In this document: positions 1 to 64,000 of the stretch, one piece after another
How the letters are laid out: every line of letters begins with the position of its first letter
How positions within the stretch are numbered: position 1 is the first letter of the stretch
Source: Syntrophotalea acetylenivorans
GTDB taxonomy: Bacteria > Desulfobacterota > Desulfuromonadia > Desulfuromonadales > Syntrophotaleaceae
Assembly (NCBI RefSeq): GCF_001887775.1
Contig: NZ_CP015519.1
Coordinates: 1,302,001 to 1,366,000 of the forward strand
DNA length: 64,000 nucleotides
Direction: 5' to 3'
Position numbers and translations under genes: made by a program
Notes under the pieces: model-generated
What the model was told of the DNA's origin: nothing
The model's input: only the letters and a program-made list of their open reading frames with translations
The model's database searches: none

Positions 1-783
1 CTAACGGTTACCGCGTTGAGTGTCGGCCAGGGAGAGGCCCTGTTGTTGTCGAGACCACAGGCCGGTCATTATCTTATCGATGGTGGCGGAATCTATGGCA
101 GCACTTTCGATGTCGGTACCAGACTGGTGGCGCCGGCTTTGGCACGGCTTGGCGTCTCTTCCCTGGAGGCAGTCATCCTTACCCATGACCACCCGGATCA
201 CCGCCAGGGTCTGGTAGAAATTCTCAACCATTTCCCGGTTAAAGCTTTCTGGTCCGCGCAGACCCTGGCAGAATTGCATCCCGAAATACGCGAACCGCTG
301 CAAAAGAAAGGGATTCCACTCCTTGTCTTTACTGAGGGATGGAGCAAGCTGGATCAAGGAACGGCTGGAGAACTTGCGATCTACGTTCCGCCCCAGAAAA
401 CACCCAAGATCAATAACCGTTCTCTGGTCCTATATGCCCGACACGGCCAGGAGGGTCTATTGCTCACCGGTGACCTTGAACGGCAGGGCGTCGACGACTT
501 ACTGAACCATCCGCCTGCCGGTCCGGTCACTCTGCTCAAACTTCCCCATCACGGTAGTCGATATTCCGAACCCTGGCGACTGACGGAAGAACTTCATCCA
601 CAAATGGTGTTTGCCTCCAGCGGTCGGCACAATCGTTACGGACTGCCGCACAAAATGGTTATACAAAGTCTATCCGAACAAGGCCTGAAGGTATACGACA
701 CCGGTCAAGACGGCAGCTTGCGCTTTGGTAGCGATAACTCCGGCTGGCATCTGCAACATTGGGAAAAAGGCCTTTTCCGTTGA
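1..783 (+). CDS. comEC: ComEC/Rec2 C-terminal metallo-beta-lactamase-like domain (5' end outside window)
   Basis: The reading frame is open from the first base, so this is the C-terminal part (about 260 residues) of a larger protein. It begins with a stretch like the ComEC motif VGQGEALLL. It then carries a metallo-beta-lactamase-type HxHxDH motif (THDHPDH), a later LTGDLE segment and LPHHGSR near the end. In ComEC these belong to the periplasmic domain attached to the DNA uptake channel, thought to degrade the non-transported strand. The membrane channel part must lie to the left. A stand-alone hydrolase is possible but less likely, because coding continues through the window edge without a start or ribosome site. 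Confidence 0.85.
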   Translation, partial: LTVTALSVGQGEALLLSRPQAGHYLIDGGGIYGSTFDVGTRLVAPALARLGVSSLEAVILTHDHPDHRQGLVEILNHFPVKAFWSAQTLAELHPEIREPLQKKGIPLLVFTEGWSKLDQGTAGELAIYVPPQKTPKINNRSLVLYARHGQEGLLLTGDLERQGVDDLLNHPPAGPVTLLKLPHHGSRYSEPWRLTEELHPQMVFASSGRHNRYGLPHKMVIQSLSEQGLKVYDTGQDGSLRFGSDNSGWHLQHWEKGLFR

Positions 784-849
784 CAGTCCGGCAGATGATT
801 TGATAATTTTTGCAGGTTTTTAGGCCTTTAATCCCTGGAGCGCCATAGA

Positions 850-2220
850 ATGAGTAAAACGACTATTCTAGTTGTCGATGAAGAGCTCTCTTTTCGTCGG
901 TTCTTCGCCGAAGTGCTCAACGAAGACGAATACGAGGTGGAAACGGTCGCCTCGGTTGAACTAGCCCTGGCCCGTGTTGCCCAGGGGGGAATATCGATAG
1001 TCGTAACCGAGTTGGTCCTGTCCGGCATAGATGGCCAAGAAGTTTTACGCCAATGCCGTGCCCGGAATAACCCGCCGGAAGTCATTTTCACCACCGATCA
1101 CAATAATGCGGAAACGGTAATTCAAGCACTGAAGAACGGTGCATACGGTTACCTGCTCAAGCCCTTCGATCCCGAAGAGCTGCGCCATCTCCTGCGTTCC
1201 TGTCTGGAGCAACGCCGACTGGGCTATGAAAACACCCAGCTGAAACGCCAGATCGATCTCTTCCAAAAAGGCCAAAACCTGGCATCCCTGCTCGACATCG
1301 AGCAACTTTTTGACGAAGCGTTGCAAGCCCTGCTCCATGAGGTAGACGGTGGTCGGGGAATGGCTTTTCTGCCGGCGGAGAATTGTGTCTCTCAGGTTGT
1401 CGCCCTTAGCGACTTAACGGAAAATGAGGCTCTGCCCCTGGCCCATGCCCTGCTACCGTTCCTGGAGGGACTCAAAGACTTTCGCCTGTTGCAGGGCGAT
1501 GAGTTACCCACGGACCTGCCCCTGCCGCAGGGTACCCGCTCCATGTGCTTACTGCCCCTGCACTATCAAAAACGCATCGAAGGCGTTTTGGTTCTACTTA
1601 ACCGAGCCGAAGAGGATTTTCGCCAGCCACTGCCACGCCGCAACCTTCTTTTTCTGCTGGAGCAGGTGGCCCTCGGCTTCAGTAATGCCTGTCGGTACAA
1701 AGATGTCCGCAGGCTGATTCATACAGACGATTTGACCGGCCTGCATAATTACCGCTATCTGCAGATGATCCTCGACCAGGAAATTCATCGCGCCGAACGA
1801 TACGGCCTTGAGTTCTCCCTGGTCTTTATCGACATCGACCGTTTCAAGCTGATCAACGACTCCCGCGGTCACCTGGCCGGGAGCCAGGCCCTCAAGGAGG
1901 TTGCCGACCTGTTGCGTCAGAGTGTTCGAGAAGCCGATATCCTGTTCCGCTACGGGGGGGATGAATTTACCGGCTTTCTGGCCGAGACCGGGCCCGAAGG
2001 GGCTGCCATCGTTGCCGAACGTATCCGCCGCAATATTGAACAACACAGCTTTTTCGCTGAGAGCGACAACCCTGCCCAATTGACGGCGACCGTCGGCTAC
2101 GCGACCTTCCCCATCGATTCCAGCGATCACCAGGGGATCATCGATCTGGCGGACCGGGCCATGTATATCGGCAAGAAGGTCCGCAACGTGGTTCGCAGCG
2201 CTCAAGAGCTACATCTTTAA
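850..2220 (+). CDS. Receiver-GAF-like-GGDEF protein, probable diguanylate cyclase
   Basis: A 456-residue soluble protein with a GGAG ribosome site just before the ATG. Residues about 4-120 form a response-regulator receiver, about 135-285 look like a GAF-type middle domain, and about 290-456 form a GGDEF domain. The active site GGDEF is intact at residues 369-373, and an RxxD inhibitory site (READ) lies five residues upstream, so c-di-GMP synthesis with product feedback is expected. The receiver is unusual: the acidic pair reads D10-E11, and the normal phospho-acceptor Asp is Glu54 (VVTELVLSGIDG), while the conserved Thr (about 82) and Lys104 remain. Phosphorylation at the usual site is therefore unlikely. 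No adjacent kinase is present. Confidence 0.88.
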   Translation: MSKTTILVVDEELSFRRFFAEVLNEDEYEVETVASVELALARVAQGGISIVVTELVLSGIDGQEVLRQCRARNNPPEVIFTTDHNNAETVIQALKNGAYGYLLKPFDPEELRHLLRSCLEQRRLGYENTQLKRQIDLFQKGQNLASLLDIEQLFDEALQALLHEVDGGRGMAFLPAENCVSQVVALSDLTENEALPLAHALLPFLEGLKDFRLLQGDELPTDLPLPQGTRSMCLLPLHYQKRIEGVLVLLNRAEEDFRQPLPRRNLLFLLEQVALGFSNACRYKDVRRLIHTDDLTGLHNYRYLQMILDQEIHRAERYGLEFSLVFIDIDRFKLINDSRGHLAGSQALKEVADLLRQSVREADILFRYGGDEFTGFLAETGPEGAAIVAERIRRNIEQHSFFAESDNPAQLTATVGYATFPIDSSDHQGIIDLADRAMYIGKKVRNVVRSAQELHL

Positions 2221-2411
2221 TCCTCCCCGTTCCACTGCTTTTCTGCGGATTGCATCTCTCACTATCTGCCCGCAATAGTCTATCTGCCCCCTGTCAGCAA
2301 GGCGAATCGATTTGCCAAAACGGCCGGATTCAGGTATACATGCGGCTGGCTGCAAACCGTTATGGCCAAACAACTAGCATCTGGACCACAGAACCAGCAA
2401 AGGAACTTCCC

Positions 2412-3692
2412 GTGAACATAACAGGCATTAAAGGCATGAACGATATCCTGCCGGGCGAAATAGCCACCTGGCAGTTCCTTGAACAAGAAGCACATCGCAT
2501 CTTTCAAACCTACGGATTTACCGAAATCCGGGTGCCGGTGGTAGAAAAGACCGAACTCTTTTGCCGCTCCATCGGTGAAACCACCGACATCGTTGAAAAG
2601 GAGATGTACACCTTTTCCGATAAGAGCGGCAATTCCCTGACCCTGCGCCCGGAAGGGACCGCTCCGGTGATGCGCTCTTTCATCCAGCAAAAGCTGCACG
2701 CCCAGGATCCGGTATCCAAACTCTACTACATGGGTCCCATGTTCCGCTATGAGCGGCCGCAGAAGGGACGCTATCGCCAGTTTCACCAGATCGGCGTTGA
2801 AGCCCTCGGGGTGGACGATCCCAAGATCGATGCCCAGATTCTGGCCATGCTTTGCGACTATTTCAACAGCGTCGGTATCGACGACGTCGAACTGCACATC
2901 AACTCCCTGGGCTGTAAAGAATGCCGGCCTGCCTATCGCCAGGCCCTGATCGATTATCTGCAGGACCGTCTCGGCGAGCTATGCAGCGATTGCCAGCGTC
3001 GCTCCCAGACCAATCCGTTGCGGGTTCTCGACTGCAAAGTCCCGGCCTGCCAGGATGCCACCGTTACCGCCCCCTCGATGCTTGAACATCTTTGCGGGGA
3101 CTGCGACGACCACTTTAAGCAGGTTAAAGACTATCTACAGGGCCTGGGTATTGATTACACCGTTAACGCCCGTATGGTGCGCGGCCTCGATTATTACAGC
3201 AAGACCACCTTCGAAATGGTCACCGGGAGTCTTGGTTCGCAGAATGCGGTAGCCGCCGGCGGCCGGTACGACGGCCTGATCGCCGATCTCGGCGGCCCTG
3301 CCCTGCCGGGCATCGGTTTCGCCATGGGCGTCGAACGACTGGTGCTGATGAAGAGTGCCGACCAGCTTGCCGAGCAGCGGCTGCCCCTGTTTCTGGCAGC
3401 CATGGGGCAGCAGGCCAGCGACCGGGCGTTTCTGCTCATGGCTACCCTGCAACGACAGGGCTTGCGGGTTGAGATGGAATATTCCAGCAAAAGCCTTAAA
3501 GCTCAGATGCGTCGCGCCGGCAAATTTGGCGCCCGCTTTGTATTGATCCTCGGCGAAGAAGAGCTCGCCCGGCAGATGGTTGTTTTGCGGGACATGGACG
3601 CCGGAACCCAACAGGAACTGTCCTTGGTCGGTCTCGAAGAACGGCTGCTGGAGTTGCTAAATGAAACCGAACCGGAGCCTGTAGCGGGATAA
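2412..3692 (+). CDS. hisS: Histidyl-tRNA synthetase
   Basis: Class II aminoacyl-tRNA synthetase of about 426 residues, the usual bacterial length. The start is taken as GTG at 2412 because AAAGGAA lies about 7 bases upstream and the protein then begins VNITGIKGMNDILPGE, the normal HisRS N-terminus. The open frame extends upstream to 2250, but that part has no family similarity. Motif 2 (MGPMFRYERPQKGRYRQFHQ) and the histidine-binding segment around RGLDYY are present, followed by the C-terminal anticodon-binding domain. It is followed by aspS in the same direction, a common pairing, although aspS has its own promoter. Confidence 0.97.
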   Translation: MNITGIKGMNDILPGEIATWQFLEQEAHRIFQTYGFTEIRVPVVEKTELFCRSIGETTDIVEKEMYTFSDKSGNSLTLRPEGTAPVMRSFIQQKLHAQDPVSKLYYMGPMFRYERPQKGRYRQFHQIGVEALGVDDPKIDAQILAMLCDYFNSVGIDDVELHINSLGCKECRPAYRQALIDYLQDRLGELCSDCQRRSQTNPLRVLDCKVPACQDATVTAPSMLEHLCGDCDDHFKQVKDYLQGLGIDYTVNARMVRGLDYYSKTTFEMVTGSLGSQNAVAAGGRYDGLIADLGGPALPGIGFAMGVERLVLMKSADQLAEQRLPLFLAAMGQQASDRAFLLMATLQRQGLRVEMEYSSKSLKAQMRRAGKFGARFVLILGEEELARQMVVLRDMDAGTQQELSLVGLEERLLELLNETEPEPVAG

Positions 3693-3696
3693 CTTC

Positions 3697-3726
3697 TTGA
3701 CCGAAAGCAAGTTCGCTTACTATAAT
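3697..3726 (+). promoter_or_regulatory. Sigma-70 type promoter for aspS
   Basis: TTGACC at 3697-3702 and a perfect TATAAT at 3721-3726 are separated by 18 bases, just after the hisS stop. This gives aspS its own transcript with a leader of roughly 130 bases. Confidence 0.65.
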
Positions 3727-3864
3727 TTTTAATTCGCGTTATTGCGGTCGTGCCAAGTGACCATCGAGGACGACGAACCGTAACATCAGGTTGGTTCTTC
3801 GGTTCATGGCAGGGAGACATCCACCTAGCGGCCCCATTAATTGTCATCACCAAAGGAGACACCC

Positions 3865-5655
3865 TTGAACGATATTCTGGGAGATTGGAAAAGAAGTCAT
3901 TACTGCGGCGACATCTCGGCCGCCGAGATCGGCCAGGAGGTCGTTCTCATGGGCTGGGTTCAACGCCGTCGGGACCATGGCGGCCTGATCTTTATCGACC
4001 TGCGCGACCGCGAAGGCATTGCTCAGCTGGCCCTCGATCCCGACCGTGACCCTGACGCCCACGGCAAAGCCGAACTGGTACGCAATGAATTCGTGGTGGC
4101 TGCTCGCGGCGTAGTTTCTCCCCGCCCCGAAGGTACGGTCAACCCCAAGATGAAGACCGGTGAAGTGGAGGTCGAAGTACGGGAGCTGCGCATTCTTAAC
4201 AGCGCCCAGACACCTCCCTTCATGATCGACGAATTTTCCGAGGTAGCGGAAAACATTCGCCTCCAACACCGCTATCTCGATCTGCGACGGGCCCCCCTGC
4301 AACGCAACCTGCTGTTGCGCCACCAAGTGTCCAAAACCGTTCGTCGCTATCTGGACGACGAAGGGTTTATCGAAGTCGAAACTCCGGTACTGACCAAAAG
4401 CACTCCGGAAGGAGCGCGTGACTACCTGGTTCCGAGCCGCGTCACCCCCGGCAACTTTTTCGCCCTTCCCCAGTCTCCGCAGCTATTCAAGCAGCTGTTG
4501 ATGGTCTCCGGTTTCGATCGCTACTACCAGATCGTTAAATGCTTTCGCGATGAAGATCTGCGCGCCGACCGTCAACCAGAATTTACCCAGATCGATTGCG
4601 AACTGAGCTTCGTCGATCGCGACCAGATCATCAGCATTATGGAGAAAATGGTTGCCGAGGTATTCAAAGCCACACTGGGCGTGGAGCTTACTTTGCCTAT
4701 GCCCCGCATAACCTATACTGAATCCATGGCACGCTTCGGCGTCGACAATCCCGACCTGCGCTTTGACCTGGAACTGGTAGAATTATCAAACGTTGTTAAA
4801 GATTCGGGTTTCAAGGTTTTTGCCGAGGTAGTTAAAAAGGGTGGTATCGTTAAGGCTCTGAACGCCAAAGGGTGCGCCAGCTTCTCCCGCAAAGAGATCG
4901 ACGACCTGACCGAATTCGCCAAGATTTACGGTGCCAAGGGCCTGGCTTACGTCAAGGTCCAGGAGGATGGCAGCTGGCAGTCGCCTATTGCCAAGTTCTT
5001 CACCGATAAAGAAATCGCCTCTATTGACCAGGCCCTGCAAGCTGAAGCCGGTGACCTGCTGCTGTTCGTAGCCGATTCATATCGCATCACCAATGAAACT
5101 CTTGGTCGCCTGCGCGGCCACCTCGGTCACAAGCTCGGTTTGGCAAAGAAAGATGTCTACCGGTTCGCCTGGATTACCGACTTTCCGCTCCTTGAGTGGG
5201 ACGGAGAAGCCCGCCGCCACGTGGCGGTTCACCATCCCTTCACTGCCCCCGTCGAAGAGGATATGGCGCTTCTCGATGGCGATCCCGGCAGCGTCCGCGC
5301 CCAGGCCTATGACCTGGTGTTGAACGGCTCGGAGATCGGTGGCGGCAGTATTCGTATCCACGATCAGGCTGTACAGAAAAAGATGTTTGCCTTGCTTGGC
5401 ATCGACGCTGAGGAAGCCGAAGAAAAATTCGGCTTTTTGCTCAACGCTTTGGAATACGGGGCTCCGCCCCATGGCGGCATCGCCTTCGGCCTCGACCGGC
5501 TGGCTATGATCCTGACCGGATCCGATTCTATTCGCGACGTCATTGCCTTTCCCAAAACCCAGAAAGCGACCTGCCTGCTTTCGGGAGCACCGGGCCAGGT
5601 CGACAATAAACAGTTGCGGGAGCTCTCAATTCGCAGCGCGGTCCGCTCGCAGTAA
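3865..5655 (+). CDS. aspS: Aspartyl-tRNA synthetase
   Basis: Bacterial-type class II synthetase of 596 residues. An OB-fold anticodon domain comes first, then the catalytic core with the inserted GAD domain (about 290-410), and the ATP-binding motif 3 near the C-terminus ([15 protein letters not shown]). The start is taken as TTG at 3865 because AAGGAG at 3853-3858 lies 6 bases in front. The frame can be extended to another TTG at 3841, but that would place the ribosome site inside the gene. It charges tRNA-Asp. Whether it also charges tRNA-Asn cannot be decided by reading alone. Confidence 0.97.
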
Positions 5656-5665
5656 CCGTCCCTCA

Positions 5666-5698
5666 GCCGGCCCTAAGGGGCCGGCAAAGGACTTTTTT
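5666..5698 (+). terminator. Rho-independent terminator after aspS
   Basis: A perfect 8-bp GC stem (GCCGGCCC / GGGCCGGC) with a TAAG loop, then six T residues after a 7-base gap. It lies between the aspS stop and the start of the lipoprotein gene. Confidence 0.6.
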
Positions 5699-5716
5699 GT
5701 CCAAGAAAGTCGACTG

Positions 5717-6406
5717 ATGGCAAGAGTATTTTGCACAATCTTGCTACTTACAGGTTTGCTGTGGGGGTGCGCCAGCCCTCCCCGGCAAGAGTTGCTGACC
5801 GCCCGAACCGCTCTGGCCAGGGCGGCGGCGGCGGAAGCCCGGATTCTGGCATCCGCTGAATACCAATCCGCCAGCAATGCACTACAGGACGGCGAAGCCG
5901 CAATTCGCCGCAAGAAATATAAACTGGCAAGGCAAATCCTGCCCTTGGCTGAATCCCACGCCCACAAGGCGCTAATTAAGGCTCGCCAGGAGCAAGTTAA
6001 ACGCGAACAACGTAAAGCCCAAGAGCGAGAAGCTCAGTCACAACGTCAAGCGGAGGAGGCCGCAAAACAAACAGCGGCTCAACAAAGCGCCACTTCGGCA
6101 CAAAAAAGAATTACAAAAACAACATCTTCTCCGATTATTAAACGTGCATTGGTCCGGCCGAAAACCTATCGCGTATTGGGTGGAGAAACCCTCTGGACTA
6201 TTGCCGCCCGTAGCGACATCTATGCCGACGCCCTGCTCTGGCCCCTGATTTATCAGGCCAACCGCGATCAGATCAAAGACCCGCGTCAGATCTACCCGAA
6301 ACAGACACTGGCCATCCCTCGCCAGGTTAGCGACCAGGATCGTCAGGCAGCACGTCAAAAAGCCCGAGAGTCAAAAATATTTCCCGTTGGTGAGCTGCTC
6401 CGCTAA
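5717..6406 (+). CDS. LysM-domain lipoprotein with DUF4398-like helical region
   Basis: A 229-residue protein. Starting at ATG 5717, it has a short signal peptide ending in a lipobox (LLWGC, Cys at about residue 18), so it is probably a lipid-anchored envelope protein. Residues about 25-90 are alanine-rich helices resembling the DUF4398 family. A charged Arg/Glu/Gln-rich linker follows, then a C-terminal LysM-type module (about 150-200: YRVLGGETLWTIAARS...IYPKQTLAIP), which in this family binds peptidoglycan. The frame is open further upstream into aspS, but only this start gives a signal peptide. A clear Shine-Dalgarno is lacking (AAGAAAG nearby). Confidence 0.82.
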   Translation: MARVFCTILLLTGLLWGCASPPRQELLTARTALARAAAAEARILASAEYQSASNALQDGEAAIRRKKYKLARQILPLAESHAHKALIKARQEQVKREQRKAQEREAQSQRQAEEAAKQTAAQQSATSAQKRITKTTSSPIIKRALVRPKTYRVLGGETLWTIAARSDIYADALLWPLIYQANRDQIKDPRQIYPKQTLAIPRQVSDQDRQAARQKARESKIFPVGELLR

Positions 6407-6599
6407 TGGCTGGTCCGCTCTTTTTTCTTGAACCACCACAAGCACTTTTGTAGACTTTGGTATAGTTTACCTGTCCACAGGCAGAAACGGGCCAAGCGCC
6501 TACCCCCTGTCTAGTGCCAGCCAACCTGTCGGCCCTTCCTGTTTCCTTGTATAATTTAAATACTCGGCATTCTGTGAACCGCCAGACGAAGGAGTAACT

Positions 6600-7997
6600 A
6601 TGACCACGATTCATTCCATTGTCCCCGCGGGTGACAAAATCGTCCTTAAAGACGGTACTCTTCAGGTACCGAACCAGCCGATTATCCCCTTTATTGAGGG
6701 AGACGGCACCGGGCCGGATATCTGGCGTGCGGCGGTGCGGGTCTTCGATGCTGCGGTCGAAGCGGCCTATGGCAGTCAACGCAAGATCAGCTGGATGGAA
6801 GTATACGCCGGTGAAAAGGCCTTCAACATGGGCCTCGGCTGGTTGCCTGAGGAGACGGTCAGCGCTTTTAGCGAATATCTGGTCGGTATCAAGGGGCCTC
6901 TGACCACTCCCATCGGCGGTGGTATCCGCTCGTTAAATGTCGCATTACGGCAGCTTCTTGATCTTTATGTTTGCCTGCGCCCGGTGCGCTACTTCTCGGG
7001 AGTACCTTCGCCGGTAAAAAGACCGCAAGATGTGAACATGGCCATTTTTCGGGAAAACACCGAAGACATCTATGCCGGTATTGAATGGCAGGCAGATAGC
7101 GATGCGGCCCAAAAGGTAATCCGTTTTCTGCAACAGGAAATGGGCATCGAAAAACTTCGCTTCCCGGACAGCTGCGGCATCGGGATCAAGCCCATCTCTC
7201 GCGAAGGCAGCACCCGTCTGGTCCGTGCCGCCATTCGTTATGCCCTGAAGCAAGGCCGCAAGTCCCTGACCCTGGTGCATAAGGGCAACATTATGAAATA
7301 CACCGAGGGGGCATTTAAGACCTGGGGCTACGAAGTAGCCACCAGCGAATTTCGCAACGACTGTGTTACCGCCCGGGAAACATGGATTCTGGATAACTAT
7401 GAACAGGATTCCAGCCTCGGCCATGCGGATATTGCCCGTTTGATCGATCCCGGTTACGATATGATGACCGCCGATCAGCAAAGCGAAATTTGCGGGGAAG
7501 TGGAACAGACCCTTGCATTGCTGCCGAGCCATGGCAACGGCCAGTGGCGAAACAAGTTGTTGATTAAGGACGCCATTGCCGATATCGCCCTGCAACAGGT
7601 CATGACGCGCGCAAAGGAATTCGATGTAATCGCCACCATGAACCTCAACGGCGATTATCTCTCCGATGCTCTGGCGGCCCAGGTCGGCGGCATTGGCATC
7701 GCTCCCGGTGCCAACATCAACTACGATACCGGCCACGCGATTTTTGAAGCAACCCACGGCACCGCTCCCAAGTATGCCAACCTGGACAAAGTCAACCCCG
7801 GGTCGGTGATCCTCTCCGGCGTGTTGATGCTTGAGCATCTCGGTTGGCAGGAAGCGGCCGATCTGATTATAAATGCTATGGAAAGAACCATTGACCAGAA
7901 AAAGGTCACCTATGATTTTGAACGTTTGATGGATGGAGCGACGTTACTCAAGTGTTCAGAATTCGCTACCGCCATTATCGGAAATATGACAACCTGA
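6600..7997 (+). CDS. icd: Isocitrate dehydrogenase (NADP-dependent type)
   Basis: A 465-residue homodimeric-type isocitrate dehydrogenase converting isocitrate to 2-oxoglutarate and CO2. It starts at ATG 6600 with GAAGGAG upstream. Visible signatures are the N-terminal [14 protein letters not shown], the substrate loop with the conserved Ser/Asn region ([17 protein letters not shown]), [11 protein letters not shown], and the C-terminal [17 protein letters not shown] followed by the cofactor region [11 protein letters not shown]. Its product feeds the 2-oxoglutarate:ferredoxin oxidoreductase encoded 2 kb downstream, with malate dehydrogenase between them, so the block is a TCA-cycle island. 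The AT-rich upstream region contains TATAAT at 6550-6555, but I see no matching -35. Confidence 0.96.
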
Positions 7998-8140
7998 CAG
8001 CTAGCCTATAGCGCCTTTAGACTTTGACGGCCGGGCTTTGGCCGAGGGTCCCTCGCCTCGGGTAAAATATGATTGAAGGCAACTGATCTTTTGCAGGCCT
8101 CGCATCCGCCCTGCCAATGTCTGGCGGTTTGCGGCCCTTC

Positions 8141-8172
8141 GGCCCCACATAAAGGGGCCATGCGATTTTTTT
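8141..8172 (+). terminator. Terminator-like hairpin directly before the mdh ribosome site
   Basis: GGCCCC (8141-8146) pairs with GGGGCC (8154-8159) and is followed by ATGCGA and seven T residues. It lies just 5' of the AAGGAG of mdh, so it either ends icd transcripts or acts as an attenuator for mdh. Confidence 0.5.
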
Positions 8173-8186
8173 GTAAGGAGATAACC

Positions 8187-9140
8187 ATGGCTAAACCTAC
8201 AATCGCCCTGGTCGGCGGCGGCCAGATCGGGGCCACTATCGCCCAGCTTGCGGCACAGCGCATCTTGGGCCACGTGGTCCTTTACGATGTTGTCGAGGGG
8301 CTTCCCCAAGGCAAAACCCTGGACCTGGCTGAAGCCGCCCCTATCGTCAATTTTGATCTACGTATCAGTGGCGGCAATGACATATCCTGTATTGCCGGAG
8401 CCGACATTGTCGTTGTTACCGCCGGCATAGCACGCAAGCCGGGAATGAGACGGGCAGACCTCATTGAAGTCAATTCCCGCATCATGACCTCGGTCGCTGC
8501 GGGAATCAAAGAACATGCGCCGGACGCCATTGTCATTGTACTTTCCAATCCCCTCGACGCCATGGTTACCCTCTGTCAGAGAATAACCGGCTTTCCCCCG
8601 CAGCGGGTCATCGGTATGGCGGGGGTCCTCGACTCGGCTCGGTTTGCCAGCTTTATTGCCTGGGAGCTTGGAGTTTCGGTTCGCGACATCAACGCCATGG
8701 TCTTGGGCGGTCATGGCGATGCCATGGTACCTATCGTCCGGTTCGCCAACGTTAACGGCATCCCCGCTATGGATTTGCTGACCCGCAAGTATGATGGCGA
8801 CCGGGCTAAAGCACAGCAGGTGATGAACGATCTTGTAACCCGCACCCAGAATGCCGGCGGCGAAGTTGTGGAATTGCTCAAAACCGGCAGCGCCTTCTAT
8901 TCGCCTGCGGCCAGCGCCGTGGCCATGGTCGAAGCAGTGCTCAACGATCAGAAACGCCTGTTGCCGGTCTGCGCACTGCTCAACGGCGAATTCGGTGTCA
9001 ACGGTTACTATGTCGGGGTTCCCTGCATCCTTGGAGCCCGTGGCATTGAGCAAATCGTCGAATTTGATTTGACCGAGGAAGAACAACGGATGTTTGACCA
9101 TTCCGTGGATGCGGTAAAAAAACTGGTGGACAGTCTCTAA
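8187..9140 (+). CDS. mdh: Malate dehydrogenase (lactate/malate dehydrogenase family)
   Basis: A 317-residue NAD-dependent enzyme interconverting malate and oxaloacetate. The start is ATG 8187 behind TAAGGAG. The frame extends upstream to 8073 but without a ribosome site or similarity. The glycine-rich NAD motif reads GGGQIG near the N-terminus, and an Asp at the end of the second strand (LYDVVEG) favours NAD over NADP. The substrate-binding segment is [10 protein letters not shown] and the catalytic His is in GGHGDAMVP. The pattern fits the tetrameric LDH-like MDH group. It is followed by a strong terminator, so icd-mdh forms a unit separate from kor. Confidence 0.96.
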
Positions 9141-9165
9141 AACATTCAATAACAACACACGTTTT

Positions 9166-9200
9166 AGCAGGATAATCACAGTGATTGTCCTGCTTTTTTT
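9166..9200 (+). terminator. Strong rho-independent terminator after mdh
   Basis: A 14-bp near-perfect stem (AGCAGGATAATCAC / GTGATTGTCCTGCT, one wobble pair) with a minimal loop is followed directly by seven T residues. Confidence 0.88.
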
Positions 9201-9351
9201 ATAGTTCAGTTCCTGCAAGGACAAACAAGTAAAACCATTTTTTATCACTTAACTTAAAAAGTGTGTTAAGATGCGCGTTGGCGCTTGCGCCCGGCCCCGA
9301 CCATAGCGGGAGTCCGAGCAGAGATCAATTTTGACAAAGGAGAATACGGGA

Positions 9352-9537
9352 ATGAGCAGCCCGAAAGTGGAAATTATAGAAAGCTATTGCAAGGGATGTA
9401 GCATCTGCGTCGAATTCTGTCCGACGGATGTCTTTGAGATGGAAGGCTTTATCGCCAAGGTGGTACGCCCTGAGGCCTGTACCAAATGTATGCAGTGTGA
9501 ATTACGCTGCCCCGACTTTGCTGTCAAGGTTCACTAA
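9352..9537 (+). CDS. korD: 2-oxoglutarate:ferredoxin oxidoreductase delta subunit (2x[4Fe-4S] ferredoxin)
   Basis: A 61-residue ferredoxin-like protein with two CxxCxxCxxxCP clusters (CKGCSICVEFCP and CTKCMQCELRCP). ATG 9352 is chosen because AAAGGAG lies just upstream; an earlier TTG in frame would overlap that site. It is the first gene of korDABC and should relay electrons from the TPP-containing core to soluble ferredoxin. Confidence 0.9.
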   Translation: MSSPKVEIIESYCKGCSICVEFCPTDVFEMEGFIAKVVRPEACTKCMQCELRCPDFAVKVH

Positions 9538-9570
9538 GCTTGATACTTTTTTTATAGGAGGTCAGACAAC

Positions 9571-10704
9571 GTGGCTAAAAAAGTTGCTCTGTTACAGGGA
9601 AATGAGGCCTGCGCCTTCGGTGCCCTGTATGCCGGCTGCAGTTTTTTCGGTGGCTATCCCATCACTCCCTCGACCGAGGTAGCTGAGGTGATGTCGAAAG
9701 AACTGCCGAAGACCGGCGGTAAATTTATTCAGATGGAAGACGAGATTGCGGCCATGGCCTCGATCCTCGGCGCATCCCTTACCGGTGCCAAGGCGCTTAC
9801 CGCCACTTCCGGTCCCGGGGTCTCTCTCAAGCAGGAACTCATCGGCTATGCCTGCATTGCGGAGATTCCCTGCGTCATTGTAAACGTCATGCGTGGCGGC
9901 CCTTCGACCGGCATGCCGACCGGTCCCAGCCAATCGGACGTGATGCAGGCCAAATGGGGCACCCATGGGGACCATCCGGCCATCGCCATAGCCCCGGCAT
10001 CCTGCCAGGAAATCTTCAGTGAAACGGTGCGCGCATTCAACCTGGCAGAAAAATACCGCATGCCGGTCCAGGTGTTGCTTGACGAAATCAACGGCCACAT
10101 GCGCGAACGCATCGAATTTCCCGAACCGGGAGAGTTGGAAGTTGTCGACCGTGAGCCAGTGACCGTCTCTCCTGAGGACTACAAGCCTTTTGATGATAGT
10201 CAGGGAGATATCCCGCCTCTGGCCTCTTTCGGCTCCGAATACCGTTACCACGTAACCGGCCTCAACAAGGCGGCCGACGGCTTTCCCACCGCCAAGCCAG
10301 AATTGGTCGACGCGGAAGAGCGCCGTCAACTCCGGAAGATTGAAGCCAATCGTGCCGATATCGAAAAGAACGAAGAGTACCTTACCGATGACGCAGAGGT
10401 TATCGTGGTCGCCTATGGCACCATCAGTCGCTCGGCACGCTACGCCGTCGATGTCTTGCGCAAAGAGGGTATCAAAGCCGGGCTTTTCCGCCCTATCACC
10501 CTCTGGCCCTTTCCCGAGGCGCGAATGACCGAGTTGGCGAATCAAGCCAAGGCTGTCGTGGTGCCGGAAATGAATCTCGGCCAACTGATCCTTGAAATCG
10601 AACGGGTTACCCGACGGGTTTGCCCTATTGAAGGCATTGGCCGGGTCGACGGCGAACCGATTACTCCGGCGCAAATCGTCGCCAAGGTCAAGGAGGTCCT
10701 TTAA
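9571..10704 (+). CDS. korA: 2-oxoglutarate:ferredoxin oxidoreductase alpha subunit
   Basis: A 377-residue subunit starting with GTG behind TAGGAGGT. It has the pyrimidine-binding domain of the 2-oxoacid:acceptor oxidoreductase family: GNEACAFGALYAGCSFFGGYPITPSTE at the N-terminus and TSGPGVSLKQE further on. The transketolase-C-like domain comes last. With KorB it forms the site that oxidatively decarboxylates 2-oxoglutarate to succinyl-CoA, or runs in reverse with reduced ferredoxin. The 2-oxoglutarate rather than pyruvate assignment rests on the four-gene order and the neighbouring icd. A 2-oxoisovalerate relative cannot be excluded by sequence reading alone. Confidence 0.9.
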   Translation: MAKKVALLQGNEACAFGALYAGCSFFGGYPITPSTEVAEVMSKELPKTGGKFIQMEDEIAAMASILGASLTGAKALTATSGPGVSLKQELIGYACIAEIPCVIVNVMRGGPSTGMPTGPSQSDVMQAKWGTHGDHPAIAIAPASCQEIFSETVRAFNLAEKYRMPVQVLLDEINGHMRERIEFPEPGELEVVDREPVTVSPEDYKPFDDSQGDIPPLASFGSEYRYHVTGLNKAADGFPTAKPELVDAEERRQLRKIEANRADIEKNEEYLTDDAEVIVVAYGTISRSARYAVDVLRKEGIKAGLFRPITLWPFPEARMTELANQAKAVVVPEMNLGQLILEIERVTRRVCPIEGIGRVDGEPITPAQIVAKVKEVL

Positions 10705-10706
10705 TC

Positions 10707-11522
10707 ATGGCTTTTGATTACGAACAGTATTTGCGCCCCGGTAAACTGCCCCACATCTGGTGCCCCGGCTGCGGTCACGGTATCGTTATGAAAGGCCTGT
10801 TGCGGGCTATGGATACCTGCGGCCTGGAAAAAAACAACACAGCTATCGTCTCCGGAATCGGTTGCGCGAGCCGTTTGCCCGGCTATGTTGATTTCAACAC
10901 CCTGCACACCGCTCACGGCCGAGCCGCCGCTTTTGCCACCGGCATCAAGCTGGCCAAGCCGGAAATGGATGTGTTGGTCGTTGGCGGTGATGGTGATGGC
11001 GTGGCCATTGGCGGCAACCATTTCATCCACGCCTGCCGGCGAAACATCGACATGACCTATGTATTGTTCAATAACTACATCTATGGCATGACCGGCGGCC
11101 AATTTTCACCCTGTACCCCGACCGGGGCCAAGGCATCGACCACCCCTTACGGCAATCCCGATCCCGTCTTCGATATCTCAAAACTGGCCATCGGCGCAGG
11201 CGCGACCTTTGTCGCCCGCACTACCGCCTTTCATGCCACCCAGATCGACAAACTGATCGCTGCCGGACTTCGTCACAAGGGCATGTCTGTCATCGAAGTA
11301 CTCGACGACTGTCCAACCGCCTATGGCCGGCGCAACAAATTCCGGTCGGTGGTCGACATGATGAAACAACTCAAAGAGATAGCGGTACCGGTCAAGGCAG
11401 CCGCTCACATGACCCCGGAGCAGTTGGAAGGAAAGGTTCTGACGGGCATTCTGCACCAGGAAGAACGTCCTGAATATTGCGAACAATACCAGCAGGTTAT
11501 CGCTAGCGCTCAGGGCGCCTGA
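10707..11522 (+). CDS. korB: 2-oxoglutarate:ferredoxin oxidoreductase beta subunit
   Basis: A 271-residue TPP-binding subunit. It shows the iron-sulfur/TPP signature WCPGCGHG near residue 18. The Mg-TPP motif GGDGDGVAIGGNH, followed by NNYIYGMTGGQ, lies at about 90-130. It starts 2 bases after korA stops, so translation is probably coupled. Confidence 0.93.
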   Translation: MAFDYEQYLRPGKLPHIWCPGCGHGIVMKGLLRAMDTCGLEKNNTAIVSGIGCASRLPGYVDFNTLHTAHGRAAAFATGIKLAKPEMDVLVVGGDGDGVAIGGNHFIHACRRNIDMTYVLFNNYIYGMTGGQFSPCTPTGAKASTTPYGNPDPVFDISKLAIGAGATFVARTTAFHATQIDKLIAAGLRHKGMSVIEVLDDCPTAYGRRNKFRSVVDMMKQLKEIAVPVKAAAHMTPEQLEGKVLTGILHQEERPEYCEQYQQVIASAQGA

Positions 11523-11551
11523 CGGCCGCAAAGAACGAGGAGATAGCACTA

Positions 11552-12100
11552 ATGTCGAGCAGATACGAATTGCGTTTTTCTGGAGCAGGCGGTCAGGGGC
11601 TGATTACCGCCGGCATCATTCTGGCCGAGGCGGCCGCCATCGTCGAAGGTCAGTACGCCGTACAGTCACAGAGCTACGGCCCGGAAGCCCGCGGTGGAGC
11701 CTCCAAGTCGGAGGTTATCATCTCCAATGAGCCTATCGATTACCCTAAGGCAACCAGCGTCGACGCCTGCCTGGCCCTCACGCAGGAAGCCGCCGACAAA
11801 TATGCCACAGGCATTAAGCCGGGCGGTATGCTGCTGATCGATTCGGACTTTGTCAAAAAAGAGCCGCAAGGCGATTTTAAGACGATCAAATTCCCCATCA
11901 TCAGCACCGCCAAGAACGAAGTGGGACGGGAGATCGTGGCTAATGTCGTTGCTCTTGGCGCCATGGTAGCATTAACCAGCATCGTTTCCCGGGAGGCGGG
12001 CGAACAAGCTGTTGTCGCGCGGGTACCGGAGGCCTTTACCGAACTGAACAAAAAGGCTTACAACACCGGGTACGAAAAGGTTAAATCCCTCATCGCCTGA
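11552..12100 (+). CDS. korC: 2-oxoglutarate:ferredoxin oxidoreductase gamma subunit
   Basis: A 182-residue member of the 2-oxoacid:ferredoxin oxidoreductase gamma domain family. The N-terminal SGAGGQGLITAGIILAEA is diagnostic, and SYGPEARGGASKSEVIIS follows at about 40-60. GAGGAG precedes the ATG. It is the last gene of the operon, ending just before a strong bidirectional terminator. Confidence 0.93.
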   Translation: MSSRYELRFSGAGGQGLITAGIILAEAAAIVEGQYAVQSQSYGPEARGGASKSEVIISNEPIDYPKATSVDACLALTQEAADKYATGIKPGGMLLIDSDFVKKEPQGDFKTIKFPIISTAKNEVGREIVANVVALGAMVALTSIVSREAGEQAVVARVPEAFTELNKKAYNTGYEKVKSLIA

Positions 12101-12107
12101 TCTTAAA

Positions 12108-12137
12108 AAAGCCCCCGTCCTTTGGACGGGGGCTTTC
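12108..12137. terminator. Bidirectional terminator between korC and fbp
   Basis: GCCCCCGTCC / GGACGGGGGC form a perfect 10-bp stem with a TTT loop, flanked by an A-run on the left and TTTCT on the right. It serves the two convergent genes. Confidence 0.9.
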
Positions 12138-12169
12138 TATCATATCAATACCTGAAAATACCGCCGCAC

Positions 12170-13111
12170 TTATCCCAGGTTGGCAATCAGTTCTTCGGCC
12201 TTGGCCACATCCTCACAACAACCACAGAAAAACGGCTGACAATCGTCAATGGCCTGAGGCTGCAATTCAAGTATCCGTTGTCGCCCGTTAGAGGCGGCCC
12301 CCCCTGCCTGCTCCAGCAAAAAGGCCATCGGATTCAATTCGTACAGAAGCCGTAACTTGCCCTTTGGTGCACCTTGTAAATGGGGATAAAAAAACATTCC
12401 GTTCCCCTTCATCAGCACCTGGTTGACATCCGGAACCAGCCCCCCGCTGTAGCGCAGCTTTGCTCCGTTCTCCTCTAGATAGGAGACAAAGTTTTCAACG
12501 CCGGGAGAATAACGATTACGCAAACCACCAGGGGAATAAATAGCAGCCTTGGGTGCCAAACGGATATTTCGCCGCAGCAGTGTGTATTCCATAAGCTGGT
12601 TCATACCGAATTCATGGACACCGTTACCGGTGGTATAGACCAGTGTCGTTCTTGGTCCGTAAAGAATGTAGAGAGCCGCGACCTGTCGCTGACCGGGCTG
12701 CATCAGGTCACTGCCGGCATAGATGGAAACAATGGTCCCCACAGCCAGATTGACATCGACCAAGGAAGAACCGTCCAGGGGATCAAAAGCTACCGAATAA
12801 TTCCCAGCACAATGGGGGGACACGGCGATTATATCCCGGGTTTCTTCCGATGCAACGTTACTGACCACGCCGCTTTTAGCCAGACGTTTGCGCATGATAC
12901 GGTCGGAGAGAACATCGAGGGCCAACTGCTCTTCACCATAAAGATTAGAGGTGCCAGCCACCCCCAAGTCGCCTGTGCGAATCGAATTGACGATATACTT
13001 TGATGCTTCAGCAATCTCGCAAATAAGATGTATTAATTTATGGTCGACACCATCTTCGCGAAGATAACGGCGTAAATCGATTTGAAATTTTGTTTTTCCT
13101 GCTTCGAGCAT
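12170..13111 (-). CDS. fbp: Fructose-1,6-bisphosphatase class I
   Basis: A 313-residue enzyme removing the 1-phosphate from fructose-1,6-bisphosphate in gluconeogenesis. The class I metal/phosphate motif DPLDGSSLVDVNLAVGTI is clear. It is followed by SIYAG and, further on, the C-terminal substrate region with YELNPMAFLLEQAGG. The ATG at 13111 follows GGGAAAGG on the minus strand. The gene faces korC across a shared terminator. Related sedoheptulose-bisphosphatase activity is possible in this family. Confidence 0.93.
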   Translation of the reverse strand: MLEAGKTKFQIDLRRYLREDGVDHKLIHLICEIAEASKYIVNSIRTGDLGVAGTSNLYGEEQLALDVLSDRIMRKRLAKSGVVSNVASEETRDIIAVSPHCAGNYSVAFDPLDGSSLVDVNLAVGTIVSIYAGSDLMQPGQRQVAALYILYGPRTTLVYTTGNGVHEFGMNQLMEYTLLRRNIRLAPKAAIYSPGGLRNRYSPGVENFVSYLEENGAKLRYSGGLVPDVNQVLMKGNGMFFYPHLQGAPKGKLRLLYELNPMAFLLEQAGGAASNGRQRILELQPQAIDDCQPFFCGCCEDVAKAEELIANLG

Positions 13112-13204
13112 TTACCTTTCCCTCCCCAGCCGCATGCTGACATGTGAATATGATTGTGCCTTTTCCCGAACTCACTTTCCCATGTAAAAACCAATAGATG
13201 AGTC

Positions 13205-13232
13205 TTGACGAGAACCACAGTTGTGCTAGTAT
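13205..13232 (+). promoter_or_regulatory. Possible promoter for the 13272 gene
   Basis: TTGACG (13205-13210) is followed after 16 bases by TAGTAT (13227-13232). It is about 40 bases upstream of the ATG, in the divergent gap with fbp. Confidence 0.35.
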
Positions 13233-13271
13233 TTTAGCAGGTTTTTATAATTAATCTTTCTGGAGGATACT

Positions 13272-13637
13272 ATGGAAGAACAAGAAACCACCAACGAAAA
13301 AATAAAAACAACCAGTGAAAAACTATGGGACTCCACCCGAAAGACTCTGCACGCCGCCGGGTTTCAGGCCAACAAATATAAGCGCATTGTGCAGAAAAAA
13401 ATCGATCTTGCTTCGTTGCACAAAAAGGTCTCTACCTGCCATGGCGATTTGGGCAAACTGATCGATGACATCCGAGAAAGCGGTGCCCCCGATATTCTAG
13501 CCAAAAACGAAGTACAAGAGCTATTTAACACCTTGGATAATCTCAAGGCAGAAGCCGCAGCATTGGAACAGGAAATAGAAAAACTGAAGGCTGAAGAACC
13601 GCCGGAAGAAGAGCCTGTCGAAGATCAGGAATCCTAG
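13272..13637 (+). CDS. Small acidic, probably coiled-coil protein of unknown function
   Basis: I do not recognise this 121-residue protein. It starts at ATG 13272 with CTGGAGGA upstream. The N-terminal half is basic and polar (residues 30-50 contain many Lys/Arg). The second half (about 75-105) is heptad-like and Leu/Ala/Glu-rich (LDNLKAEAAALEQEIEKLKAE), suggesting a coiled coil, and the tail is very acidic. There is no signal peptide or membrane segment. It is monocistronic, ending at an unusually long terminator hairpin. Confidence 0.75.
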   Translation: MEEQETTNEKIKTTSEKLWDSTRKTLHAAGFQANKYKRIVQKKIDLASLHKKVSTCHGDLGKLIDDIRESGAPDILAKNEVQELFNTLDNLKAEAAALEQEIEKLKAEEPPEEEPVEDQES

Positions 13638-13671
13638 CAGGCGCATCGTATAATTTCATTTTCTACTTCTT

Positions 13672-13716
13672 AGACAAACAAAAAGCCCCTCATCTTGTGG
13701 GGCTTTTTGTTTGTCT
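13672..13716. terminator. Very long perfect terminator hairpin
   Basis: An 18-bp perfect stem (AGACAAACAAAAAGCCCC / GGGGCTTTTTGTTTGTCT) with a 9-base loop. A- and T-rich arms let it work in both directions between two convergent small genes. Confidence 0.88.
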
Positions 13717-13731
13717 GGTTTTCTAAATTAC

Positions 13732-13953
13732 CTAACGCTGATGTTTCATCCCCCGCGGCACACTGTGCAAACGGGCATCCTTAAATTCACGATCCCATTT
13801 CCGCATGGACAACTGAATGCCAGATTCCACCATCGCCAAATCCTCGGCGTGGCGTTCCATAATATTCAGATCTTCGTCAACCCTTTGCAATCCCCTTTTC
13901 AGTTCCGTTTCCAGACTGGTACGTTCCAGTTCCCGATTGTTCAGCTTGGTCAT
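13732..13953 (-). CDS. Small polar protein of unknown function
   Basis: An unrecognised 73-residue protein, mostly charged and helical (many Glu, Arg, Leu) and soluble. It is supported by a strong ribosome site (GAGGAGG, 7 bases before the ATG) and by an extended -10 promoter about 110 bases upstream. The 5' untranslated region is long and GC-rich with small hairpins. It is convergent with the 13272 gene. Confidence 0.65.
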   Translation of the reverse strand: MTKLNNRELERTSLETELKRGLQRVDEDLNIMERHAEDLAMVESGIQLSMRKWDREFKDARLHSVPRGMKHQR

Positions 13954-14059
13954 ACAAACCTCCTCATGACTGCTGAAGCCCGCCCCGGAAAAGGCACCCC
14001 GCCCAAACCGGTCTCAGCGGACCGATAACGTACTGACAAAATGGTATCGCCATAGGAGC

Positions 14060-14068
14060 ATTATAACA
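14060..14068 (-). promoter_or_regulatory. Extended -10 promoter for the 13953 gene
   Basis: On the minus strand TGT-TATAAT forms a TGn-extended -10 box. No good -35 is seen, as is usual for extended -10 promoters. Confidence 0.45.
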
Positions 14069-14109
14069 CAAGAGTTTCGCTAATAAGGTCACGACCTGAC
14101 AAAACCTTA

Positions 14110-14861
14110 TCAGGAGATGAGAGGATAACCGGTTTGCTCCTCACACCATAACAAGGTGGCACCGGCTACCGCGACCGGGATGCAAATCAGTTGCACGAAA
14201 GGGACAGCCAGCATCAATAACACCCCCGTGGCAAATCCGAAGACCAACGGCTTGCGCTGCATCAAAAATTGACGCTGATATCTAAAGTCCCGATTTTTTC
14301 GTTCATGCACAAAGGCAAAATACTCCCAGGCAAGAAAAAACAGGGTTAGCAGAATAGACAACCCCCGTAGAGCAAATTACCGACCACGGGCAATAGATTG
14401 AGCAACAACAGTAAAAGCATCGCCGCTACAAAAAAACTCATTTTTTTCAATTCGACCAGCCAAACCCGAAGCATATCTCGGCAAAAAAACTTCAAAGAAA
14501 AGGGTGCGGCTTCTACCTCGGGCAGCAGGTAACTTTCGATTCGTTCCGATAGCAATTCGTTGAAAGGCGAGGCAATCAGATTTCCGACCACGGCAAAACA
14601 AAAAAATACCAGAACCAAAGTCACAAGCCCAACCAACACCCAAAGGCCATAATAAACCACCAACCAATACCAGGCATCCCCTTGAGGAAGCAGACTTTGT
14701 ACAAAATTGTGAAAGAACTGCATCCCGAAATAGATCGCCAGAGAAAAAACGACCACGTTGATCAGCAGCGGAATCAGCACCAACTTCAACAGGCGCGGAT
14801 AACGCATGAAAAGACGACCGCCGCGAAGCAAGGAATAAAAACCGCGAGAAAAATCCAACAT
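14110..14861 (-). pseudogene. CysZ/EI24-family membrane protein, interrupted by a frameshift
   Basis: Two overlapping minus-strand frames together make one EI24/CysZ-like integral membrane protein of about 250 residues, with several hydrophobic segments. The first frame (14861 to 14346) ends ...NLLYGGCLFC then stop. The second (14361 to 14110) continues the family pattern (SILLTLFFLAWEYF...). A single missing G in the GGGGG run at 14362-14366 would fuse them as ...LLYGGLSILLTL. The start at 14861 encodes MLDFSRGFYSLLRGG. Family members are linked to sulfate uptake, but many are uncharacterised. A sequencing error, a phase-variable tract or a recent mutation could each explain the break. Confidence 0.8.
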
Positions 14862-14940
14862 GGTTAACTCCGAGCATAAAAGGAAAGATAAAGAGAAGCA
14901 GATCGATTTCGCTGAACGGCAATCTAAAATTAATAAAAGA

Positions 14941-14979
14941 AAACCGCCGCCATCCGATTCTAGTGGATGGCGGCGGTTT
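14941..14979. terminator. Terminator after the porin-like gene
   Basis: AAACCGCCGCCATCC / GGATGGCGGCGGTTT form a 15-bp perfect stem around a 9-base loop, with A/T tails on each side. It ends the minus-strand ammonium cluster. Confidence 0.85.
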
Positions 14980-15016
14980 TGTCGATCAACTTAACGATTT
15001 GGCTTACTGACTTAGA

Positions 15017-15745
15017 TTAGAAAGTAAACGTAACGTTTACCCCGCCCAGCATCTCGCTATCGATTGCTTCTCTTGCAGCACTGCTGAGGCCCTCGGAGTA
15101 GACAAAAGAAGGGCTCACAGAGATCTGATCGGTAAGAGCATAGTCGAGACCGATGCTGAGTTCATAGTTGTGGAAACCGCCAAAGTCACCAACAGCATAA
15201 TCACTGTGGTTGTTGTAAGACACGAGTGCACCGAGCCCAAGGGACAGGTCCTCCGACAGATCGAAGGAATGGCTAATATCGGCGGTAAAGTACAGGCCCT
15301 CTTCCTCACAGGCATCCCAGTCATAGTAAATGGCGATGGTCGGCGAAAGCAGGGTGTTGACAGTAGCGGACAGATACAACTCATTAGTATCCTCAGCACC
15401 ATCAAGCGCGTACCAGATATTACCGACAGAGACGGACAGCATTTCGCCGAGATCGGTTGAATAGTCGAGAATGATATCGGTTTCGTTGGCCTCGCCCGAA
15501 GTAATGTCATTGGAGCTTTTCAGCTGCCAGTTAGTCCAGTAGCTCAGGGTAAATTTTCCGGATGACAGATCAGCACCAGCCTGGACAACGGGACGACCAT
15601 CGCTGAGGTCAAAACCACGCCACAAATACTTGTCGAACACACCGGCATAAACATCGCCTTCCACGGTGATTGCTGCAAAACTGGTGGTGACCATTCCTGC
15701 CCCGAGAACGATCAGGGCTGCCAACAAAATACTCCACTTCTTCAT
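15017..15745 (-). CDS. Outer-membrane beta-barrel protein (TIGR02001/gcw_chp-like)
   Basis: A 242-residue protein with a cleavable signal peptide (MKKWSILLAALIVLGAG... cut near TSFAA). It is followed by alternating polar and aromatic beta strands and ends in VNVTFTF, the terminal Phe typical of outer-membrane barrels. It resembles the proteobacterial gcw_chp family, whose members often start with EGDVYAG / YLWRGFDLSDG repeats as here. It lies 79 bases downstream of amtB in the same direction. It is probably part of the nitrogen-controlled transcript and may act as an outer-membrane pore for a nitrogen source; the substrate is inference. Confidence 0.75.
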   Translation of the reverse strand: MKKWSILLAALIVLGAGMVTTSFAAITVEGDVYAGVFDKYLWRGFDLSDGRPVVQAGADLSSGKFTLSYWTNWQLKSSNDITSGEANETDIILDYSTDLGEMLSVSVGNIWYALDGAEDTNELYLSATVNTLLSPTIAIYYDWDACEEEGLYFTADISHSFDLSEDLSLGLGALVSYNNHSDYAVGDFGGFHNYELSIGLDYALTDQISVSPSFVYSEGLSSAAREAIDSEMLGGVNVTFTF

Positions 15746-15771
15746 CTTGTATTACCTCCGGATTGCAATAT

Positions 15772-15810
15772 ATGCGGCCCTTAAGGAGACCATCCCCGGA
15801 CGGGCCGCAT
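15772..15810 (-). other. Stable intergenic hairpin between amtB and the porin-like gene
   Basis: ATGCGGCCC (15772-15780) and GGGCCGCAT (15802-15810) form a 9-bp stem around 21 bases. No T-run follows on the minus strand, so it looks like a processing or stability element rather than a full terminator. Confidence 0.45.
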
Positions 15811-15824
15811 GATTTAATAGTTGA

Positions 15825-17165
15825 TTATTTTTCAGAACCTTCACCAGGAGTGAAAACCGTACCCATGCGAATGGTCTGGAAATCGGCGTAGGCATTAGCA
15901 CCGTGCTCGCAGAAGTCGAGACCGGCCATTTCCTCTTCCTTGGTGACGCGCATACCCATAATCATGTCGATCAGTTTGAACAGAATCAGACCGGTAATAA
16001 AGGCCCAGGCAAAGCAGGCACCGATGCCGATCAGCTGAACACCGACTACCTTCATGGAGAAGCCAGCGGTATCGAAGAGACCGGCAGCCAGGGTACCCCA
16101 AGCGCCGCAGACGCCGTGAACGGAGACGGCACCGACCGGATCATCAACCTTGATTTTGTCAAAGAACAGAACCGAGAAGAGAACCAGCACACCAGCGATA
16201 CCGCCGATGATAACCGCAGAGACAGGGCTGACATTGGCGCAACCGGCGGTAATACCGACCAGACCGGCCAAAGCACCGTTAAGGGTCATACCGATATCGC
16301 TCTTGCCGTACTTGATCCAGGTGGCGAGCATAGCGGTAATGGCACCGGCCGCAGCGGCCAGGGTGGTGGTTACAGCGATCAGAGCGATAGAAGTGTCGCC
16401 GGTAGTGGTAGACCCGGGGTTGAAGCCGTACCAGCCGAACCACAGCAGGAAGACACCCAGACCTGCAAGGGGAATGCTGTGACCGGGAATCGGCTTGACC
16501 TTGCCTTTTTTGTCGTACTTGCCCAGACGAGGACCGACGACAATAGCACCGGCCAGAGCCAACCAACCGCCGATAGAGTGAACCACGGTGGAACCGGCGA
16601 AATCGATGAAGCCGAGACCTTCCAACCAGCCGCTGCCGTTAAACAGGCTGCCCCAGGCCCAGCCGCCGAAAATGGGGTAGATCAGGGCCGACACAAAAAT
16701 CGAATAGACCATGTAAGCACTGAATTTGGTGCGCTCAGCTACTGCACCGGAGATAATGGTTGCGGCAGTAGCGGCAAAAACAGTCTGGAACATCCAGAAC
16801 GCATAGTTCCAGGCTTCGCCGTCGCCGGTGGCGCCGCTGAAGAAGAAATCAGTGGTGCCGAAGAATCCGTTGGTGGTACCGAACATCAAACCGAAACCGA
16901 TGGCCCAGAAGGCGATGGCGCCAACGGAGAAGTCCATCATGTTTTTCATCAAGATGTTACAGGCGTTTTTGGCCCGGGTGAAACCGGACTCGACCATGGC
17001 GAAACCGGCCTGCATGATAAAAACCATGAATGCCGCGACCAGAGTCCAGACAAAGTTGAGGTTGTTCTGCACATCAGCAGCAGTGATGGCTGCCTCTTCG
17101 GCAAAACCGAGAGCGGGGATCGCCAGCAGTAAACCGGCTATGACCAACATACCGAATCGTTTCAC
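15825..17165 (-). CDS. amtB: Ammonium transporter
   Basis: Amt/Rh-family channel of about 446 residues. The start is taken as GTG at 17165 because GAGGAGG lies just before it; an earlier ATG at 17198 is in frame but has no ribosome site. An N-terminal signal peptide (VKRFGMLVIAGLLLAIPALGFA) is followed by about 11 membrane helices. Signature segments include GFAMVESGFTRAKNACNILMKN and the DFAGSTVVHSIGG region. Next to glnK, it is expected to be gated by binding of the GlnK T-loop when nitrogen is sufficient. Confidence 0.95.
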   Translation of the reverse strand: MKRFGMLVIAGLLLAIPALGFAEEAAITAADVQNNLNFVWTLVAAFMVFIMQAGFAMVESGFTRAKNACNILMKNMMDFSVGAIAFWAIGFGLMFGTTNGFFGTTDFFFSGATGDGEAWNYAFWMFQTVFAATAATIISGAVAERTKFSAYMVYSIFVSALIYPIFGGWAWGSLFNGSGWLEGLGFIDFAGSTVVHSIGGWLALAGAIVVGPRLGKYDKKGKVKPIPGHSIPLAGLGVFLLWFGWYGFNPGSTTTGDTSIALIAVTTTLAAAAGAITAMLATWIKYGKSDIGMTLNGALAGLVGITAGCANVSPVSAVIIGGIAGVLVLFSVLFFDKIKVDDPVGAVSVHGVCGAWGTLAAGLFDTAGFSMKVVGVQLIGIGACFAWAFITGLILFKLIDMIMGMRVTKEEEMAGLDFCEHGANAYADFQTIRMGTVFTPGEGSEK

Positions 17166-17198
17166 GTTTCTTCCTCCTCGTTTCGTTCCAGGAATCAA

Positions 17199-17555
<357 letters not shown>

Positions 17556-17682
17556 TTATGGCCTCCGGCAGTCACCGTTCAGTTGAACTCTCCGCTTGAC
17601 TCCCTCGGTCAAGCGCTCTGTATGGTTCAGAGAAACTGCAACCGGAGGCAGACCAATATTTTGAATCTTGTCAAAGAAATAT

Positions 17683-17699
17683 TGCATCGCACATGCCAA
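17683..17699 (-). promoter_or_regulatory. Sigma-54 (-24/-12) promoter of glnK-amtB
   Basis: On the minus strand TTGGCATGTGCGATGCA matches the sigma-54 consensus YTGGCACGNNNNTTGCW with the GG and GC dinucleotides at the correct spacing. It lies about 145 bases before glnK. Confidence 0.75.
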
Positions 17700-17837
17700 T
17701 TTATTTTTTCATTTAATTTCAACTACTTAAAAAATTAATGAGTAATTGATGCCTAAAATTGGAGCACAACACACCAGCTCTTAGGCAATCAGTCGCCTGA
17801 AAAGTAATCATCTTTCCAGTTGAGCGAGAATGGCCGC

Positions 17838-17872
17838 TCAAAAAAAAAGGCCGCTTCATTCCGAAGCGACCT
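17838..17872 (-). terminator. Terminator of the Lon-family protease gene
   Basis: On the minus strand AGGTCGCTTC / GAAGCGGCCT form a 10-bp stem (one wobble pair), followed by a run of eight or more T residues. The rest of the 17538-17898 gap holds the glnK promoter and leader; no further gene is seen. Confidence 0.82.
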
Positions 17873-17898
17873 TTAACTGTCATTGACCCGACTTTTGC

Positions 17899-20307
17899 TC
17901 AGACATCAGAATCTTTATTTTCCTCACGGCCAAACTTGAAAATTGCCTCAGCCATCTCCCGCAAGCGTTTATCGACCAGATAATTCACAGTTCCCTCGGG
18001 CCAGCTCCCGTCATCCTGGACTTCTCCCGCAGGCACTCCGGTAAGGAGTTCGATGCCTTGGTCGATATCCGACACGGCCCATACATGAAACTGCCCTGCG
18101 GCTACTGCATCGACCACTTCCTGCTTGAGCATCAGGTTCTTAACGTTGGACGATGGAATGATGACCCCCTGTTTACCATTGAGGCCCTTGGCTTTGCAGA
18201 CAATGTAGAACCCCTCGACTTTTTCGTTTACACCGCCGATGGACTGTACCTGGCCCCTCTGATTGACCGAACCGGTTACGGCAATCGACTGGTTAAGGGG
18301 CAATCCGGACAGAGAAGAAAGCAACCCATAGATTTCTGCTGAAGAAGCACTATCTCCCTCGATACCGCCGTAAGACTGTTCCATACAAATGGAGGCGGCC
18401 AGAGCCAAGGGTTTGTCCTGAGCGAAACGATCACCGATAAATCCGGATATAATCAGCATCCCTTTGTCATAAATAGGACCGGACAACTTGGCTTCACGCT
18501 CAATGTTAATCACTCCGCCCTTCCCCATAAAGGTACGCACTGTTATCCGCGCCGGCCGGCCAAAGGCGTAATCGCCGAGCATATAAACCGATAGGCCATT
18601 GAGCTGACCGGTCACCTCGCCCTCGGTATCGATCAACAGGGTACCGTCATCAATCATCTCCTGGACCCGCTCTTCGACCCGGTTCGAACGATAAATCTTC
18701 GACTCGATAGCCAGTTCAACATGCTCCCGCTCGACCTTTTCTATATTATGACGTTTTGCAAAGAAAGCGGCCTCACGAATCAGATCGGCCACATCGATGA
18801 ATCGCGAAGACAAGCGATTTTTATCATCGATAAGCCGTGCTGCATGCTCTACGACACGCGCCACGCCGCCCGGTGCAAAGGGCAGCAATTCTTCTTCCTG
18901 GCATTTGGTCGCCACAAACAAGGCGTACTGCTGAACATTCTCCCAAGTGTTCTCCATCATGCGGTCGAAGTCGGCCTTGACCTTAAAATATTTGCGGAAA
19001 TCCGGATCGAGCTGATAAAGCAGATAGTAAAGCCAGGGGACGCCAATCAAAACCACCTTGCAACTCAGAGGAACCGGCTCCGGCTTGAGAGAAACGGTAG
19101 CGATCAGCCGATACTGTTCAGCCATATCTTCAATTTTAATTTCACCATTTCTCAGGCTGCGCTTTAAGGCCTCGTAGGAGAAGAGGTTCATCAGCATCTC
19201 GCGGCAATCAAGGATAAGGTAGCCGCCGTTGGCGCGATGCAGCGCTCCGGACTTGACCATGGTGAAGTTGGTGGTCGCCGTGCCGGAGGTGATAATGTGC
19301 TCAATACGTCCAAAGAGGTTAAAATAGGTCGGGTTCGCTTCGTAAACGACCGGTGCCCCCTTGGCCTCGCTATTGTCCACAAACAGATTGATGCGATACC
19401 GATCAAAGGAAGGCTCTTGGCGGCCCATTTTACCCCCCGGCAGCACCTGCGTGCCCTGCGACGGGCGAAATTCGTCAACACGGTCGATTATATCTTTCAT
19501 GCAGTTCTCAAAATGTGCCAGAACCTTCGGATATTTCTGATATTTTTCAGCCAGATCTTCGTAAATATGGCACAGGGTTCTGCTGAGTAAATCCTTTTCC
19601 ATTTTGAGGGTGGTGGCACGGGTCTCTTTTTCCAGCTCAACAACTTTCCGCAATACTTCATTGAGCTGCTCCTGCAACACTGCGCCCTTTTCCTCAATGG
19701 CCTGACGGTCAGCTTCCTCAAGATCGGCAAAGTCTTTCTGGGAAAGGGGCTCATCATCCTTGGTCGGTACCAGAACCAATCCGCCTACGGTGCGCTGCAG
19801 AAGAAACCCCTCTTTATTGACCTGTTCTTCAAGTTCCTGCACCAGCTTTTTGTTCTTTTCCTGTGATTCACTGGCAATCTGGTTTTTGGATTGCTCGTAC
19901 TCTTTACTTTCAAAAAGCTTGGGAATGGCGGCAACCAACTGCATTACCAACGCATCGACATCCTTATGAAACTCTTTGCCTTCACCGGCAGGCAAACGGA
20001 TATAAGTAGGATTGGATCCATCGCCGAAGTCATGAACATAGCACCAGTCATCCGGCACAGGTTCCTTCAGGGAACGCTTTTCAAGAAGCTTTTTGATGGT
20101 CGATGAACGCCCGGTTCCCGCTTCTCCCAGAATAAATATATTGAAACCGTCAGCTTCAATACCCAGACCGAATTCGATGGCAGCAAGGGCTCTGTTCTGT
20201 CCAATTGTTTCTTCGAGGCAAGAAAGCTTCTCGGTTGTTTCAAATTCGAATTGAGCCGGATCGCAACGCCAGGTCAGTTCTTCGGGACTGAGCCGATATT
20301 GTTTCAC
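17899..20307 (-). CDS. Lon-family ATP-dependent protease (AAA_32/LonB-like)
   Basis: An 802-residue protein with an atypical AAA ATPase half and a C-terminal Lon protease domain. The P-loop reads GEAGTGRSS (residues 61-69), with Arg67 where Lys is usual; as I recall the AAA_32 family, this variation is tolerated. A long coiled-coil insertion spans about 130-260. The Ser-Lys dyad is visible as Ser653 (GDSASS) and Lys696 (VNEKVEGF), spaced 43 residues apart exactly as in classical Lon. It starts with GTG behind GGGGG. It is soluble, with no N-terminal Lon substrate domain, and probably degrades specific rather than bulk substrates. Divergent from the DedA-PAP2 gene. Confidence 0.9.
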   Translation of the reverse strand: MKQYRLSPEELTWRCDPAQFEFETTEKLSCLEETIGQNRALAAIEFGLGIEADGFNIFILGEAGTGRSSTIKKLLEKRSLKEPVPDDWCYVHDFGDGSNPTYIRLPAGEGKEFHKDVDALVMQLVAAIPKLFESKEYEQSKNQIASESQEKNKKLVQELEEQVNKEGFLLQRTVGGLVLVPTKDDEPLSQKDFADLEEADRQAIEEKGAVLQEQLNEVLRKVVELEKETRATTLKMEKDLLSRTLCHIYEDLAEKYQKYPKVLAHFENCMKDIIDRVDEFRPSQGTQVLPGGKMGRQEPSFDRYRINLFVDNSEAKGAPVVYEANPTYFNLFGRIEHIITSGTATTNFTMVKSGALHRANGGYLILDCREMLMNLFSYEALKRSLRNGEIKIEDMAEQYRLIATVSLKPEPVPLSCKVVLIGVPWLYYLLYQLDPDFRKYFKVKADFDRMMENTWENVQQYALFVATKCQEEELLPFAPGGVARVVEHAARLIDDKNRLSSRFIDVADLIREAAFFAKRHNIEKVEREHVELAIESKIYRSNRVEERVQEMIDDGTLLIDTEGEVTGQLNGLSVYMLGDYAFGRPARITVRTFMGKGGVINIEREAKLSGPIYDKGMLIISGFIGDRFAQDKPLALAASICMEQSYGGIEGDSASSAEIYGLLSSLSGLPLNQSIAVTGSVNQRGQVQSIGGVNEKVEGFYIVCKAKGLNGKQGVIIPSSNVKNLMLKQEVVDAVAAGQFHVWAVSDIDQGIELLTGVPAGEVQDDGSWPEGTVNYLVDKRLREMAEAIFKFGREENKDSDV

Positions 20308-20528
20308 GATATGCCCCCTTCTCTGCGGTTTTGTGGTTCCTTAATGCCCGTTTCAATAACACAGACGATTCCGTTGGGCAGTCAGACATTTTTCTAATAT
20401 AATAGTAACAATCTGGTCCTTGTTGGCAAGCCGACCAAGTTGAATAACGAGTACGAACATCCTCCCTTTCCAAGCTCTTTAAAGGACGGCTTGAACAGTT
20501 TTTCTGGAACCGGAGGTATCTCCCTTTA

Positions 20529-22058
20529 ATGGTGGATGCGGAACTTTTTATGCAGTCGTTTTTGGAAAATATTGTCACGTTACTACCAGGAGGAGGCCTC
20601 TACTATCTTCTTATTGGCACCGTTGCACTGCTCGAATCGATAGTTTTGATAGGTCTTTTGGTACCGGGAAGCACGCTTGTTCTATTGGTCGGTTTTTTGG
20701 CGGCTCACGGCAAGGGAGATATGACTGCGATCGCAATATCTGCCCTGACCGGGGCTTTAGTTGGCGACATGTGCAGCTATGTTCTAGGAAGCCGTTTCGG
20801 AACCCGGCTACTACAAAGTAATCTCTTTAGAAAACGTCTCGGTCTGATCAGAAAAGCAGAACTCTTTTTTGCCAGGCACGGTGGCAAAAGCCTTTTTTTA
20901 GGCCGTTTCGCCGGCCCCCTGCGAGGCAGTGTTCCCTTTGTCGCAGGCTGCTCAGCCATGCGCCCTGGAGCCTTTTCCCGCAACACGCTGCTAAGCTGTA
21001 TCCTCTGGGGCATCATCTATCCGGGCCTGGGTTATCTCGGCGCGGCCAGTTGGCAAAAAGTAACGCAGCTGACCGGTCAATTCAGCCTGCTGCTGGCCAC
21101 TCTGGTGGTGTTATTTATCCTCAACAGTCTGTTCTGGAAAAAGTTCTTCCCCCGAATAGTCAAACGCTCCCAATCCTTGTGGGTGCGCCTGAGCGCTGCC
21201 TGGCGGTCTTGTCTGTCTCGGCCGGGAGTCACCGCTCTAGCGAAACGGTTCCCGCGCCTATGGTCCTTTGCCGCCGACCGTTTCAGCATGAAAAAGGGTT
21301 CGGGACTCTATTTGACCTGTGGTTTTGCCTTCAGCACCCTGTTTGCCGGATTATTTTTCGGGCTGCTGAACTCCTTTGCTCTGGTTGCTCGCATCGATCA
21401 GAAACTCTATATGGTCTTTGAGCAACTGCATCACCCCCTGGCCGATCGCCTGATGCTGCTGGTTTCCTCTCTGGCAAACCTCCCGGCCCTGCTAATTTTT
21501 TGCGGCCTGTTACTGCTCTGGCTGGTTCTCAATAATCGGGATTTCTCCGCAGCGATCCTGCTGGTCGGCATAGGCGGAGGGCAACTGTTGGTGTTTCTGG
21601 GGAAAGTATTCTTTCATCGTTTACGGCCATTACCCTTTTTTGAGCAACTCCAGTCGACCAGCGCCAGTTTCCCCAGCGGGCATGCATTCTCAGCTCTTCT
21701 GTTTGTCGGTTTGTTGGCCTACTACCTGTTCGGGGCTCTCCGCTACTGGCAATCACGCCTGATGATGATCATTCTGTTGAGTTTCATCACCCTGGTGGTT
21801 GGACTCAGTCGCTGCTACCTGGGGCTGCACTGGTTTAGCGACATCGTGGCCGGTTACCTTTTTGCTGCCGTCTGGCTGACCTTTCTCCTTACCACACTGG
21901 AGGTTCGGCGCCGCTTTACCGGAGAATTCCCCTGGCGCTCCGGTTGGCAGCCTTTAAACCTTTCGGCTCGGCAACGCACCACCATTATGGCCTTGGCGAG
22001 CGGTGTCGCTCTCTACGCCATGGTCCGATATCTATTGCTTCAGCTTGGCCTTCTATAG
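20529..22058 (+). CDS. DedA-PAP2 fusion membrane protein
   Basis: A 509-residue multi-pass protein. Residues about 15-210 match the DedA/SNARE-associated family (LLESIVLIGLLVPGSTLVLLVGFLA and the amphipathic GGKSLFLGRFAGPLRG segment). Residues about 270-470 are a PAP2 phosphatase with all three motifs: KVFFHRLRP, PSGH and SRCYLGLHWFSD. The DedA part is linked to lipid scrambling or undecaprenyl-phosphate recycling. The PAP2 part dephosphorylates lipid phosphates, so a role in recycling undecaprenyl pyrophosphate or phosphatidic acid is likely. GGAGGT lies 11 bases before the ATG. Confidence 0.9.
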   Translation: MVDAELFMQSFLENIVTLLPGGGLYYLLIGTVALLESIVLIGLLVPGSTLVLLVGFLAAHGKGDMTAIAISALTGALVGDMCSYVLGSRFGTRLLQSNLFRKRLGLIRKAELFFARHGGKSLFLGRFAGPLRGSVPFVAGCSAMRPGAFSRNTLLSCILWGIIYPGLGYLGAASWQKVTQLTGQFSLLLATLVVLFILNSLFWKKFFPRIVKRSQSLWVRLSAAWRSCLSRPGVTALAKRFPRLWSFAADRFSMKKGSGLYLTCGFAFSTLFAGLFFGLLNSFALVARIDQKLYMVFEQLHHPLADRLMLLVSSLANLPALLIFCGLLLLWLVLNNRDFSAAILLVGIGGGQLLVFLGKVFFHRLRPLPFFEQLQSTSASFPSGHAFSALLFVGLLAYYLFGALRYWQSRLMMIILLSFITLVVGLSRCYLGLHWFSDIVAGYLFAAVWLTFLLTTLEVRRRFTGEFPWRSGWQPLNLSARQRTTIMALASGVALYAMVRYLLLQLGLL

Positions 22059-22166
22059 AGGTCTGGTCCTGCATGGATCTGTTGCAAATTAAGATTGGAT
22101 TCTTTAGGATGAGCCGTCTTGACAATGACTTGAGATTGGTATCAGCCCCATAGAGAGAAGAGTAAA

Positions 22167-23189
22167 ATGACTGTCAGACTACCCGCCGAATGGGAACCCC
22201 AGGATGGGGTCCTGCTGGCCTGGCCTCACGAAAATACCGACTGGGCGGCTGTACTGCCGCAGATAGAACCGGTCTTTTTACAACTGGCCACCACTATAAG
22301 CCGTTATGAACAGGTGTTGATTGTCACGACCGACCCCGACTCCCTTCGCGATAAGCTAGAAGCCTTCGGCTCAACAATGGCTGCCATCACCCTGGTCCAG
22401 GCCTCCTTTGACGACACCTGGTGCCGCGACTTCGGACCGATTACCGTACTGGCCCATAGCGCACCCCGCCTGCAAGATTTTGTATTCAATGGCTGGGGCA
22501 ATAAATTCCTTGCGGAGCAGGACAACGCTATTACAGGTCATCTGCAACACCGGAACCTTTTTGCGGCCCCCGTCGATTACAGGCCCCTGGTTTTGGAAGG
22601 GGGCAGTATCGAAAGCGACGGTTGCGGCACCCTGCTGACCACCAGCCAGTGCCTGCTCAATCCCAACCGCAATCCGGATTACAGCAAAGGGCAAATCGAA
22701 AAGGAGCTACAGGAGACTCTCGGTTGCCGGCGCATTCTTTGGCTGTATCAGGGCCATTTGCTCGGTGACGACACCGACGCCCATATCGACACCCTGGCCC
22801 GTTTTGCCCCCAACGATACGATCCTTTATGTCGCCTGCGATGACCCCGAGGACGAACATTACCCGGCTCTTTCCCGCATGGCCGAAGAACTGACGGCCTT
22901 TCGCACCAAAGCCGGACAGCCCTATCGCCTGCTGCCCCTGCCCTGGCCCGCTGCCCGCTTCGACGATGACGGTCAGCGGTTGCCAGCGACTTATGCCAAT
23001 TTTCTGATCATCAACGGTGCAGTGCTGGTGCCCACCTACTGCGATCCACAGGATGATAAGGCCCTGGCCACCGTAAGATCTGCTTTCCCCGGTCGGGAGA
23101 TTATCGGCATCGATTGCTCAGCAGTGATTCTGCAACATGGTTCCCTGCATTGCCTGACCATGCAACTGCCTCAAGGAGTATTGTCATGA
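22167..23189 (+). CDS. aguA: Agmatine deiminase
   Basis: A 340-residue enzyme of the pentein fold converting agmatine to N-carbamoylputrescine and ammonia. Visible features are the N-terminal PAEWEPQDGVLLAWPH, the WCRDFGPI and EGGSIESDG segments, the HIDTLARF catalytic His region, and the nucleophile Cys329 in GSLHCLTMQLP. Its stop overlaps the aguB start (ATGA), so the two enzymes are translationally coupled and together make putrescine. Confidence 0.95.
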   Translation: MTVRLPAEWEPQDGVLLAWPHENTDWAAVLPQIEPVFLQLATTISRYEQVLIVTTDPDSLRDKLEAFGSTMAAITLVQASFDDTWCRDFGPITVLAHSAPRLQDFVFNGWGNKFLAEQDNAITGHLQHRNLFAAPVDYRPLVLEGGSIESDGCGTLLTTSQCLLNPNRNPDYSKGQIEKELQETLGCRRILWLYQGHLLGDDTDAHIDTLARFAPNDTILYVACDDPEDEHYPALSRMAEELTAFRTKAGQPYRLLPLPWPAARFDDDGQRLPATYANFLIINGAVLVPTYCDPQDDKALATVRSAFPGREIIGIDCSAVILQHGSLHCLTMQLPQGVLS

Positions 23190-24079
23190 CCCGTCAACCA
23201 TCCTTAAACGTCGGCCTGGTCCAACAGAGCTGCTGCGACAACCGCCAGGAAAACATCGACCGCAGCATCGCCGGCATTCGTCAGGCCGCCTCCCAGGGCG
23301 CCACATTGGTCGTGCTACAAGAGCTGCATACCAGTCTCTATTTTTGCCAAACCGAGGATTGTGACCGGTTCGATCTGGCCGAAGCCATCCCCGGCCCTTC
23401 CACCGAACAATTTGGCCACATCGCCAAGGAACTTGGCGTCGTGCTGGTCGCCTCCCTATTTGAAAAGCGTGCCGCCGGGCTCTACCACAACACCGCCGTG
23501 GTCCTGGAAAAAGACGGCAGCATCGCCGGCCGCTACCGCAAGATGCACATCCCCGACGATCCCGGTTATTATGAAAAGTTCTATTTCACCCCCGGTGACC
23601 TTGGCTTTCAGCCTATCACCACCTCCGTCGGCAAGCTGGGAGTGCTGGTTTGCTGGGATCAATGGTATCCCGAGGCGGCCCGCCTGATGGCCCTGGCCGG
23701 CGCCGAAATCCTCATCTACCCCACTGCCATCGGCTGGGATCCCGCCGATTCAAAAGAAGAACAGGCCCGGCAGCTCGACGCCTGGCAGACTATTCAAAGG
23801 GGCCATGCCATTGCTAACGGCCTTCCGGTGGTCAGCGTCAACCGGGTCGGTCTGGAACCGAATCCTGAAAAAGATGCGCCGGGTGCAATGTTCTGGGGCA
23901 ATAGTTTCGTTGCCGGCTGTCAAGGGGAGCTTTTGGCTAAGGCCGGAGACAAACAAGAAGAGGTGTTGGTGGTCGAAATCGATCGGCAACGCAGTGAACA
24001 AGTGCGGCGTATCTGGCCCTTCTTAAGGGACCGACGTATCGATGCCTATGGGGAACTGACGAAAAGATTTAGGGATTAG
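23186..24079 (+). CDS. aguB: N-carbamoylputrescine amidase
   Basis: A 297-residue nitrilase-superfamily amidohydrolase producing putrescine, CO2 and ammonia from N-carbamoylputrescine. ATG 23186 overlaps the aguA stop and follows AAGGAG. The Glu-Lys-Cys triad is Glu46 (LQELH), Lys119 (YRKMHIPDD) and Cys156 (LVCWDQWYPEA). An arginine decarboxylase to supply agmatine is not in the window. Confidence 0.95.
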   Translation: MTRQPSLNVGLVQQSCCDNRQENIDRSIAGIRQAASQGATLVVLQELHTSLYFCQTEDCDRFDLAEAIPGPSTEQFGHIAKELGVVLVASLFEKRAAGLYHNTAVVLEKDGSIAGRYRKMHIPDDPGYYEKFYFTPGDLGFQPITTSVGKLGVLVCWDQWYPEAARLMALAGAEILIYPTAIGWDPADSKEEQARQLDAWQTIQRGHAIANGLPVVSVNRVGLEPNPEKDAPGAMFWGNSFVAGCQGELLAKAGDKQEEVLVVEIDRQRSEQVRRIWPFLRDRRIDAYGELTKRFRD

Positions 24080-24100
24080 TTTGAAAATCACATAATCTTT

Positions 24101-24139
24101 AAAAAAGAAAAAGGACCATGGTTCTTCGCCACGGTCCTT
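24101..24139. terminator. Terminator between aguB and the zinc-ribbon gene
   Basis: AAGGACCATGG / CCACGGTCCTT form an 11-bp stem with one mismatch. The strongest T-run is on the minus strand, so it best serves the convergent minus-strand gene but can also end aguB. Confidence 0.65.
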
Positions 24140-24180
24140 GTCATTTAATCATTTAGCTGTAAACTGGGTGGGGAGTGGAA

Positions 24181-24336
24181 TCAACCAACAAAAACGTCCT
24201 GGCGACGGGCACGATTAGCCAGGATGGTATGATCGATCATTTCTCCACATGAGTAGCACTTCCATGCATCGAAGACCCTAACAAAGTCATAAAATTTTTC
24301 TGCGTACATTCTGCCTTTGCATTTTGGGCATCTCAT
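24181..24336 (-). CDS. Small zinc-ribbon protein
   Basis: A 51-residue protein, start ATG 24336 behind AAAGGGGG. The frame extends upstream to 24459 but without a ribosome site. Two CxxC pairs (CPKC near the start and CYSC about 25 residues later) form a zinc ribbon, followed by a basic tail. No partner or function can be assigned. The gap 24337-24514 holds no recognisable gene. Confidence 0.65.
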   Translation of the reverse strand: MRCPKCKGRMYAEKFYDFVRVFDAWKCYSCGEMIDHTILANRARRQDVFVG

Positions 24337-24514
24337 CTGGTTTCCCCCTTTGTGAATTATGGTAGATAGTAACGGTTGATGTTCATCCACATGTCTATTA
24401 TTAATTACACAAGGTATGCCAGTTAAGAACTCAGTCAGGGGGTTCGCCGGCGGATGCAAGCATTGACAACAATTTTCCTACTATTTTTTGCTGAGTTACA
24501 AGAATTGATTATTT

Positions 24515-25069
24515 TTAAAAAAAACGTTCCCACGCAGCCAAACGGCCTGGGCCGATCCCCGGGACCCGTTCTAGCTGGGCAAAAGAGGTAAAATCGCCAT
24601 TTTTTTGGCGGTCCAACTCAATAGCAGCCGCTAACTTTGGCCCGATTCCGGGGAGAGCCATCCAATCGGCGGTAGTCATGGTCTGCGGTTGTAATGGGAT
24701 GCCTAATACAATCCGTCGAGAAGCCGGCATCCATGTTCTTTTTACCTCAATAATTTCAGCGCCTTCCAGACGAATACAAAGAGTTTCTCCAGAAGTAAGA
24801 GGCTTATCAATTGATGCTTTTTCGCATCGATCAGAGTTTCGCTCACCAAGCGTCACTTGAATGACGCTGCGCGGAGTAAATCCGTCAATAAATTGATGAA
24901 CCCCTTGATCGGGAAATCCCTCTCCCAGCTCGATCCATATCCCTTCGCTGTCACCAACAGAAACGGCCGGGGGATTCTCCTCCATGAGGGAATCCACCCG
25001 GCCGTATCGAATACCAGCAGTCAACAGCATCAAGGCTACCGTCAACAGCAGCCCTGCCTTGTTGTTCAT
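24515..25069 (-). CDS. ComEA-like helix-hairpin-helix protein
   Basis: A 184-residue protein with an N-terminal hydrophobic anchor (about residues 5-20), a poorly conserved middle, and a C-terminal double helix-hairpin-helix ([12 protein letters not shown]...[16 protein letters not shown]) like the DNA-binding domain of ComEA. It could bind DNA outside the inner membrane in natural uptake, consistent with the comEC fragment elsewhere in the window. The start overlaps the cimA stop by four bases (ATGA), so it is coupled to a biosynthetic gene. Confidence 0.8.
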
Positions 25070-26640
25070 TCGTCTTCCGCATCCTTTAACAGTTTGTATT
25101 GCAGGGCATCGACCAGGGCCTGGTAAGAGGCGTCGATAATATTGTCGCTAACCCCTACCGTTCCCCAACGCATATTTTTATCTCCCGACTCGAGCAATAC
25201 CCGGGTAATGGACGCGGTACCTTTGCCGGTAGGCAACACCCGCACCTTGTAATCAAAGAGACGCATGTCTTTAACCTGCGGGTAAAAACTCTCAAGAGCT
25301 TTGCGCAAAGCGTTATCCAGGGCGTTGATCGGTCCGCTGCCCTCGGCTGCGGTATGTTCTATGCGGCCTCCGACCTTGACCTGTACCGTGGCTTCGGAAA
25401 AGGGTTTTTCCTCGCCGTGGCGCTTGGAATCGATAACCCGGAAACCGATGATGGAAAAGAATTGCTTTACCGAACCGAGGGCGCGGCGCATGAGCAATTC
25501 GAAGGAGGCTTCGGCACCCTCGAACTGATAACCTTTGTTCTCCAGATCCTTGATCTTTTCCAGGATCTCCATGGTTACCGGGTCTTTGCTGTCGAGATTG
25601 ATATTGAACTGCTCGGCCTTGGCCAGCACGTTAGAGCGCCCGGACAGGTCGGAGACCAGCACCCGGGTAACATTGCCGACCTGTTCGGGGCGGATATGTT
25701 CATAGGTTTCCGGATGACGCTGAATGGCCGAGACATGGACACCGCCCTTGTGGGCGAAAGCGGAGTTCCCGACATAAGCCTGGTGCGGATTGGGCACCAG
25801 ATTGGCCAGTTCATAAACATAGCGGGATACTTCCCGCAGCCGCTGCAATTGTTTCTCGGTCAGGCATTGGTGCCCCATCTTCAACTGCAGGGAGGCGATA
25901 ATGGAGCAGAGGTTGGCATTGCCGCAACGTTCGCCAAATCCGTTCAGAGTACCCTGCACATGGACGATACCATGTTCTACCGCCATCAATGAATTGGCCA
26001 CCGCACACTCGCTATCGTTGTGCGTATGAATGCCAAGAGGCGTCTGGATATGCTTTTTCACCTCGGTCAGAATAGCGGGCAATTCATGGGGCAAGGTACC
26101 GCCATTGGTATCGCACAGCACGATACAGTCGGCCTGAGCCTGCTGGGCCGCCTTGAGGGTGTCGATAGCGTACTCGGGATTGGCCTTGTACCCGTCGAAA
26201 AAATGCTCGGCGTCGTAGAAAACCTCGGCAACATGCTGCTTGAGATAAGCCAGGGAATCGTAGATCAACTCCAGATTGGCTTCGCCACTGATGCGCAGCG
26301 CCTCTCGGACGTGAAAATCCCAGGTCTTGCCGAAGATAGTCACCGCATCCGGCTCGGCCTCGATCAGGGTCCGCAGGTTGTTGTCCTTTTCCGGTGTGGT
26401 CTTGGCCCGCCGGGTTGAACCGAAAGCAGCAATCTTGGCCTGTTTCAGGGAGACCTTTTTGACCTCCTTAAAAAAAGCGATGTCCTTGGGATTGGATCCC
26501 GGCCAACCACCCTCGATATAATGAACACCTAACTCGTCAAGTTTCTGAGCAATCCGGATCTTGTCCGCCACCAGAAAAGAAATTTCTTCCGCCTGGGTTC
26601 CGTCCCGCAAGGTCGTATCGTACAGATGGATCAAACTCAT
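25066..26640 (-). CDS. cimA: Citramalate synthase
   Basis: A 524-residue enzyme of the DRE-TIM metallolyase family that condenses pyruvate and acetyl-CoA to (R)-citramalate, the first step of the threonine-independent isoleucine route. The N-terminal [13 protein letters not shown] carries the catalytic Arg-Asp, and the metal ligands lie in [15 protein letters not shown]. The C-terminal LeuA-type regulatory domain is complete. The length and the TQAEEISF signature fit CimA-type proteins rather than LeuA. The start follows AAGGATAGAGACC. Confidence 0.93.
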
Positions 26641-26680
26641 GGTCTCTATCCTTCATCTGCTGCCAACAGTGTCGACAGTA

Positions 26681-27913
26681 TTATTCAGACTCGGCCCCTT
26701 GGTCACCCAGGCCGAAGGCTTCGTGCAGAACACGCACAGCCAGCTCGGTGTACTTGGCGTCGATGATACAGGACACCTTGATCTCACTGGTAGAAATCAT
26801 TTGGATATTGATTCCTTCCTGACTGAGCACCTGAAACATTTTGCTCGCCACTCCCGAATGGGAACGCATGCCGACACCGACAATAGATATTTTGGCGATA
26901 TTTTCATCGCTCAGCACCCCGGCGGCACCAATCGCCTTACTGGTCTGTTCCACGGTCTTCAGAGCTTTTTTAAAGTCGCCATGGGGCACAGTAAAGGTCA
27001 GATCCGTGTAACCTTCGTGAGACACGTTCTGAATAATCATATCGACCGTAATGTTCTCCTCGGTGAGGGGCAGAAACAACCGAGAGGCGATACCGGGCTC
27101 ATCGGGAACCCGCATCACGGAGATTTTAGCTTCATCCTTGTTATAGGTCACTCCTGAAACCAGAACGGTCTCCATATCACTATCCTCCTTCATCACCAGG
27201 GTTCCCTGGTTGTCATTGAAACTGGAACGCACATGCACCACCACGCCATATTTTTTGGCGAACTCCACGGAACGAGTCTGCAACACTTTGGCCCCCAGGG
27301 AGGCCATCTCCAGCATTTCGTCGTAGGATATTTTAGCAATCTTGGAGGCCTCCGGCACGATCCGCGGATCGGTAGTATAAACGCCATCAACATCCGTAAA
27401 AATTTCACAGACATCGGCTTTTAAAGCAGCGGCGACCGCCACGGCCGAGGTATCGGATCCGCCCCGGCCGAGAGTGGTCAAGTTGCCGTTGCAATCGGCC
27501 CCCTGGAATCCGGCAACCACGACAATGTGCCCGCTATCCAAGTCGGCACGAATCTTCTCATCGCCGATATGTTCAATGCGAGCCCGGGAAAAGGCGCTGT
27601 TGGTGACGATCGGCACCTGGTGGCCGAGATAGCTTTTGGCCTTGTAGCCCATGGACTGCAGACACATGGACAACAGGGAAATGGTTACCTGCTCACCAGT
27701 GGATACCAGCACATCGTATTCACGGTCATCGGGTTGTTCGCAGATCTCCTTGGCCAGCCCGACCAGTTTATTGGTTTCCCCGGACATTGCCGACAGAACC
27801 ACTATAACCTGATTGCCTTCGGCATGGGTTTTGGCGACCCGACGAGCTACATTCTGGATTCTGTCGATGGTTCCCACCGAGGTGCCGCCATATTTCTGTA
27901 CTACCAGGGCCAT
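26681..27913 (-). CDS. lysC: Aspartate kinase
   Basis: A 410-residue monofunctional aspartokinase, starting [16 protein letters not shown]. The kinase domain is followed by two ACT domains (about 265-410), expected to give lysine and/or threonine feedback. It is upstream of cimA in the same direction with a 40-base gap, grouping aspartate-family and isoleucine synthesis. Confidence 0.96.
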
Positions 27914-27998
27914 GACTTCCTTCTCCTCTTATAAAGATAAAATAGAACAACCGCATGGCTCTCATGGCGAGTCCTTATCCATGCAGAATTACATCCAC

Positions 27999-29393
27999 TT
28001 ATTCACGCCTGGCAGGCGGCCGATGAATCGCTAAATGGTTGACATCTTCGGCCGCCTCTTTAACCATCTCAGCCAAAGTCGGATGGGCATGGATCAGCCG
28101 GCCGACATCGGCAGCAGTCAATCCATGACCCAGAGCCAGGGCTATTTCAGCCACCAGATTGGAGGCCTGCTCGCCCACTACCGTGGCGCCAAGCAGGCGA
28201 CCGTCACTTTTGTCGGCCAGCAACTTGACGAAACCTTCGGCGTGACCATCAGCTAAGGCCTTGCCGCTGGAACGATAGGAAAACCGACCGATATCCACGG
28301 CTAATTGCCGCGCCCTGCAGGCCTCTTCGGTCAAACCGACCTGGGACAATTCAGGCAGGGTAAAGACGGTGCTGGGAACCACATTATAATCAACCTGTTC
28401 GTTGCCGCCCAAAGCATTGGCTACTGCCACCCCGGCCTGATACGCAGCGACATGGGCCAATTGCGGCCCTCCAGTCAGATCACCAATGGCAAACACGTTT
28501 TCGACGGAGGTACGCATACCTTCATCGACCACCACGGCGCCGGCAGCTAATTCCACACCAAGCTCTTCCAAGCCAAGACCGTCGCTGTTGGGCACGCGAC
28601 CGACGGCCACCAGGGCCTTATCAACTTGACTTGTTCCTTTGCCGGCAAGCTGTGCTTCAACTCGGCCATCAACCACAGTAAGCTGATCAATGGCGGTACC
28701 GACATGGATGTTTACGCCTTGAGCGTGTAGGGCTTTTGTCAGCAAAGCCACCGCTTCCCGATCGCTGTTGCCGAGCAGGTCCGGTTGCTGTTCCACCAAT
28801 GTCACCCGGGAACCGAAAGCAGCAAAAATAGCGGCCAATTCGCAACCGATATAGCCTCCGCCAATAACCAGCAGGCTGGACGGAAGTCCTTGAATACCAA
28901 GAATTTCGTCACTGGTCAAAATATTTTTCCCGTCCACCGACCAAACTGCGGGACGTACCGGTCTCGCTCCGGTAGCCAAGACGATATGGCGGGCTTGTAG
29001 ACGGCCTGTCAGGCCGGGACGACGAAAAGCAATCCGGCCCGGTTGTTCAATCCTGGCCTGACCTCGAAAGACCTCAATATCGTAGCTCTTCATCAGCTGA
29101 CGCAAGCCACCGTGAAGTTGATCAACCACCGTATCCTTGCGCTTTGCAGCCGCCCCAAAATCAAAAGACAAAGAGCCGAGTTTAATGCCGTGAGCAGCGG
29201 CTTGATCGATCTGGCTCAGCAACCGCGCGGTGCTGTGCCAGGTTTTGGTCGGAATACAACCGCGATGCAAGCAGGTGCCGCCCAGGCGATCCGCCTCGAT
29301 CAGGCAGACTTGCATACCCTGCTGGGCAGCGCGTACCGCAGCCGTGTAGCCCCCCGGGCCGCCGCCAATCACCGCCAGGTCGTATTCAGTCAT
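27999..29393 (-). CDS. lpdA: Dihydrolipoyl dehydrogenase (E3)
   Basis: A 464-residue flavoprotein. The N-terminal FAD motif is GGGPGGYTAAVRAAQ. The redox-active disulfide is in GGTCLHRGCIPTK, the NAD motif is GGGYIGCELAAIFAAFG, and the C-terminal catalytic His-Glu is in HAHPTLAEMVKEA. It reoxidises dihydrolipoamide of 2-oxoacid dehydrogenase or glycine cleavage complexes; none is nearby. The start overlaps the end of tsaE by 8 bases. Confidence 0.95.
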   Translation of the reverse strand: MTEYDLAVIGGGPGGYTAAVRAAQQGMQVCLIEADRLGGTCLHRGCIPTKTWHSTARLLSQIDQAAAHGIKLGSLSFDFGAAAKRKDTVVDQLHGGLRQLMKSYDIEVFRGQARIEQPGRIAFRRPGLTGRLQARHIVLATGARPVRPAVWSVDGKNILTSDEILGIQGLPSSLLVIGGGYIGCELAAIFAAFGSRVTLVEQQPDLLGNSDREAVALLTKALHAQGVNIHVGTAIDQLTVVDGRVEAQLAGKGTSQVDKALVAVGRVPNSDGLGLEELGVELAAGAVVVDEGMRTSVENVFAIGDLTGGPQLAHVAAYQAGVAVANALGGNEQVDYNVVPSTVFTLPELSQVGLTEEACRARQLAVDIGRFSYRSSGKALADGHAEGFVKLLADKSDGRLLGATVVGEQASNLVAEIALALGHGLTAADVGRLIHAHPTLAEMVKEAAEDVNHLAIHRPPARRE

Positions 29394-29880
29394 TGTCCCC
29401 CGCCTGGCTCAACCACTCCCCTTGCCACTTTTGCATCAGGGCAAGAGGGCCCGCACCTGCAGCACGACACTCGATTCGCCGTTGATCGGCCTGTTCATGG
29501 GATAAATGCACAGCAAGATATTCCCGGGCCAGCCCGGTAAAGAGATCCGCCCATTCGACGATCGCTACCCCATCCCCCGGCAGATACTCCTCCATGCCGA
29601 GCTCAAGCAGATCCTCCGGTTCGGCCAATCGGTAAAGATCGAAGTGATAGAGTTCCAAACGCCCCGTATAAGCATTCATCAGGGTATAAGAAGGGCTCGC
29701 AACAGGAACCTCTTCCGGAACCCCGAGACCGCGGGCCAGGCCACGGCTGAAACAGGTTTTACCGGCCCCCAGATCGCCACTGAGCAGGATAACCAGGGGT
29801 TGCTCGATAAGGCGGCCGAGACAGCGTCCAAGCCGGCCGGTTTCCTCTTCACTGGATGTCGACAAAGACCAAACAGACAC
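29386..29880 (-). CDS. tsaE: tRNA threonylcarbamoyladenosine synthesis ATPase TsaE
   Basis: A 164-residue P-loop ATPase (GDLGAGKTCFSRG) of the TsaB-TsaD-TsaE complex that makes t6A37 in ANN-decoding tRNAs. The conserved SPSYTLMNAY and VEWADLF segments are present. It begins with GTG three bases after the stop of the upstream CBS gene, with GGGG within that gene as ribosome site, indicating coupled translation. Confidence 0.92.
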   Translation of the reverse strand: MSVWSLSTSSEEETGRLGRCLGRLIEQPLVILLSGDLGAGKTCFSRGLARGLGVPEEVPVASPSYTLMNAYTGRLELYHFDLYRLAEPEDLLELGMEEYLPGDGVAIVEWADLFTGLAREYLAVHLSHEQADQRRIECRAAGAGPLALMQKWQGEWLSQAGDND

Positions 29881-29883
29881 GAG

Positions 29884-30333
29884 CTATAGCCCCATGCTGC
29901 GAATAATATCGAGACGGGCCACTACGCCAAGCAGGCGTTTGCCGTCGACGACGGGAATCATATGAACCTGCTTATCGACCATCAGGGCGGCGATTTCTGC
30001 GACCGTCGTATCCTCGCTGCAGGTGGTGATCCCGGTCGTACAAATTTCACCGACCTTGCGGGCAGTCAGCTTTTCTACCTGTTCGCGAAACTTGTTTTCG
30101 CTCTCCAGGTAGATCACCCAGTCGAACAGGGAAATGACCGTGGGCAAATGCAGCGGACGATCTTTGGCGATAAGATCGGTTTCCGTAACCACGCCGTGCA
30201 ACTCGCCGGCCTCATCAAGTACCGGCATGGCATTGACACCGGTCTCGATGAACAGACGAGCCAACTCTTCCACCCCGGTATCGATGCGAACAGTGTGAAC
30301 CTCGCGGGTCATGATGTCCTTTGCCTTGAGCAT
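29884..30333 (-). CDS. CBS-domain pair protein
   Basis: A 149-residue protein made of two CBS motifs (about 1-60 and 90-149, each with the MTREVHTV / ICTTGITT type start) separated by a short helical insert. Such pairs bind adenine nucleotides and usually regulate a partner. It lies directly upstream of tsaE and lpdA, but no partner is evident. Confidence 0.85.
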   Translation of the reverse strand: MLKAKDIMTREVHTVRIDTGVEELARLFIETGVNAMPVLDEAGELHGVVTETDLIAKDRPLHLPTVISLFDWVIYLESENKFREQVEKLTARKVGEICTTGITTCSEDTTVAEIAALMVDKQVHMIPVVDGKRLLGVVARLDIIRSMGL

Positions 30334-30417
30334 AGCGTCTCCCCTTTTGCAAACGGGGCGGCTCGATGGCCGCCCGTGAAAATTAATGTGTTATTCTTGC
30401 CGGTAACAACCCTTACT

Positions 30418-30807
30418 TCAGCAACCTTCTAAAATCACCGTCGCGAAAGCATAGTCGCCATCGTGACTGCAAGAAAGATGGATTGTCTCATGACCCCCGT
30501 CACGAAACAATTCCTCGGCACGCCCGGACAGAACAATGGCAGGCTGTCCCAGGTCATTGCGTACTACTTGCACCTCATGCCATCTGATCCCTCGACGCAG
30601 ACCTAAGCCCAGGGCTTTCAAAAGTGCCTCCTTAGCGGCAAAACGAGCCGCCAGATGGGAGGCCGGATCGGCCTTGGGCAGGGAGTAGGCAAGCTCACCG
30701 GCGGTAAAAATCCGTTCCAGCAACGCCTGTTTGTTCTCTTCAACAAAGCAGCGAAAACGAGCGATGCGAACCAGATCATTGCCCAGGCCGGAGATCCGTG
30801 CCGTCAT
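30418..30807 (-). CDS. acpS: Holo-[acyl-carrier-protein] synthase
   Basis: A 129-residue 4'-phosphopantetheinyl transferase that activates acyl carrier protein. The family signatures ISGLGNDLVRIARF and the Mg-binding RFAAKEALLKALG are present, with SCSHDGDYAFA near the end. Its ATG overlaps the pdxJ stop. Confidence 0.94.
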   Translation of the reverse strand: MTARISGLGNDLVRIARFRCFVEENKQALLERIFTAGELAYSLPKADPASHLAARFAAKEALLKALGLGLRRGIRWHEVQVVRNDLGQPAIVLSGRAEELFRDGGHETIHLSCSHDGDYAFATVILEGC

Positions 30808-31526
30808 CAGCCCCCCTTGAGCAGCGCCACCATTTCCCGCACCGCCCGCTCCATTCCGACCAATACCGCGCGGGCCACGATACTGTGACCGATATTCAGC
30901 TCCGCGATGCCACCAAGGGCTACCACATCCCGTACGTTGACATAGTTGAGGCCGTGGCCGGCGTTAACTTGCAAGCCAAGCTTTTTAGCGGCCTTCATGG
31001 CCATTTCCAGCTTCCCTAACTCTGCTTTTCGACTAGCCTCGTCCGAGGCTTCACAATAACTGCCGGTATGCAACTCAATGGCCTGAGCGCCTACCCGGTG
31101 AGAAGCCTTGACCTGCTCCAAGTCGGGATCGATAAAGAGACTGACCAGCATTCCCCCCTGGCGCAAGGTGGCAACCTGTTCTTTAAGGGTTGAGCGCAAA
31201 TGCACCACGTCAAGACCCCCTTCCGTGGTCAACTCTTCACGCTTTTCCGGAACCAGCGTCACGCAATCGGGCAGCACCTTGAGAGCGATTCCGATCATCT
31301 CTTCGGTAGCAGCCATTTCCAGGTTGAGGCGAGTCTTGACCGTCCGGCGCAGAATTTCCACATCCCGATCCTGGATGTGCCGGCGGTCTTCCCGCAGGTG
31401 CACGGTAATACATTCGGCACCGGCCAATTCGGCGAAGGCCGCAGCGGTAACCGGGTCGGGCTCGTCAATTCCTCTGGCCTGACGAACGGTGGCGACATGA
31501 TCGACATTGACTCCCAGAGTGATCAT
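30807..31526 (-). CDS. pdxJ: Pyridoxine 5'-phosphate synthase
   Basis: A 239-residue TIM barrel that makes pyridoxine 5'-phosphate from 1-deoxyxylulose-5-phosphate and aminoacetone phosphate (DXP-dependent vitamin B6 route). The start ATG 31526 gives [19 protein letters not shown] with AGGAGG upstream. The longer frame to 31574 lies within glmM. The substrate loop [14 protein letters not shown] is intact. Close packing with acpS and glmM indicates an operon. Confidence 0.95.
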
Positions 31527-31527
31527 G

Positions 31528-32895
31528 CTATGCCTCCTCTCCGCAGCACATATGCTTTTCGACAGCAGTCGCAATATCCTGAGCCAAAGCGGCGATCTGC
31601 ACTTCGTCCTGCCCCTCGAGCATAATCCGCATCAACGGTTCGGTACCGGAATAACGAATCAGTACCCGGCCGGTTTCAGCCAGCTTTTCCTCAGCGGCGG
31701 CGATACTCTTGGCAACCTCGGGGACTTCAGTAACCGGCCGTTTTTTATCGACCCGCACATTGACCAGTACCTGGGGCAATGCAGTCATCACCGAAGCCAG
31801 CTCCGAGAGGGGTTTGCCGGTACGTTGCATGATAGCCAGCACCTGCAGGGCCGAGATCATGCCGTCACCGGTGGTATTATGGTCGAGGAACACCATGTGC
31901 CCCGACTGCTCTCCACCCACATTATAGCCGCTGCGACGCATCTCCTCCACTACGTAGCGATCACCGACGGCGGTCTTGACAATGCGGCCTCCGGCATTAC
32001 GAATCGCGATATCGAGTCCCATATTACTCATGACCGTCGCCACCAGGGTGTTGTTGGCCAGCTTCCCCTGTTTAATCAAGTCGCTGGCGCAGATGGCCAT
32101 GATATAGTCGCCATCCACTTCGCGGCCGTTCTCATCGACGAAAATGACCCGGTCGGCATCGCCGTCCAGGGCTATACCGAGATGGGCCTTATGTTCCTTG
32201 ACCGCAGCCGATATCACTTCCGGGTGAAGAGACCCGCAACCGGCATTGATATTGGTACCATTAGGTGAAGCGCCAAGGAGCACAACATCAGCACCGAGTT
32301 CTCTCAGAACCGCCGGAGCCGCCTTATAGGCAGCGCCGTTGGCGCAATCGAGAACGATCTTCAAACCCATCAGGTCGAGATCCCGTGGGAAGGAATTTTT
32401 CAGAAAGACCACATAACGACCGACAGCATCGTCAATACGGTAAGCCTTGCCCACCTTTTCAGCGATAGGCCGCAGGGAATCGATCTCCTTGGAAAAAATC
32501 AGTTCCTCAATGGCCAGTTCGGTCTCATCAGGAAGCTTGAACCCGTCACCACTGAAAAACTTGATGCCGTTATCCTGGTAAGCATTGTGCGAAGCGGATA
32601 TAACCACCCCGGCATCGGCGCGCATTGAAGAGGTAATAAAGGCGATTCCAGGAGTCGGCAATGGACCAACCAGTAGCACATCGACACCCATTGAGCAGAT
32701 CCCCGAGGCCAAAGCGTTTTCGATCATATAACCGGACAGCCGGGTATCTTTTCCGATAACGATACGATGTCGCCGATCATCCTGCTTAAAAATATAGGCA
32801 ATAGCCCGACCGAGCTGCATGGCGATTTCGGTAGTCATGGGATGAATATTGGCCACCCCGCGCACGCCGTCGGTACCGAACAATTTCTTTTTCAT
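31528..32895 (-). CDS. glmM: Phosphoglucosamine mutase
   Basis: A 455-residue enzyme interconverting glucosamine-6-phosphate and glucosamine-1-phosphate for peptidoglycan and LPS precursors. The N-terminal [13 protein letters not shown], the phosphoserine loop ISASHN (Ser102), the metal loop DGDADR and the C-terminal [10 protein letters not shown] are all present. It lies downstream of cdaA and ybbR, an arrangement conserved with c-di-AMP synthesis in many bacteria. Confidence 0.97.
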
Positions 32896-32927
32896 GACAG
32901 GTAGTCTCCTGGGTAAATACTTTATTT

Positions 32928-33578
32928 CTATTTAGGCAGCGGCTCGACAACAACTTCCACCGCGACTGCCTGGTTGTTTTTAAGATTGCTATAGCGTCCC
33001 GGATACACCAAAGAGACCTCCTCCCTAAGGGTTGTCCGAGCATCGGTCAGGTCCAACTTTTCTGTAATAACGCTGTCGACCCCGGCCACTTCACTCTCTG
33101 CGCCCTCTATCATTACCTGTCGGGGCGTGATGTTTACCTTCGCCACCCGATAGCCGGCGGCCGGCTTACCGCTTAACTGGTGTTTAACTGCCACATTTTT
33201 ACTGACGACTCGTTCGAGTTTGACATCAATATAGGATGGCGATAGGCGCGTCACCTTGAGGGGGCCCGGCAGATTAAGACGTTCTTCGAGGCGTTTGAGC
33301 GTGATCAGACCGGGCTCCAGATCCTTGAGATTGACGGCGATACCGATATCCTGCAACTGCAGGTTCATCAACAAAGTGCGGGGACCGCTGATACGCACGT
33401 CGATCAGGCTTGGTATTTCATTCGCCACCATCATCCCGGCCGGCATGTTTTTCAGCTCCAGAGGTACCGCATAGGAACGCTCAAGCTTCTGTTCGCCGGT
33501 CACAAAAAACCACAGAATACAGGCGAAAACCAAAGCCAGCAACTTCAGGGCCCAATTTTCGGTCAGCTTACTCAACAT
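32928..33578 (-). CDS. YbbR/CdaR-like protein
   Basis: A 216-residue protein with one N-terminal membrane helix ([18 protein letters not shown]) and about two YbbR repeats facing outward. The start is taken as ATG 33578, although the GGAGG is 13 bases away; an upstream ATG at 33638 would precede it without a membrane-protein-like start. In other bacteria YbbR/CdaR binds and modulates the diadenylate cyclase CdaA, encoded just upstream here. Confidence 0.85.
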
Positions 33579-33658
33579 ATTACTTGGTTTTCCTCCGGAA
33601 ACGGCTCTTTGCCCATATGAAAACTGCACAGTGTCCATCCGGAACTTCCGAACAGAAA

Positions 33659-34447
33659 CTACTTGGCCTTTTTCTTACTCCCTCGCGGCTCCAACAGTCG
33701 CTTGAGCACCCGAGTCAGAGCGGTGGAGTCAAGGTCACGGGTAATACGACCGCCGACCACCACGGAAATCTTGCCGGTTTCCTCCGACACCACGATGGCT
33801 ACGGCATCGACCAGTTCGGTCAAACCGATGGCCGCACGATGACGGGTCCCGAAAGTCTTGCTGATATCAGGATTCTGCGACAGAGGTAAAAAACAACCAG
33901 CCCTCTTCAGTCGACCCTGCTGAATCACCAGTGCACCATCGTGGATCGGGGAATAAGGCAGAAAAATGGAAGTGATCAGATCGCTTGCCACCTTGGCATC
34001 GATCTCCACGCCAACCTCCAAAAAATCCTTGATGCCCGTCTCCCGTTCGATAACGATCAGTGCACCGATACGCTTGTTGGCCATATTGACGCAGGCCTTG
34101 ACCAATTCGGACATGACCGCGGTTTCTTCCCGGTAGGATAAATCGGCAAAGAAGGGGTTGGCGCCGACATGGATCAGAGCACGACGGATGTCCTCCTGAA
34201 ACAGGACAACAATGACCAGAATGATCGAGGAGAGAAAATTATCCAGAATCCAGTGCAGGGTATAGAGACCGGTCAATTGGGAACCGACATAAACACTGAG
34301 GATAACCGCCAGGCCGAACAACATCTGCACCGCCCGGGTGCCTTTGATCAGCAGCATGATCCGGTAGATGATAAAGGCGACCAGGCCAACATCGAGGGTA
34401 TCGAGAAGCCATCTGAAATCTTTTAAATAGTCGACAACTCCGCCCAT
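33659..34447 (-). CDS. cdaA: Diadenylate cyclase (c-di-AMP synthase) CdaA
   Basis: A 262-residue protein with about three N-terminal membrane helices followed by a DAC domain. The catalytic DGA (SPIHDGALVI) and RHR (TRHRAAIG) motifs are intact, so c-di-AMP synthesis from two ATP is expected. The cdaA-ybbR-glmM order matches the classical c-di-AMP/cell-wall module. Confidence 0.93.
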   Translation of the reverse strand: MGGVVDYLKDFRWLLDTLDVGLVAFIIYRIMLLIKGTRAVQMLFGLAVILSVYVGSQLTGLYTLHWILDNFLSSIILVIVVLFQEDIRRALIHVGANPFFADLSYREETAVMSELVKACVNMANKRIGALIVIERETGIKDFLEVGVEIDAKVASDLITSIFLPYSPIHDGALVIQQGRLKRAGCFLPLSQNPDISKTFGTRHRAAIGLTELVDAVAIVVSEETGKISVVVGGRITRDLDSTALTRVLKRLLEPRGSKKKAK

Positions 34448-34500
34448 AACACCTCTGCCCGCGACCTTAGCGCAGACGACTCAATAATTGTTATATATGA

Positions 34501-35694
34501 TTATGGCATCTGCTCACGACAGATCGCCCAGGCCATCAAGGCCGCTTCCCTGGCTGGTTTCACGTCGTGTACGCGAAAGATTTGGGCCCCGGAAGCCACT
34601 CCGAGGGAAATGGTGGCCAGCGTACCGGCTAACCGGTCAGCGGGGTTGTCCACCCCAAGAACCTTACCGATAAAACTTTTTCTCGAGGTACCAAGCAACA
34701 AAGGGCGGCCGAGACAGTGCAGCTCTTTCAAGCGGTGGAGAATTTCGAGATTGCCTTCAAAACTCTTGCCGAAGCCGATGCCGGGGTCAATGGCCAAACG
34801 GTTTTCGCTGATGCCGGCAGTAACGGCCTGAGCGACGGAAGCCCTTAAATAACCAACTATTTCGCCGAGAAGGTCATCATAGCGCGTATCCTGCTGCATC
34901 GACCGGGGACGTCCCCGGGTATGCATCAGAAAGAGCCCGGCACCGCTCTGGGCTACCGTTTCCGCCATCCGGGGGTCGAACTGCAAGCCGCTGATGTCGT
35001 TGACGAATTCGGCACCGGCAGCCACCGCGGCGGCAGCCACCTGACTCTTGTTGGTGTCCACAGACAGAGGGCAATCAACTTCACGGGACAGCCGTTCGAT
35101 AACCGGCACCACTCGTTCCAGCTCTTCGTCAACGTCGACAGCGGCGGCGCCGGGGCGGGTGCTTTCACCGCCGATATCTATAAGGTCCGCTCCTTCGCCT
35201 GCTAAACGGACCCCTTGGCGCAAGGCATCGTCCAGGGCAACCTGGCGGCTACCCGCATAGAAGGAATCAGGGGTGACATTCAAAACCCCCATAATCCGTG
35301 GTCGATCCAGAGACAGGGTGCAGTGGCGGCCGACCAACTGAGTGGGCATGGGCCGTTCTTCATCCAACTGACGAACCAACTCAACGGCCAGCGACGGCGC
35401 CATTTGCTCGGTCCGGGCCAGAGCCATTAAATCCGAAGTCTGAGCGATCAATGCAAGACGGCATCGACTTGTGGAAGCCGATCGGGATTGTACAAAACTG
35501 ATACCTCCCAAGCTTTTCAAGGCTTCCGCCAGCAAGGCCGCTTCGGCCGCTGGCAGGTCCGCAATAACCACCAGCCGGGGAAAGACACCGGCCAGTTCAA
35601 ACCTGACATCTGCAACAGAAAACCCGGCATCCTGCAAACGGCGAGACAGTTCGTCGACACCGGTTGGCGAAAACAATCGAACGACAGCGGCCAA
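34501..35694 (-). CDS. folP: Dihydropteroate synthase
   Basis: A 397-residue protein. The pterin-binding TIM barrel (about 125-390) has IMGVLNVTPDSF, DIGGESTRPGA, SVDTNKSQVA and DPGIGFGKS, so it joins p-aminobenzoate to the pterin pyrophosphate in folate synthesis. An N-terminal extension of about 120 residues has no clear fold assignment. It starts with TTG directly after the ftsH stop, with GAGGT inside the ftsH end as ribosome site. Confidence 0.93.
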   Translation of the reverse strand: MAAVVRLFSPTGVDELSRRLQDAGFSVADVRFELAGVFPRLVVIADLPAAEAALLAEALKSLGGISFVQSRSASTSRCRLALIAQTSDLMALARTEQMAPSLAVELVRQLDEERPMPTQLVGRHCTLSLDRPRIMGVLNVTPDSFYAGSRQVALDDALRQGVRLAGEGADLIDIGGESTRPGAAAVDVDEELERVVPVIERLSREVDCPLSVDTNKSQVAAAAVAAGAEFVNDISGLQFDPRMAETVAQSGAGLFLMHTRGRPRSMQQDTRYDDLLGEIVGYLRASVAQAVTAGISENRLAIDPGIGFGKSFEGNLEILHRLKELHCLGRPLLLGTSRKSFIGKVLGVDNPADRLAGTLATISLGVASGAQIFRVHDVKPAREAALMAWAICREQMP

Positions 35695-37542
35695 TTAGAC
35701 CTCGGGAGACAGACTGTCGACGTCCGGCTGACTGTCGACGGCGACGACTTCTTCCTGCTCTCCGGTTACCAGGTAGCGTACCTCAGAGGCGTCCAGGGTT
35801 TCTTTCTCGAGCAAGGCTTCAGCCAGGCGGGTCAGACTGTCTTTATTATCAGACAGAATCTGCCGGGTTCGTTCGTAATTTTCCTGGACGATGCGGCGAA
35901 TTTCCCCATCGATCTCCACAGCCGTTGCTTCGCTGTAATTTTTCATATGGCCGAGATCACGGCCCAGGAAAACCTCACCCTCTTTTTCCCCATAAGCCAG
36001 CGGACCGACCTTGTCGCTCATGCCCCACTCGCAGACCATTTTACGGGCGATGCCGGTCACTCGCTCGATGTCGTTACTGGCGCCGCTGGTAATTTCGCCG
36101 AATACGATCTCTTCAGCCACCCGGCCTCCGAGCAAGGTACAGATAATGGTTTCCAGGCCGGTGCGGGACTCGTTGTACTTTTCTTCGGAGGGCAAATACA
36201 TGGTTACGCCAAGAGCCCGGCCGCGGGGTATGATGGTCACCTTATGCACCGGATCGGCATCCGGCAGATAAAAGGCCACCACCGCATGACCCGCCTCATG
36301 ATAGGCGGTAACATTCTTTTCTTTTTCGGTGATAACCATGGAACGGCGCTCAGCCCCCATCATCACCTTGTCCTTGGCCGATTCAAGATCGTCCATCTCG
36401 ACCTGCTCCTTGTTCGCCCGGGCTGCAAGCAGAGCGGCTTCATTGATCAAGTTGGCCAGGTCGGCGCCGGAGAAGCCGGGTGTTCCCTTGGCCACCACAT
36501 CCATATCCACATCGGGGGAAAGGGGAACCTTACGGGCATGCACCTTGAGAATCTTGGAACGCCCTTTGATATCCGGACGGGGGACCACAACCTGGCGATC
36601 GAAGCGGCCAGGACGCAACAGGGCCGGATCGAGAACGTCGGGGCGGTTGGTGGCCGAGATCAGGATCACCCCCTCGTTGGACTCGAAACCGTCCATCTCC
36701 ACCAAGAGCTGATTGAGGGTTTGTTCCCGCTCGTCATGTCCGCCGCCGAGACCGGCACCACGGTGACGACCGACCGCATCGATCTCGTCGATAAAGATGA
36801 TGCAGGGAGCATTTTTCTTGCCCTGCATAAACAGGTCCCTAACGCGGCTGGCACCGACACCAACGAACATCTCGACAAAATCGGACCCGGAGATCGTAAA
36901 GAACGGCACATCGGCTTCCCCGGCAATAGCCCGGGCCAACAGAGTCTTACCGGTACCGGGAGGCCCGACCAGCAGCACCCCCTTCGGAATCCGGCCACCA
37001 AGACGGGAAAACTTCTTGGGGTCCCGAAGATAAGAGACGATTTCTTCCAGTTCGTCCTTGGCTTCATCGACACCTGCCACGTCCTTGAAGGTCACCTGTG
37101 CGCCGGTATCGGACATGAGTTTAGCCCGACTTTTGCCAAAGCTCATCGCCTTGCCGCCACCGGACTGCATCTGACGGATGAAGAAAATCCACACCCCGAT
37201 CAGCAGCAGAATCGGGCCCCAGGACACCAGCATGGTCATCCAGAAGCTGCCATCTTCTTCGGCCTTGGCCTCGATGACCACTCCTTTGGAGCGCAATTCC
37301 TGAACCAGGTTGGGATCGTTCGGAGCAAAGGAAATAAAGGTGCGTTCATCCTGATACACCCCTTCGATATTCTGCCCCTGCAAGGTCACGCTGCGAACAT
37401 CGCCGGCCTCAACTGCAATCAAAAATTCACTATAAGCCAAGGTCGGCTGTTGTTGCTGGCGGTTGGCCATGATGTTGTACAACATGATCATAACCAACAG
37501 AATGACTAACCAGAGCGCCAGGTTTTTATGAAGCTGGTTCAC
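35695..37542 (-). CDS. ftsH: ATP-dependent zinc metalloprotease FtsH
   Basis: A 615-residue membrane protease. It has two N-terminal membrane helices (about 9-27 and 105-125), Walker A GPPGTGKT, Walker B IIFIDEID, the second-region-of-homology arginines, and the zinc site HEAGH. It degrades membrane and some soluble proteins. GTG start behind GGGGGAATT. It is flanked by tilS and folP, an order common in this bacterial group. Confidence 0.98.
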
Positions 37543-37665
37543 AATTCCCCCTAAAATTTCGTTATAACGACGACTGCACGCAGCCGTACGGCATGGCCTA
37601 GGACCGCTTAAACACTACCGAAATTTATCATACCAGGACCCAATGTACAAGGGGCATCTGAGCAC

Positions 37666-39036
37666 TCAACAAGCCTGAACAACCACTCTCAGTACCGGGC
37701 CCTCCCCCTCTACGCAGGCCCACTGCTGACAACGGGCCAGCCCTGCCAGCCAAAGAATCTGACGGCCCTCTAAAAGAGGTACTGCAGCGCGCGTCTCGCG
37801 ATCTATTTTGGCATCGATAAAAAATTTTTTGAGCTTGCGACTGCCGGGAGCCCCATCGGGGTGAAAACGGTCTCCGGGACGGAAGGAACGCACTGTCAAG
37901 GGGAAGGGTACCAACTGCGCCGGAAACTCCACCACTACAGGGGTTTCGCCCTGCGGTGCCGCCTCTATACTGAATACCATCCGCCGCCCGTCCGGCAAAA
38001 GCACCTCACCCGGACCACGCACCTCAATAGTGAAGGGAGCCGCCATTATCGGCGGGATGGGCCGCAACCAAAGACGCTCGTAACGACGCCCTGCCCAAGC
38101 CCCGGGCAGATGCGCTTCTGCCTGAGGCTTAGTCCCCTCAAGCAGCTTTTCCATGGCTTCAACGTGTATCGCACCGATACCGCGCAGATCGCCACGCACT
38201 TCCTGCAAAGCCTGCCGCAGAACCCGCGCCCGCAAGGCGGGGTGCAGATCCAGCAAGGCAGGTCGGTTGAGCCATAACCCTCTATCGTCCATGGTTCGAA
38301 CGGCACCCAGAGTTTCCTTGACCTCCTGCTGCCAGAAATCTTCTTCCGAAGATATACGCTGCGTCAAAGCGACCAGATTTTCTCCAAGTCGCGGATTAAG
38401 CTCTGTCAACTCCGGCAGCACCCTGTGGCGAATACGATTGCGTGTATAGTAGAGATCCTCGTTGCTGGCATCCTGCAGATAAGCCTGACCGATGGCTTCC
38501 AGATAATCCTCGACCTGCTTCCGGGAGAAGGTGAGCAAAGGACGAATAAGGCGATCATTGAGGGGCCGCATGGCGGCGAGTCCCGTCAAACCACTGCCCC
38601 GCACCAGACGCATCAGCAAGGTTTCCGCCTGGTCGCCCCGATGATGTCCGAGGGCGATATAATCACAGCCCAGAGCATCCGCAGTGCGTTGCAGAAACTC
38701 CCGACGCAATTCATGTCCGGCCTCTTCCAGCCCCTGGCCTCGCTCACGGGCCAGCTTCGGCAAATCAAGGCGCTCGACCGTCAGAGGTACCTGCCACTCA
38801 CTGCAGAGCTGTTGAACAAAATCAACATCCCTGCCACTCTCGGCACGAATACCATGATCAAGATGCGCCGCTTGAATCCGCAGAGAAAAGAACGGCGCCA
38901 ACTGCAACAGTAGATGCAACAAGGCCACAGAGTCGCCGCCGCCGGACAGGGCAATGAGAACCCCGACCTCCTTGGGCAAAGAATGACGAACCCAGAAATC
39001 GTGCAGGCCCTGCTGCAAAATTTTTATAGCATTCAT
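37666..39036 (-). CDS. tilS: tRNA(Ile)-lysidine synthase
   Basis: A 456-residue PP-loop ATPase (SGGGDS at about 30-35) that converts C34 of tRNA-Ile(CAU) to lysidine. HLDHGIR and GHHRGDQAETLLMRL are typical. The C-terminal TilS domain (FRPGDRFHPDGAPGSRKLKKFFIDAKI) is complete. It lies upstream of ftsH. Confidence 0.95.
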   Translation of the reverse strand: MNAIKILQQGLHDFWVRHSLPKEVGVLIALSGGGDSVALLHLLLQLAPFFSLRIQAAHLDHGIRAESGRDVDFVQQLCSEWQVPLTVERLDLPKLARERGQGLEEAGHELRREFLQRTADALGCDYIALGHHRGDQAETLLMRLVRGSGLTGLAAMRPLNDRLIRPLLTFSRKQVEDYLEAIGQAYLQDASNEDLYYTRNRIRHRVLPELTELNPRLGENLVALTQRISSEEDFWQQEVKETLGAVRTMDDRGLWLNRPALLDLHPALRARVLRQALQEVRGDLRGIGAIHVEAMEKLLEGTKPQAEAHLPGAWAGRRYERLWLRPIPPIMAAPFTIEVRGPGEVLLPDGRRMVFSIEAAPQGETPVVVEFPAQLVPFPLTVRSFRPGDRFHPDGAPGSRKLKKFFIDAKIDRETRAAVPLLEGRQILWLAGLARCQQWACVEGEGPVLRVVVQAC

Positions 39037-39066
39037 CGTACGACCATTCCGGAAAGCGCAAACGAC

Positions 39067-39097
39067 AAAACCCCCACCGTGAACCGGAGGGGGTTTT
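39067..39097 (-). terminator. Terminator of tRNA-Met
   Basis: CCCCCACCG / CGGAGGGGG stem (one A-A mismatch) with flanking A- and T-runs, between tRNA-Met and tilS. Confidence 0.75.
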
Positions 39098-39108
39098 GTT
39101 TATAAAAA

Positions 39109-39185
39109 TGGTGGCGGTGCAGAGATTCGAACTCCGGACACTGCGGATATGAGCCGCATGCTCTAACCAACTGAGCTACACCGCC
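39109..39185 (-). tRNA. tRNA-Met (anticodon CAT)
   Basis: A complete 77-base cloverleaf: acceptor GGCGGTG / CACCGCC, D-arm GCTC...GAGC, anticodon loop CTCATAT (anticodon CAT), T-arm with TTCGAAT, and an encoded CCA. The features look like elongator tRNA-Met. tRNA-Ile(CAU), the substrate of the neighbouring tilS product, is the alternative. Confidence 0.93.
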
Positions 39186-39230
39186 TTGTTTACGAGGAAA
39201 AATCCATCCTCCCCTTGCGGGAAGGCTCAC

Positions 39231-39259
39231 TTTATAACCTAAGCCAATTACCTTGTCAA
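39231..39259 (-). promoter_or_regulatory. Strong promoter of tRNA-Met
   Basis: On the minus strand TTGACA (39259-39254), a 17-base spacer and TATAAA (39236-39231). Confidence 0.75.
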
Positions 39260-39373
39260 GCAGAAACAAGCAGTCTTTTTTCAACCTGCCGCCAACGGCA
39301 TTCTAATCCCCTGAATCACCCTCAGGACTGGCATTCTCGACATTTCATACCAGGCTTCAATAGTTAAAAACCC

Positions 39374-39403
39374 TTGACATCCCATAAAACGAAAGCAGAT
39401 AAT
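39374..39403 (+). promoter_or_regulatory. Sigma-70 promoter for cheW
   Basis: A perfect TTGACA, an 18-base spacer and GATAAT, leaving a leader of about 130 bases before cheW. The 39186-39543 gap holds only this and the divergent tRNA promoter. Confidence 0.7.
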
Positions 39404-39543
39404 TTACCGCTAACACTCACCTGCGTAATCTCATAAACCCTTATTCTTTAGAATATAAGAGAGGTGCTGCCCCAACGGCTATCATTTGACCACTCGGCAA
39501 CAACTACCCGTTACACCCATAATACGCATCTCCAGGAGGCACC

Positions 39544-40002
39544 ATGAGTGAAGAGTCTCTGCAAGTTAATTTGGAAGACACCCAAAAAGATAAATATTTA
39601 ACTTTTCGCCTGGCTGACGAAGATTACGGCATCGAAATTTGCCACGTCACCGAAATTATCGGCATCCAGAAAATCACTGCGGTGCCCGACATGGCACACT
39701 TCATCAAAGGCGTCATCAACCTGCGCGGCAAGGTGATTCCAGTGATGGATGTGCGAGCCCGCTTTAATCTGGCTCCCCGGGAATACGATGAGCGCACGTG
39801 CGTTATAGTGGTGAATGTCAACGAACAGGACATCGGCCTGGTCGTCGATCGAGTCAACGAAGTGGTCGACATTCCTGCGACTCAGGTGGAACCGCCGCCA
39901 GCGACCTCTCAAAGTCAATCGAGCCGGTACATCCGCGGCATCGGCAAAATGGGCGAGTCGGTCAAAGTCCTGCTTGACGCCGAAAAACTTCTGGAAATCT
40001 AG
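39544..40002 (+). CDS. cheW: CheW-type chemotaxis coupling protein
   Basis: A 152-residue CheW domain, linking methyl-accepting receptors to CheA. LTFRLADEDYGIEICHVTEIIG, the NLRGKVIPVMDVRARF core and DEQDIGLVVDRV-type segments are typical. AGGAGG precedes the ATG. It is monocistronic with its own promoter and terminator, away from other chemotaxis genes, so it may be a housekeeping or auxiliary coupler. Confidence 0.92.
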   Translation: MSEESLQVNLEDTQKDKYLTFRLADEDYGIEICHVTEIIGIQKITAVPDMAHFIKGVINLRGKVIPVMDVRARFNLAPREYDERTCVIVVNVNEQDIGLVVDRVNEVVDIPATQVEPPPATSQSQSSRYIRGIGKMGESVKVLLDAEKLLEI

Positions 40003-40026
40003 TGGACACGTCACAGAACTGATTTT

Positions 40027-40063
40027 AAAAGAGCCCTGCCCTTTTCGGCGGGGCTCTTTTTTT
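40027..40063 (+). terminator. Terminator of cheW
   Basis: AAAAGAGCCCTGCC / GGCGGGGCTCTTTT (14 bp, one wobble pair), ending in seven T residues. Confidence 0.88.
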
Positions 40064-40196
40064 AAAAACACAGCAAAACAACCCGTTTATTGACCAAGCT
40101 CAACCCTGTCAAGCAGGACGTAAGGCATTCTATCCATAACCTTGCCCTTAAACTTACAGGATGGCTACGCCATCAAACTTCTTTATGGAGATTGCC

Positions 40197-40559
40197 ATGA
40201 GCACAAAAAAGCAAGAGCCCAACATGCCCGCCGCCACTCCCACTGAACTAGCTGCCATGATCGACTACCAGGAAGGGTCCGTGGTCAGTCGTACCCTGCA
40301 ACAAGACGAGGTCGGCACCCTGACCGTTTTCAGCTTTGACCAGGGACAGGGCCTTTCGGAACACACCTCTCCCTTCAATGCTTATGTGCAGATCCTCGAC
40401 GGCCAGGCCGAGATCACCATCGGCGGCAAATCGGTTATCGTCCAGACCGGCCAACTGATTCTCATGCCGGGCGGCATACCGCACCAATTAGACGCTGTCC
40501 AACGCTTCAAGATGCTGTTAACTCTGTTTCGCACCAGTCAACCGGCGAAACAGATCTGA
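40197..40559 (+). CDS. Small cupin-domain protein
   Basis: A 120-residue single cupin barrel. ATG 40197 follows ATGGAG; earlier in-frame ATGs lack a ribosome site. The second cupin motif (TGQLILMPGGIPHQLDAV) is clear. In the first motif only one of the usual two histidines is present (LSEHTSPFNAYVQILDG), so metal binding may be altered. The function is unknown; similar small cupins are often annotated as cytosolic sensors or isomerases. Confidence 0.8.
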   Translation: MSTKKQEPNMPAATPTELAAMIDYQEGSVVSRTLQQDEVGTLTVFSFDQGQGLSEHTSPFNAYVQILDGQAEITIGGKSVIVQTGQLILMPGGIPHQLDAVQRFKMLLTLFRTSQPAKQI

Positions 40560-40639
40560 TTGTCACATGCCACGAATGCCTCGCTGGCCCTAATAAGTCA
40601 ACAGCAGCCAAAGATTCGTCAAAAGGGCGAAAAAAGTCG

Positions 40640-40669
40640 TTGACAGTTCTGCCACCCCTTTGCTATAAA
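40640..40669 (+). promoter_or_regulatory. Promoter of tRNA-Ala
   Basis: A perfect TTGACA (40640-40645), an 18-base spacer and TATAAA (40664-40669), 17 bases before the tRNA. Confidence 0.75.
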
Positions 40670-40686
40670 GTGGACCTCGCAACGAC

Positions 40687-40762
<76 letters not shown>

Positions 40763-40770
40763 AAGAAATC

Positions 40771-40807
40771 AAGGACTTACGGCACTAAGCTGTAAGTCCT
40801 TTTTCTT
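40771..40807 (+). terminator. Terminator of tRNA-Ala
   Basis: AAGGACTTAC / GTAAGTCCTT, a 10-bp perfect stem followed by TTTTTCTTTT. Confidence 0.85.
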
Positions 40808-40927
40808 TTCCCACGCCTCTCTCCCTATCCTCTCCCACACCTTAAAGATTCAGCCCACACGATCATTCCTACCCAAACCTGACGATCAGGGGCCTTTTCG
40901 GGCAATGAAGTTGAATATGAATTTAGA

Positions 40928-41949
40928 GTGCCGGAACCAATCAGGCGGATTCAACTAGCAAGTGAAACGGATTCCTTGCTGAAGAATACCTCGTTCGGGG
41001 TTCGATAACCAAGGCACTTTCTTGGTCGATTATTCAGCCGCTCCATCGCAAACTGAATCTCTTCGTCAGTGACCGCTCTCAAGTCACAGTCCTTGGGAAA
41101 ATACTGGCGAATCAGGCCGTTCATGTCTTCGTTGCTCCCGCGCTCCCATGATGCATAGGTGCGGGCAAAGTAAAAATCGGCTATTAGGGCCTCAGCAATA
41201 TCTTTATGTTGAGCAAACTTCTTGCCGTTGTCCGAGGTCAGCCTATGAACCCGATCGACATGGGGACTGAGTAATCGAATGATCGTTGTTGCCACCTGGG
41301 AAGCGGTTTTCTGTTCCGCTTTGGCAATGAGGGCCAGACGAGCTTTGCGGTCCGTCAGAGAAACAATGGCCTGTTTGTACCCCTTGCCGATAACCATATC
41401 GAGTTCCCAATCGCCCAGACGAGAACGGTCACCTACAATGACAGGCCGGGTCTTGATGCATCGCCGATCAGGTAGCTGGCCGCGACGATCTCTGGCGCCA
41501 TAACGCTTATTGCGTTGCTTTTGACAACGAAACTGCTTGTACAGATCGCCTCCATTACTCTTATCCGCCAGAACGTATTGGTAGATTCGTTCATGGTTCA
41601 CCGATGGGCGATCGGTTCTGCGCAACCAGCCAGAAATCTGTTCGGGGCTCCAGTCGAACCGAAGATGACTTTCGATCAAGGACTAGGCTTCAACCGTGAT
41701 TCGCTTGCGAGACTTTTCACAGTGTCGTTTCTGGGCCCGTTGATGGCCTGCTTGGGGCAGTAGCCCCGTTGCCCGCGGTTGCGCTTGAGTTCACGGCTAA
41801 TTGTTGCCTTGTGTACTCTGAGCACTTCGGTAATTTTGGATTGCGTATATCCTGCTTTCTTGAGAGCGTAAATCTGGCATCCTTGATCTTGTGCAAGCTG
41901 CGAGTAGCGTCTCATCTGTGCTCCTTTGACCGGCCAGTCTAGGTGGCAC
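40928..41949 (-). mobile_element. IS30-family insertion sequence (about 1.02 kb)
   Basis: The ends are inferred from short matching termini: GTGCC at 40928 and GGCAC ending at 41949. Behind them lie an imperfect GGCGG/GGCCGG and TCAA match. The bases flanking both ends read AGA (40925-40927 and 41950-41952), which fits a short target-site duplication. The size fits IS30-family elements, and the transposase fills almost the whole element. Confidence 0.65.
40951..41915 (-). pseudogene. IS30-family transposase with a frameshift
   Basis: Two minus-strand frames make up one transposase of about 320 residues. The first (41915 to 41676) holds the N-terminal helix-turn-helix (YTQSKITEVLRVHKATISRELKRNRG) and stops after SRLKPSP. 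The second (41679 to 40951) resumes at LIESHLRFDWSPEQISGWL. The break lies near 41676-41690, with the second frame's TTG overlapping the stop (TTGA). The DDE catalytic core is intact (DWELDMVIGKG, TSDNGKKFA, RGSNEDMNGLIRQYFPK). A good ribosome site (AAAGGAG) precedes the first frame. No classic slippery sequence is seen, so this is most likely a disabled copy. Confidence 0.85.
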
Positions 41950-42067
41950 AGATGCTACCGTAGCTTGCTCACTTAAACCAACCGTACAAAGATGCACTTA
42001 CGAATTAAATCCAGGTCACCGCCTCCAGGTCGGAACCGCAAACCATATTGACAGTCACCGCCCTGGC

Positions 42068-42235
42068 CTAAACAGGGAGACCGACCAGCATGAAAGCCTG
42101 CCAGGCGGGGCTTTGACCCTGTCCGGCTGAAAGAACGTTGCCCATGATGACCTCGGACACGTACTGATCGCTGTCGGTGATCAAACATAATATCTCGATC
42201 TTAACACGGATATAACGTCTTCTCTTCGAAACCAT
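42068..42235 (-). CDS. Small protein of unknown function beside the IS element
   Basis: A possible 55-residue protein that I do not recognise. Support comes from the strong AAGGAGG six bases before the ATG and a protein-like composition: a basic start (VSKRRRYIRVKIEILC), then a hydrophobic C-terminal end (SPAWQAFMLVGLPV). The stop is about 120 bases from the IS end, so truncation by the insertion is not required. It could be the remnant of a longer gene. Confidence 0.45.
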   Translation of the reverse strand: MVSKRRRYIRVKIEILCLITDSDQYVSEVIMGNVLSAGQGQSPAWQAFMLVGLPV

Positions 42236-42592
42236 GCCAATCCTCCTTGTGCTGTTGTAGCTGCTTTTCGGACTGTCCACAATCTCAGGGGAAGGCCACG
42301 ACATTATAACCTTGTTTTACAAAAAGAATCGCCCCCCCCACAATCCCCCTATTCGGGGGGTCATTTTCCCCATTTCCAGCGATTGGCGGCCATCGAGTAT
42401 TTTGCTGTAATAACCTAACTAGCTAGTGGAAGGGTGACAACTTCATGAGCGCCCTCGCCCTGAATTTTAAACCGCTTGGATTAGCAGTCATAAAAGGTAC
42501 CGCGATGCATCACTTACTGCCTCTGATAGCAGCATGGGGTGGCTTTATATCGGACCTTTTTATAAAAACCTTTTTGTGATGAGGAAGAGACC
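42236..42592. other. Intergenic region before the MFS gene
   Basis: No gene is recognised. It contains a C-rich tract (GCCCCCCCC, 42331-42339) and a small hairpin CCCCC/GGGGG (42345-42359). Near the MFS start there are AT-rich stretches (TTTATAT, TTTTTATAAAAA) that may include its promoter, without a clear -35/-10 pair. Confidence 0.4.
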
Positions 42593-43906
42593 ATGAATCA
42601 AGGAAAAGAACCGATACAAGCATGGATCACAGTTTTTGCCGGTACGGCTATTAACCTGTGTCTTGGTATTTTATATGCCTGGAGTATTTGGAAAAAATCC
42701 CTCGTGAATATGGACCTGGCCGGCCAGACCATGTCCGGCATCAATGCAGGCTGGACCTATCTGACAAATTCCCAGGCAGCCACGCCGTTTTCCCTCTGCA
42801 TCGTCATGTTCATGTTGTGCATGATTCCCGGAGGTAAAATCCAAGACAAACTGGGCCCCAAAGCCGGTGCCACCATCGGCGGTCTGTGCATGGCGGCGGG
42901 TTGTATTATCGCCGGCCTGATGAAGAGTTACACCGGCCTGATCATCGGTTTCGGATTCATGGGCGGTCTCGGTATGGGGATCGGTTATGCTTCCCCCACA
43001 CCTGCGGCTTTGAAATGGTTCGGCCCGCATAAGCGCGGCTTCGTGGCCGGCTTGGTGGTCATGGGATACGGTGGCGCGGCCATCTATATTGCGCCGCTGG
43101 CCCGATACCTGATCAACAATTACGGTATATCCGGCAGCTTTTTCGCCTTGGGTGTATTCTTTGCCTTGGTGGTGATCATCGCAGGACAGCTACTGAAAAC
43201 ACCGCCGGTCGGTTATACACCGCCAGCATCGCCCGCCACTCAGGCCACCAATGCCACTGCCACGAAAGAAAACTGGGCACCATCCCAAATTGTCAAAACC
43301 TGGCAGTTTTACGTACTAGTCATCATGTTTATCCTGGCCACCCAATCCGGTCTGCTCATCATCGGAAATGCTGCCGGTCTGCTCAGTAAAGTAGGTAAAG
43401 AGATTCCCTTCTTTGTCACCAATGCATGGATTCTGGCGGCCTACGGCGGTATCGTCAATGCTGCCGGGCGTCCGTGCACTGGGATCTATTCAGACAAATG
43501 GGGCCGCATGCGTGCATATGCCCTCAACTGCGGGCTATCAGCCCTGTGCATCTTTTCCCTGCCGATGATCATCGCTTCTAAGAGCATCGTTCTGCTCTTT
43601 CTGGCCGTCGGTATCGGGTTCTGGCAGTACGGTGGTTTGCTCTCCCTGATGCCCTCTTTTGTTGCTGACTTTTTCGGTCCCAAGAACCTTGGCATCAACT
43701 ACGGCTTGGTTTTTATCGGCTGGGGCTTGGGGGCTTTCATGCCCAAACTGGGCGGCATCATCCAGGATCAAACTGGAAGCCTTGACCTGGCGTTTTACAT
43801 CTCCGGCGTTCTTTTGATCGTATCCGTGGTGCTTGCACTGATGCTCAAACGGCCCTGTGACGCGCATGTAACGGTGACCCAGATAGCGCCCGCTGAATCC
43901 TCATAA
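42593..43906 (+). CDS. MFS transporter, oxalate/formate antiporter (OFA) type
   Basis: A 437-residue protein with 12 predicted membrane helices and a central hydrophilic loop (about 205-235). The N-terminal LCLGILYAWSIWKKSL and GGKIQDKLGPKAGATIGG are characteristic of the OFA branch of the major facilitator superfamily, which exchanges organic anions such as oxalate/formate or imports pyruvate-like acids. The exact substrate cannot be read. It is a single gene with AGGAAGAG before the ATG and its own terminator. Confidence 0.85.
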   Translation: MNQGKEPIQAWITVFAGTAINLCLGILYAWSIWKKSLVNMDLAGQTMSGINAGWTYLTNSQAATPFSLCIVMFMLCMIPGGKIQDKLGPKAGATIGGLCMAAGCIIAGLMKSYTGLIIGFGFMGGLGMGIGYASPTPAALKWFGPHKRGFVAGLVVMGYGGAAIYIAPLARYLINNYGISGSFFALGVFFALVVIIAGQLLKTPPVGYTPPASPATQATNATATKENWAPSQIVKTWQFYVLVIMFILATQSGLLIIGNAAGLLSKVGKEIPFFVTNAWILAAYGGIVNAAGRPCTGIYSDKWGRMRAYALNCGLSALCIFSLPMIIASKSIVLLFLAVGIGFWQYGGLLSLMPSFVADFFGPKNLGINYGLVFIGWGLGAFMPKLGGIIQDQTGSLDLAFYISGVLLIVSVVLALMLKRPCDAHVTVTQIAPAESS

Positions 43907-44013
43907 CGATATCCAGAATCGGAATGTCACGCGTGCAACAACCGTATTCCAAGTCAACCCGGCATTAAGCCTCCTAGCTGTAAACTTATTTCAGGACGGG
44001 ACACCCGGACGAC

Positions 44014-44052
44014 AAGGGCCGCCCAGCCTCTGGCTGGCGGCCCTTTTGTTTT
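44014..44052 (+). terminator. Terminator of the MFS gene
   Basis: AAGGGCCGCCCAGCC / GGCTGGCGGCCCTT (14 bp with one bulged C), followed by TTTTGTTTT. Confidence 0.85.
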
Positions 44053-44062
44053 AAGAACGGTT

Positions 44063-44554
44063 TTGTCGAAATCGGAAAAACTTCATCTCCAATGTGATAC
44101 CCGGATAGTGACTGGCCTTTTAAACAGCCTCCTACCCCACCGCTACCCACATCCCGCGCGAACATTTATCCTTTCCTTATTGTCGAAACTTCCGGGCGTA
44201 GAATTCAGCCGCCGGGGGCTTGGCTTTGTCCCCCAGCGTCGGGACAATCCCAGCTTTCCCGCCCATGTACGGGCCGCGCAGGAGGCTCTGGATCTGGTTC
44301 GCGAGGCAATCGGGGCCAGCCATTATGATCTGCTGGTCATGGATGAGATCTGCGGCGCCATTGCTGCCGGCCTGGTAGATGAACAGGAGGTGGTAGCCCT
44401 GCTGGAACAGGCCCCGGAAGCTATGCGCATCGTACTGACCGGAAGAGATGTCCCTTTCGGGCTAATAACCCTGGCCGACACAGTGACGGAAATGCGTTGC
44501 ATCAAGCACTGCCTGTAACAGGGCCGTATGGCCCAGAAAGGGGTTGAATTCTGA
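44063..44554 (+). pseudogene. Degenerate cobO (cob(I)alamin adenosyltransferase) copy
   Basis: From about 44189 the translation closely follows the intact CobO at 57.8 kb (LPGVEFSRRGLGFVPQRR, LVMDEICGAIAAGL, LADTVTEMRCIKH). The first third, including the P-loop GDGKGKTT, is missing and replaced by unrelated sequence. A TAA at 44516-44518 stands where the intact gene has an Arg codon, with QGRMAQKGVEF continuing in frame to TGA 44552-44554. With no nucleotide-binding site it cannot be a working adenosyltransferase. It is probably the remnant of a duplicated or displaced gene. Confidence 0.8.
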
Positions 44555-44562
44555 GGTGGGGG

Positions 44563-46623
44563 TCAGGTGTGGGATGCGTTCTGGCCGATGGCACCTGTAA
44601 CGTCGCCGGCAACTCGGTTGCGTCCCTCTTTCTTGGCCCGATACAGTGCTTGCCCGGCGCTGGCGACGAATTCTTCCATTGCCATTGTGCTGTCCGGCCT
44701 CGTACTGGTCACCCCGATGCTGACGGTGACCGTACCCGAAGCGCCTTCGCCGATGTGGGGGATGGCCAGACTCTGCACCTGCCGACGGACCTGTTCAGCC
44801 AGTTCGATGGCCTCGGCCTGATCCGTATCACGCAGGATAATGGCGAACTGCTCGCCGCTGAAACGGGCGATGTGGTGGGCATCCCAGGCCTGGGCGGAAT
44901 CGACCAGGGTCTGGGCGATGTTTTTCAGGATCTGGTCACCGGCCTGGTAGCCGTAGGTGTGGTTGAATTGTTCGAAAAGGTCGATATCCACCAGGAGGAG
45001 GGCCAAACAGGATTCGCTCTTGCCGGCGTGGCGCCAGACCGCGGTCAGTGAAGCGTCGAAGCTGCGGCGGTTGGCGATATTCGTTAGCGGATCGAGCAAG
45101 GCCTGGCGACGCAGATAATGCTGGGCACGTCGGCGATGCTGCACCTCAAGTTCCAGTTTGATGTTGGCCTGCTCCAGCTTATCGGTGCGGTCCGCCACGC
45201 GTCCCTCCAGATCGCTCCGCACGATGCGCAACTGCTCCAGGGCATCGGCCAGTTTGCGAGTGCGGCGATTGAACCAATAGGCGAAGGCGCCGAATTCATC
45301 CGGGCGATTGAAATCGAGGCACAGCATTTCTTCGGCGTTGATATCCACGGCCGATTTCAGCTGCTGAGTGATTCTCGCCAGCGGTTGCATGAGAATGCGG
45401 TTAAAGGTCAGAAAGGCACCGATGACCGCCCCCGAAACCCCTAGGATCAGGGTCAGCAGCAGAGCACGATAGATGGCCGTGGCAGCCGAGATGGCGTGGC
45501 TGATTGGGGTTACAGTGACAATCTTCCAGTAGGTGCTCGGCACATGAAAGATGGCGATGGAGCACGGTTCGCTCAGCAGTAGATCGCCTTTGGTGGTAAA
45601 ATGCTTCAGCAGAATGTCTTCGTCTTGGCCGTCGGGCCAAGGGTCCTGCAGCACGGCGGCGATCTGTTCCGCCTCAATGGCAGATACCTGATCGCTGTCC
45701 TGCGCCATGCGTTCGGCTATGGTTCGGTCATATTGTTCTGATTGTCTAGCCCTGTCCAGTAGAGATGTGGAGGCCTCCTGCAGAGCCGCAGCAATAGGCT
45801 GAAAAACCGGATTACTTTCGGCCAGCTCCGCGGCCTGAATGTATTCGATGTGCTGGTGGCCTAACTTGTCCCGGTAGCGGTTCTGGGTGAGTGGTACCTC
45901 CGGAAAGGAGAGAAAGGTGCCGTTGCGGTCCACCGCAAAGGCATAACCACCCATTTTGGTGGCTTCGCCTTCAAAGAAGGCCTCCATCCCTTCCAGCTTG
46001 AGGTCGACAGTCACCACTCCGACAAAGCGATCCTTGCGGTAAATGGGCACGGTACAGGTGACCATCGGTACGTAGGTGTGCGGGTCCATGTAGGATCTGG
46101 ACCAGAAGACCTTGTTTGGCGGCAGGAAACGGCCGGGTACGTACCATTCCTCGTGATGGTAGCCGACCCCGCGCGGATCGTTATAATCCGCAATAAACTC
46201 GAGGGTACCGGAAGCATTGCGGCCCCAGAAGAAGCTGCGCCGTTCCAGGCGCTGAGCGAAGGCGTAGGGTTCGTACCATACCCCGCCACCTATGATATAG
46301 GAAGATGGTCCCAGTTGCTCCATGAGGCGGGGGATGAACCGCATGTGATCCTCGACCTTCAGGGGAAGATCGGCTGACGTGGTGGCCATGGCCCGCGCCA
46401 GGGTTTCGGCGACCGCGATCCGTTCGCCGAGTTGCGCCACCATGGTGTTGCCGATCTGGTTGACCAGGCCAAAGGACTGTTCCTCCATGCGCGGCCGGCC
46501 GATCCGCTCCATGATGAGGGTCAGACTGATGACCAGAACGGCCAGCAGAAAGACAAACACCAGAGGAGTGCGAAACAGGAGGCTGTGATACCAACGCACA
46601 GAAAAAGATTTTATGTCGCTCAT
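44563..46623 (-). CDS. Membrane Cache-HAMP-GGDEF protein with degenerate GGDEF
   Basis: A 686-residue inner-membrane protein. ATG 46623 is chosen because GAGG lies 6 bases upstream; an in-frame ATG at 46686 has no ribosome site. The first helix spans about 18-38. A large periplasmic double-Cache-like sensor (about 40-375) includes the typical WYVPGRFLPPNKVFWSRSYMDPHTYVPMVT. The second helix is at about 385-410, then HAMP, a coiled coil and a GGDEF domain (about 525-680). The active-site motif reads SGEQF (589-593), with the catalytic Glu replaced by Gln, and no RxxD inhibitory site is seen. Cyclase activity is doubtful, so it may be a c-di-GMP or GTP sensor or a partner protein. Confidence 0.87.
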   Translation of the reverse strand: MSDIKSFSVRWYHSLLFRTPLVFVFLLAVLVISLTLIMERIGRPRMEEQSFGLVNQIGNTMVAQLGERIAVAETLARAMATTSADLPLKVEDHMRFIPRLMEQLGPSSYIIGGGVWYEPYAFAQRLERRSFFWGRNASGTLEFIADYNDPRGVGYHHEEWYVPGRFLPPNKVFWSRSYMDPHTYVPMVTCTVPIYRKDRFVGVVTVDLKLEGMEAFFEGEATKMGGYAFAVDRNGTFLSFPEVPLTQNRYRDKLGHQHIEYIQAAELAESNPVFQPIAAALQEASTSLLDRARQSEQYDRTIAERMAQDSDQVSAIEAEQIAAVLQDPWPDGQDEDILLKHFTTKGDLLLSEPCSIAIFHVPSTYWKIVTVTPISHAISAATAIYRALLLTLILGVSGAVIGAFLTFNRILMQPLARITQQLKSAVDINAEEMLCLDFNRPDEFGAFAYWFNRRTRKLADALEQLRIVRSDLEGRVADRTDKLEQANIKLELEVQHRRRAQHYLRRQALLDPLTNIANRRSFDASLTAVWRHAGKSESCLALLLVDIDLFEQFNHTYGYQAGDQILKNIAQTLVDSAQAWDAHHIARFSGEQFAIILRDTDQAEAIELAEQVRRQVQSLAIPHIGEGASGTVTVSIGVTSTRPDSTMAMEEFVASAGQALYRAKKEGRNRVAGDVTGAIGQNASHT

Positions 46624-46886
46624 TCCGGACCTCGAAAGCCTGTTGGGAGGCGGCAATGCCTCCCTTTTCCCTGGCGAGGATAGCATAAGCGTTTATCCTG
46701 CGACCACTTTTTTCCGGCCGTATACGATTCTGGCTGTGCGGAGCAAAAACAGCGGATGGCGAAGGACAAGTTTCCATATTAAGCAAAGTATAACTGGACA
46801 GCCAATCGGCAGCTCCTATACCATTACAGAACCTCAGCAGCGGCGGAGGGTGCCGATTTTCCGCTCATTTCCGCCATTTTTCCACC

Positions 46887-46929
46887 TTGTAAACTGTCCT
46901 GCTTTACAAACATGGAATTACAGTCCATG
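46887..46929 (+). promoter_or_regulatory. Two adjacent dyads upstream of the PocR-domain kinase
   Basis: TTGTAAA-N9-TTTACAA (46887-46909) is followed by CATGGA-N7-TCCATG (46911-46929). The dyad centres are about 22 bases apart, two helical turns, as for regulator binding sites. They lie in the 46624-46991 gap between divergent genes, which holds no other recognisable feature. Confidence 0.4.
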
Positions 46930-46991
46930 CGTTTTCAGACCCGCCAGCCGAATCCACCGGCAAAGAGCGGTTAAACAATGACCGGAACGTC

Positions 46992-48647
46992 ATGATCAAT
47001 CTACTTGAACTCATCGACCAGTCCACCCTGGACAAGATCATGACTGCCTATACCAAGGCCACCGGCCTGGGCGGCGGCATCTACGATCCAAAGGGCAACA
47101 TCCTTGCCGGGCCCTACAATTTTTCCGACTTTTGTCTTAACTTCTGTCGCGGCAGTTCCAAAGGACGAAAAAAGTGTATGGCCAGTGCCCGGTTCGGTGC
47201 CCACGAAGCCATGCGTCCGGATGCCAATGCCATTTACGCCTGCCTCAACGCCGGGCTGGTGGAGTGCGCCGCGCCCATTATCGTCGAAGGTCAGTTGATC
47301 GCGGTCATCATTTGTGGCCAGGTACGGACTGAAGACTACGAAATCGACCGGGATCTGGCCGTACACCACGCCATGGACATCGGTATCCGGGATATTTCCG
47401 GATACCTGGAGGCATTGTACCGCATTCCCAGGATCGGCTACGGGCAACTAAAGGACTATGCCACCTTACTGAAGATCATCGCTCATACCACCGGCACTCT
47501 GGCAACCAACAACAGGCGCCTGAAAAACCTTTCGCGCAAACGGTTATTCCAACTCTACAACAGCGTTTCCGACTACATCATAGCGACTGACGTCGACGGC
47601 AACATCGAGATGCAGAACAAGGCCCTGCTTACCGCCTTGGGACAGCCCGACGCTGATCTTACCGGGAAGTCTCTACCCTCGCTGTTTCTCGATGACTCCA
47701 GCATCGTACAGGAGTTGGACAAGCTACGTCGCGACCGGGAAGTTCACGACCGGCTGAGCGTAGGCCTGCTGCTGTCGGACAAGAAGTTGGCCCAGGTCGA
47801 TGCCTCGCTTTCCCGCATAGAAAATGAGCAGGGCGAACTGCAGGGCTATGTGGCGGTTATGCGCGATATGTCCGAAGAGAAAAACATGGAAAAAATGAAA
47901 AACGACCTCTTCGGCATGCTCACCCACGACATGATCAATCCCATTCTGGCGGTGAAATCGGCCATCAAGCTGCTGCTCGACGGCCAGGTGGGCGACCTGA
48001 CCTCGGACCAGCAGGATATCCTGCAAATGGCGGCCAGCACCAACCATGACCTGCTGGGTATGGTCTCGGACTTTCTGGATGTCTATCGACAAAGTTACGG
48101 CATGCTGACGCTGCGCCGCTCCCGGTTCGATATTCACCTGGCGCTGCAGGAAGTCATCAACCAGTCCTACTATTTCTGTCAGGACCGAAAACTCAACATC
48201 GTCTATCGATCGGATGTACAGGAGGAACAGATATTTTTTGGTGACCGCCTCCGCCTGATGCGTGTGTTCGCCAACCTGCTGGACAACGCTATCAAGTTCA
48301 GCCCTGAAGAAGGATCGATCATCATTGAAACCAAACAGTTGATGGCGACCGACGAAAGAGCCGTTGTTTTCCCTCCACTGCAGGAGGGGGTTTCTTACAT
48401 CGAAATGTCCTTTCACAATTGCGGTGACCGTCCGCCTCGGGAGGAACTAGACCTGCTGTTCGACAGGTTTTTTACCAGCAGCCACAAAAAACCCGGCGAA
48501 AAAAAGGGGCTGGGACTGGGCCTGCATTTTTGTAAACTAGTGGTCGAGAACCACGGGGGACACATCTTGGCGGAAACAACAGAGGATGGGCTTCGCATCA
48601 GTCTGGCACTGCCCGTGACGGACGAAAATAGCCAGCGCGGACACTAA
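46992..48647 (+). CDS. PocR-domain sensor histidine kinase
   Basis: A 551-residue soluble kinase without membrane helices. Residues about 5-170 are a PocR sensory domain with the cysteine-rich FCLNFCRGSSKGRKKC and ECAAPIIVEGQLIAVIICGQV. PocR in Salmonella senses propanediol and controls cob/pdu genes. A PAS domain lies at about 180-300. The HisKA phospho-acceptor His312 is in LTHDMINPI. The ATPase domain has LLDNAIKFSP and GLGLGLHFCK. The cognate regulator is encoded 26 bases downstream and a cobalamin operon follows, so a role in adjusting B12-dependent metabolism is plausible but unproven. The ribosome site is weak (CCGGAA). Confidence 0.88.
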   Translation: MINLLELIDQSTLDKIMTAYTKATGLGGGIYDPKGNILAGPYNFSDFCLNFCRGSSKGRKKCMASARFGAHEAMRPDANAIYACLNAGLVECAAPIIVEGQLIAVIICGQVRTEDYEIDRDLAVHHAMDIGIRDISGYLEALYRIPRIGYGQLKDYATLLKIIAHTTGTLATNNRRLKNLSRKRLFQLYNSVSDYIIATDVDGNIEMQNKALLTALGQPDADLTGKSLPSLFLDDSSIVQELDKLRRDREVHDRLSVGLLLSDKKLAQVDASLSRIENEQGELQGYVAVMRDMSEEKNMEKMKNDLFGMLTHDMINPILAVKSAIKLLLDGQVGDLTSDQQDILQMAASTNHDLLGMVSDFLDVYRQSYGMLTLRRSRFDIHLALQEVINQSYYFCQDRKLNIVYRSDVQEEQIFFGDRLRLMRVFANLLDNAIKFSPEEGSIIIETKQLMATDERAVVFPPLQEGVSYIEMSFHNCGDRPPREELDLLFDRFFTSSHKKPGEKKGLGLGLHFCKLVVENHGGHILAETTEDGLRISLALPVTDENSQRGH

Positions 48648-48673
48648 ACCACCGTGATAAGAGAGGGGGATTC

Positions 48674-49321
48674 ATGCAGCACGACAAACCGTTTAAAGTC
48701 TTTCTAGCCGACGATCATCCCCTGTTGCGCACTGGGTTGCGCATGAGTCTCAGCCAGCATGCCGACATCGACTTTATCGGCGAAGCCAACGACGGCTTCA
48801 AAGCCGTGGAAAAGATCAAAACAAACCCACCGGATGTCGCCCTGATCGATGTCGACATGCCGGGCCTTTCAGGGATGGCCGCCATCCGCCTCCTGCGCAA
48901 GCAATACCCCGACATGAAACTGCTCATCTTCTCCTCCTACAGTGACCGGCATTACATCGAAGAAGCCATGCAGGCTGGCGCCAACGGCTATATCCTCAAG
49001 AGCATAGACATCAGCGAACTGGTCGAGGTCATCCGCGCTTTTGCCCGCAATGAGCAACCCATGTCGCCCTACCTCATGGACCTGGCCATCGAATGGGAGA
49101 ATACTTCCGCTAGTGAAAACGCGGATAAATTGGTCACCAAACGGGAAAAACAGATTCTCGAATGCCTTGCCCGCGGGCAAGGCAACAAAGAAATCAGCGA
49201 TTCCCTCTACATCAGCACCGAAACAGTCAAAACGCACATCAAGAACATCTTCAAAAAGCTGGAGGCAAAAAGCCGCCTGGAAGCGGTCATCGCCGCCAAG
49301 GAAAAACACATCATAGACTGA
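48674..49321 (+). CDS. NarL/LuxR-family response regulator
   Basis: A 215-residue regulator. The receiver domain has phospho-acceptor Asp59 (VALIDVDMPG) and the conserved Lys near residue 107 (GYILKSI). The LuxR-type helix-turn-helix occupies about 150-212 (TKREKQILECLARGQGNKEISDSLYISTETVKTHIKNIF). It pairs with the PocR-domain kinase just upstream. Targets may be the neighbouring cob operon or distant B12-dependent genes. Confidence 0.92.
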   Translation: MQHDKPFKVFLADDHPLLRTGLRMSLSQHADIDFIGEANDGFKAVEKIKTNPPDVALIDVDMPGLSGMAAIRLLRKQYPDMKLLIFSSYSDRHYIEEAMQAGANGYILKSIDISELVEVIRAFARNEQPMSPYLMDLAIEWENTSASENADKLVTKREKQILECLARGQGNKEISDSLYISTETVKTHIKNIFKKLEAKSRLEAVIAAKEKHIID

Positions 49322-49534
49322 GTCGTGGACAAGACGCTCCATGCCTGGAGCGGAACATAATTCGTGGCCACATGCTTTCGGCCGGCTGTTGCGCAATGGA
49401 GAAATACCTCCGATGAGGGATTGTTTTCGGTTGAAGCCTCTGTTAGAAATATAAACAGGTTGAGAGATCGAAAACTGAAAGCTTCGCAACAATTTTATTG
49501 TTACGCTCTCAGGTTCCAACTCTTTACTTCACAA

Positions 49535-49705
49535 TTTGATCCAGGACAGGTGTTTAACCAACCTAACAGGGAAGACGGTGTAAATCCGTCGCGGTCCCGC
49601 CGCTGTAACCGGTGACGATAGCCACACGATGCCACTTTTTTTTCATAAAAGGGAAGGCGTGGCTGGTAGGATGATCCGGAAGCCAGAAGACCTGCCTGTC
49701 CTATG
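49535..49705 (+). promoter_or_regulatory. Cobalamin (adenosylcobalamin) riboswitch
   Basis: The classical core is visible: AACAGGGAAGACGGTGTAA at 49565, then ATCCGTCGCGGTCCCGCCGCTGTAACCGGTGACG, and the B12-box segment GCCACT at 49631. The basal stem AGGACAGGT (49543-49551) pairs with ACCTGCCTGTCCT (49690-49702). It controls the cob operon and should repress it when B12 is plentiful. The preceding 49322-49534 stretch contains a GCTCCA/TGGAGC hairpin at 49336 and a AACAAT-TTT-ATTGTT dyad at 49488, which may be promoter elements. Confidence 0.93.
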
Positions 49706-49788
49706 TACGTGCTGTCGCGGCCTTCGAGGATAAAGGTCAGGCAATCCCTACACGTGTACATATCGATAGCTGGCGGATAAAAAACGAT

Positions 49789-49824
49789 ATCCCCGGAGCT
49801 TTTGGCTCCGGGGATTTTTCTTTT
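49789..49824 (+). terminator. Expression-platform terminator of the B12 riboswitch
   Basis: ATCCCCGGAGC / GCTCCGGGGAT (11-bp perfect stem, TTTTG loop), then TTTTTCTTTT, 15 bases before the first cob gene. This indicates transcription-termination control. Confidence 0.88.
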
Positions 49825-49838
49825 CAGGGGAGGTATCC

Positions 49839-51038
49839 ATGCACCTGCCGATTCATCTATCCATCCGGGGGCGGCTTTGTCTGCTGGTCGGCAACGGTCT
49901 CCTCGTTCAATCACTTACTCCCCGGCTGAGCAACCAGGGTGCGCAACTGCGATGCGTAGACTTACGGCAGCAACCCTACCGACAGAAAGATCTTGAAAAC
50001 GTCTTTTTAGTCATTGCCGATGCCGACGATCCTGCCATCAATAGCCAGGTCACCAGGGAGGCCCGCGATGCCGGCATTCTCGTGATGCGCGGCGACCTGC
50101 CCACTGATGGAGACTTCACCCTTCCCGGCTTGCAATCCGCCGCCACGGCATTTTCGGAACCCGCTACCCTCTCCCCGGCCAAATCCCCTCAGGGAGATTC
50201 CCCCCCGGGAAAAGTATCCTTGATCGGGGCCGGACCGGGTGATCCGGGCCTGCTCACCGTCAAGGGAGCGGCCTGCTTGCAAGCTGCCGATGTGGTGTTG
50301 TTCGACGCCATTGCTAATCCTTTACTGGTGACGCGATACGCCCCGAACGCCGAAAAGATCGATGTCGGCAAACGCAAGGGCAACTACAAATACAGTCAGG
50401 AAGACATTACCAGGCTGATGCTCGACCTGGCCCGCCAGGGCCGCAAGGTCGCCCGCCTCAAAGGAGGCGATCCGACAATTTTCGGCCGTGGCGGTGAAGA
50501 GGCCCGTGCCTTGTTCGCCGCCGGCATTCCCTTCGAAATCGTACCCGGCGTCAGTTGCGTGGCCGCAGCCCCGGCCTACGCCGGAATCCCCATCACTGAC
50601 CGCGAATACGGTTCATCCTTCGGGGTTTACACCATCCACAAAAAAAACGGCGCCGGCCTGAGCGGTGAACAGTGGCAGCGCATGGCCGGAGGGCCCGATA
50701 CCCTGATCCTGCTTATGGGCAAGAGCATGCTCGCCACGGTGGCCGAAAAACTGGTATGCCAGGGTCGGCCGGCCACCACCCCGGTGGCCCTTATCACCGA
50801 TGGTACCACCTGCCGACAAAAATGTTTTATCGGCACCTTGGCCAGTATCGTTGAAAAAGTGGAACAGGAGGCGGACGGCAACGAAGGGCCCGGCATAATC
50901 GTGATCGGCGAAGTGGTCTCGGCCGTTCCTAAAATGCAGTGGTTCCATCCCAATTTACAGGAAGAATTGGCCGGTGCCACGGAACAGGAAAGCGCTTTTG
51001 CCCTACTGAGCAGGCTGATGGAAGGGATCGCGGCATGA
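49839..51038 (+). CDS. Uroporphyrinogen-III C-methyltransferase (SUMT) with degenerate siroheme-synthase N-domain
   Basis: A 399-residue protein. Residues about 125-370 form a complete SAM-dependent uroporphyrinogen-III methyltransferase (GAGPGDPGLLTVKG, LKGGDPTIFGRGGEEA, GVSCVAAAPAYAGIPITDR), making precorrin-2. The first 110 residues resemble the Rossmann part of CysG/Met8 precorrin-2 dehydrogenase, but the expected nucleotide-binding glycine motif reads LLVGNGLLVQSL and the rest is shortened. Oxidation and chelation by this domain are therefore doubtful. GGGGAGG precedes the ATG. First gene after the B12 riboswitch. Confidence 0.9.
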   Translation: MHLPIHLSIRGRLCLLVGNGLLVQSLTPRLSNQGAQLRCVDLRQQPYRQKDLENVFLVIADADDPAINSQVTREARDAGILVMRGDLPTDGDFTLPGLQSAATAFSEPATLSPAKSPQGDSPPGKVSLIGAGPGDPGLLTVKGAACLQAADVVLFDAIANPLLVTRYAPNAEKIDVGKRKGNYKYSQEDITRLMLDLARQGRKVARLKGGDPTIFGRGGEEARALFAAGIPFEIVPGVSCVAAAPAYAGIPITDREYGSSFGVYTIHKKNGAGLSGEQWQRMAGGPDTLILLMGKSMLATVAEKLVCQGRPATTPVALITDGTTCRQKCFIGTLASIVEKVEQEADGNEGPGIIVIGEVVSAVPKMQWFHPNLQEELAGATEQESAFALLSRLMEGIAA

Positions 51039-51658
51039 GCGGCGCACAGGTCTTTCTAATCCGTCACGGCGATACGGGCGACGCGCTGAAGGGCCGATTC
51101 GTCGGCCGGAACGATGTCCCCCTGGGTCCCATCGGCCGGCGACAGGCTGCCGCCCTGGCAGGCCGTCCGGACTTAAAGAGCTGTCGGGAAGCCTTCTGCA
51201 GCCCCATGCTGCGGGTACGACAAACCCTCGCACATTCGGAGCTCGACCTGGCCTGTCAACAGGACGCAAATCTGCGGGAGATCGACTTTGGACGTTGGGA
51301 GGGGCTTTCCTTTGCGGAAATATCCCGAGATTATCCCGCCGAAGTCGACAGCTGGGCAGGTCTGGAGAGCGATTTTCGTTTCCCCGGAGGGGAAGCCTAC
51401 GCCGATTTCTTGCACCGCATCCAAAAAGCAGCTGAGCGTATCGCCCGGACTGCCGCGTCGCAGACTTCGCCGGTTGCAATTTTCACCCACGGCGGCGTCA
51501 TACGCGCCCTGATCTGCCATTGGCTCGGCCTGCCGGCCAAACATTACCTGTTGTTCGAAATTGAACCGGCTTCCGTTTCGGCGGTGCGCCTGTTCGGCGA
51601 CCAAGGGGTACTTACAGGCCTTAATGATCTGAGCCATCTCAGGGAGGATCGGTCATGA
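51035..51658 (+). CDS. cobC: Alpha-ribazole phosphatase (histidine phosphatase family)
   Basis: A 207-residue phosphoglycerate-mutase-like enzyme with the RHG motif (FLIRHGDT), a catalytic Glu region (LREIDFGRWEG) and the second His in FTHGGVIRAL. In this operon it should dephosphorylate alpha-ribazole phosphate or adenosylcobalamin phosphate. ATG 51035 overlaps the previous stop (ATGA). A longer open frame to 50939 is inside the SUMT gene. Confidence 0.9.
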   Translation: MSGAQVFLIRHGDTGDALKGRFVGRNDVPLGPIGRRQAAALAGRPDLKSCREAFCSPMLRVRQTLAHSELDLACQQDANLREIDFGRWEGLSFAEISRDYPAEVDSWAGLESDFRFPGGEAYADFLHRIQKAAERIARTAASQTSPVAIFTHGGVIRALICHWLGLPAKHYLLFEIEPASVSAVRLFGDQGVLTGLNDLSHLREDRS

Positions 51659-52206
51659 GTCGCCTGATCCTGATCACCGGCGGTGCCCGCAGCGGCAAGA
51701 GCGCCTTTGCCCAACAATTGGCCGAAAGTTTACCCGGTCCCCACACCTATGTAGCGACCTCTCCGGTGACCGACCCCGAGATGGCCGAACGGGTCCGCAA
51801 GCACCGACTGGCGCGCGAAAATCACGATTGGCAAACGCTAGAAGAGCCGCTCGACCTGGCCGGCACCCTGGCTCGAACAGAGGATTGTCCGACCGTACTG
51901 GTCGACTGCCTGACCCTCTGGATTAACAACCTCATGTATCGGGCCACAAACAACCGTCAGCCCCTTACCGAAGAGGACGTTGAAGAGCATTGCCGGGCCG
52001 TTATCGGCGCCGCGCATCAGCATCCGGGCACCGTCATCTTCGTCACCGGCGAAGTCGGCCTGGGTATTGTCCCGGAAAATCGCGAAGCCCGTTTATTCCG
52101 TGATCTTCTCGGGCGCTGCAATCAGAGTCTGGCCGCCGCTGCCCGACAGGTCACCCTGGTGGCCTGCGGCCTGCCGTTGCATCTTAAACAGGAGAACACA
52201 CCATGA
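51655..52206 (+). CDS. cobU: Adenosylcobinamide kinase / GTP:adenosylcobinamide-phosphate guanylyltransferase
   Basis: A 183-residue bifunctional nucleotide-loop assembly enzyme. The P-loop ITGGARSGKSAFA, the HRLARE segment and VDCLTLWINNL are family signatures. It phosphorylates the aminopropanol arm and transfers GMP. It overlaps cobC by four bases. Confidence 0.95.
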   Translation: MSRLILITGGARSGKSAFAQQLAESLPGPHTYVATSPVTDPEMAERVRKHRLARENHDWQTLEEPLDLAGTLARTEDCPTVLVDCLTLWINNLMYRATNNRQPLTEEDVEEHCRAVIGAAHQHPGTVIFVTGEVGLGIVPENREARLFRDLLGRCNQSLAAAARQVTLVACGLPLHLKQENTP

Positions 52207-53273
52207 GCTTGCTCAACGACACCATCGCCGGTATTCGTTACCAGGATCAGGACACCCGCCGCAGGGCCAAGGACCGCCTCGATCGCCTTACCATGCCCCA
52301 TTGGGCCCTCGGCCGGCTGCTCGACCTGGCCCTGGACCTGGCAGGCATGACCGGCTCCCTGCAGCCGGTGGTGGAGCGTCGGCTGATTATCACCATGGCC
52401 GGGGACCACGGCGTGGCGGACGAAGGAGTAAGCGCCTTCCCTCGGGAAGTTACCGGACAGATGGTGGCCAACATTGCCGCCGGCGGCGCCGGCATCAACG
52501 CTCTGGCGCGAGTCGCAGGGGCGCGGGTACAGGTGGTGGACATGGGCGCGGCCTGTGATCTCTCGTCCCTTGCCGAAAGCGGCCGCATCCTCTCCCGACG
52601 CATCGCCCCCGGCACGGCGAATATGGCTGTCGGAGCAGCCATGAGCCGAGAGCAGGCAGTGCGCAGTATCGAGGCTGGCATCGAACTCGCTCAAACCTTT
52701 GCCGCCGATACCGACCTCTTCGGCACCGGAGAAATGGGGATCGCCAACACAACGCCGAGCAGCGCCATCGTCGCAGTATTGACCGGCGCCACCGTGGAGC
52801 AAGCCACCGGTTGCGGCACCGGCATCGATGTTGAGCGCCGCAAACACAAGGTCGCCGTCATCGAACGAGCGCTACAGGTCAACCGCCCCGACCCCGACGA
52901 CGGTCTCGACATACTGGCCAAGGTCGGCGGTTTTGAGATCGGCGGATTAGCCGGAATGATCCTCGGCGCAGCAGCACAGAAAAAAGCGATCATCATCGAC
53001 GGCTTCATCAGCACCGCCGCCGCTCTGATAGCGCAATCCCTGGCCCCGGCCTCGACGGATTACATGATCGCCGCCCACCACAGCATCGAGCAGGGACATT
53101 GTCTGGCTCTGGAGCGACTCGGCAAAAAACCGCTTTTGGACCTCGACTTCCGTCTCGGCGAAGGAACCGGGGCAGCCCTGGCCATGAATCTGGTGGAAGG
53201 CGCCCAGCGTATCCTCACCGAAATGGCGACCTTCGAAGAAGCCGCCGTCAGCCAGGGAAACGTCAACCAATGA
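52203..53273 (+). CDS. cobT: Nicotinate-nucleotide:dimethylbenzimidazole phosphoribosyltransferase
   Basis: A 356-residue enzyme activating the lower-ligand base to alpha-ribazole phosphate. MAGDHGVADEGVSAFPREVT, GEMGIANTTPSSAIVAVLTG and the catalytic Glu region LGEGTGAALAM are intact. Four-base overlaps on both sides. The actual base attached in this organism cannot be deduced here. Confidence 0.96.
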   Translation: MSLLNDTIAGIRYQDQDTRRRAKDRLDRLTMPHWALGRLLDLALDLAGMTGSLQPVVERRLIITMAGDHGVADEGVSAFPREVTGQMVANIAAGGAGINALARVAGARVQVVDMGAACDLSSLAESGRILSRRIAPGTANMAVGAAMSREQAVRSIEAGIELAQTFAADTDLFGTGEMGIANTTPSSAIVAVLTGATVEQATGCGTGIDVERRKHKVAVIERALQVNRPDPDDGLDILAKVGGFEIGGLAGMILGAAAQKKAIIIDGFISTAAALIAQSLAPASTDYMIAAHHSIEQGHCLALERLGKKPLLDLDFRLGEGTGAALAMNLVEGAQRILTEMATFEEAAVSQGNVNQ

Positions 53274-54001
53274 AGAGCCTGTTCGCCGCCCTCAGCTTTC
53301 TCACCGTCGTACCGCTGCCGGCCCCTTGGCACGGGACCGAACGCGAGCTGAGCCGAAGTCCGGTCTGGTTCCCCCTCGTCGGGGCCTTGATCGGTGGAGC
53401 AGTCGCTCTGTTCGATTTCGGTCTGGGACTTTTTCTGCCGACAACCGTGGTCAGCACTTTTAGCGTCCTGGCGATGCTGGTGGCATCCGGGGGGTTGCAC
53501 ATGGACGGACTGGCCGACACGGCCGACGGCTTTTTCAGCTCTCGCAGCCGCGATCGCATGCTGGAAATCATGCGCGACAGCCGCAGCGGTCCCATGGGTG
53601 TTATGGCCATCTGCTCCCTTTTGCTACTGAAAATCGTAACCCTGGCCGCGGTGCCGGAGCCCCTGCGCATCTCCACACTGATCCTTATGCCTTTAGCTGG
53701 GCGCACCGCTTTGACGGTAAGCCTCACAACGCTCCCCTATGCACGGACCACCGGCGGCCTGGCCGGGGTCTTCCGCACCGACGGCATTCAGGCACTGCTG
53801 GCGGCGGCTGTCCTGTTGGCCTCGGGCTGGCTTCTGCAGAGCTATACGGGATTAGTGGCGGCAATGGCATGTCTGGCGGTTATCCAGTTGATGGCCGGAT
53901 ACAGCAAAAAAAAGATCGGCGGCTTTACCGGCGACACCCTGGGCGCAACCTGCGAACTGACAGAACTGGTCCCGGCCCTGATCGCGGTGGCAATGGGGTG
54001 A
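53270..54001 (+). CDS. cobS: Adenosylcobinamide-GDP ribazoletransferase (cobalamin synthase)
   Basis: A 243-residue integral membrane enzyme with several helices joining adenosylcobinamide-GDP and alpha-ribazole. The metal motif [22 protein letters not shown] is clear, with DSRSGPMGV and the C-terminal [15 protein letters not shown] 53270 overlaps the cobT stop; the longer frame to 53099 lies within cobT. Confidence 0.95.
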
Positions 54002-54095
54002 TGCGCTTCATTTCTCACTTTTAAGCGCCAGGCCTCCTGTAATGAATGCTGAGAATCTCGGGCAAGCGAAACAACCGAAAAAGGATAAACAAACC

Positions 54096-56690
54096 ATGAC
54101 TGAATCCGGTACATGGCGTCACGGAGGGCATCTACAACAACTGGCCATGGCGGCCGGGGTGAGCCCCGGGGAATTGCTCGATTTTTCGGCCAACATCAAT
54201 CCTCTAGGTCCCCCCGAATGGCTGCGTTCTTGTATCAGTGGCAGCATCAGCTCCCTTGTGCACTACCCGGATCCCGAGGGTCGAGCTCTGGTCGATGCCG
54301 CCTGCCAACGCTACGGCGTTACTGCCGATGAAGTCCTTCTCGGCAACGGCTCCACCGAACTTTTTTATCTGCTCCCCTCCGCCCTCGGAGTGCACCATGC
54401 ATTGATTCCGATACCGAGCTACGTCGATTATGCCACCACGGCCAAGATCGCCGGACTGACGGTGCATCCCCTGACCCTTGCCGACGACGACGGTTTTGCT
54501 CTCGATTTCGACCGCTTGGAGTCCGCCCTGATGACCATTGACGCTGGGCCGGTGATGATATTTATGGGGCAACCCAACAACCCCACCGGCACCAGTTTCG
54601 ACGCCGGGCGGTTGCGGCATCTGGCCCGCCGCTTCCCGGCGGCCACTTTTGTCGTTGACGAGGCCTTCGGTGATTTTGTAGAGGGTTTCGACAGTCTCAC
54701 CGTCAATCGTCCCGCCAATGTGGTCGTCATGCTGTCCCTGACTAAAATTTTTGCCATCCCCGGCCTACGGCTCGGTCTCGCCGTTGCCTCCCCTTCCACG
54801 GTGCAGAAGGTCAAGGCCCTGCAACCGCCCTGGTCGGTCAACACCATTGCCCAGAAGGTCGGCGAGGCGGCCCTGCGCGACACCGAATATATTCAAGCAT
54901 CCCGCAGTGCCGTAGCCTCCATGCGCAAAGCCCTGCGTCTGCAGCTCGACCGGATTCCCAACCTGACCGTCTATCCGGGCGAGGCAAATTTCCTGCTGAT
55001 CCGCTGCGATCACCGATCGATGAATGCCCGTGTCCTGGCCACCCGCCTGCTTAAACGGGGGTTGGCCATCCGTGTCTGCGACAATTTCCAAGGGCTCGAT
55101 GAGCGCTTTTTTCGGGTAGCGGTTCGCACAGAACAGGAAAATGAGCAACTGGTGGAAGCGCTGCGCCAGGAGCTTTTCATGGCGCCACTGATCGTGACCC
55201 GGCGTCATACCCCGGCCCTCATGTTCCAGGGCACCAGTTCCAACGCCGGTAAAAGCGTGCTGGCTGCGGCCCTGTGCCGCATCATGCTGCAAGACGGCTA
55301 CCGGGTGGCCCCCTTCAAAGCCCAGAACATGTCTCTTAATTCCTTCGTTACCCGCGACGGCGGCGAGATGGGGCGCGCCCAGGTAGTGCAGGCCCAGGCC
55401 GCCCGCATCGATCCGGACGTGCGTATGAATCCGATCCTGCTCAAACCGAGCAGCGATACGGGCAGTCAGGTGGTTTTGTGCGGCAAACCGGTCGGCAACA
55501 TGCGAGTCATGGATTATTTCCGTTACAAAGCCGAGGCCTTCGAGCGGGTCAAGGAGTGCTACGATTCCCTGGCGGGGGAATACGACGCCTTGGTACTGGA
55601 AGGCGCCGGTAGCCCCGCCGAAGTCAATCTCAAGGCCCACGACATCGTCAACATGAAAATGGCCCTGTATGCCAATGCGCCGGTGCTGATGGTCGGCGAC
55701 ATTGACCGCGGCGGTGTTTTCGCCTCCTTCGTCGGTTCCATGGAGGTCCTGTCCGAGCGCGAACGCGACCAGGTAGCTGGATTTGTCGTCAACCGCTTTC
55801 GCGGCCAGGCCGATCTACTCAAGGGTGCCCTCGACTACACCCTGCAGCACACGGGGAGCCCCGTCCTCGGTGTCGTCCCCTACCTGAAAGATCTGGGACT
55901 TCCCGAGGAAGATTCCGTCGGATTCAAGAACGGACTGTTCGATGATGCACGGTCCGCTGAGAATGCCGTCGATATCGCGGTACTCGACCTGCCGCATATT
56001 TCCAATTTCACCGACGTCGAACCGCTGCGCATCGAACCCGATGTGCGCCTGCGAACGGTGCGCCGCATTCAGGATCTGGGGCGGCCGGATGCCATCATCC
56101 TGCCGGGGAGCAAGAACGTCATCGGCGATCTGACCTTTTTGCGCGCCGTCGGCCTCGACCGTGCTCTGGAAAAGTTGGCCATCGAAGGCGGTTGTGAAAT
56201 CGTCGGTATCTGCGGCGGCTATCAAATACTCGGTCGCTCCATCAGCGATCCCCACGGCATCGAATCGCCGGGTACCGACCTTGTGGGACTCGACCTGCTG
56301 CCTATCGAGACGATCCTCGAACCGGACAAAACCCTCACGCGCACCGAAGCCCGGCACCGTATTTCGGGCCTGAAGGTCCATGGCTATGAAATCCATCACG
56401 GCCAGAGCCTTACCGGGGAGATAGCGCCGGCTTTGATCGGTACCGACGGTCAAGGGATGGGCGCCTGCCTCGGTGACGGCTTGGTGTGGGGCAGTTACCT
56501 GCATGGCCTGTTCGATGCCGACGACTACCGCCGCTGGTTTATCGACCGCTTGCGAGAGCGCAAGGGGCTGCAGCCCCTCGACACGGTACAGACCTGTTAC
56601 GATCTGGAACCGGCCTTCGAACGACTGGCCGATGCGGTACGGCAGAGTCTGGACATCCCGGCCATCTATCGCCTTATGGGACTGAAATGA
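54096..56690 (+). CDS. Fused threonine-phosphate decarboxylase / cobyric acid synthase (CobD-CobQ)
   Basis: An 864-residue fusion. Residues 1-360 are a PLP aminotransferase-fold CobD (WRHGGHL at the start, [14 protein letters not shown] with PLP Lys217), which makes (R)-1-aminopropan-2-ol phosphate. Residues about 370-864 are a CobQ/CbiP glutamine amidotransferase ([21 protein letters not shown] with the nucleophile Cys near 705, GSYLHGLFD), which amidates four carboxylates of adenosylcobyrinate diamide. ATG 54096 has AAAGGA upstream; an earlier ATG at 54042 would add 18 non-conserved residues. The two domains are normally separate genes, so the fusion is notable. Confidence 0.92.
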
Positions 56691-57646
56691 CCCTCGAACT
56701 GCAGATACTGGCCGCCATCGGCCTCGACATGCTGTGGGGAGACCCCCGGCGAATGCCACACCCGGTGAAGGGCATAGGACGCCTGGCCATGGCCCTGGAA
56801 GGCCCGATGCGAAAGTGGTTCGCCGATCCACGCCTGGCCGGTCTCGTCACAGTCATTATCGTCATCTCCGCGACGGCGGCTGCGACGGCCTTGTTGCTGA
56901 TCGCGGCCTCTCGCCTGCACCCGTGGGCCGGAGACGCCCTGAGCATCCTGCTGTTGTCGACCTGCCTGGCAGGCCGCGATCTGGCCGCCCATGCAAGGCA
57001 GGTCTTTAAGGCCCTCCAGCAGAACAACCTGGAACTGGCCCGCGAACGCGTCGCCTGGATGGTCGGCCGCGATACAGCATCCATGAACCGGGCCGATATC
57101 GTGCGGGCCGGGGTAGAAAGCGTAGCCGAAAACACGGTGGACGGCGTCACCGCGCCCCTCTTCTGGGCGGTGCTCCTCGGTCCCGTCGGTGCCCTGGTCT
57201 ACAAGGCCGCCAGCACCCTCGATTCGACCTTTGGCTATAAAAACGAGCGTTACCTGCACTTTGGCTGGGCCTCGGCGCGACTGGACGACGTCCTCAACTA
57301 CCTGCCGGCGCGCCTGACCCTGCCACTGACTGTGGTAGCCGCCGCCCTGCTCGGCCTACACCCCGCAAACAGCTGGAGCATCGCCCTGCGGGATCGGCGC
57401 AAACATGCCAGTCCCAACTCCGGCTGGAGCGAAGCGGCAACCGCCGGGGCTCTCGGGATCCAACTGGGCGGGCCGGTCTACCGGCAGGGGAAGCTCAGCG
57501 ACATGCCCCTCTTCGGCGATGGCGGAGAGCCCCTGGCGCCAACGCATATCGAACAGGCGGTGCGGCTAATGCTGCTCACTTCGCTGCTGGCGGCAGTGGC
57601 GTTTTTGGGGATGCGGGTTGGATGGGGCTGGTTGATATGGGGATAA
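56687..57646 (+). CDS. cbiB: Adenosylcobinamide-phosphate synthase
   Basis: A 319-residue membrane protein of about five helices that attaches aminopropanol phosphate to cobyric acid. [38 protein letters not shown] and [16 protein letters not shown] are diagnostic. It overlaps the fused gene by ATGA. Downstream the operon is interrupted by an inverted-repeat element. Confidence 0.94.
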
Positions 57647-57656
57647 GCAAAACCAG

Positions 57657-57764
57657 TCTCACGCTCGTTCGCTTCGCTCACTAAAGCCGCAAAGAAAGAC
57701 AATTCAAAAAAGGTTTTCTTTGCGACTTTGCGGCTTGAGCGACTGAAAAGGAGCGGGCGTGAGA
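57657..57764. repeat. Imperfect long inverted repeat between cbiB and cobO
   Basis: Matching arms in order: TCTCACGC (57657-57664) with GCGTGAGA (57757-57764), and AAGCCGCAAAG (57684-57694) with CTTTGCGGCTT (57726-57736), with partial pairing between. The sequence is non-coding and unlike the flanking genes. It resembles dispersed palindromic repeat units, possibly a small non-autonomous element. Similar copies elsewhere in the genome cannot be checked here. Confidence 0.6.
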
Positions 57765-57798
57765 TGATTTTTATTGTTTTTAAAAAAGGACAAACCAA

Positions 57799-58329
57799 AT
57801 GAACGACAAACCACGCATCCTTATCTTCACCGGCGACGGCAAAGGCAAAACCACCGCCGCCATGGGCATGGTACTCAGAGCCAGCAGTCACGGCATGCGG
57901 ATCAAGGTTGTGCAGTTTCTCAAGTCCGATAAAGGCAGCGGCGAGATAGCGGCCCTACAGAACCTGCCCGGAGTGGACTTCGTGCAGCGCGGACTAGGTT
58001 TCGTACCGAAACGCCGCAATGACCCGAAATTGGGCGAGCACCGCCGGATCGCCGGAGAAGGATTGGACTTGGCCCGGGAAGCGATCCTATCGGACAACTA
58101 CGACCTGGTTGTGATGGACGAAATCTGCGGCGCCATTGCCGCCGGGCTGCTGGAAGAAGCCGATGTCAGCGAGCTGCTGACCCGGGCCCCGGCGGGGCTG
58201 AGCCTGGCTCTGACCGGCCGTCATGCCACCGCCAATCTTATTGAACTGGCCGACACCGTCACCGAAATGCACTGCGTCAAGCATGGCCTGCGGCAGGGCA
58301 GAACAGCCCAGAAAGGCGTGGAGTTCTGA
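57799..58329 (+). CDS. cobO: Cob(I)alamin adenosyltransferase (CobO/BtuR type)
   Basis: A 176-residue P-loop enzyme (GDGKGKTT, residues 12-19) that transfers the 5'-deoxyadenosyl group from ATP to the cobalt. Typical segments are VVQFLK, RGLGFVPKRR, VMDEICGAIAAGL and LADTVTEMHCVKHGLRQGRTAQKGVEF at the C-terminus. It is the intact paralogue of the remnant at 44 kb. AAAGGAC precedes the ATG. It starts a new tight gene block with cbiA and cbiC. Confidence 0.96.
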   Translation: MNDKPRILIFTGDGKGKTTAAMGMVLRASSHGMRIKVVQFLKSDKGSGEIAALQNLPGVDFVQRGLGFVPKRRNDPKLGEHRRIAGEGLDLAREAILSDNYDLVVMDEICGAIAAGLLEEADVSELLTRAPAGLSLALTGRHATANLIELADTVTEMHCVKHGLRQGRTAQKGVEF

Positions 58330-58331
58330 GT

Positions 58332-59717
58332 ATGAGTTGTCCGAGACTGGTCATCGCCGGCACTTCCAGCGGCGTCGGCAAAACCTCCCTGACCCTGGGT
58401 CTGACGGCCGCTCTGTGCCGCCGGGGCCTCAAAGTCCAGACCTTCAAGGTCGGTCCCGACTTTCTCGACCCCACCTGGCTGGCCCTTGCCAGCGGCCGTC
58501 CCTGCATCAACCTGGACGGCTGGATGTGCGGCGAGGACTACGTGCGGGACCGGTTTGCCCGCGCCTCTGCCGATGCGGACATCGCCATCGTCGAAGGTGT
58601 TATGGGACTTTTCGACGGCGCCGATCCCGCAGACGCCGTCGGCAGCACCGCCGAAATCGCCCGCTGGCTCGACGCTCCCGTTCTGCTGGTGGTCAACGCC
58701 CACGGCATGGCCCGCAGCCTGGCGGCTTTGGTAAAAGGCTATGCGGAATTTGATCCCGAGCTGCAAATGGGCGGAGTGATCGCCAACCGCTGCGGCTCGG
58801 CGCGCCATGCCTCCTGGCTTTCGGAGGCCCTTGCCGCGGCCGGCATGCCCCCGTTGCTAGGTGCCGTCCGCCGGGATTCCCTGCCGCCTTTGCCCAGCCG
58901 CCATCTTGGCCTGGTAACCGCCGACCGACAGAATCTCTCCGCTTCGGCTTTGGCAAATCTCGCCGATGCCGTCGAACAGCAACTCGATCTGGCCCGCATC
59001 CTCGAACTGAACAAGGGGATACCGTGGGAAACTCCCGTTTCCGTCCCAGACACAGCACCCCTTGCCGGTACTCAGGGGGTGCGCATCGGACTGGCCTTCG
59101 ACGAAGCCTTTCACTTCTACTATCCGGACAACCTGCAGGCGCTGGAAGAAACCGGGGCTACCCTGGTGCGTTTTTCTCCCCTGCGGGACCGCACGCTGCC
59201 CGATGGCCTGGATTCCCTCATCTTCGGCGGCGGTTATCCCGAGGAATATGCCGCCGATCTGGAAGCCAACCGCGACATGCGCCGGTCCGTGGCGGCGTTC
59301 GCCTCTGCAGGAAATCCGGTTTACGCCGAATGCGGCGGACTCATGTATCTATCCGCAGGGATCGAATTACGCGATGGAGTCCACCATAAAATGGTCGGAG
59401 CCCTGCCCTTTGCCACCCGCATGCTGACTACGCGCAAACGCCTTGGCTACACCGAAGTCAAGCTCTTGCAGAAAGGCCCTTTCGGCGATGCAGGCACCTG
59501 TCTACGCGGCCACGAATTCCATTACTCCGAAATCATCGATTCGGCTTCCACCTGCACCGATGGGTCCGCATGGCAGGTCCGCTACCGCCGATCCGGCACC
59601 CCGGTCATGGAAGGTTATCAGCACGGCAACCTGTTCGCCAGTTACATCCACATCCATTTTGCCAGCCGCCCCGGTGCGGCCGAGGCCTTTGTCGACTTTG
59701 CCCGAGGAGACCAATGA
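58332..59717 (+). CDS. cbiA: Cobyrinate a,c-diamide synthase
   Basis: A 461-residue glutamine-dependent amidotransferase. The N-terminal ATPase part has AGTSSGVGKTSLTLG and VEGVMGLFDGADP. The C-terminal glutaminase-like part has FGGGYPEEYA, a Cys in YAECGGLMYL, and GHEFHYSE. It amidates side chains a and c of cobyrinate. It begins 2 bases after cobO. Confidence 0.95.
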   Translation: MSCPRLVIAGTSSGVGKTSLTLGLTAALCRRGLKVQTFKVGPDFLDPTWLALASGRPCINLDGWMCGEDYVRDRFARASADADIAIVEGVMGLFDGADPADAVGSTAEIARWLDAPVLLVVNAHGMARSLAALVKGYAEFDPELQMGGVIANRCGSARHASWLSEALAAAGMPPLLGAVRRDSLPPLPSRHLGLVTADRQNLSASALANLADAVEQQLDLARILELNKGIPWETPVSVPDTAPLAGTQGVRIGLAFDEAFHFYYPDNLQALEETGATLVRFSPLRDRTLPDGLDSLIFGGGYPEEYAADLEANRDMRRSVAAFASAGNPVYAECGGLMYLSAGIELRDGVHHKMVGALPFATRMLTTRKRLGYTEVKLLQKGPFGDAGTCLRGHEFHYSEIIDSASTCTDGSAWQVRYRRSGTPVMEGYQHGNLFASYIHIHFASRPGAAEAFVDFARGDQ

Positions 59718-60379
59718 AACCGTTGATCCACGAATTACTGGCCAATCCATTAAGCGGCGAACAGATCGAAGCGCGTTCCATGGCGACCATCGACCGGGAA
59801 GCGCCGCCTCACCCTTTTACCCCCGAACAATGGCCGGTGGTACGCCGCATGGTACATACCACCGCCGATTTTTCCCTGCTTGAACATGTACGCTTTTCAC
59901 CGGACGCTATCGAGGCTGCCCGCGGCGCCCTGCGGGGGGGCGCTCCGATCTACGCCGATTCCAACATGATCCGCGCCGGCCTCTCCATGGCCCGCTTGCA
60001 GCGGGTCTGCCCGGACTATCGACCGGAATCGATCCTGTGCCATGTGGCCGATGGCGACGTCGCCGCCGAGGCTCGGCAAACTTCGCTGCCCCGTTCCCTG
60101 TTCGCCGTGCGCAAGGCCGCGGATAAATTGCAGGGCGGCATCGCGGTATTCGGCAACGCTCCCGTCGCCCTGCTGGAACTCAACCGCCTGATTCAGGAAA
60201 CCGGGCTGCGCCCGGCTCTGGTGATCGGCATGCCCGTCGGCTTCGTCCACGTGGTGGAGAGCAAACAGGAACTGATGGGCATGGGCGTACCCTACATCAC
60301 CCTCGAGGGACGGCGAGGCGGCTCACCGCTGGCGGTCAGCGTAATCCATGCACTGTGCGGACTTGCTGTGACGGAGTAA
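59714..60379 (+). CDS. cbiC: Cobalt-precorrin-8 methylmutase
   Basis: A 221-residue enzyme moving the methyl group from C-11 to C-12 to give cobyrinate. The catalytic His is in VRRMVHTTADF. GGAPIYADSNMIRAG and GMPVGFVHVVESK are family signatures. ATG 59714 overlaps the cbiA stop (ATGA). The remaining cbi ring-contraction and methylation genes are not in the window and may follow to the right. Confidence 0.95.
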   Translation: MKPLIHELLANPLSGEQIEARSMATIDREAPPHPFTPEQWPVVRRMVHTTADFSLLEHVRFSPDAIEAARGALRGGAPIYADSNMIRAGLSMARLQRVCPDYRPESILCHVADGDVAAEARQTSLPRSLFAVRKAADKLQGGIAVFGNAPVALLELNRLIQETGLRPALVIGMPVGFVHVVESKQELMGMGVPYITLEGRRGGSPLAVSVIHALCGLAVTE

Positions 60380-60445
60380 GTGCTGAGATTCGCGGGATGT
60401 TAACTTCCGGTTTTAAGGAAAATTCAACTGCCCGCAGCATGCGGA

Positions 60446-60489
60446 AAGGTATCACCTTGTTCCACCCATCCAACATGAAAGGAGGTGAT
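60446..60489 (+). promoter_or_regulatory. Leader with alternative pairing to the cbpA ribosome site
   Basis: AAGGT-ATC-ACCTT (60446-60458) can fold locally. Alternatively ATCACCT (60451-60457) can pair with AGGTGAT (60483-60489) in the Shine-Dalgarno of the peptide gene. The two pairings exclude each other. This is a suggestion from base complementarity only. Confidence 0.3.
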
Positions 60490-60492
60490 TGA

Positions 60493-60594
60493 ATGAAGCA
60501 GCAGCGCAAGGAAGTCATCGCCTACCGCAAATCCTGCGTGGCGAACGGTACCGGTCTTTCCCATTACATTCTGATGGACAAAAAGACCAAGTAG
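60493..60594 (+). CDS. cbpA: CbpA-like peptide precursor of a radical SAM-modified peptide
   Basis: A 33-residue peptide, too short for routine gene calling. It has an exceptionally good ribosome site (AAAGGAGGTGA, close to full complementarity with the 16S tail) 4 bases before the ATG. It is basic at both ends and carries one Cys (Cys15) followed by KSCVANGTGLSHYIL in the middle, a likely modified segment. It lies just upstream of a radical SAM/SPASM protein. From memory this pair corresponds to the CbpA/CbpB families, a short peptide plus maturase found in cobalamin gene regions. The modification and the mature product are unknown to me. Confidence 0.78.
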   Translation: MKQQRKEVIAYRKSCVANGTGLSHYILMDKKTK

Positions 60595-60605
60595 AGTACT
60601 AAACC

Positions 60606-60629
60606 GCGGGGCGCCTTCGGGCGCTCCGC
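60606..60629 (+). other. Stable UUCG hairpin between cbpA and cbpB
   Basis: GCGGGGCGCC / GGCGCTCCGC with a TTCG loop closed by C-G, the extra-stable tetraloop type. No T-run follows, so it is more likely a message-stabilising or processing element than a terminator. It could let the peptide be made in excess over its enzyme. Confidence 0.6.
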
Positions 60630-60710
60630 ACCCTAAATACTTAACCCAGTTAGCAACCGCTCTTATGAGCGCTAAAACTGATAACCATATCGATCCTTGG
60701 GAGAAACTTC

Positions 60711-62126
60711 ATGAACGAGACGAAAACTTTCGAAAACAAGGCTTCCTCGCGGGGCATCCACTTCAACACCGGTAACGGTCCGAGTCTGGTCCCGGTCAAC
60801 ATCGACCACCCCGATTACATCGCCCTGCTCGACCCCGATGCTGCTTTCTGGTCTCTGATTCAGAAGGACAAGTTGGGCGAGGCCCTGAGTAACGAAAGCA
60901 GCTTCATGCAGCAGTTCCTTGGCCGTCGCGACGAGTTTTTGGATGAGATCAATGCCCTGCGTTTCGGTCTGAAACCGTCGGCGGTCTATTTCAACCCCAC
61001 CGACCGCTGCAACCTCAACTGTTCCTACTGCTACATCCCCGAAGAGATGCGTACCGACGGTAAGACCATGACCCCGGAAGAATTAATCAAAGCCCTGGGC
61101 CTCCTCAAGGAATATTTTAAGACTACCGTGCCCGAGGGCCTCAAACCCCAGATCATTTTCCACGGTGCGGAACCGATGATGGCCCGCGAAGCCGTTTTTG
61201 CCGGTATCGACGCTTACCTGGACGATTTCAGCTTCGGCGTACAGACCAACGGTACCCTGCTGGACGACGAAGCCATCGCTTTTCTCACTGAGCGCAACAT
61301 CGGCATCGGTCTGTCCCTCGACAGCCACATCGAAGAAATCTGCACCCGCACCCGCAAAACCTGGGAAGGCGAAAGCGTCTTCAACCATGTGGTAAGTGCC
61401 ATGAACAAGCTCAAGGGTTACCCCTTCTACAACGTCATCTGCACCGTGACCCGCGAAAACATGGACAAGCTGGTGGAGATGGTCGACTTCTTCCACGAAC
61501 AGGAAGTGCCCATCTGTATGCTCAACCAGGTGCGCTGTACCCGCCAGGGAGCCCGCGACATCAAGCCCCTCGACCATGAAATGGCCGAACATTACTTCAA
61601 AGCTCTCGACCGCACCTACGAACTCTACAAAAAGACCGGCCGCAAGCTGGTGGTAGCCAACTTCGCCAACATTCTGGTCGGCGTCGTCGCTCCCGCGGCC
61701 CGCCGCCTGATGTGCGATATCTCCCCCTGCGGCGGCGGCCGCTGCTTCTTCGCCCTGTCCGCTAATGGCGACCTGTTCCCCTGCAGCGAATTCGTCGGTG
61801 TCGAACGCTTCAAAGGCGGCAACCTGTTCACCGACGACATCGACGCCGTCCTGCAGACCGAAGCCTTCCGTGCCGTTACCGAACGGGTAGTGGAAAACAT
61901 CGATCCCTGCAAAAGCTGCGCGGTGCGCCACTTCTGCGGTTCACCCTGTCCGGCAGAAGCTCATGAGATGAACGGCGGCCAGAACGTGCCCGGCGCCTTC
62001 TGCGAGCTGTACGAAGAACAGGTGCGCTATGCCCTGCGCCTCCTCGCCGACGGTAAAGAAGATAGCTACCTGTGGGAAGCATGGGATGAGGATACCACCA
62101 CCAGCATTGATTTGACGTCTCTGTGA
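60711..62126 (+). CDS. cbpB: Radical SAM/SPASM peptide maturase (CbpB-like)
   Basis: A 471-residue enzyme. The radical SAM cluster is Cys100, Cys104 and Cys107 (DRCNLNCSYCY), followed by the barrel (FHGAEPMM, QTNGTLL, SLD). A cysteine-rich SPASM region occupies residues about 335-431 (Cys335, 340, 345, 358, 400, 403, 409, 413, 431) and should hold auxiliary Fe-S clusters, as in enzymes that modify ribosomal peptides. The N-terminal 90 residues may bind the leader part of the precursor. GGGAG precedes the ATG. The adjacent 33-residue gene is the obvious substrate, and the cobalamin context suggests a cobalt- or B12-related product. Confidence 0.85.
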   Translation: MNETKTFENKASSRGIHFNTGNGPSLVPVNIDHPDYIALLDPDAAFWSLIQKDKLGEALSNESSFMQQFLGRRDEFLDEINALRFGLKPSAVYFNPTDRCNLNCSYCYIPEEMRTDGKTMTPEELIKALGLLKEYFKTTVPEGLKPQIIFHGAEPMMAREAVFAGIDAYLDDFSFGVQTNGTLLDDEAIAFLTERNIGIGLSLDSHIEEICTRTRKTWEGESVFNHVVSAMNKLKGYPFYNVICTVTRENMDKLVEMVDFFHEQEVPICMLNQVRCTRQGARDIKPLDHEMAEHYFKALDRTYELYKKTGRKLVVANFANILVGVVAPAARRLMCDISPCGGGRCFFALSANGDLFPCSEFVGVERFKGGNLFTDDIDAVLQTEAFRAVTERVVENIDPCKSCAVRHFCGSPCPAEAHEMNGGQNVPGAFCELYEEQVRYALRLLADGKEDSYLWEAWDEDTTTSIDLTSL

Positions 62127-62138
62127 GTAGGAGTTCGG

Positions 62139-62169
62139 ACAACCTGCGGGAAGCCTTCCCGCAGGTTGT
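62139..62169 (+). other. Long hairpin between cbpB and cbiK
   Basis: ACAACCTGCGGGAA / TTCCCGCAGGTTGT, a 14-bp perfect stem with a GCC loop. The downstream T-rich stretch is weak (GATTTTGG), so it may be a partial terminator or a processing site that lowers cbiK expression. Confidence 0.55.
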
Positions 62170-62209
62170 GAAATCGGGATTTTGGCCTGAATCCACGGAG
62201 AGATAAGCC

Positions 62210-63073
62210 ATGTTCAATCGATTCAAAATAACCCCATGGATGCTGCTTCTCTGTACTCTGTTCGGCTGCACAACCGGAGAACCCGGAGTTACAGCACAAA
62301 AGGATAAATCCATGAGTCAAAAACCTCCCGCCATCGTGCTGGTGGCTTTCGGCACCACTTCAAACAGGGGTCGGGAAGTATTCGAGGTCATCGAACAGGC
62401 AGCGCGAGAGCGCTATCCGCAACACGACATCTTTTGGGCCTTCACTTCCCAGACCGTTATCAATCGCCTCCGCCTGCGCGGAGTGGTGATACACAACTTG
62501 CCGGAGACTCTTGCCCTGCTGCAGGCAGAGGGATACAAACAGGCGGTGCTGCAATCGCTGATGATCGTGCCGGGACAAAAAGACGCGGAAATCGCCAAGG
62601 TGCCGACGGGTGCGTTACAGGTCGCCTATGGACAACCACTGATGGCCTCCCCCGAGGATATACGTGATACCGTCGATGCTGTCCGGAGAGATATCGCCGC
62701 TGACAGCCCCACGGTTTTCGTAACCCACGGTAACGCCAAATACCCGCAATACAACCGGGCCCTGCTCGATTTCGCCGCCGCCGTCGAAGCACATTTCACC
62801 GACGCCTTTACCTGCAGCGTTGAGGGTGAACCCGGTCTGGCCCAGCTCGACATCGCTCGGCAGCAGGCAATAAAAGCCAAGGCTGTACATTTCGTGCCAC
62901 TGATGCTGGTAGCCGGCGACCATATTGAAAACGATGTATTGGGGGACGAGTCCGATTCATGGAAGAACCTGGTCGGCGTCCAAATGGCCAGTTGCGCCGC
63001 ACCCTTGGGGTACAACCCGGCGATTCTCGCAATCTTTTTCCGGCACCTCGATACCGCCATGGCCACACTGTAG
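62210..63073 (+). CDS. cbiK: Sirohydrochlorin cobaltochelatase CbiK with lipoprotein signal
   Basis: A 287-residue class II chelatase. From residue 41 it is a normal CbiK (IVLVAFGTTS; catalytic-type His173 in FVTHGN and His238 in LVAGDHIENDV), which inserts Co2+ into sirohydrochlorin. The first 34 residues form a lipoprotein signal (TPWMLLLCTLFGC, lipid Cys20), so this form should be exported and membrane-anchored, like the periplasmic CbiK described in Desulfovibrio. A second start, ATG 62312 (Met35), has its own AAAAGGA 7 bases upstream and would give a cytoplasmic enzyme lacking the signal. Both starts have good ribosome sites. Confidence 0.92.
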   Translation: MFNRFKITPWMLLLCTLFGCTTGEPGVTAQKDKSMSQKPPAIVLVAFGTTSNRGREVFEVIEQAARERYPQHDIFWAFTSQTVINRLRLRGVVIHNLPETLALLQAEGYKQAVLQSLMIVPGQKDAEIAKVPTGALQVAYGQPLMASPEDIRDTVDAVRRDIAADSPTVFVTHGNAKYPQYNRALLDFAAAVEAHFTDAFTCSVEGEPGLAQLDIARQQAIKAKAVHFVPLMLVAGDHIENDVLGDESDSWKNLVGVQMASCAAPLGYNPAILAIFFRHLDTAMATL

Positions 63074-63084
63074 GGAGAAAAGCA

Positions 63085-64000
63085 GTGACATCGATACGTT
63101 ACTTTCCGATTTTACTTGCCTTGATCTCCTTGCTGTCCTTGGGGACCCTTGGCTTTGTGGGCTTGACGCCCCCGGCCATGGCCGCCGCTTCCCAGACTGA
63201 GACGGCCCTCCGGCCCGAAAAGGTGCAGGCTGAAGGCGCTCGGGGCCGCGCTCTTGAGAGAGCACGGCACCAAGCCAGGGAGAATCCTTCGGCCTACCGC
63301 AGTTGGAAACGTCAGCTGCCTTTCTGGCCGCGTAAAACAGTACTGCTTATTGAACTGGCGTTCATGATCACCATCGGCATCCTCATCGGCCAGGTACTTG
63401 AGGTGGCCGGCTGGATCGGCGTGTTGTCGGTGCTGGCCTGGCCGCTGATACGCCTGGGGCGCCTGCCGAAGGCTGCCGGACCGGCTTTCATCATGGCATT
63501 TCAGTCCGGGGCGGTAGCCAACAGCATGCTGGTCACCTACAGGGACGAAGGCACCCTCAACAACCGTCATCTTTACACCTCGGTGCTGGTGGTTTCCTGC
63601 CTCTCGCTGTTTGCCCACCTGCCGACCTTCATCGTCCCCTTGGGATTCGCCTTCGGTTGGATGGCCACCGGCGCTCTGTTCGGGGTCCGGTTCGCCGCTA
63701 TCGCCCTGGAAATCATACTGGTGTTGATCGTCTCCAGCTGGCTAAGCCGACGCTGGAGTGAGAACCGAACCGACTTCAACGTTCCGGCACAGACAGCGGT
63801 CATCGAGGGTGTCAGGTCGGGTCGACCGGCCTTTGCCAGCCGGGAATTCTGGCGAAAGGTCTGGAAGCGCTCGCAGCGCACCCTGCGGCGCCTGCTGCTG
63901 TATGTGGTCCCGACCTTCGTGGTCATGGCATTGCTCGAACAGTTCCAGGCATTCGATTTTCTGGCCGCCTGGCTTCCGGGGCTGTTCAAACCATCATTTT
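63085..64000 (+). CDS. Nucleoside-recognition (Gate)-like membrane protein (3' end outside window)
   Basis: An open frame of 305 codons that runs off the right edge. It starts with GTG 63085 behind AGGGAG. The first about 35 residues look like a cleavable signal sequence (ending AMAAA), followed by a basic hydrophilic stretch to about residue 80. Several membrane helices follow (LLIELAFMITIGILIGQVLEVAGWIGVL..., AGPAFIMAFQSGAVANSMLV, further helices to the edge). The AFQSGAVANSMLV segment resembles the Gate/nucleoside-recognition fold of small-molecule and ion permeases. Its place directly after cbiK suggests movement of cobalt or of a peptide/corrin-related compound, but no substrate can be assigned. 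Confidence 0.72.
   Translation, partial: MTSIRYFPILLALISLLSLGTLGFVGLTPPAMAAASQTETALRPEKVQAEGARGRALERARHQARENPSAYRSWKRQLPFWPRKTVLLIELAFMITIGILIGQVLEVAGWIGVLSVLAWPLIRLGRLPKAAGPAFIMAFQSGAVANSMLVTYRDEGTLNNRHLYTSVLVVSCLSLFAHLPTFIVPLGFAFGWMATGALFGVRFAAIALEIILVLIVSSWLSRRWSENRTDFNVPAQTAVIEGVRSGRPAFASREFWRKVWKRSQRTLRRLLLYVVPTFVVMALLEQFQAFDFLAAWLPGLFKPSF

Follow-up and report, generated by a model that had tools for sequence, protein, structure and literature searches.

The locus lies on the forward strand of the single-contig, 3.2-Mb genome of Syntrophotalea acetylenivorans (G000), within a 64-kb stretch of DNA (the window) that was analysed as a whole. It consists of a kinase gene, a response regulator gene, a cobalamin riboswitch, and a block of cob genes. 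The kinase (46992–48647; 551 aa) has an N-terminal PocR sensory domain (residues 6–167; 47007–47492) recognized by Pfam, followed by a PAS domain of the Pfam PAS_4 family (residues 190–297; 47559–47882), and a kinase core (47895–48620) of HisKA (residues 302–367) and HATPase_c (residues 417–543) domains. The regulator gene starts 26 nt further on in the same direction (48674–49321) and encodes a 215-aa protein of the NarL/FixJ type, with a REC domain at residues 9–121 (Response_reg) and a LuxR-type helix-turn-helix at residues 155–207 (GerE), of which the segment STETVKTHIKNIFKKL is identical in six of eight orthologous regulators. A sequence-only reading of this DNA had proposed a PocR histidine kinase and a NarL-type regulator at this position, and the open reading frames agree exactly with its coordinates, while the Pfam domains bear out the two assignments. 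The proteins score below the cut-offs of the NCBIfam equivalogs with which they were compared, the regulator with 161.3, 158.8, and 156.2 bits for MctR, MadR, and NarL (cut-offs 300, 300, and 250) and the kinase with 74.4 bits for the PocR equivalog NF047788 (cut-off 500). A PDC/Cache-type sensor with a GGDEF domain (44563–46686, reverse strand; Pfam) is the divergent neighbour of the kinase.

The PocR assignment is strong (PF10114; E value 1.1e-42; 146 bits, where the cut-off is 23.9), and the domain was modelled with a pLDDT of 94.3. Searching the PDB by sequence yielded three chance-level matches (E values 0.037 to 0.63) and no PocR domain, and a Foldseek search of the PDB with the model gave no match at E ≤0.001. 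Of the Foldseek candidates, IclR effector domains align best with the model (E. coli IclR, with Z 11.7 and an rmsd of 2.7 for 124 residues), with GAF domains next; a modelled fold of this IclR-effector/GAF-like kind fits a small-ligand sensor, although the fold does not name the ligand. A 19-residue hydropathy scan combined with the PocR model reveals no evident transmembrane segment, and the highest peak (2.0, from residue 89) falls in beta-strands of the confident model, so that the kinase is predicted to be cytoplasmic, as had been supposed. The cysteine cluster to which attention had been drawn is also real, but is mostly a trait of the PocR family and not of this kinase, because C48, C62, and C84 are invariant in all 46 PocR domains aligned from the source genome and its relatives; C52 of the FCLNFC motif is a cysteine in 18 of the 46.

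Behind the regulator gene lies a cobalamin riboswitch aptamer (RF00174; 49531–49713, forward strand), which scores 123.9 bits with the covariance model versus a gathering threshold of 31.5. A terminator search located a terminator-like hairpin with a T-tract at 49789–49815 on the same strand, which is likely to be the expression platform of the riboswitch. The cob gene block that follows (49839–60379, forward strand), the probable target, starts with a TP_methylase/NAD-binding fusion at 49839 and includes a His_Phos_1 phosphatase, CobU, a CobT-type DBI_PRT protein, and an aminotransferase-CobQ/CbiP fusion at 54042, all named by a Pfam scan of these genes. The gene at 53270 we take from its own sequence to be CobS-like, and that at 57799 was assigned as BtuR by similarity. 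The riboswitch and the same fused first cob gene occur together in five of the 14 genomes searched for them (G000, G006, G008, G011, and G012), several of the others being incomplete.

The cob genes look closer to those of a sister genus than to those of a congener. The aminotransferase-CobQ fusion is 82–83% identical to its counterparts in the sister-genus genomes G006, G008, and G011 and 77% to that of G010, versus 61% for the congener G004; the full-length BtuR at 57799 is likewise 81–82% identical to sister-genus proteins versus 72% for G004. A decayed copy of BtuR at 44063–44551 (forward strand), which is without its first third and has a stop close to the end, shows the reverse relationship (82% identity to G004, 62–68% to the sister genus), and G004 has an intact BtuR in the same place. 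Moreover, the DNA is homologous to G004 for approximately 80 nt past the regulator gene and is then replaced by a leader resembling those of sister-genus cob operons. Given these identities and the switch of homology, the simplest reading would be that a cob block of sister-genus ancestry has been joined just behind a native kinase-regulator pair. A tRNA-Ala beside a transposase-like integrase-core ORF, named by its look, is present at 40687–41679 and may mark an edge of a rearranged segment.

We compared 58 genomes from the species' own, its genus, its family, and its order, re-reading the loci with a hexamer-scored gene caller because the first caller had missed the regulator gene in several of them; antisense ORFs at L036:11519-12817 and L047:4851-7511 had no family match and were dropped. 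A close kinase orthologue (at least 64% identity) is present in eight genomes (G000, G003, G004, G006, G010, G011, G012, and G013), with the next-best matches at about 39% identity or less, and in all eight it is adjoined by a regulator at least 77% identical. The G003 kinase (L053:1-1670) reads as two overlapping pieces, reflecting a frameshift or an assembly error. Riboswitch positions were sought in 12 genomes, and G000 is the only one of the eight in which the pair stands beside a cobalamin riboswitch; in G003, an assembly 67% complete, no cobalamin riboswitch was found anywhere. The adjacency on which the sequence-only reading had leaned is therefore present in the source genome, but carries little weight as an argument.

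A better clue comes from G003 and G004, in which the pair is immediately followed on the same strand by a EutBC operon, with genes for a porin, for a substrate-binding protein, and for a fused, B12-dependent EutBC (ethanolamine ammonia-lyase), of clade I in G003 and of clade II in G004. The same arrangement probably holds in G001, where a contig (C415) opens with what seem to be the final codons of the regulator gene and runs on into the same EutBC operon; orthologues of the kinase and regulator themselves were not found in the G001 assembly. In G004 an aminotransferase-CobQ fusion and BtuR are located upstream of the pair, past the GGDEF gene, which is kept beside the pair there (87–88%), and in G000 a clade II EutBC operon comes after the cob block. 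The sister genus differs, with pabB directly after the pair in five of five genomes that have it, and pabC beyond pabB in the four whose sequence extends that far. This is an unrelated pathway, and the sister-genus location gives no functional hint. The expectation that relatives would carry the pair near ethanolamine or cobalamin genes is thus borne out by EutBC in G003 and G004, but not in the sister genus. No diol or glycerol dehydratase adjoins the pair in any of the eight genomes, the neighbours being cob, EutBC, or pabB, and the diol dehydratase large subunit (PF02286) has no match in 14 genomes, a result that does not establish absence because the control genomes gave no match either.

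G000 has two EutBC copies, at C1:1374544-1376811 and 2527672-2529942 (L069 and L072). By eye, the N-terminus resembles a Sec-type signal peptide – a charged start, a hydrophobic core, and AGA or similar – in all 18 copies of both clades in which it is seen, and this resemblance suggests that EutBC is a periplasmic B12-dependent ammonia-lyase. Encoded beside it are a porin, a binding protein that resembles a lipoprotein, and an ABC transporter; the ATPase of this transporter has its best match in the corrinoid family, below the cut-off of that family. Genes for a MoxR ATPase, a DUF58 protein, and VWA-domain proteins come after the corrinoid-type transporter in EutBC operons (G000:C1:1380729-1387500; L070). 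There are two further PocR kinase-regulator pairs in G000, at C1 ~1396264–1398646 and 1409904–1412184 (L046 and L047), both with weak palindromes of the related kind next to them. One has genes for an aldehyde dehydrogenase, a CoA-transferase, and a YaaH-type transporter beside it, and the other those for a glycyl-radical enzyme and its activase; the glycyl-radical enzyme in L047 was named by similarity to that in L052. The neighbours of the paralogous PocR pairs are glycyl-radical dehydratases and an aldehyde dehydrogenase/CoA-transferase set.

One type of EutBC operon is recurrently preceded by two tandem palindromes. Eight sites from such promoters, with no cob site among them, served to train a 20-base matrix, whose best match in the window is at 49403–49422 on the forward strand (AATACCTCCGATGAGGGATT), between the regulator gene and the riboswitch; we regard this match as a candidate operator. 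With 14.9 bits it ranks first among approximately 128,000 scored positions of the 64 kb, the second-best locus reaching 12.6 bits, and its score was reached in four of 3000 dinucleotide shuffles of the 209-nt spacer between regulator gene and riboswitch. With a matrix built from G001, G003, and G004 only, the two strands of this site take ranks 1 and 2, and it again ranks first with a matrix from kinase-upstream and sister-genus cob sites; a matrix from a single sister-genus EutBC sequence places it only 24th. The other best site in G000 is in a EutBC operon promoter 20.6 kb beyond the cob site. Elsewhere in the whole genome, a pattern fitted to these two sites is matched nowhere with one mismatch and twice with two mismatches, and the tandem EutBC site of G000 is among its three-mismatch matches. 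A degenerate form of the motif was searched for in 14 whole genomes, and none of its five exact matches is more than about 4.5 kb from the pair; this shows specificity rather than independent discovery, the pattern having been drawn partly from these same sites. Two other candidates were set aside: a match to a draft of the motif at position 6859 of the window, which is inside a gene and was taken as chance, and TTGTAAA-N9-TTTACAA palindromes near 46893 in the kinase leader, which had been entertained as autoregulatory sites and were dropped because they differ from the motif and are only partly kept in G004.

Motif scores of at least 10 bits were found in the cob leaders of five of five genomes, versus seven of 202 control regions, a control count that is if anything too high since it includes the G010 aminotransferase-CobQ leader and a region on the G011 contig that bears the pair. 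Identical intergenic sequences were counted once, control regions shorter than 150 nt were left out, and L036 and L037, being the same contigs as G004:C393 and G003:C324, were dropped. The genomes are nonetheless close relatives, so that the motif counts cannot be treated as independent, and the sites used for training have a common ancestry with those used for testing. Regions upstream of PocR kinases reach 10 bits in five of 13 cases, or six of 14 after two corrections: the G010 start had been called too early (its score rises from 6.7 to 20.7 bits when the start is put right), and the paralogous kinase of L047, first left out as just below the 33% identity threshold, was added (2.6 bits). 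No operator precedes the kinase gene in G000 (0.5 bits) or G004 (0.3 bits), nor this paralogous kinase of L047. Regions upstream of glycyl-radical enzymes score at least 10 bits in three of five cases, and the weak related sites near paralogous PocR pairs range from 10.6 to 12.9 bits. No enrichment is seen downstream of regulators once EutBC and cob leaders are set aside (one of six regions), and the EutBC promoters of the other type lack the motif, with eight of eight regions at 5.3 bits or less.

The predicted operator stands at a fixed distance from a predicted promoter. The -10 box of the cob promoter, taken as the best-scoring hexamer 8–35 nt after the site, is the extended form TGT-TAGAAA (49441–49449, forward strand), which lies 21 nt past the operator and ties in score with a TATAAA at 27 nt. 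The best -10 is at 21 nt in six of six cob-type leaders and at 21 or 22 nt in nine of nine EutBC leaders, two of the 15 (the cob leaders of G000 and G008) being tied with an equal hexamer at 27–28 nt. If transcription starts about 7 nt past the -10, the operator would be centred at about -43, a usual place for an activator site. No consensus -35/-10 pair was found on the forward strand of 49200–49850.

With a probability that we put at roughly 0.6, the pair is a substrate-responsive PocR two-component activator of the EutBC operon and the cob operon together, acting above the riboswitch. A small substrate or a derivative of it would bind the cytoplasmic PocR domain and set the activity of the kinase, and the signal may be the substrate or the product of the lyase. 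The phosphorylated NarL-type regulator would then bind the palindrome (approximately WWYMCC-N7-RGGGAT) some 43 bp before the predicted start and, as the promoter anatomy suggests, recruit polymerase to promoters in which the -10 is not accompanied by a good -35. The two best sites in G000, at the cob promoter (49403) and at the promoter of the fused EutBC lyase 20.6 kb further on, would thereby switch on cofactor synthesis and the B12-requiring enzyme together, and the riboswitch would shut off cob once B12 is sufficient. The process under control would be a fermentation, dependent on B12, of some small amino alcohol or diol; our best guess for the substrate is ethanolamine or choline. The second, signal-dependent layer of cob control that had been suggested would need just such an operator shared by cob and EutBC; the suggestion gains from the candidate site, and not from the riboswitch adjacency on which it was argued. 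The finding that had been named as weighing against it, location of the pair with unrelated pathways and no regulator site near the cob promoter, is seen in part: pabB is such a pathway in the sister genus, but a predicted site is present near the cob promoter.

The pair could instead have nothing to do with cob, regulating itself, EutBC, or something else, with a cob block of other ancestry having landed beside it and another factor reading the palindrome. The single instance of riboswitch adjacency among eight genomes, the closer kinship of the CobQ fusion to the sister genus than to the congener, and the constant company of pabB in the sister genus all speak for this, as does G008, which keeps its EutBC-II and cob sites in the absence of a pair orthologue (its closest regulator is 37% identical). 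The pair locus of G008 may have been deleted or left unassembled; the pabB beside which the pair stands in the rest of that genus is missing too, but because G003 and G004 likewise lack the sister-genus pabB, this leaves the case unsettled. We nevertheless think this explanation unlikely, though a credible one, since all five exact matches of the motif in 14 genomes are near the pair, the sister-genus cob leaders also have the site at the same spacing to the -10, and a Pfam scan of 20 neighbour proteins turned up no DNA-binding regulator among them. The G008 sites, the sister-genus pabB, and the lack of a site before the G000 kinase mean that the regulator is only the presumed binder of the palindrome.

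A role for the palindromes at the RNA level, as hairpins or terminators that separate transcription units, rather than as protein sites, would suit their near-perfect inverted repeats and the position of the sister-genus palindromes before cob, 12–21 nt past a stop codon. It is very improbable given that no terminator-like site was found on the forward strand from 49322 to 49530, that a -10 is 21–22 nt from the palindrome in 15 of 15 leaders (two tied), and that the palindrome is present in tandem copies before EutBC-II. The same absence of a terminator-like site between regulator gene and riboswitch, and the common strand of kinase, regulator, riboswitch, and cob, would agree with read-through of one transcript with no operator for the pair at that place; a conserved leader with motif and -10 box is present also where the pair is elsewhere, and read-through as the sole link is scarcely probable.

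The proposed activation of EutBC and cob by the pair has counterparts in several known systems. EutVW provides two-component control of ethanolamine use, as would the pair described here, but EutV is an RNA-binding ANTAR antiterminator, whereas the present regulator joins REC to a DNA-binding GerE helix-turn-helix by Pfam. PocR of Salmonella is an AraC-type protein that controls cob as well as pdu. It shares with our system the PocR sensor domain and the matching of B12 synthesis to a catabolic enzyme that needs B12, but has a one-component output in place of a HisKA/HATPase kinase and a NarL-type regulator. Activation of pdu by Salmonella PocR has been described (PMC10433801). PocR two-component systems are known at the 1,3-propanediol operon of Clostridium butyricum and at PDU1D microcompartment loci, where, as here, a PocR kinase and response regulator stand beside an enzyme for a small diol or alcohol (PMC4207490). 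The paralogous pairs by glycyl-radical dehydratases resemble these systems further, and the pair described here departs from them in being tied, through a shared predicted operator, to B12-dependent EutBC and cob. MecA, the PocR kinase of the dichloromethane mec cassette, similarly adjoins catabolic genes, with a different substrate and gene set (PMC9768040). PocR had earlier been predicted to sense growth substrates (cited in PMC1592074).

A parallel in gene content is found in Pelobacter carbinolicus, strains of which grow on ethanolamine and choline. Its cob genes lie between two fused EutBC copies, as in G000, and it has a corrinoid-type transporter; the authors of its genome paper infer that B12 is coordinated with the use of ethanolamine or choline (PMC3543383). 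The main text of that genome paper contains neither 'PocR' nor 'histidine kinase', and its available text, which notes the EutBC fusion, names no regulator for the cluster and does not mention a signal peptide (PMC3543383). A further, speculative extension, which we hold to be quite doubtful, is that the pair rebuilds the Salmonella pdu-cob logic with a different output: the invariant cysteine triad of PocR would read a compound that crosses the inner membrane, possibly the aldehyde product, instead of the external substrate, and operators of a single type, set at a constant distance from the -10, would tie a signal-peptide-bearing, predicted periplasmic EutBC to riboswitch-controlled cob.

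PocR kinases beside diol or alcohol genes are of a kind already known. What appears from sequence to be new is a PocR two-component pair linked to EutBC and cob by a shared, closely spaced predicted operator above a riboswitch, and our literature search found no paper by title on the operator or targets of a PocR kinase in these organisms. The analysis gives such a kinase a testable operator and a list of targets. It also suggests that anaerobes may match costly B12 synthesis to B12-dependent fermentation by controlling one operon twice, with an activator at its promoter that is driven by substrate and a riboswitch in its leader that is driven by product.
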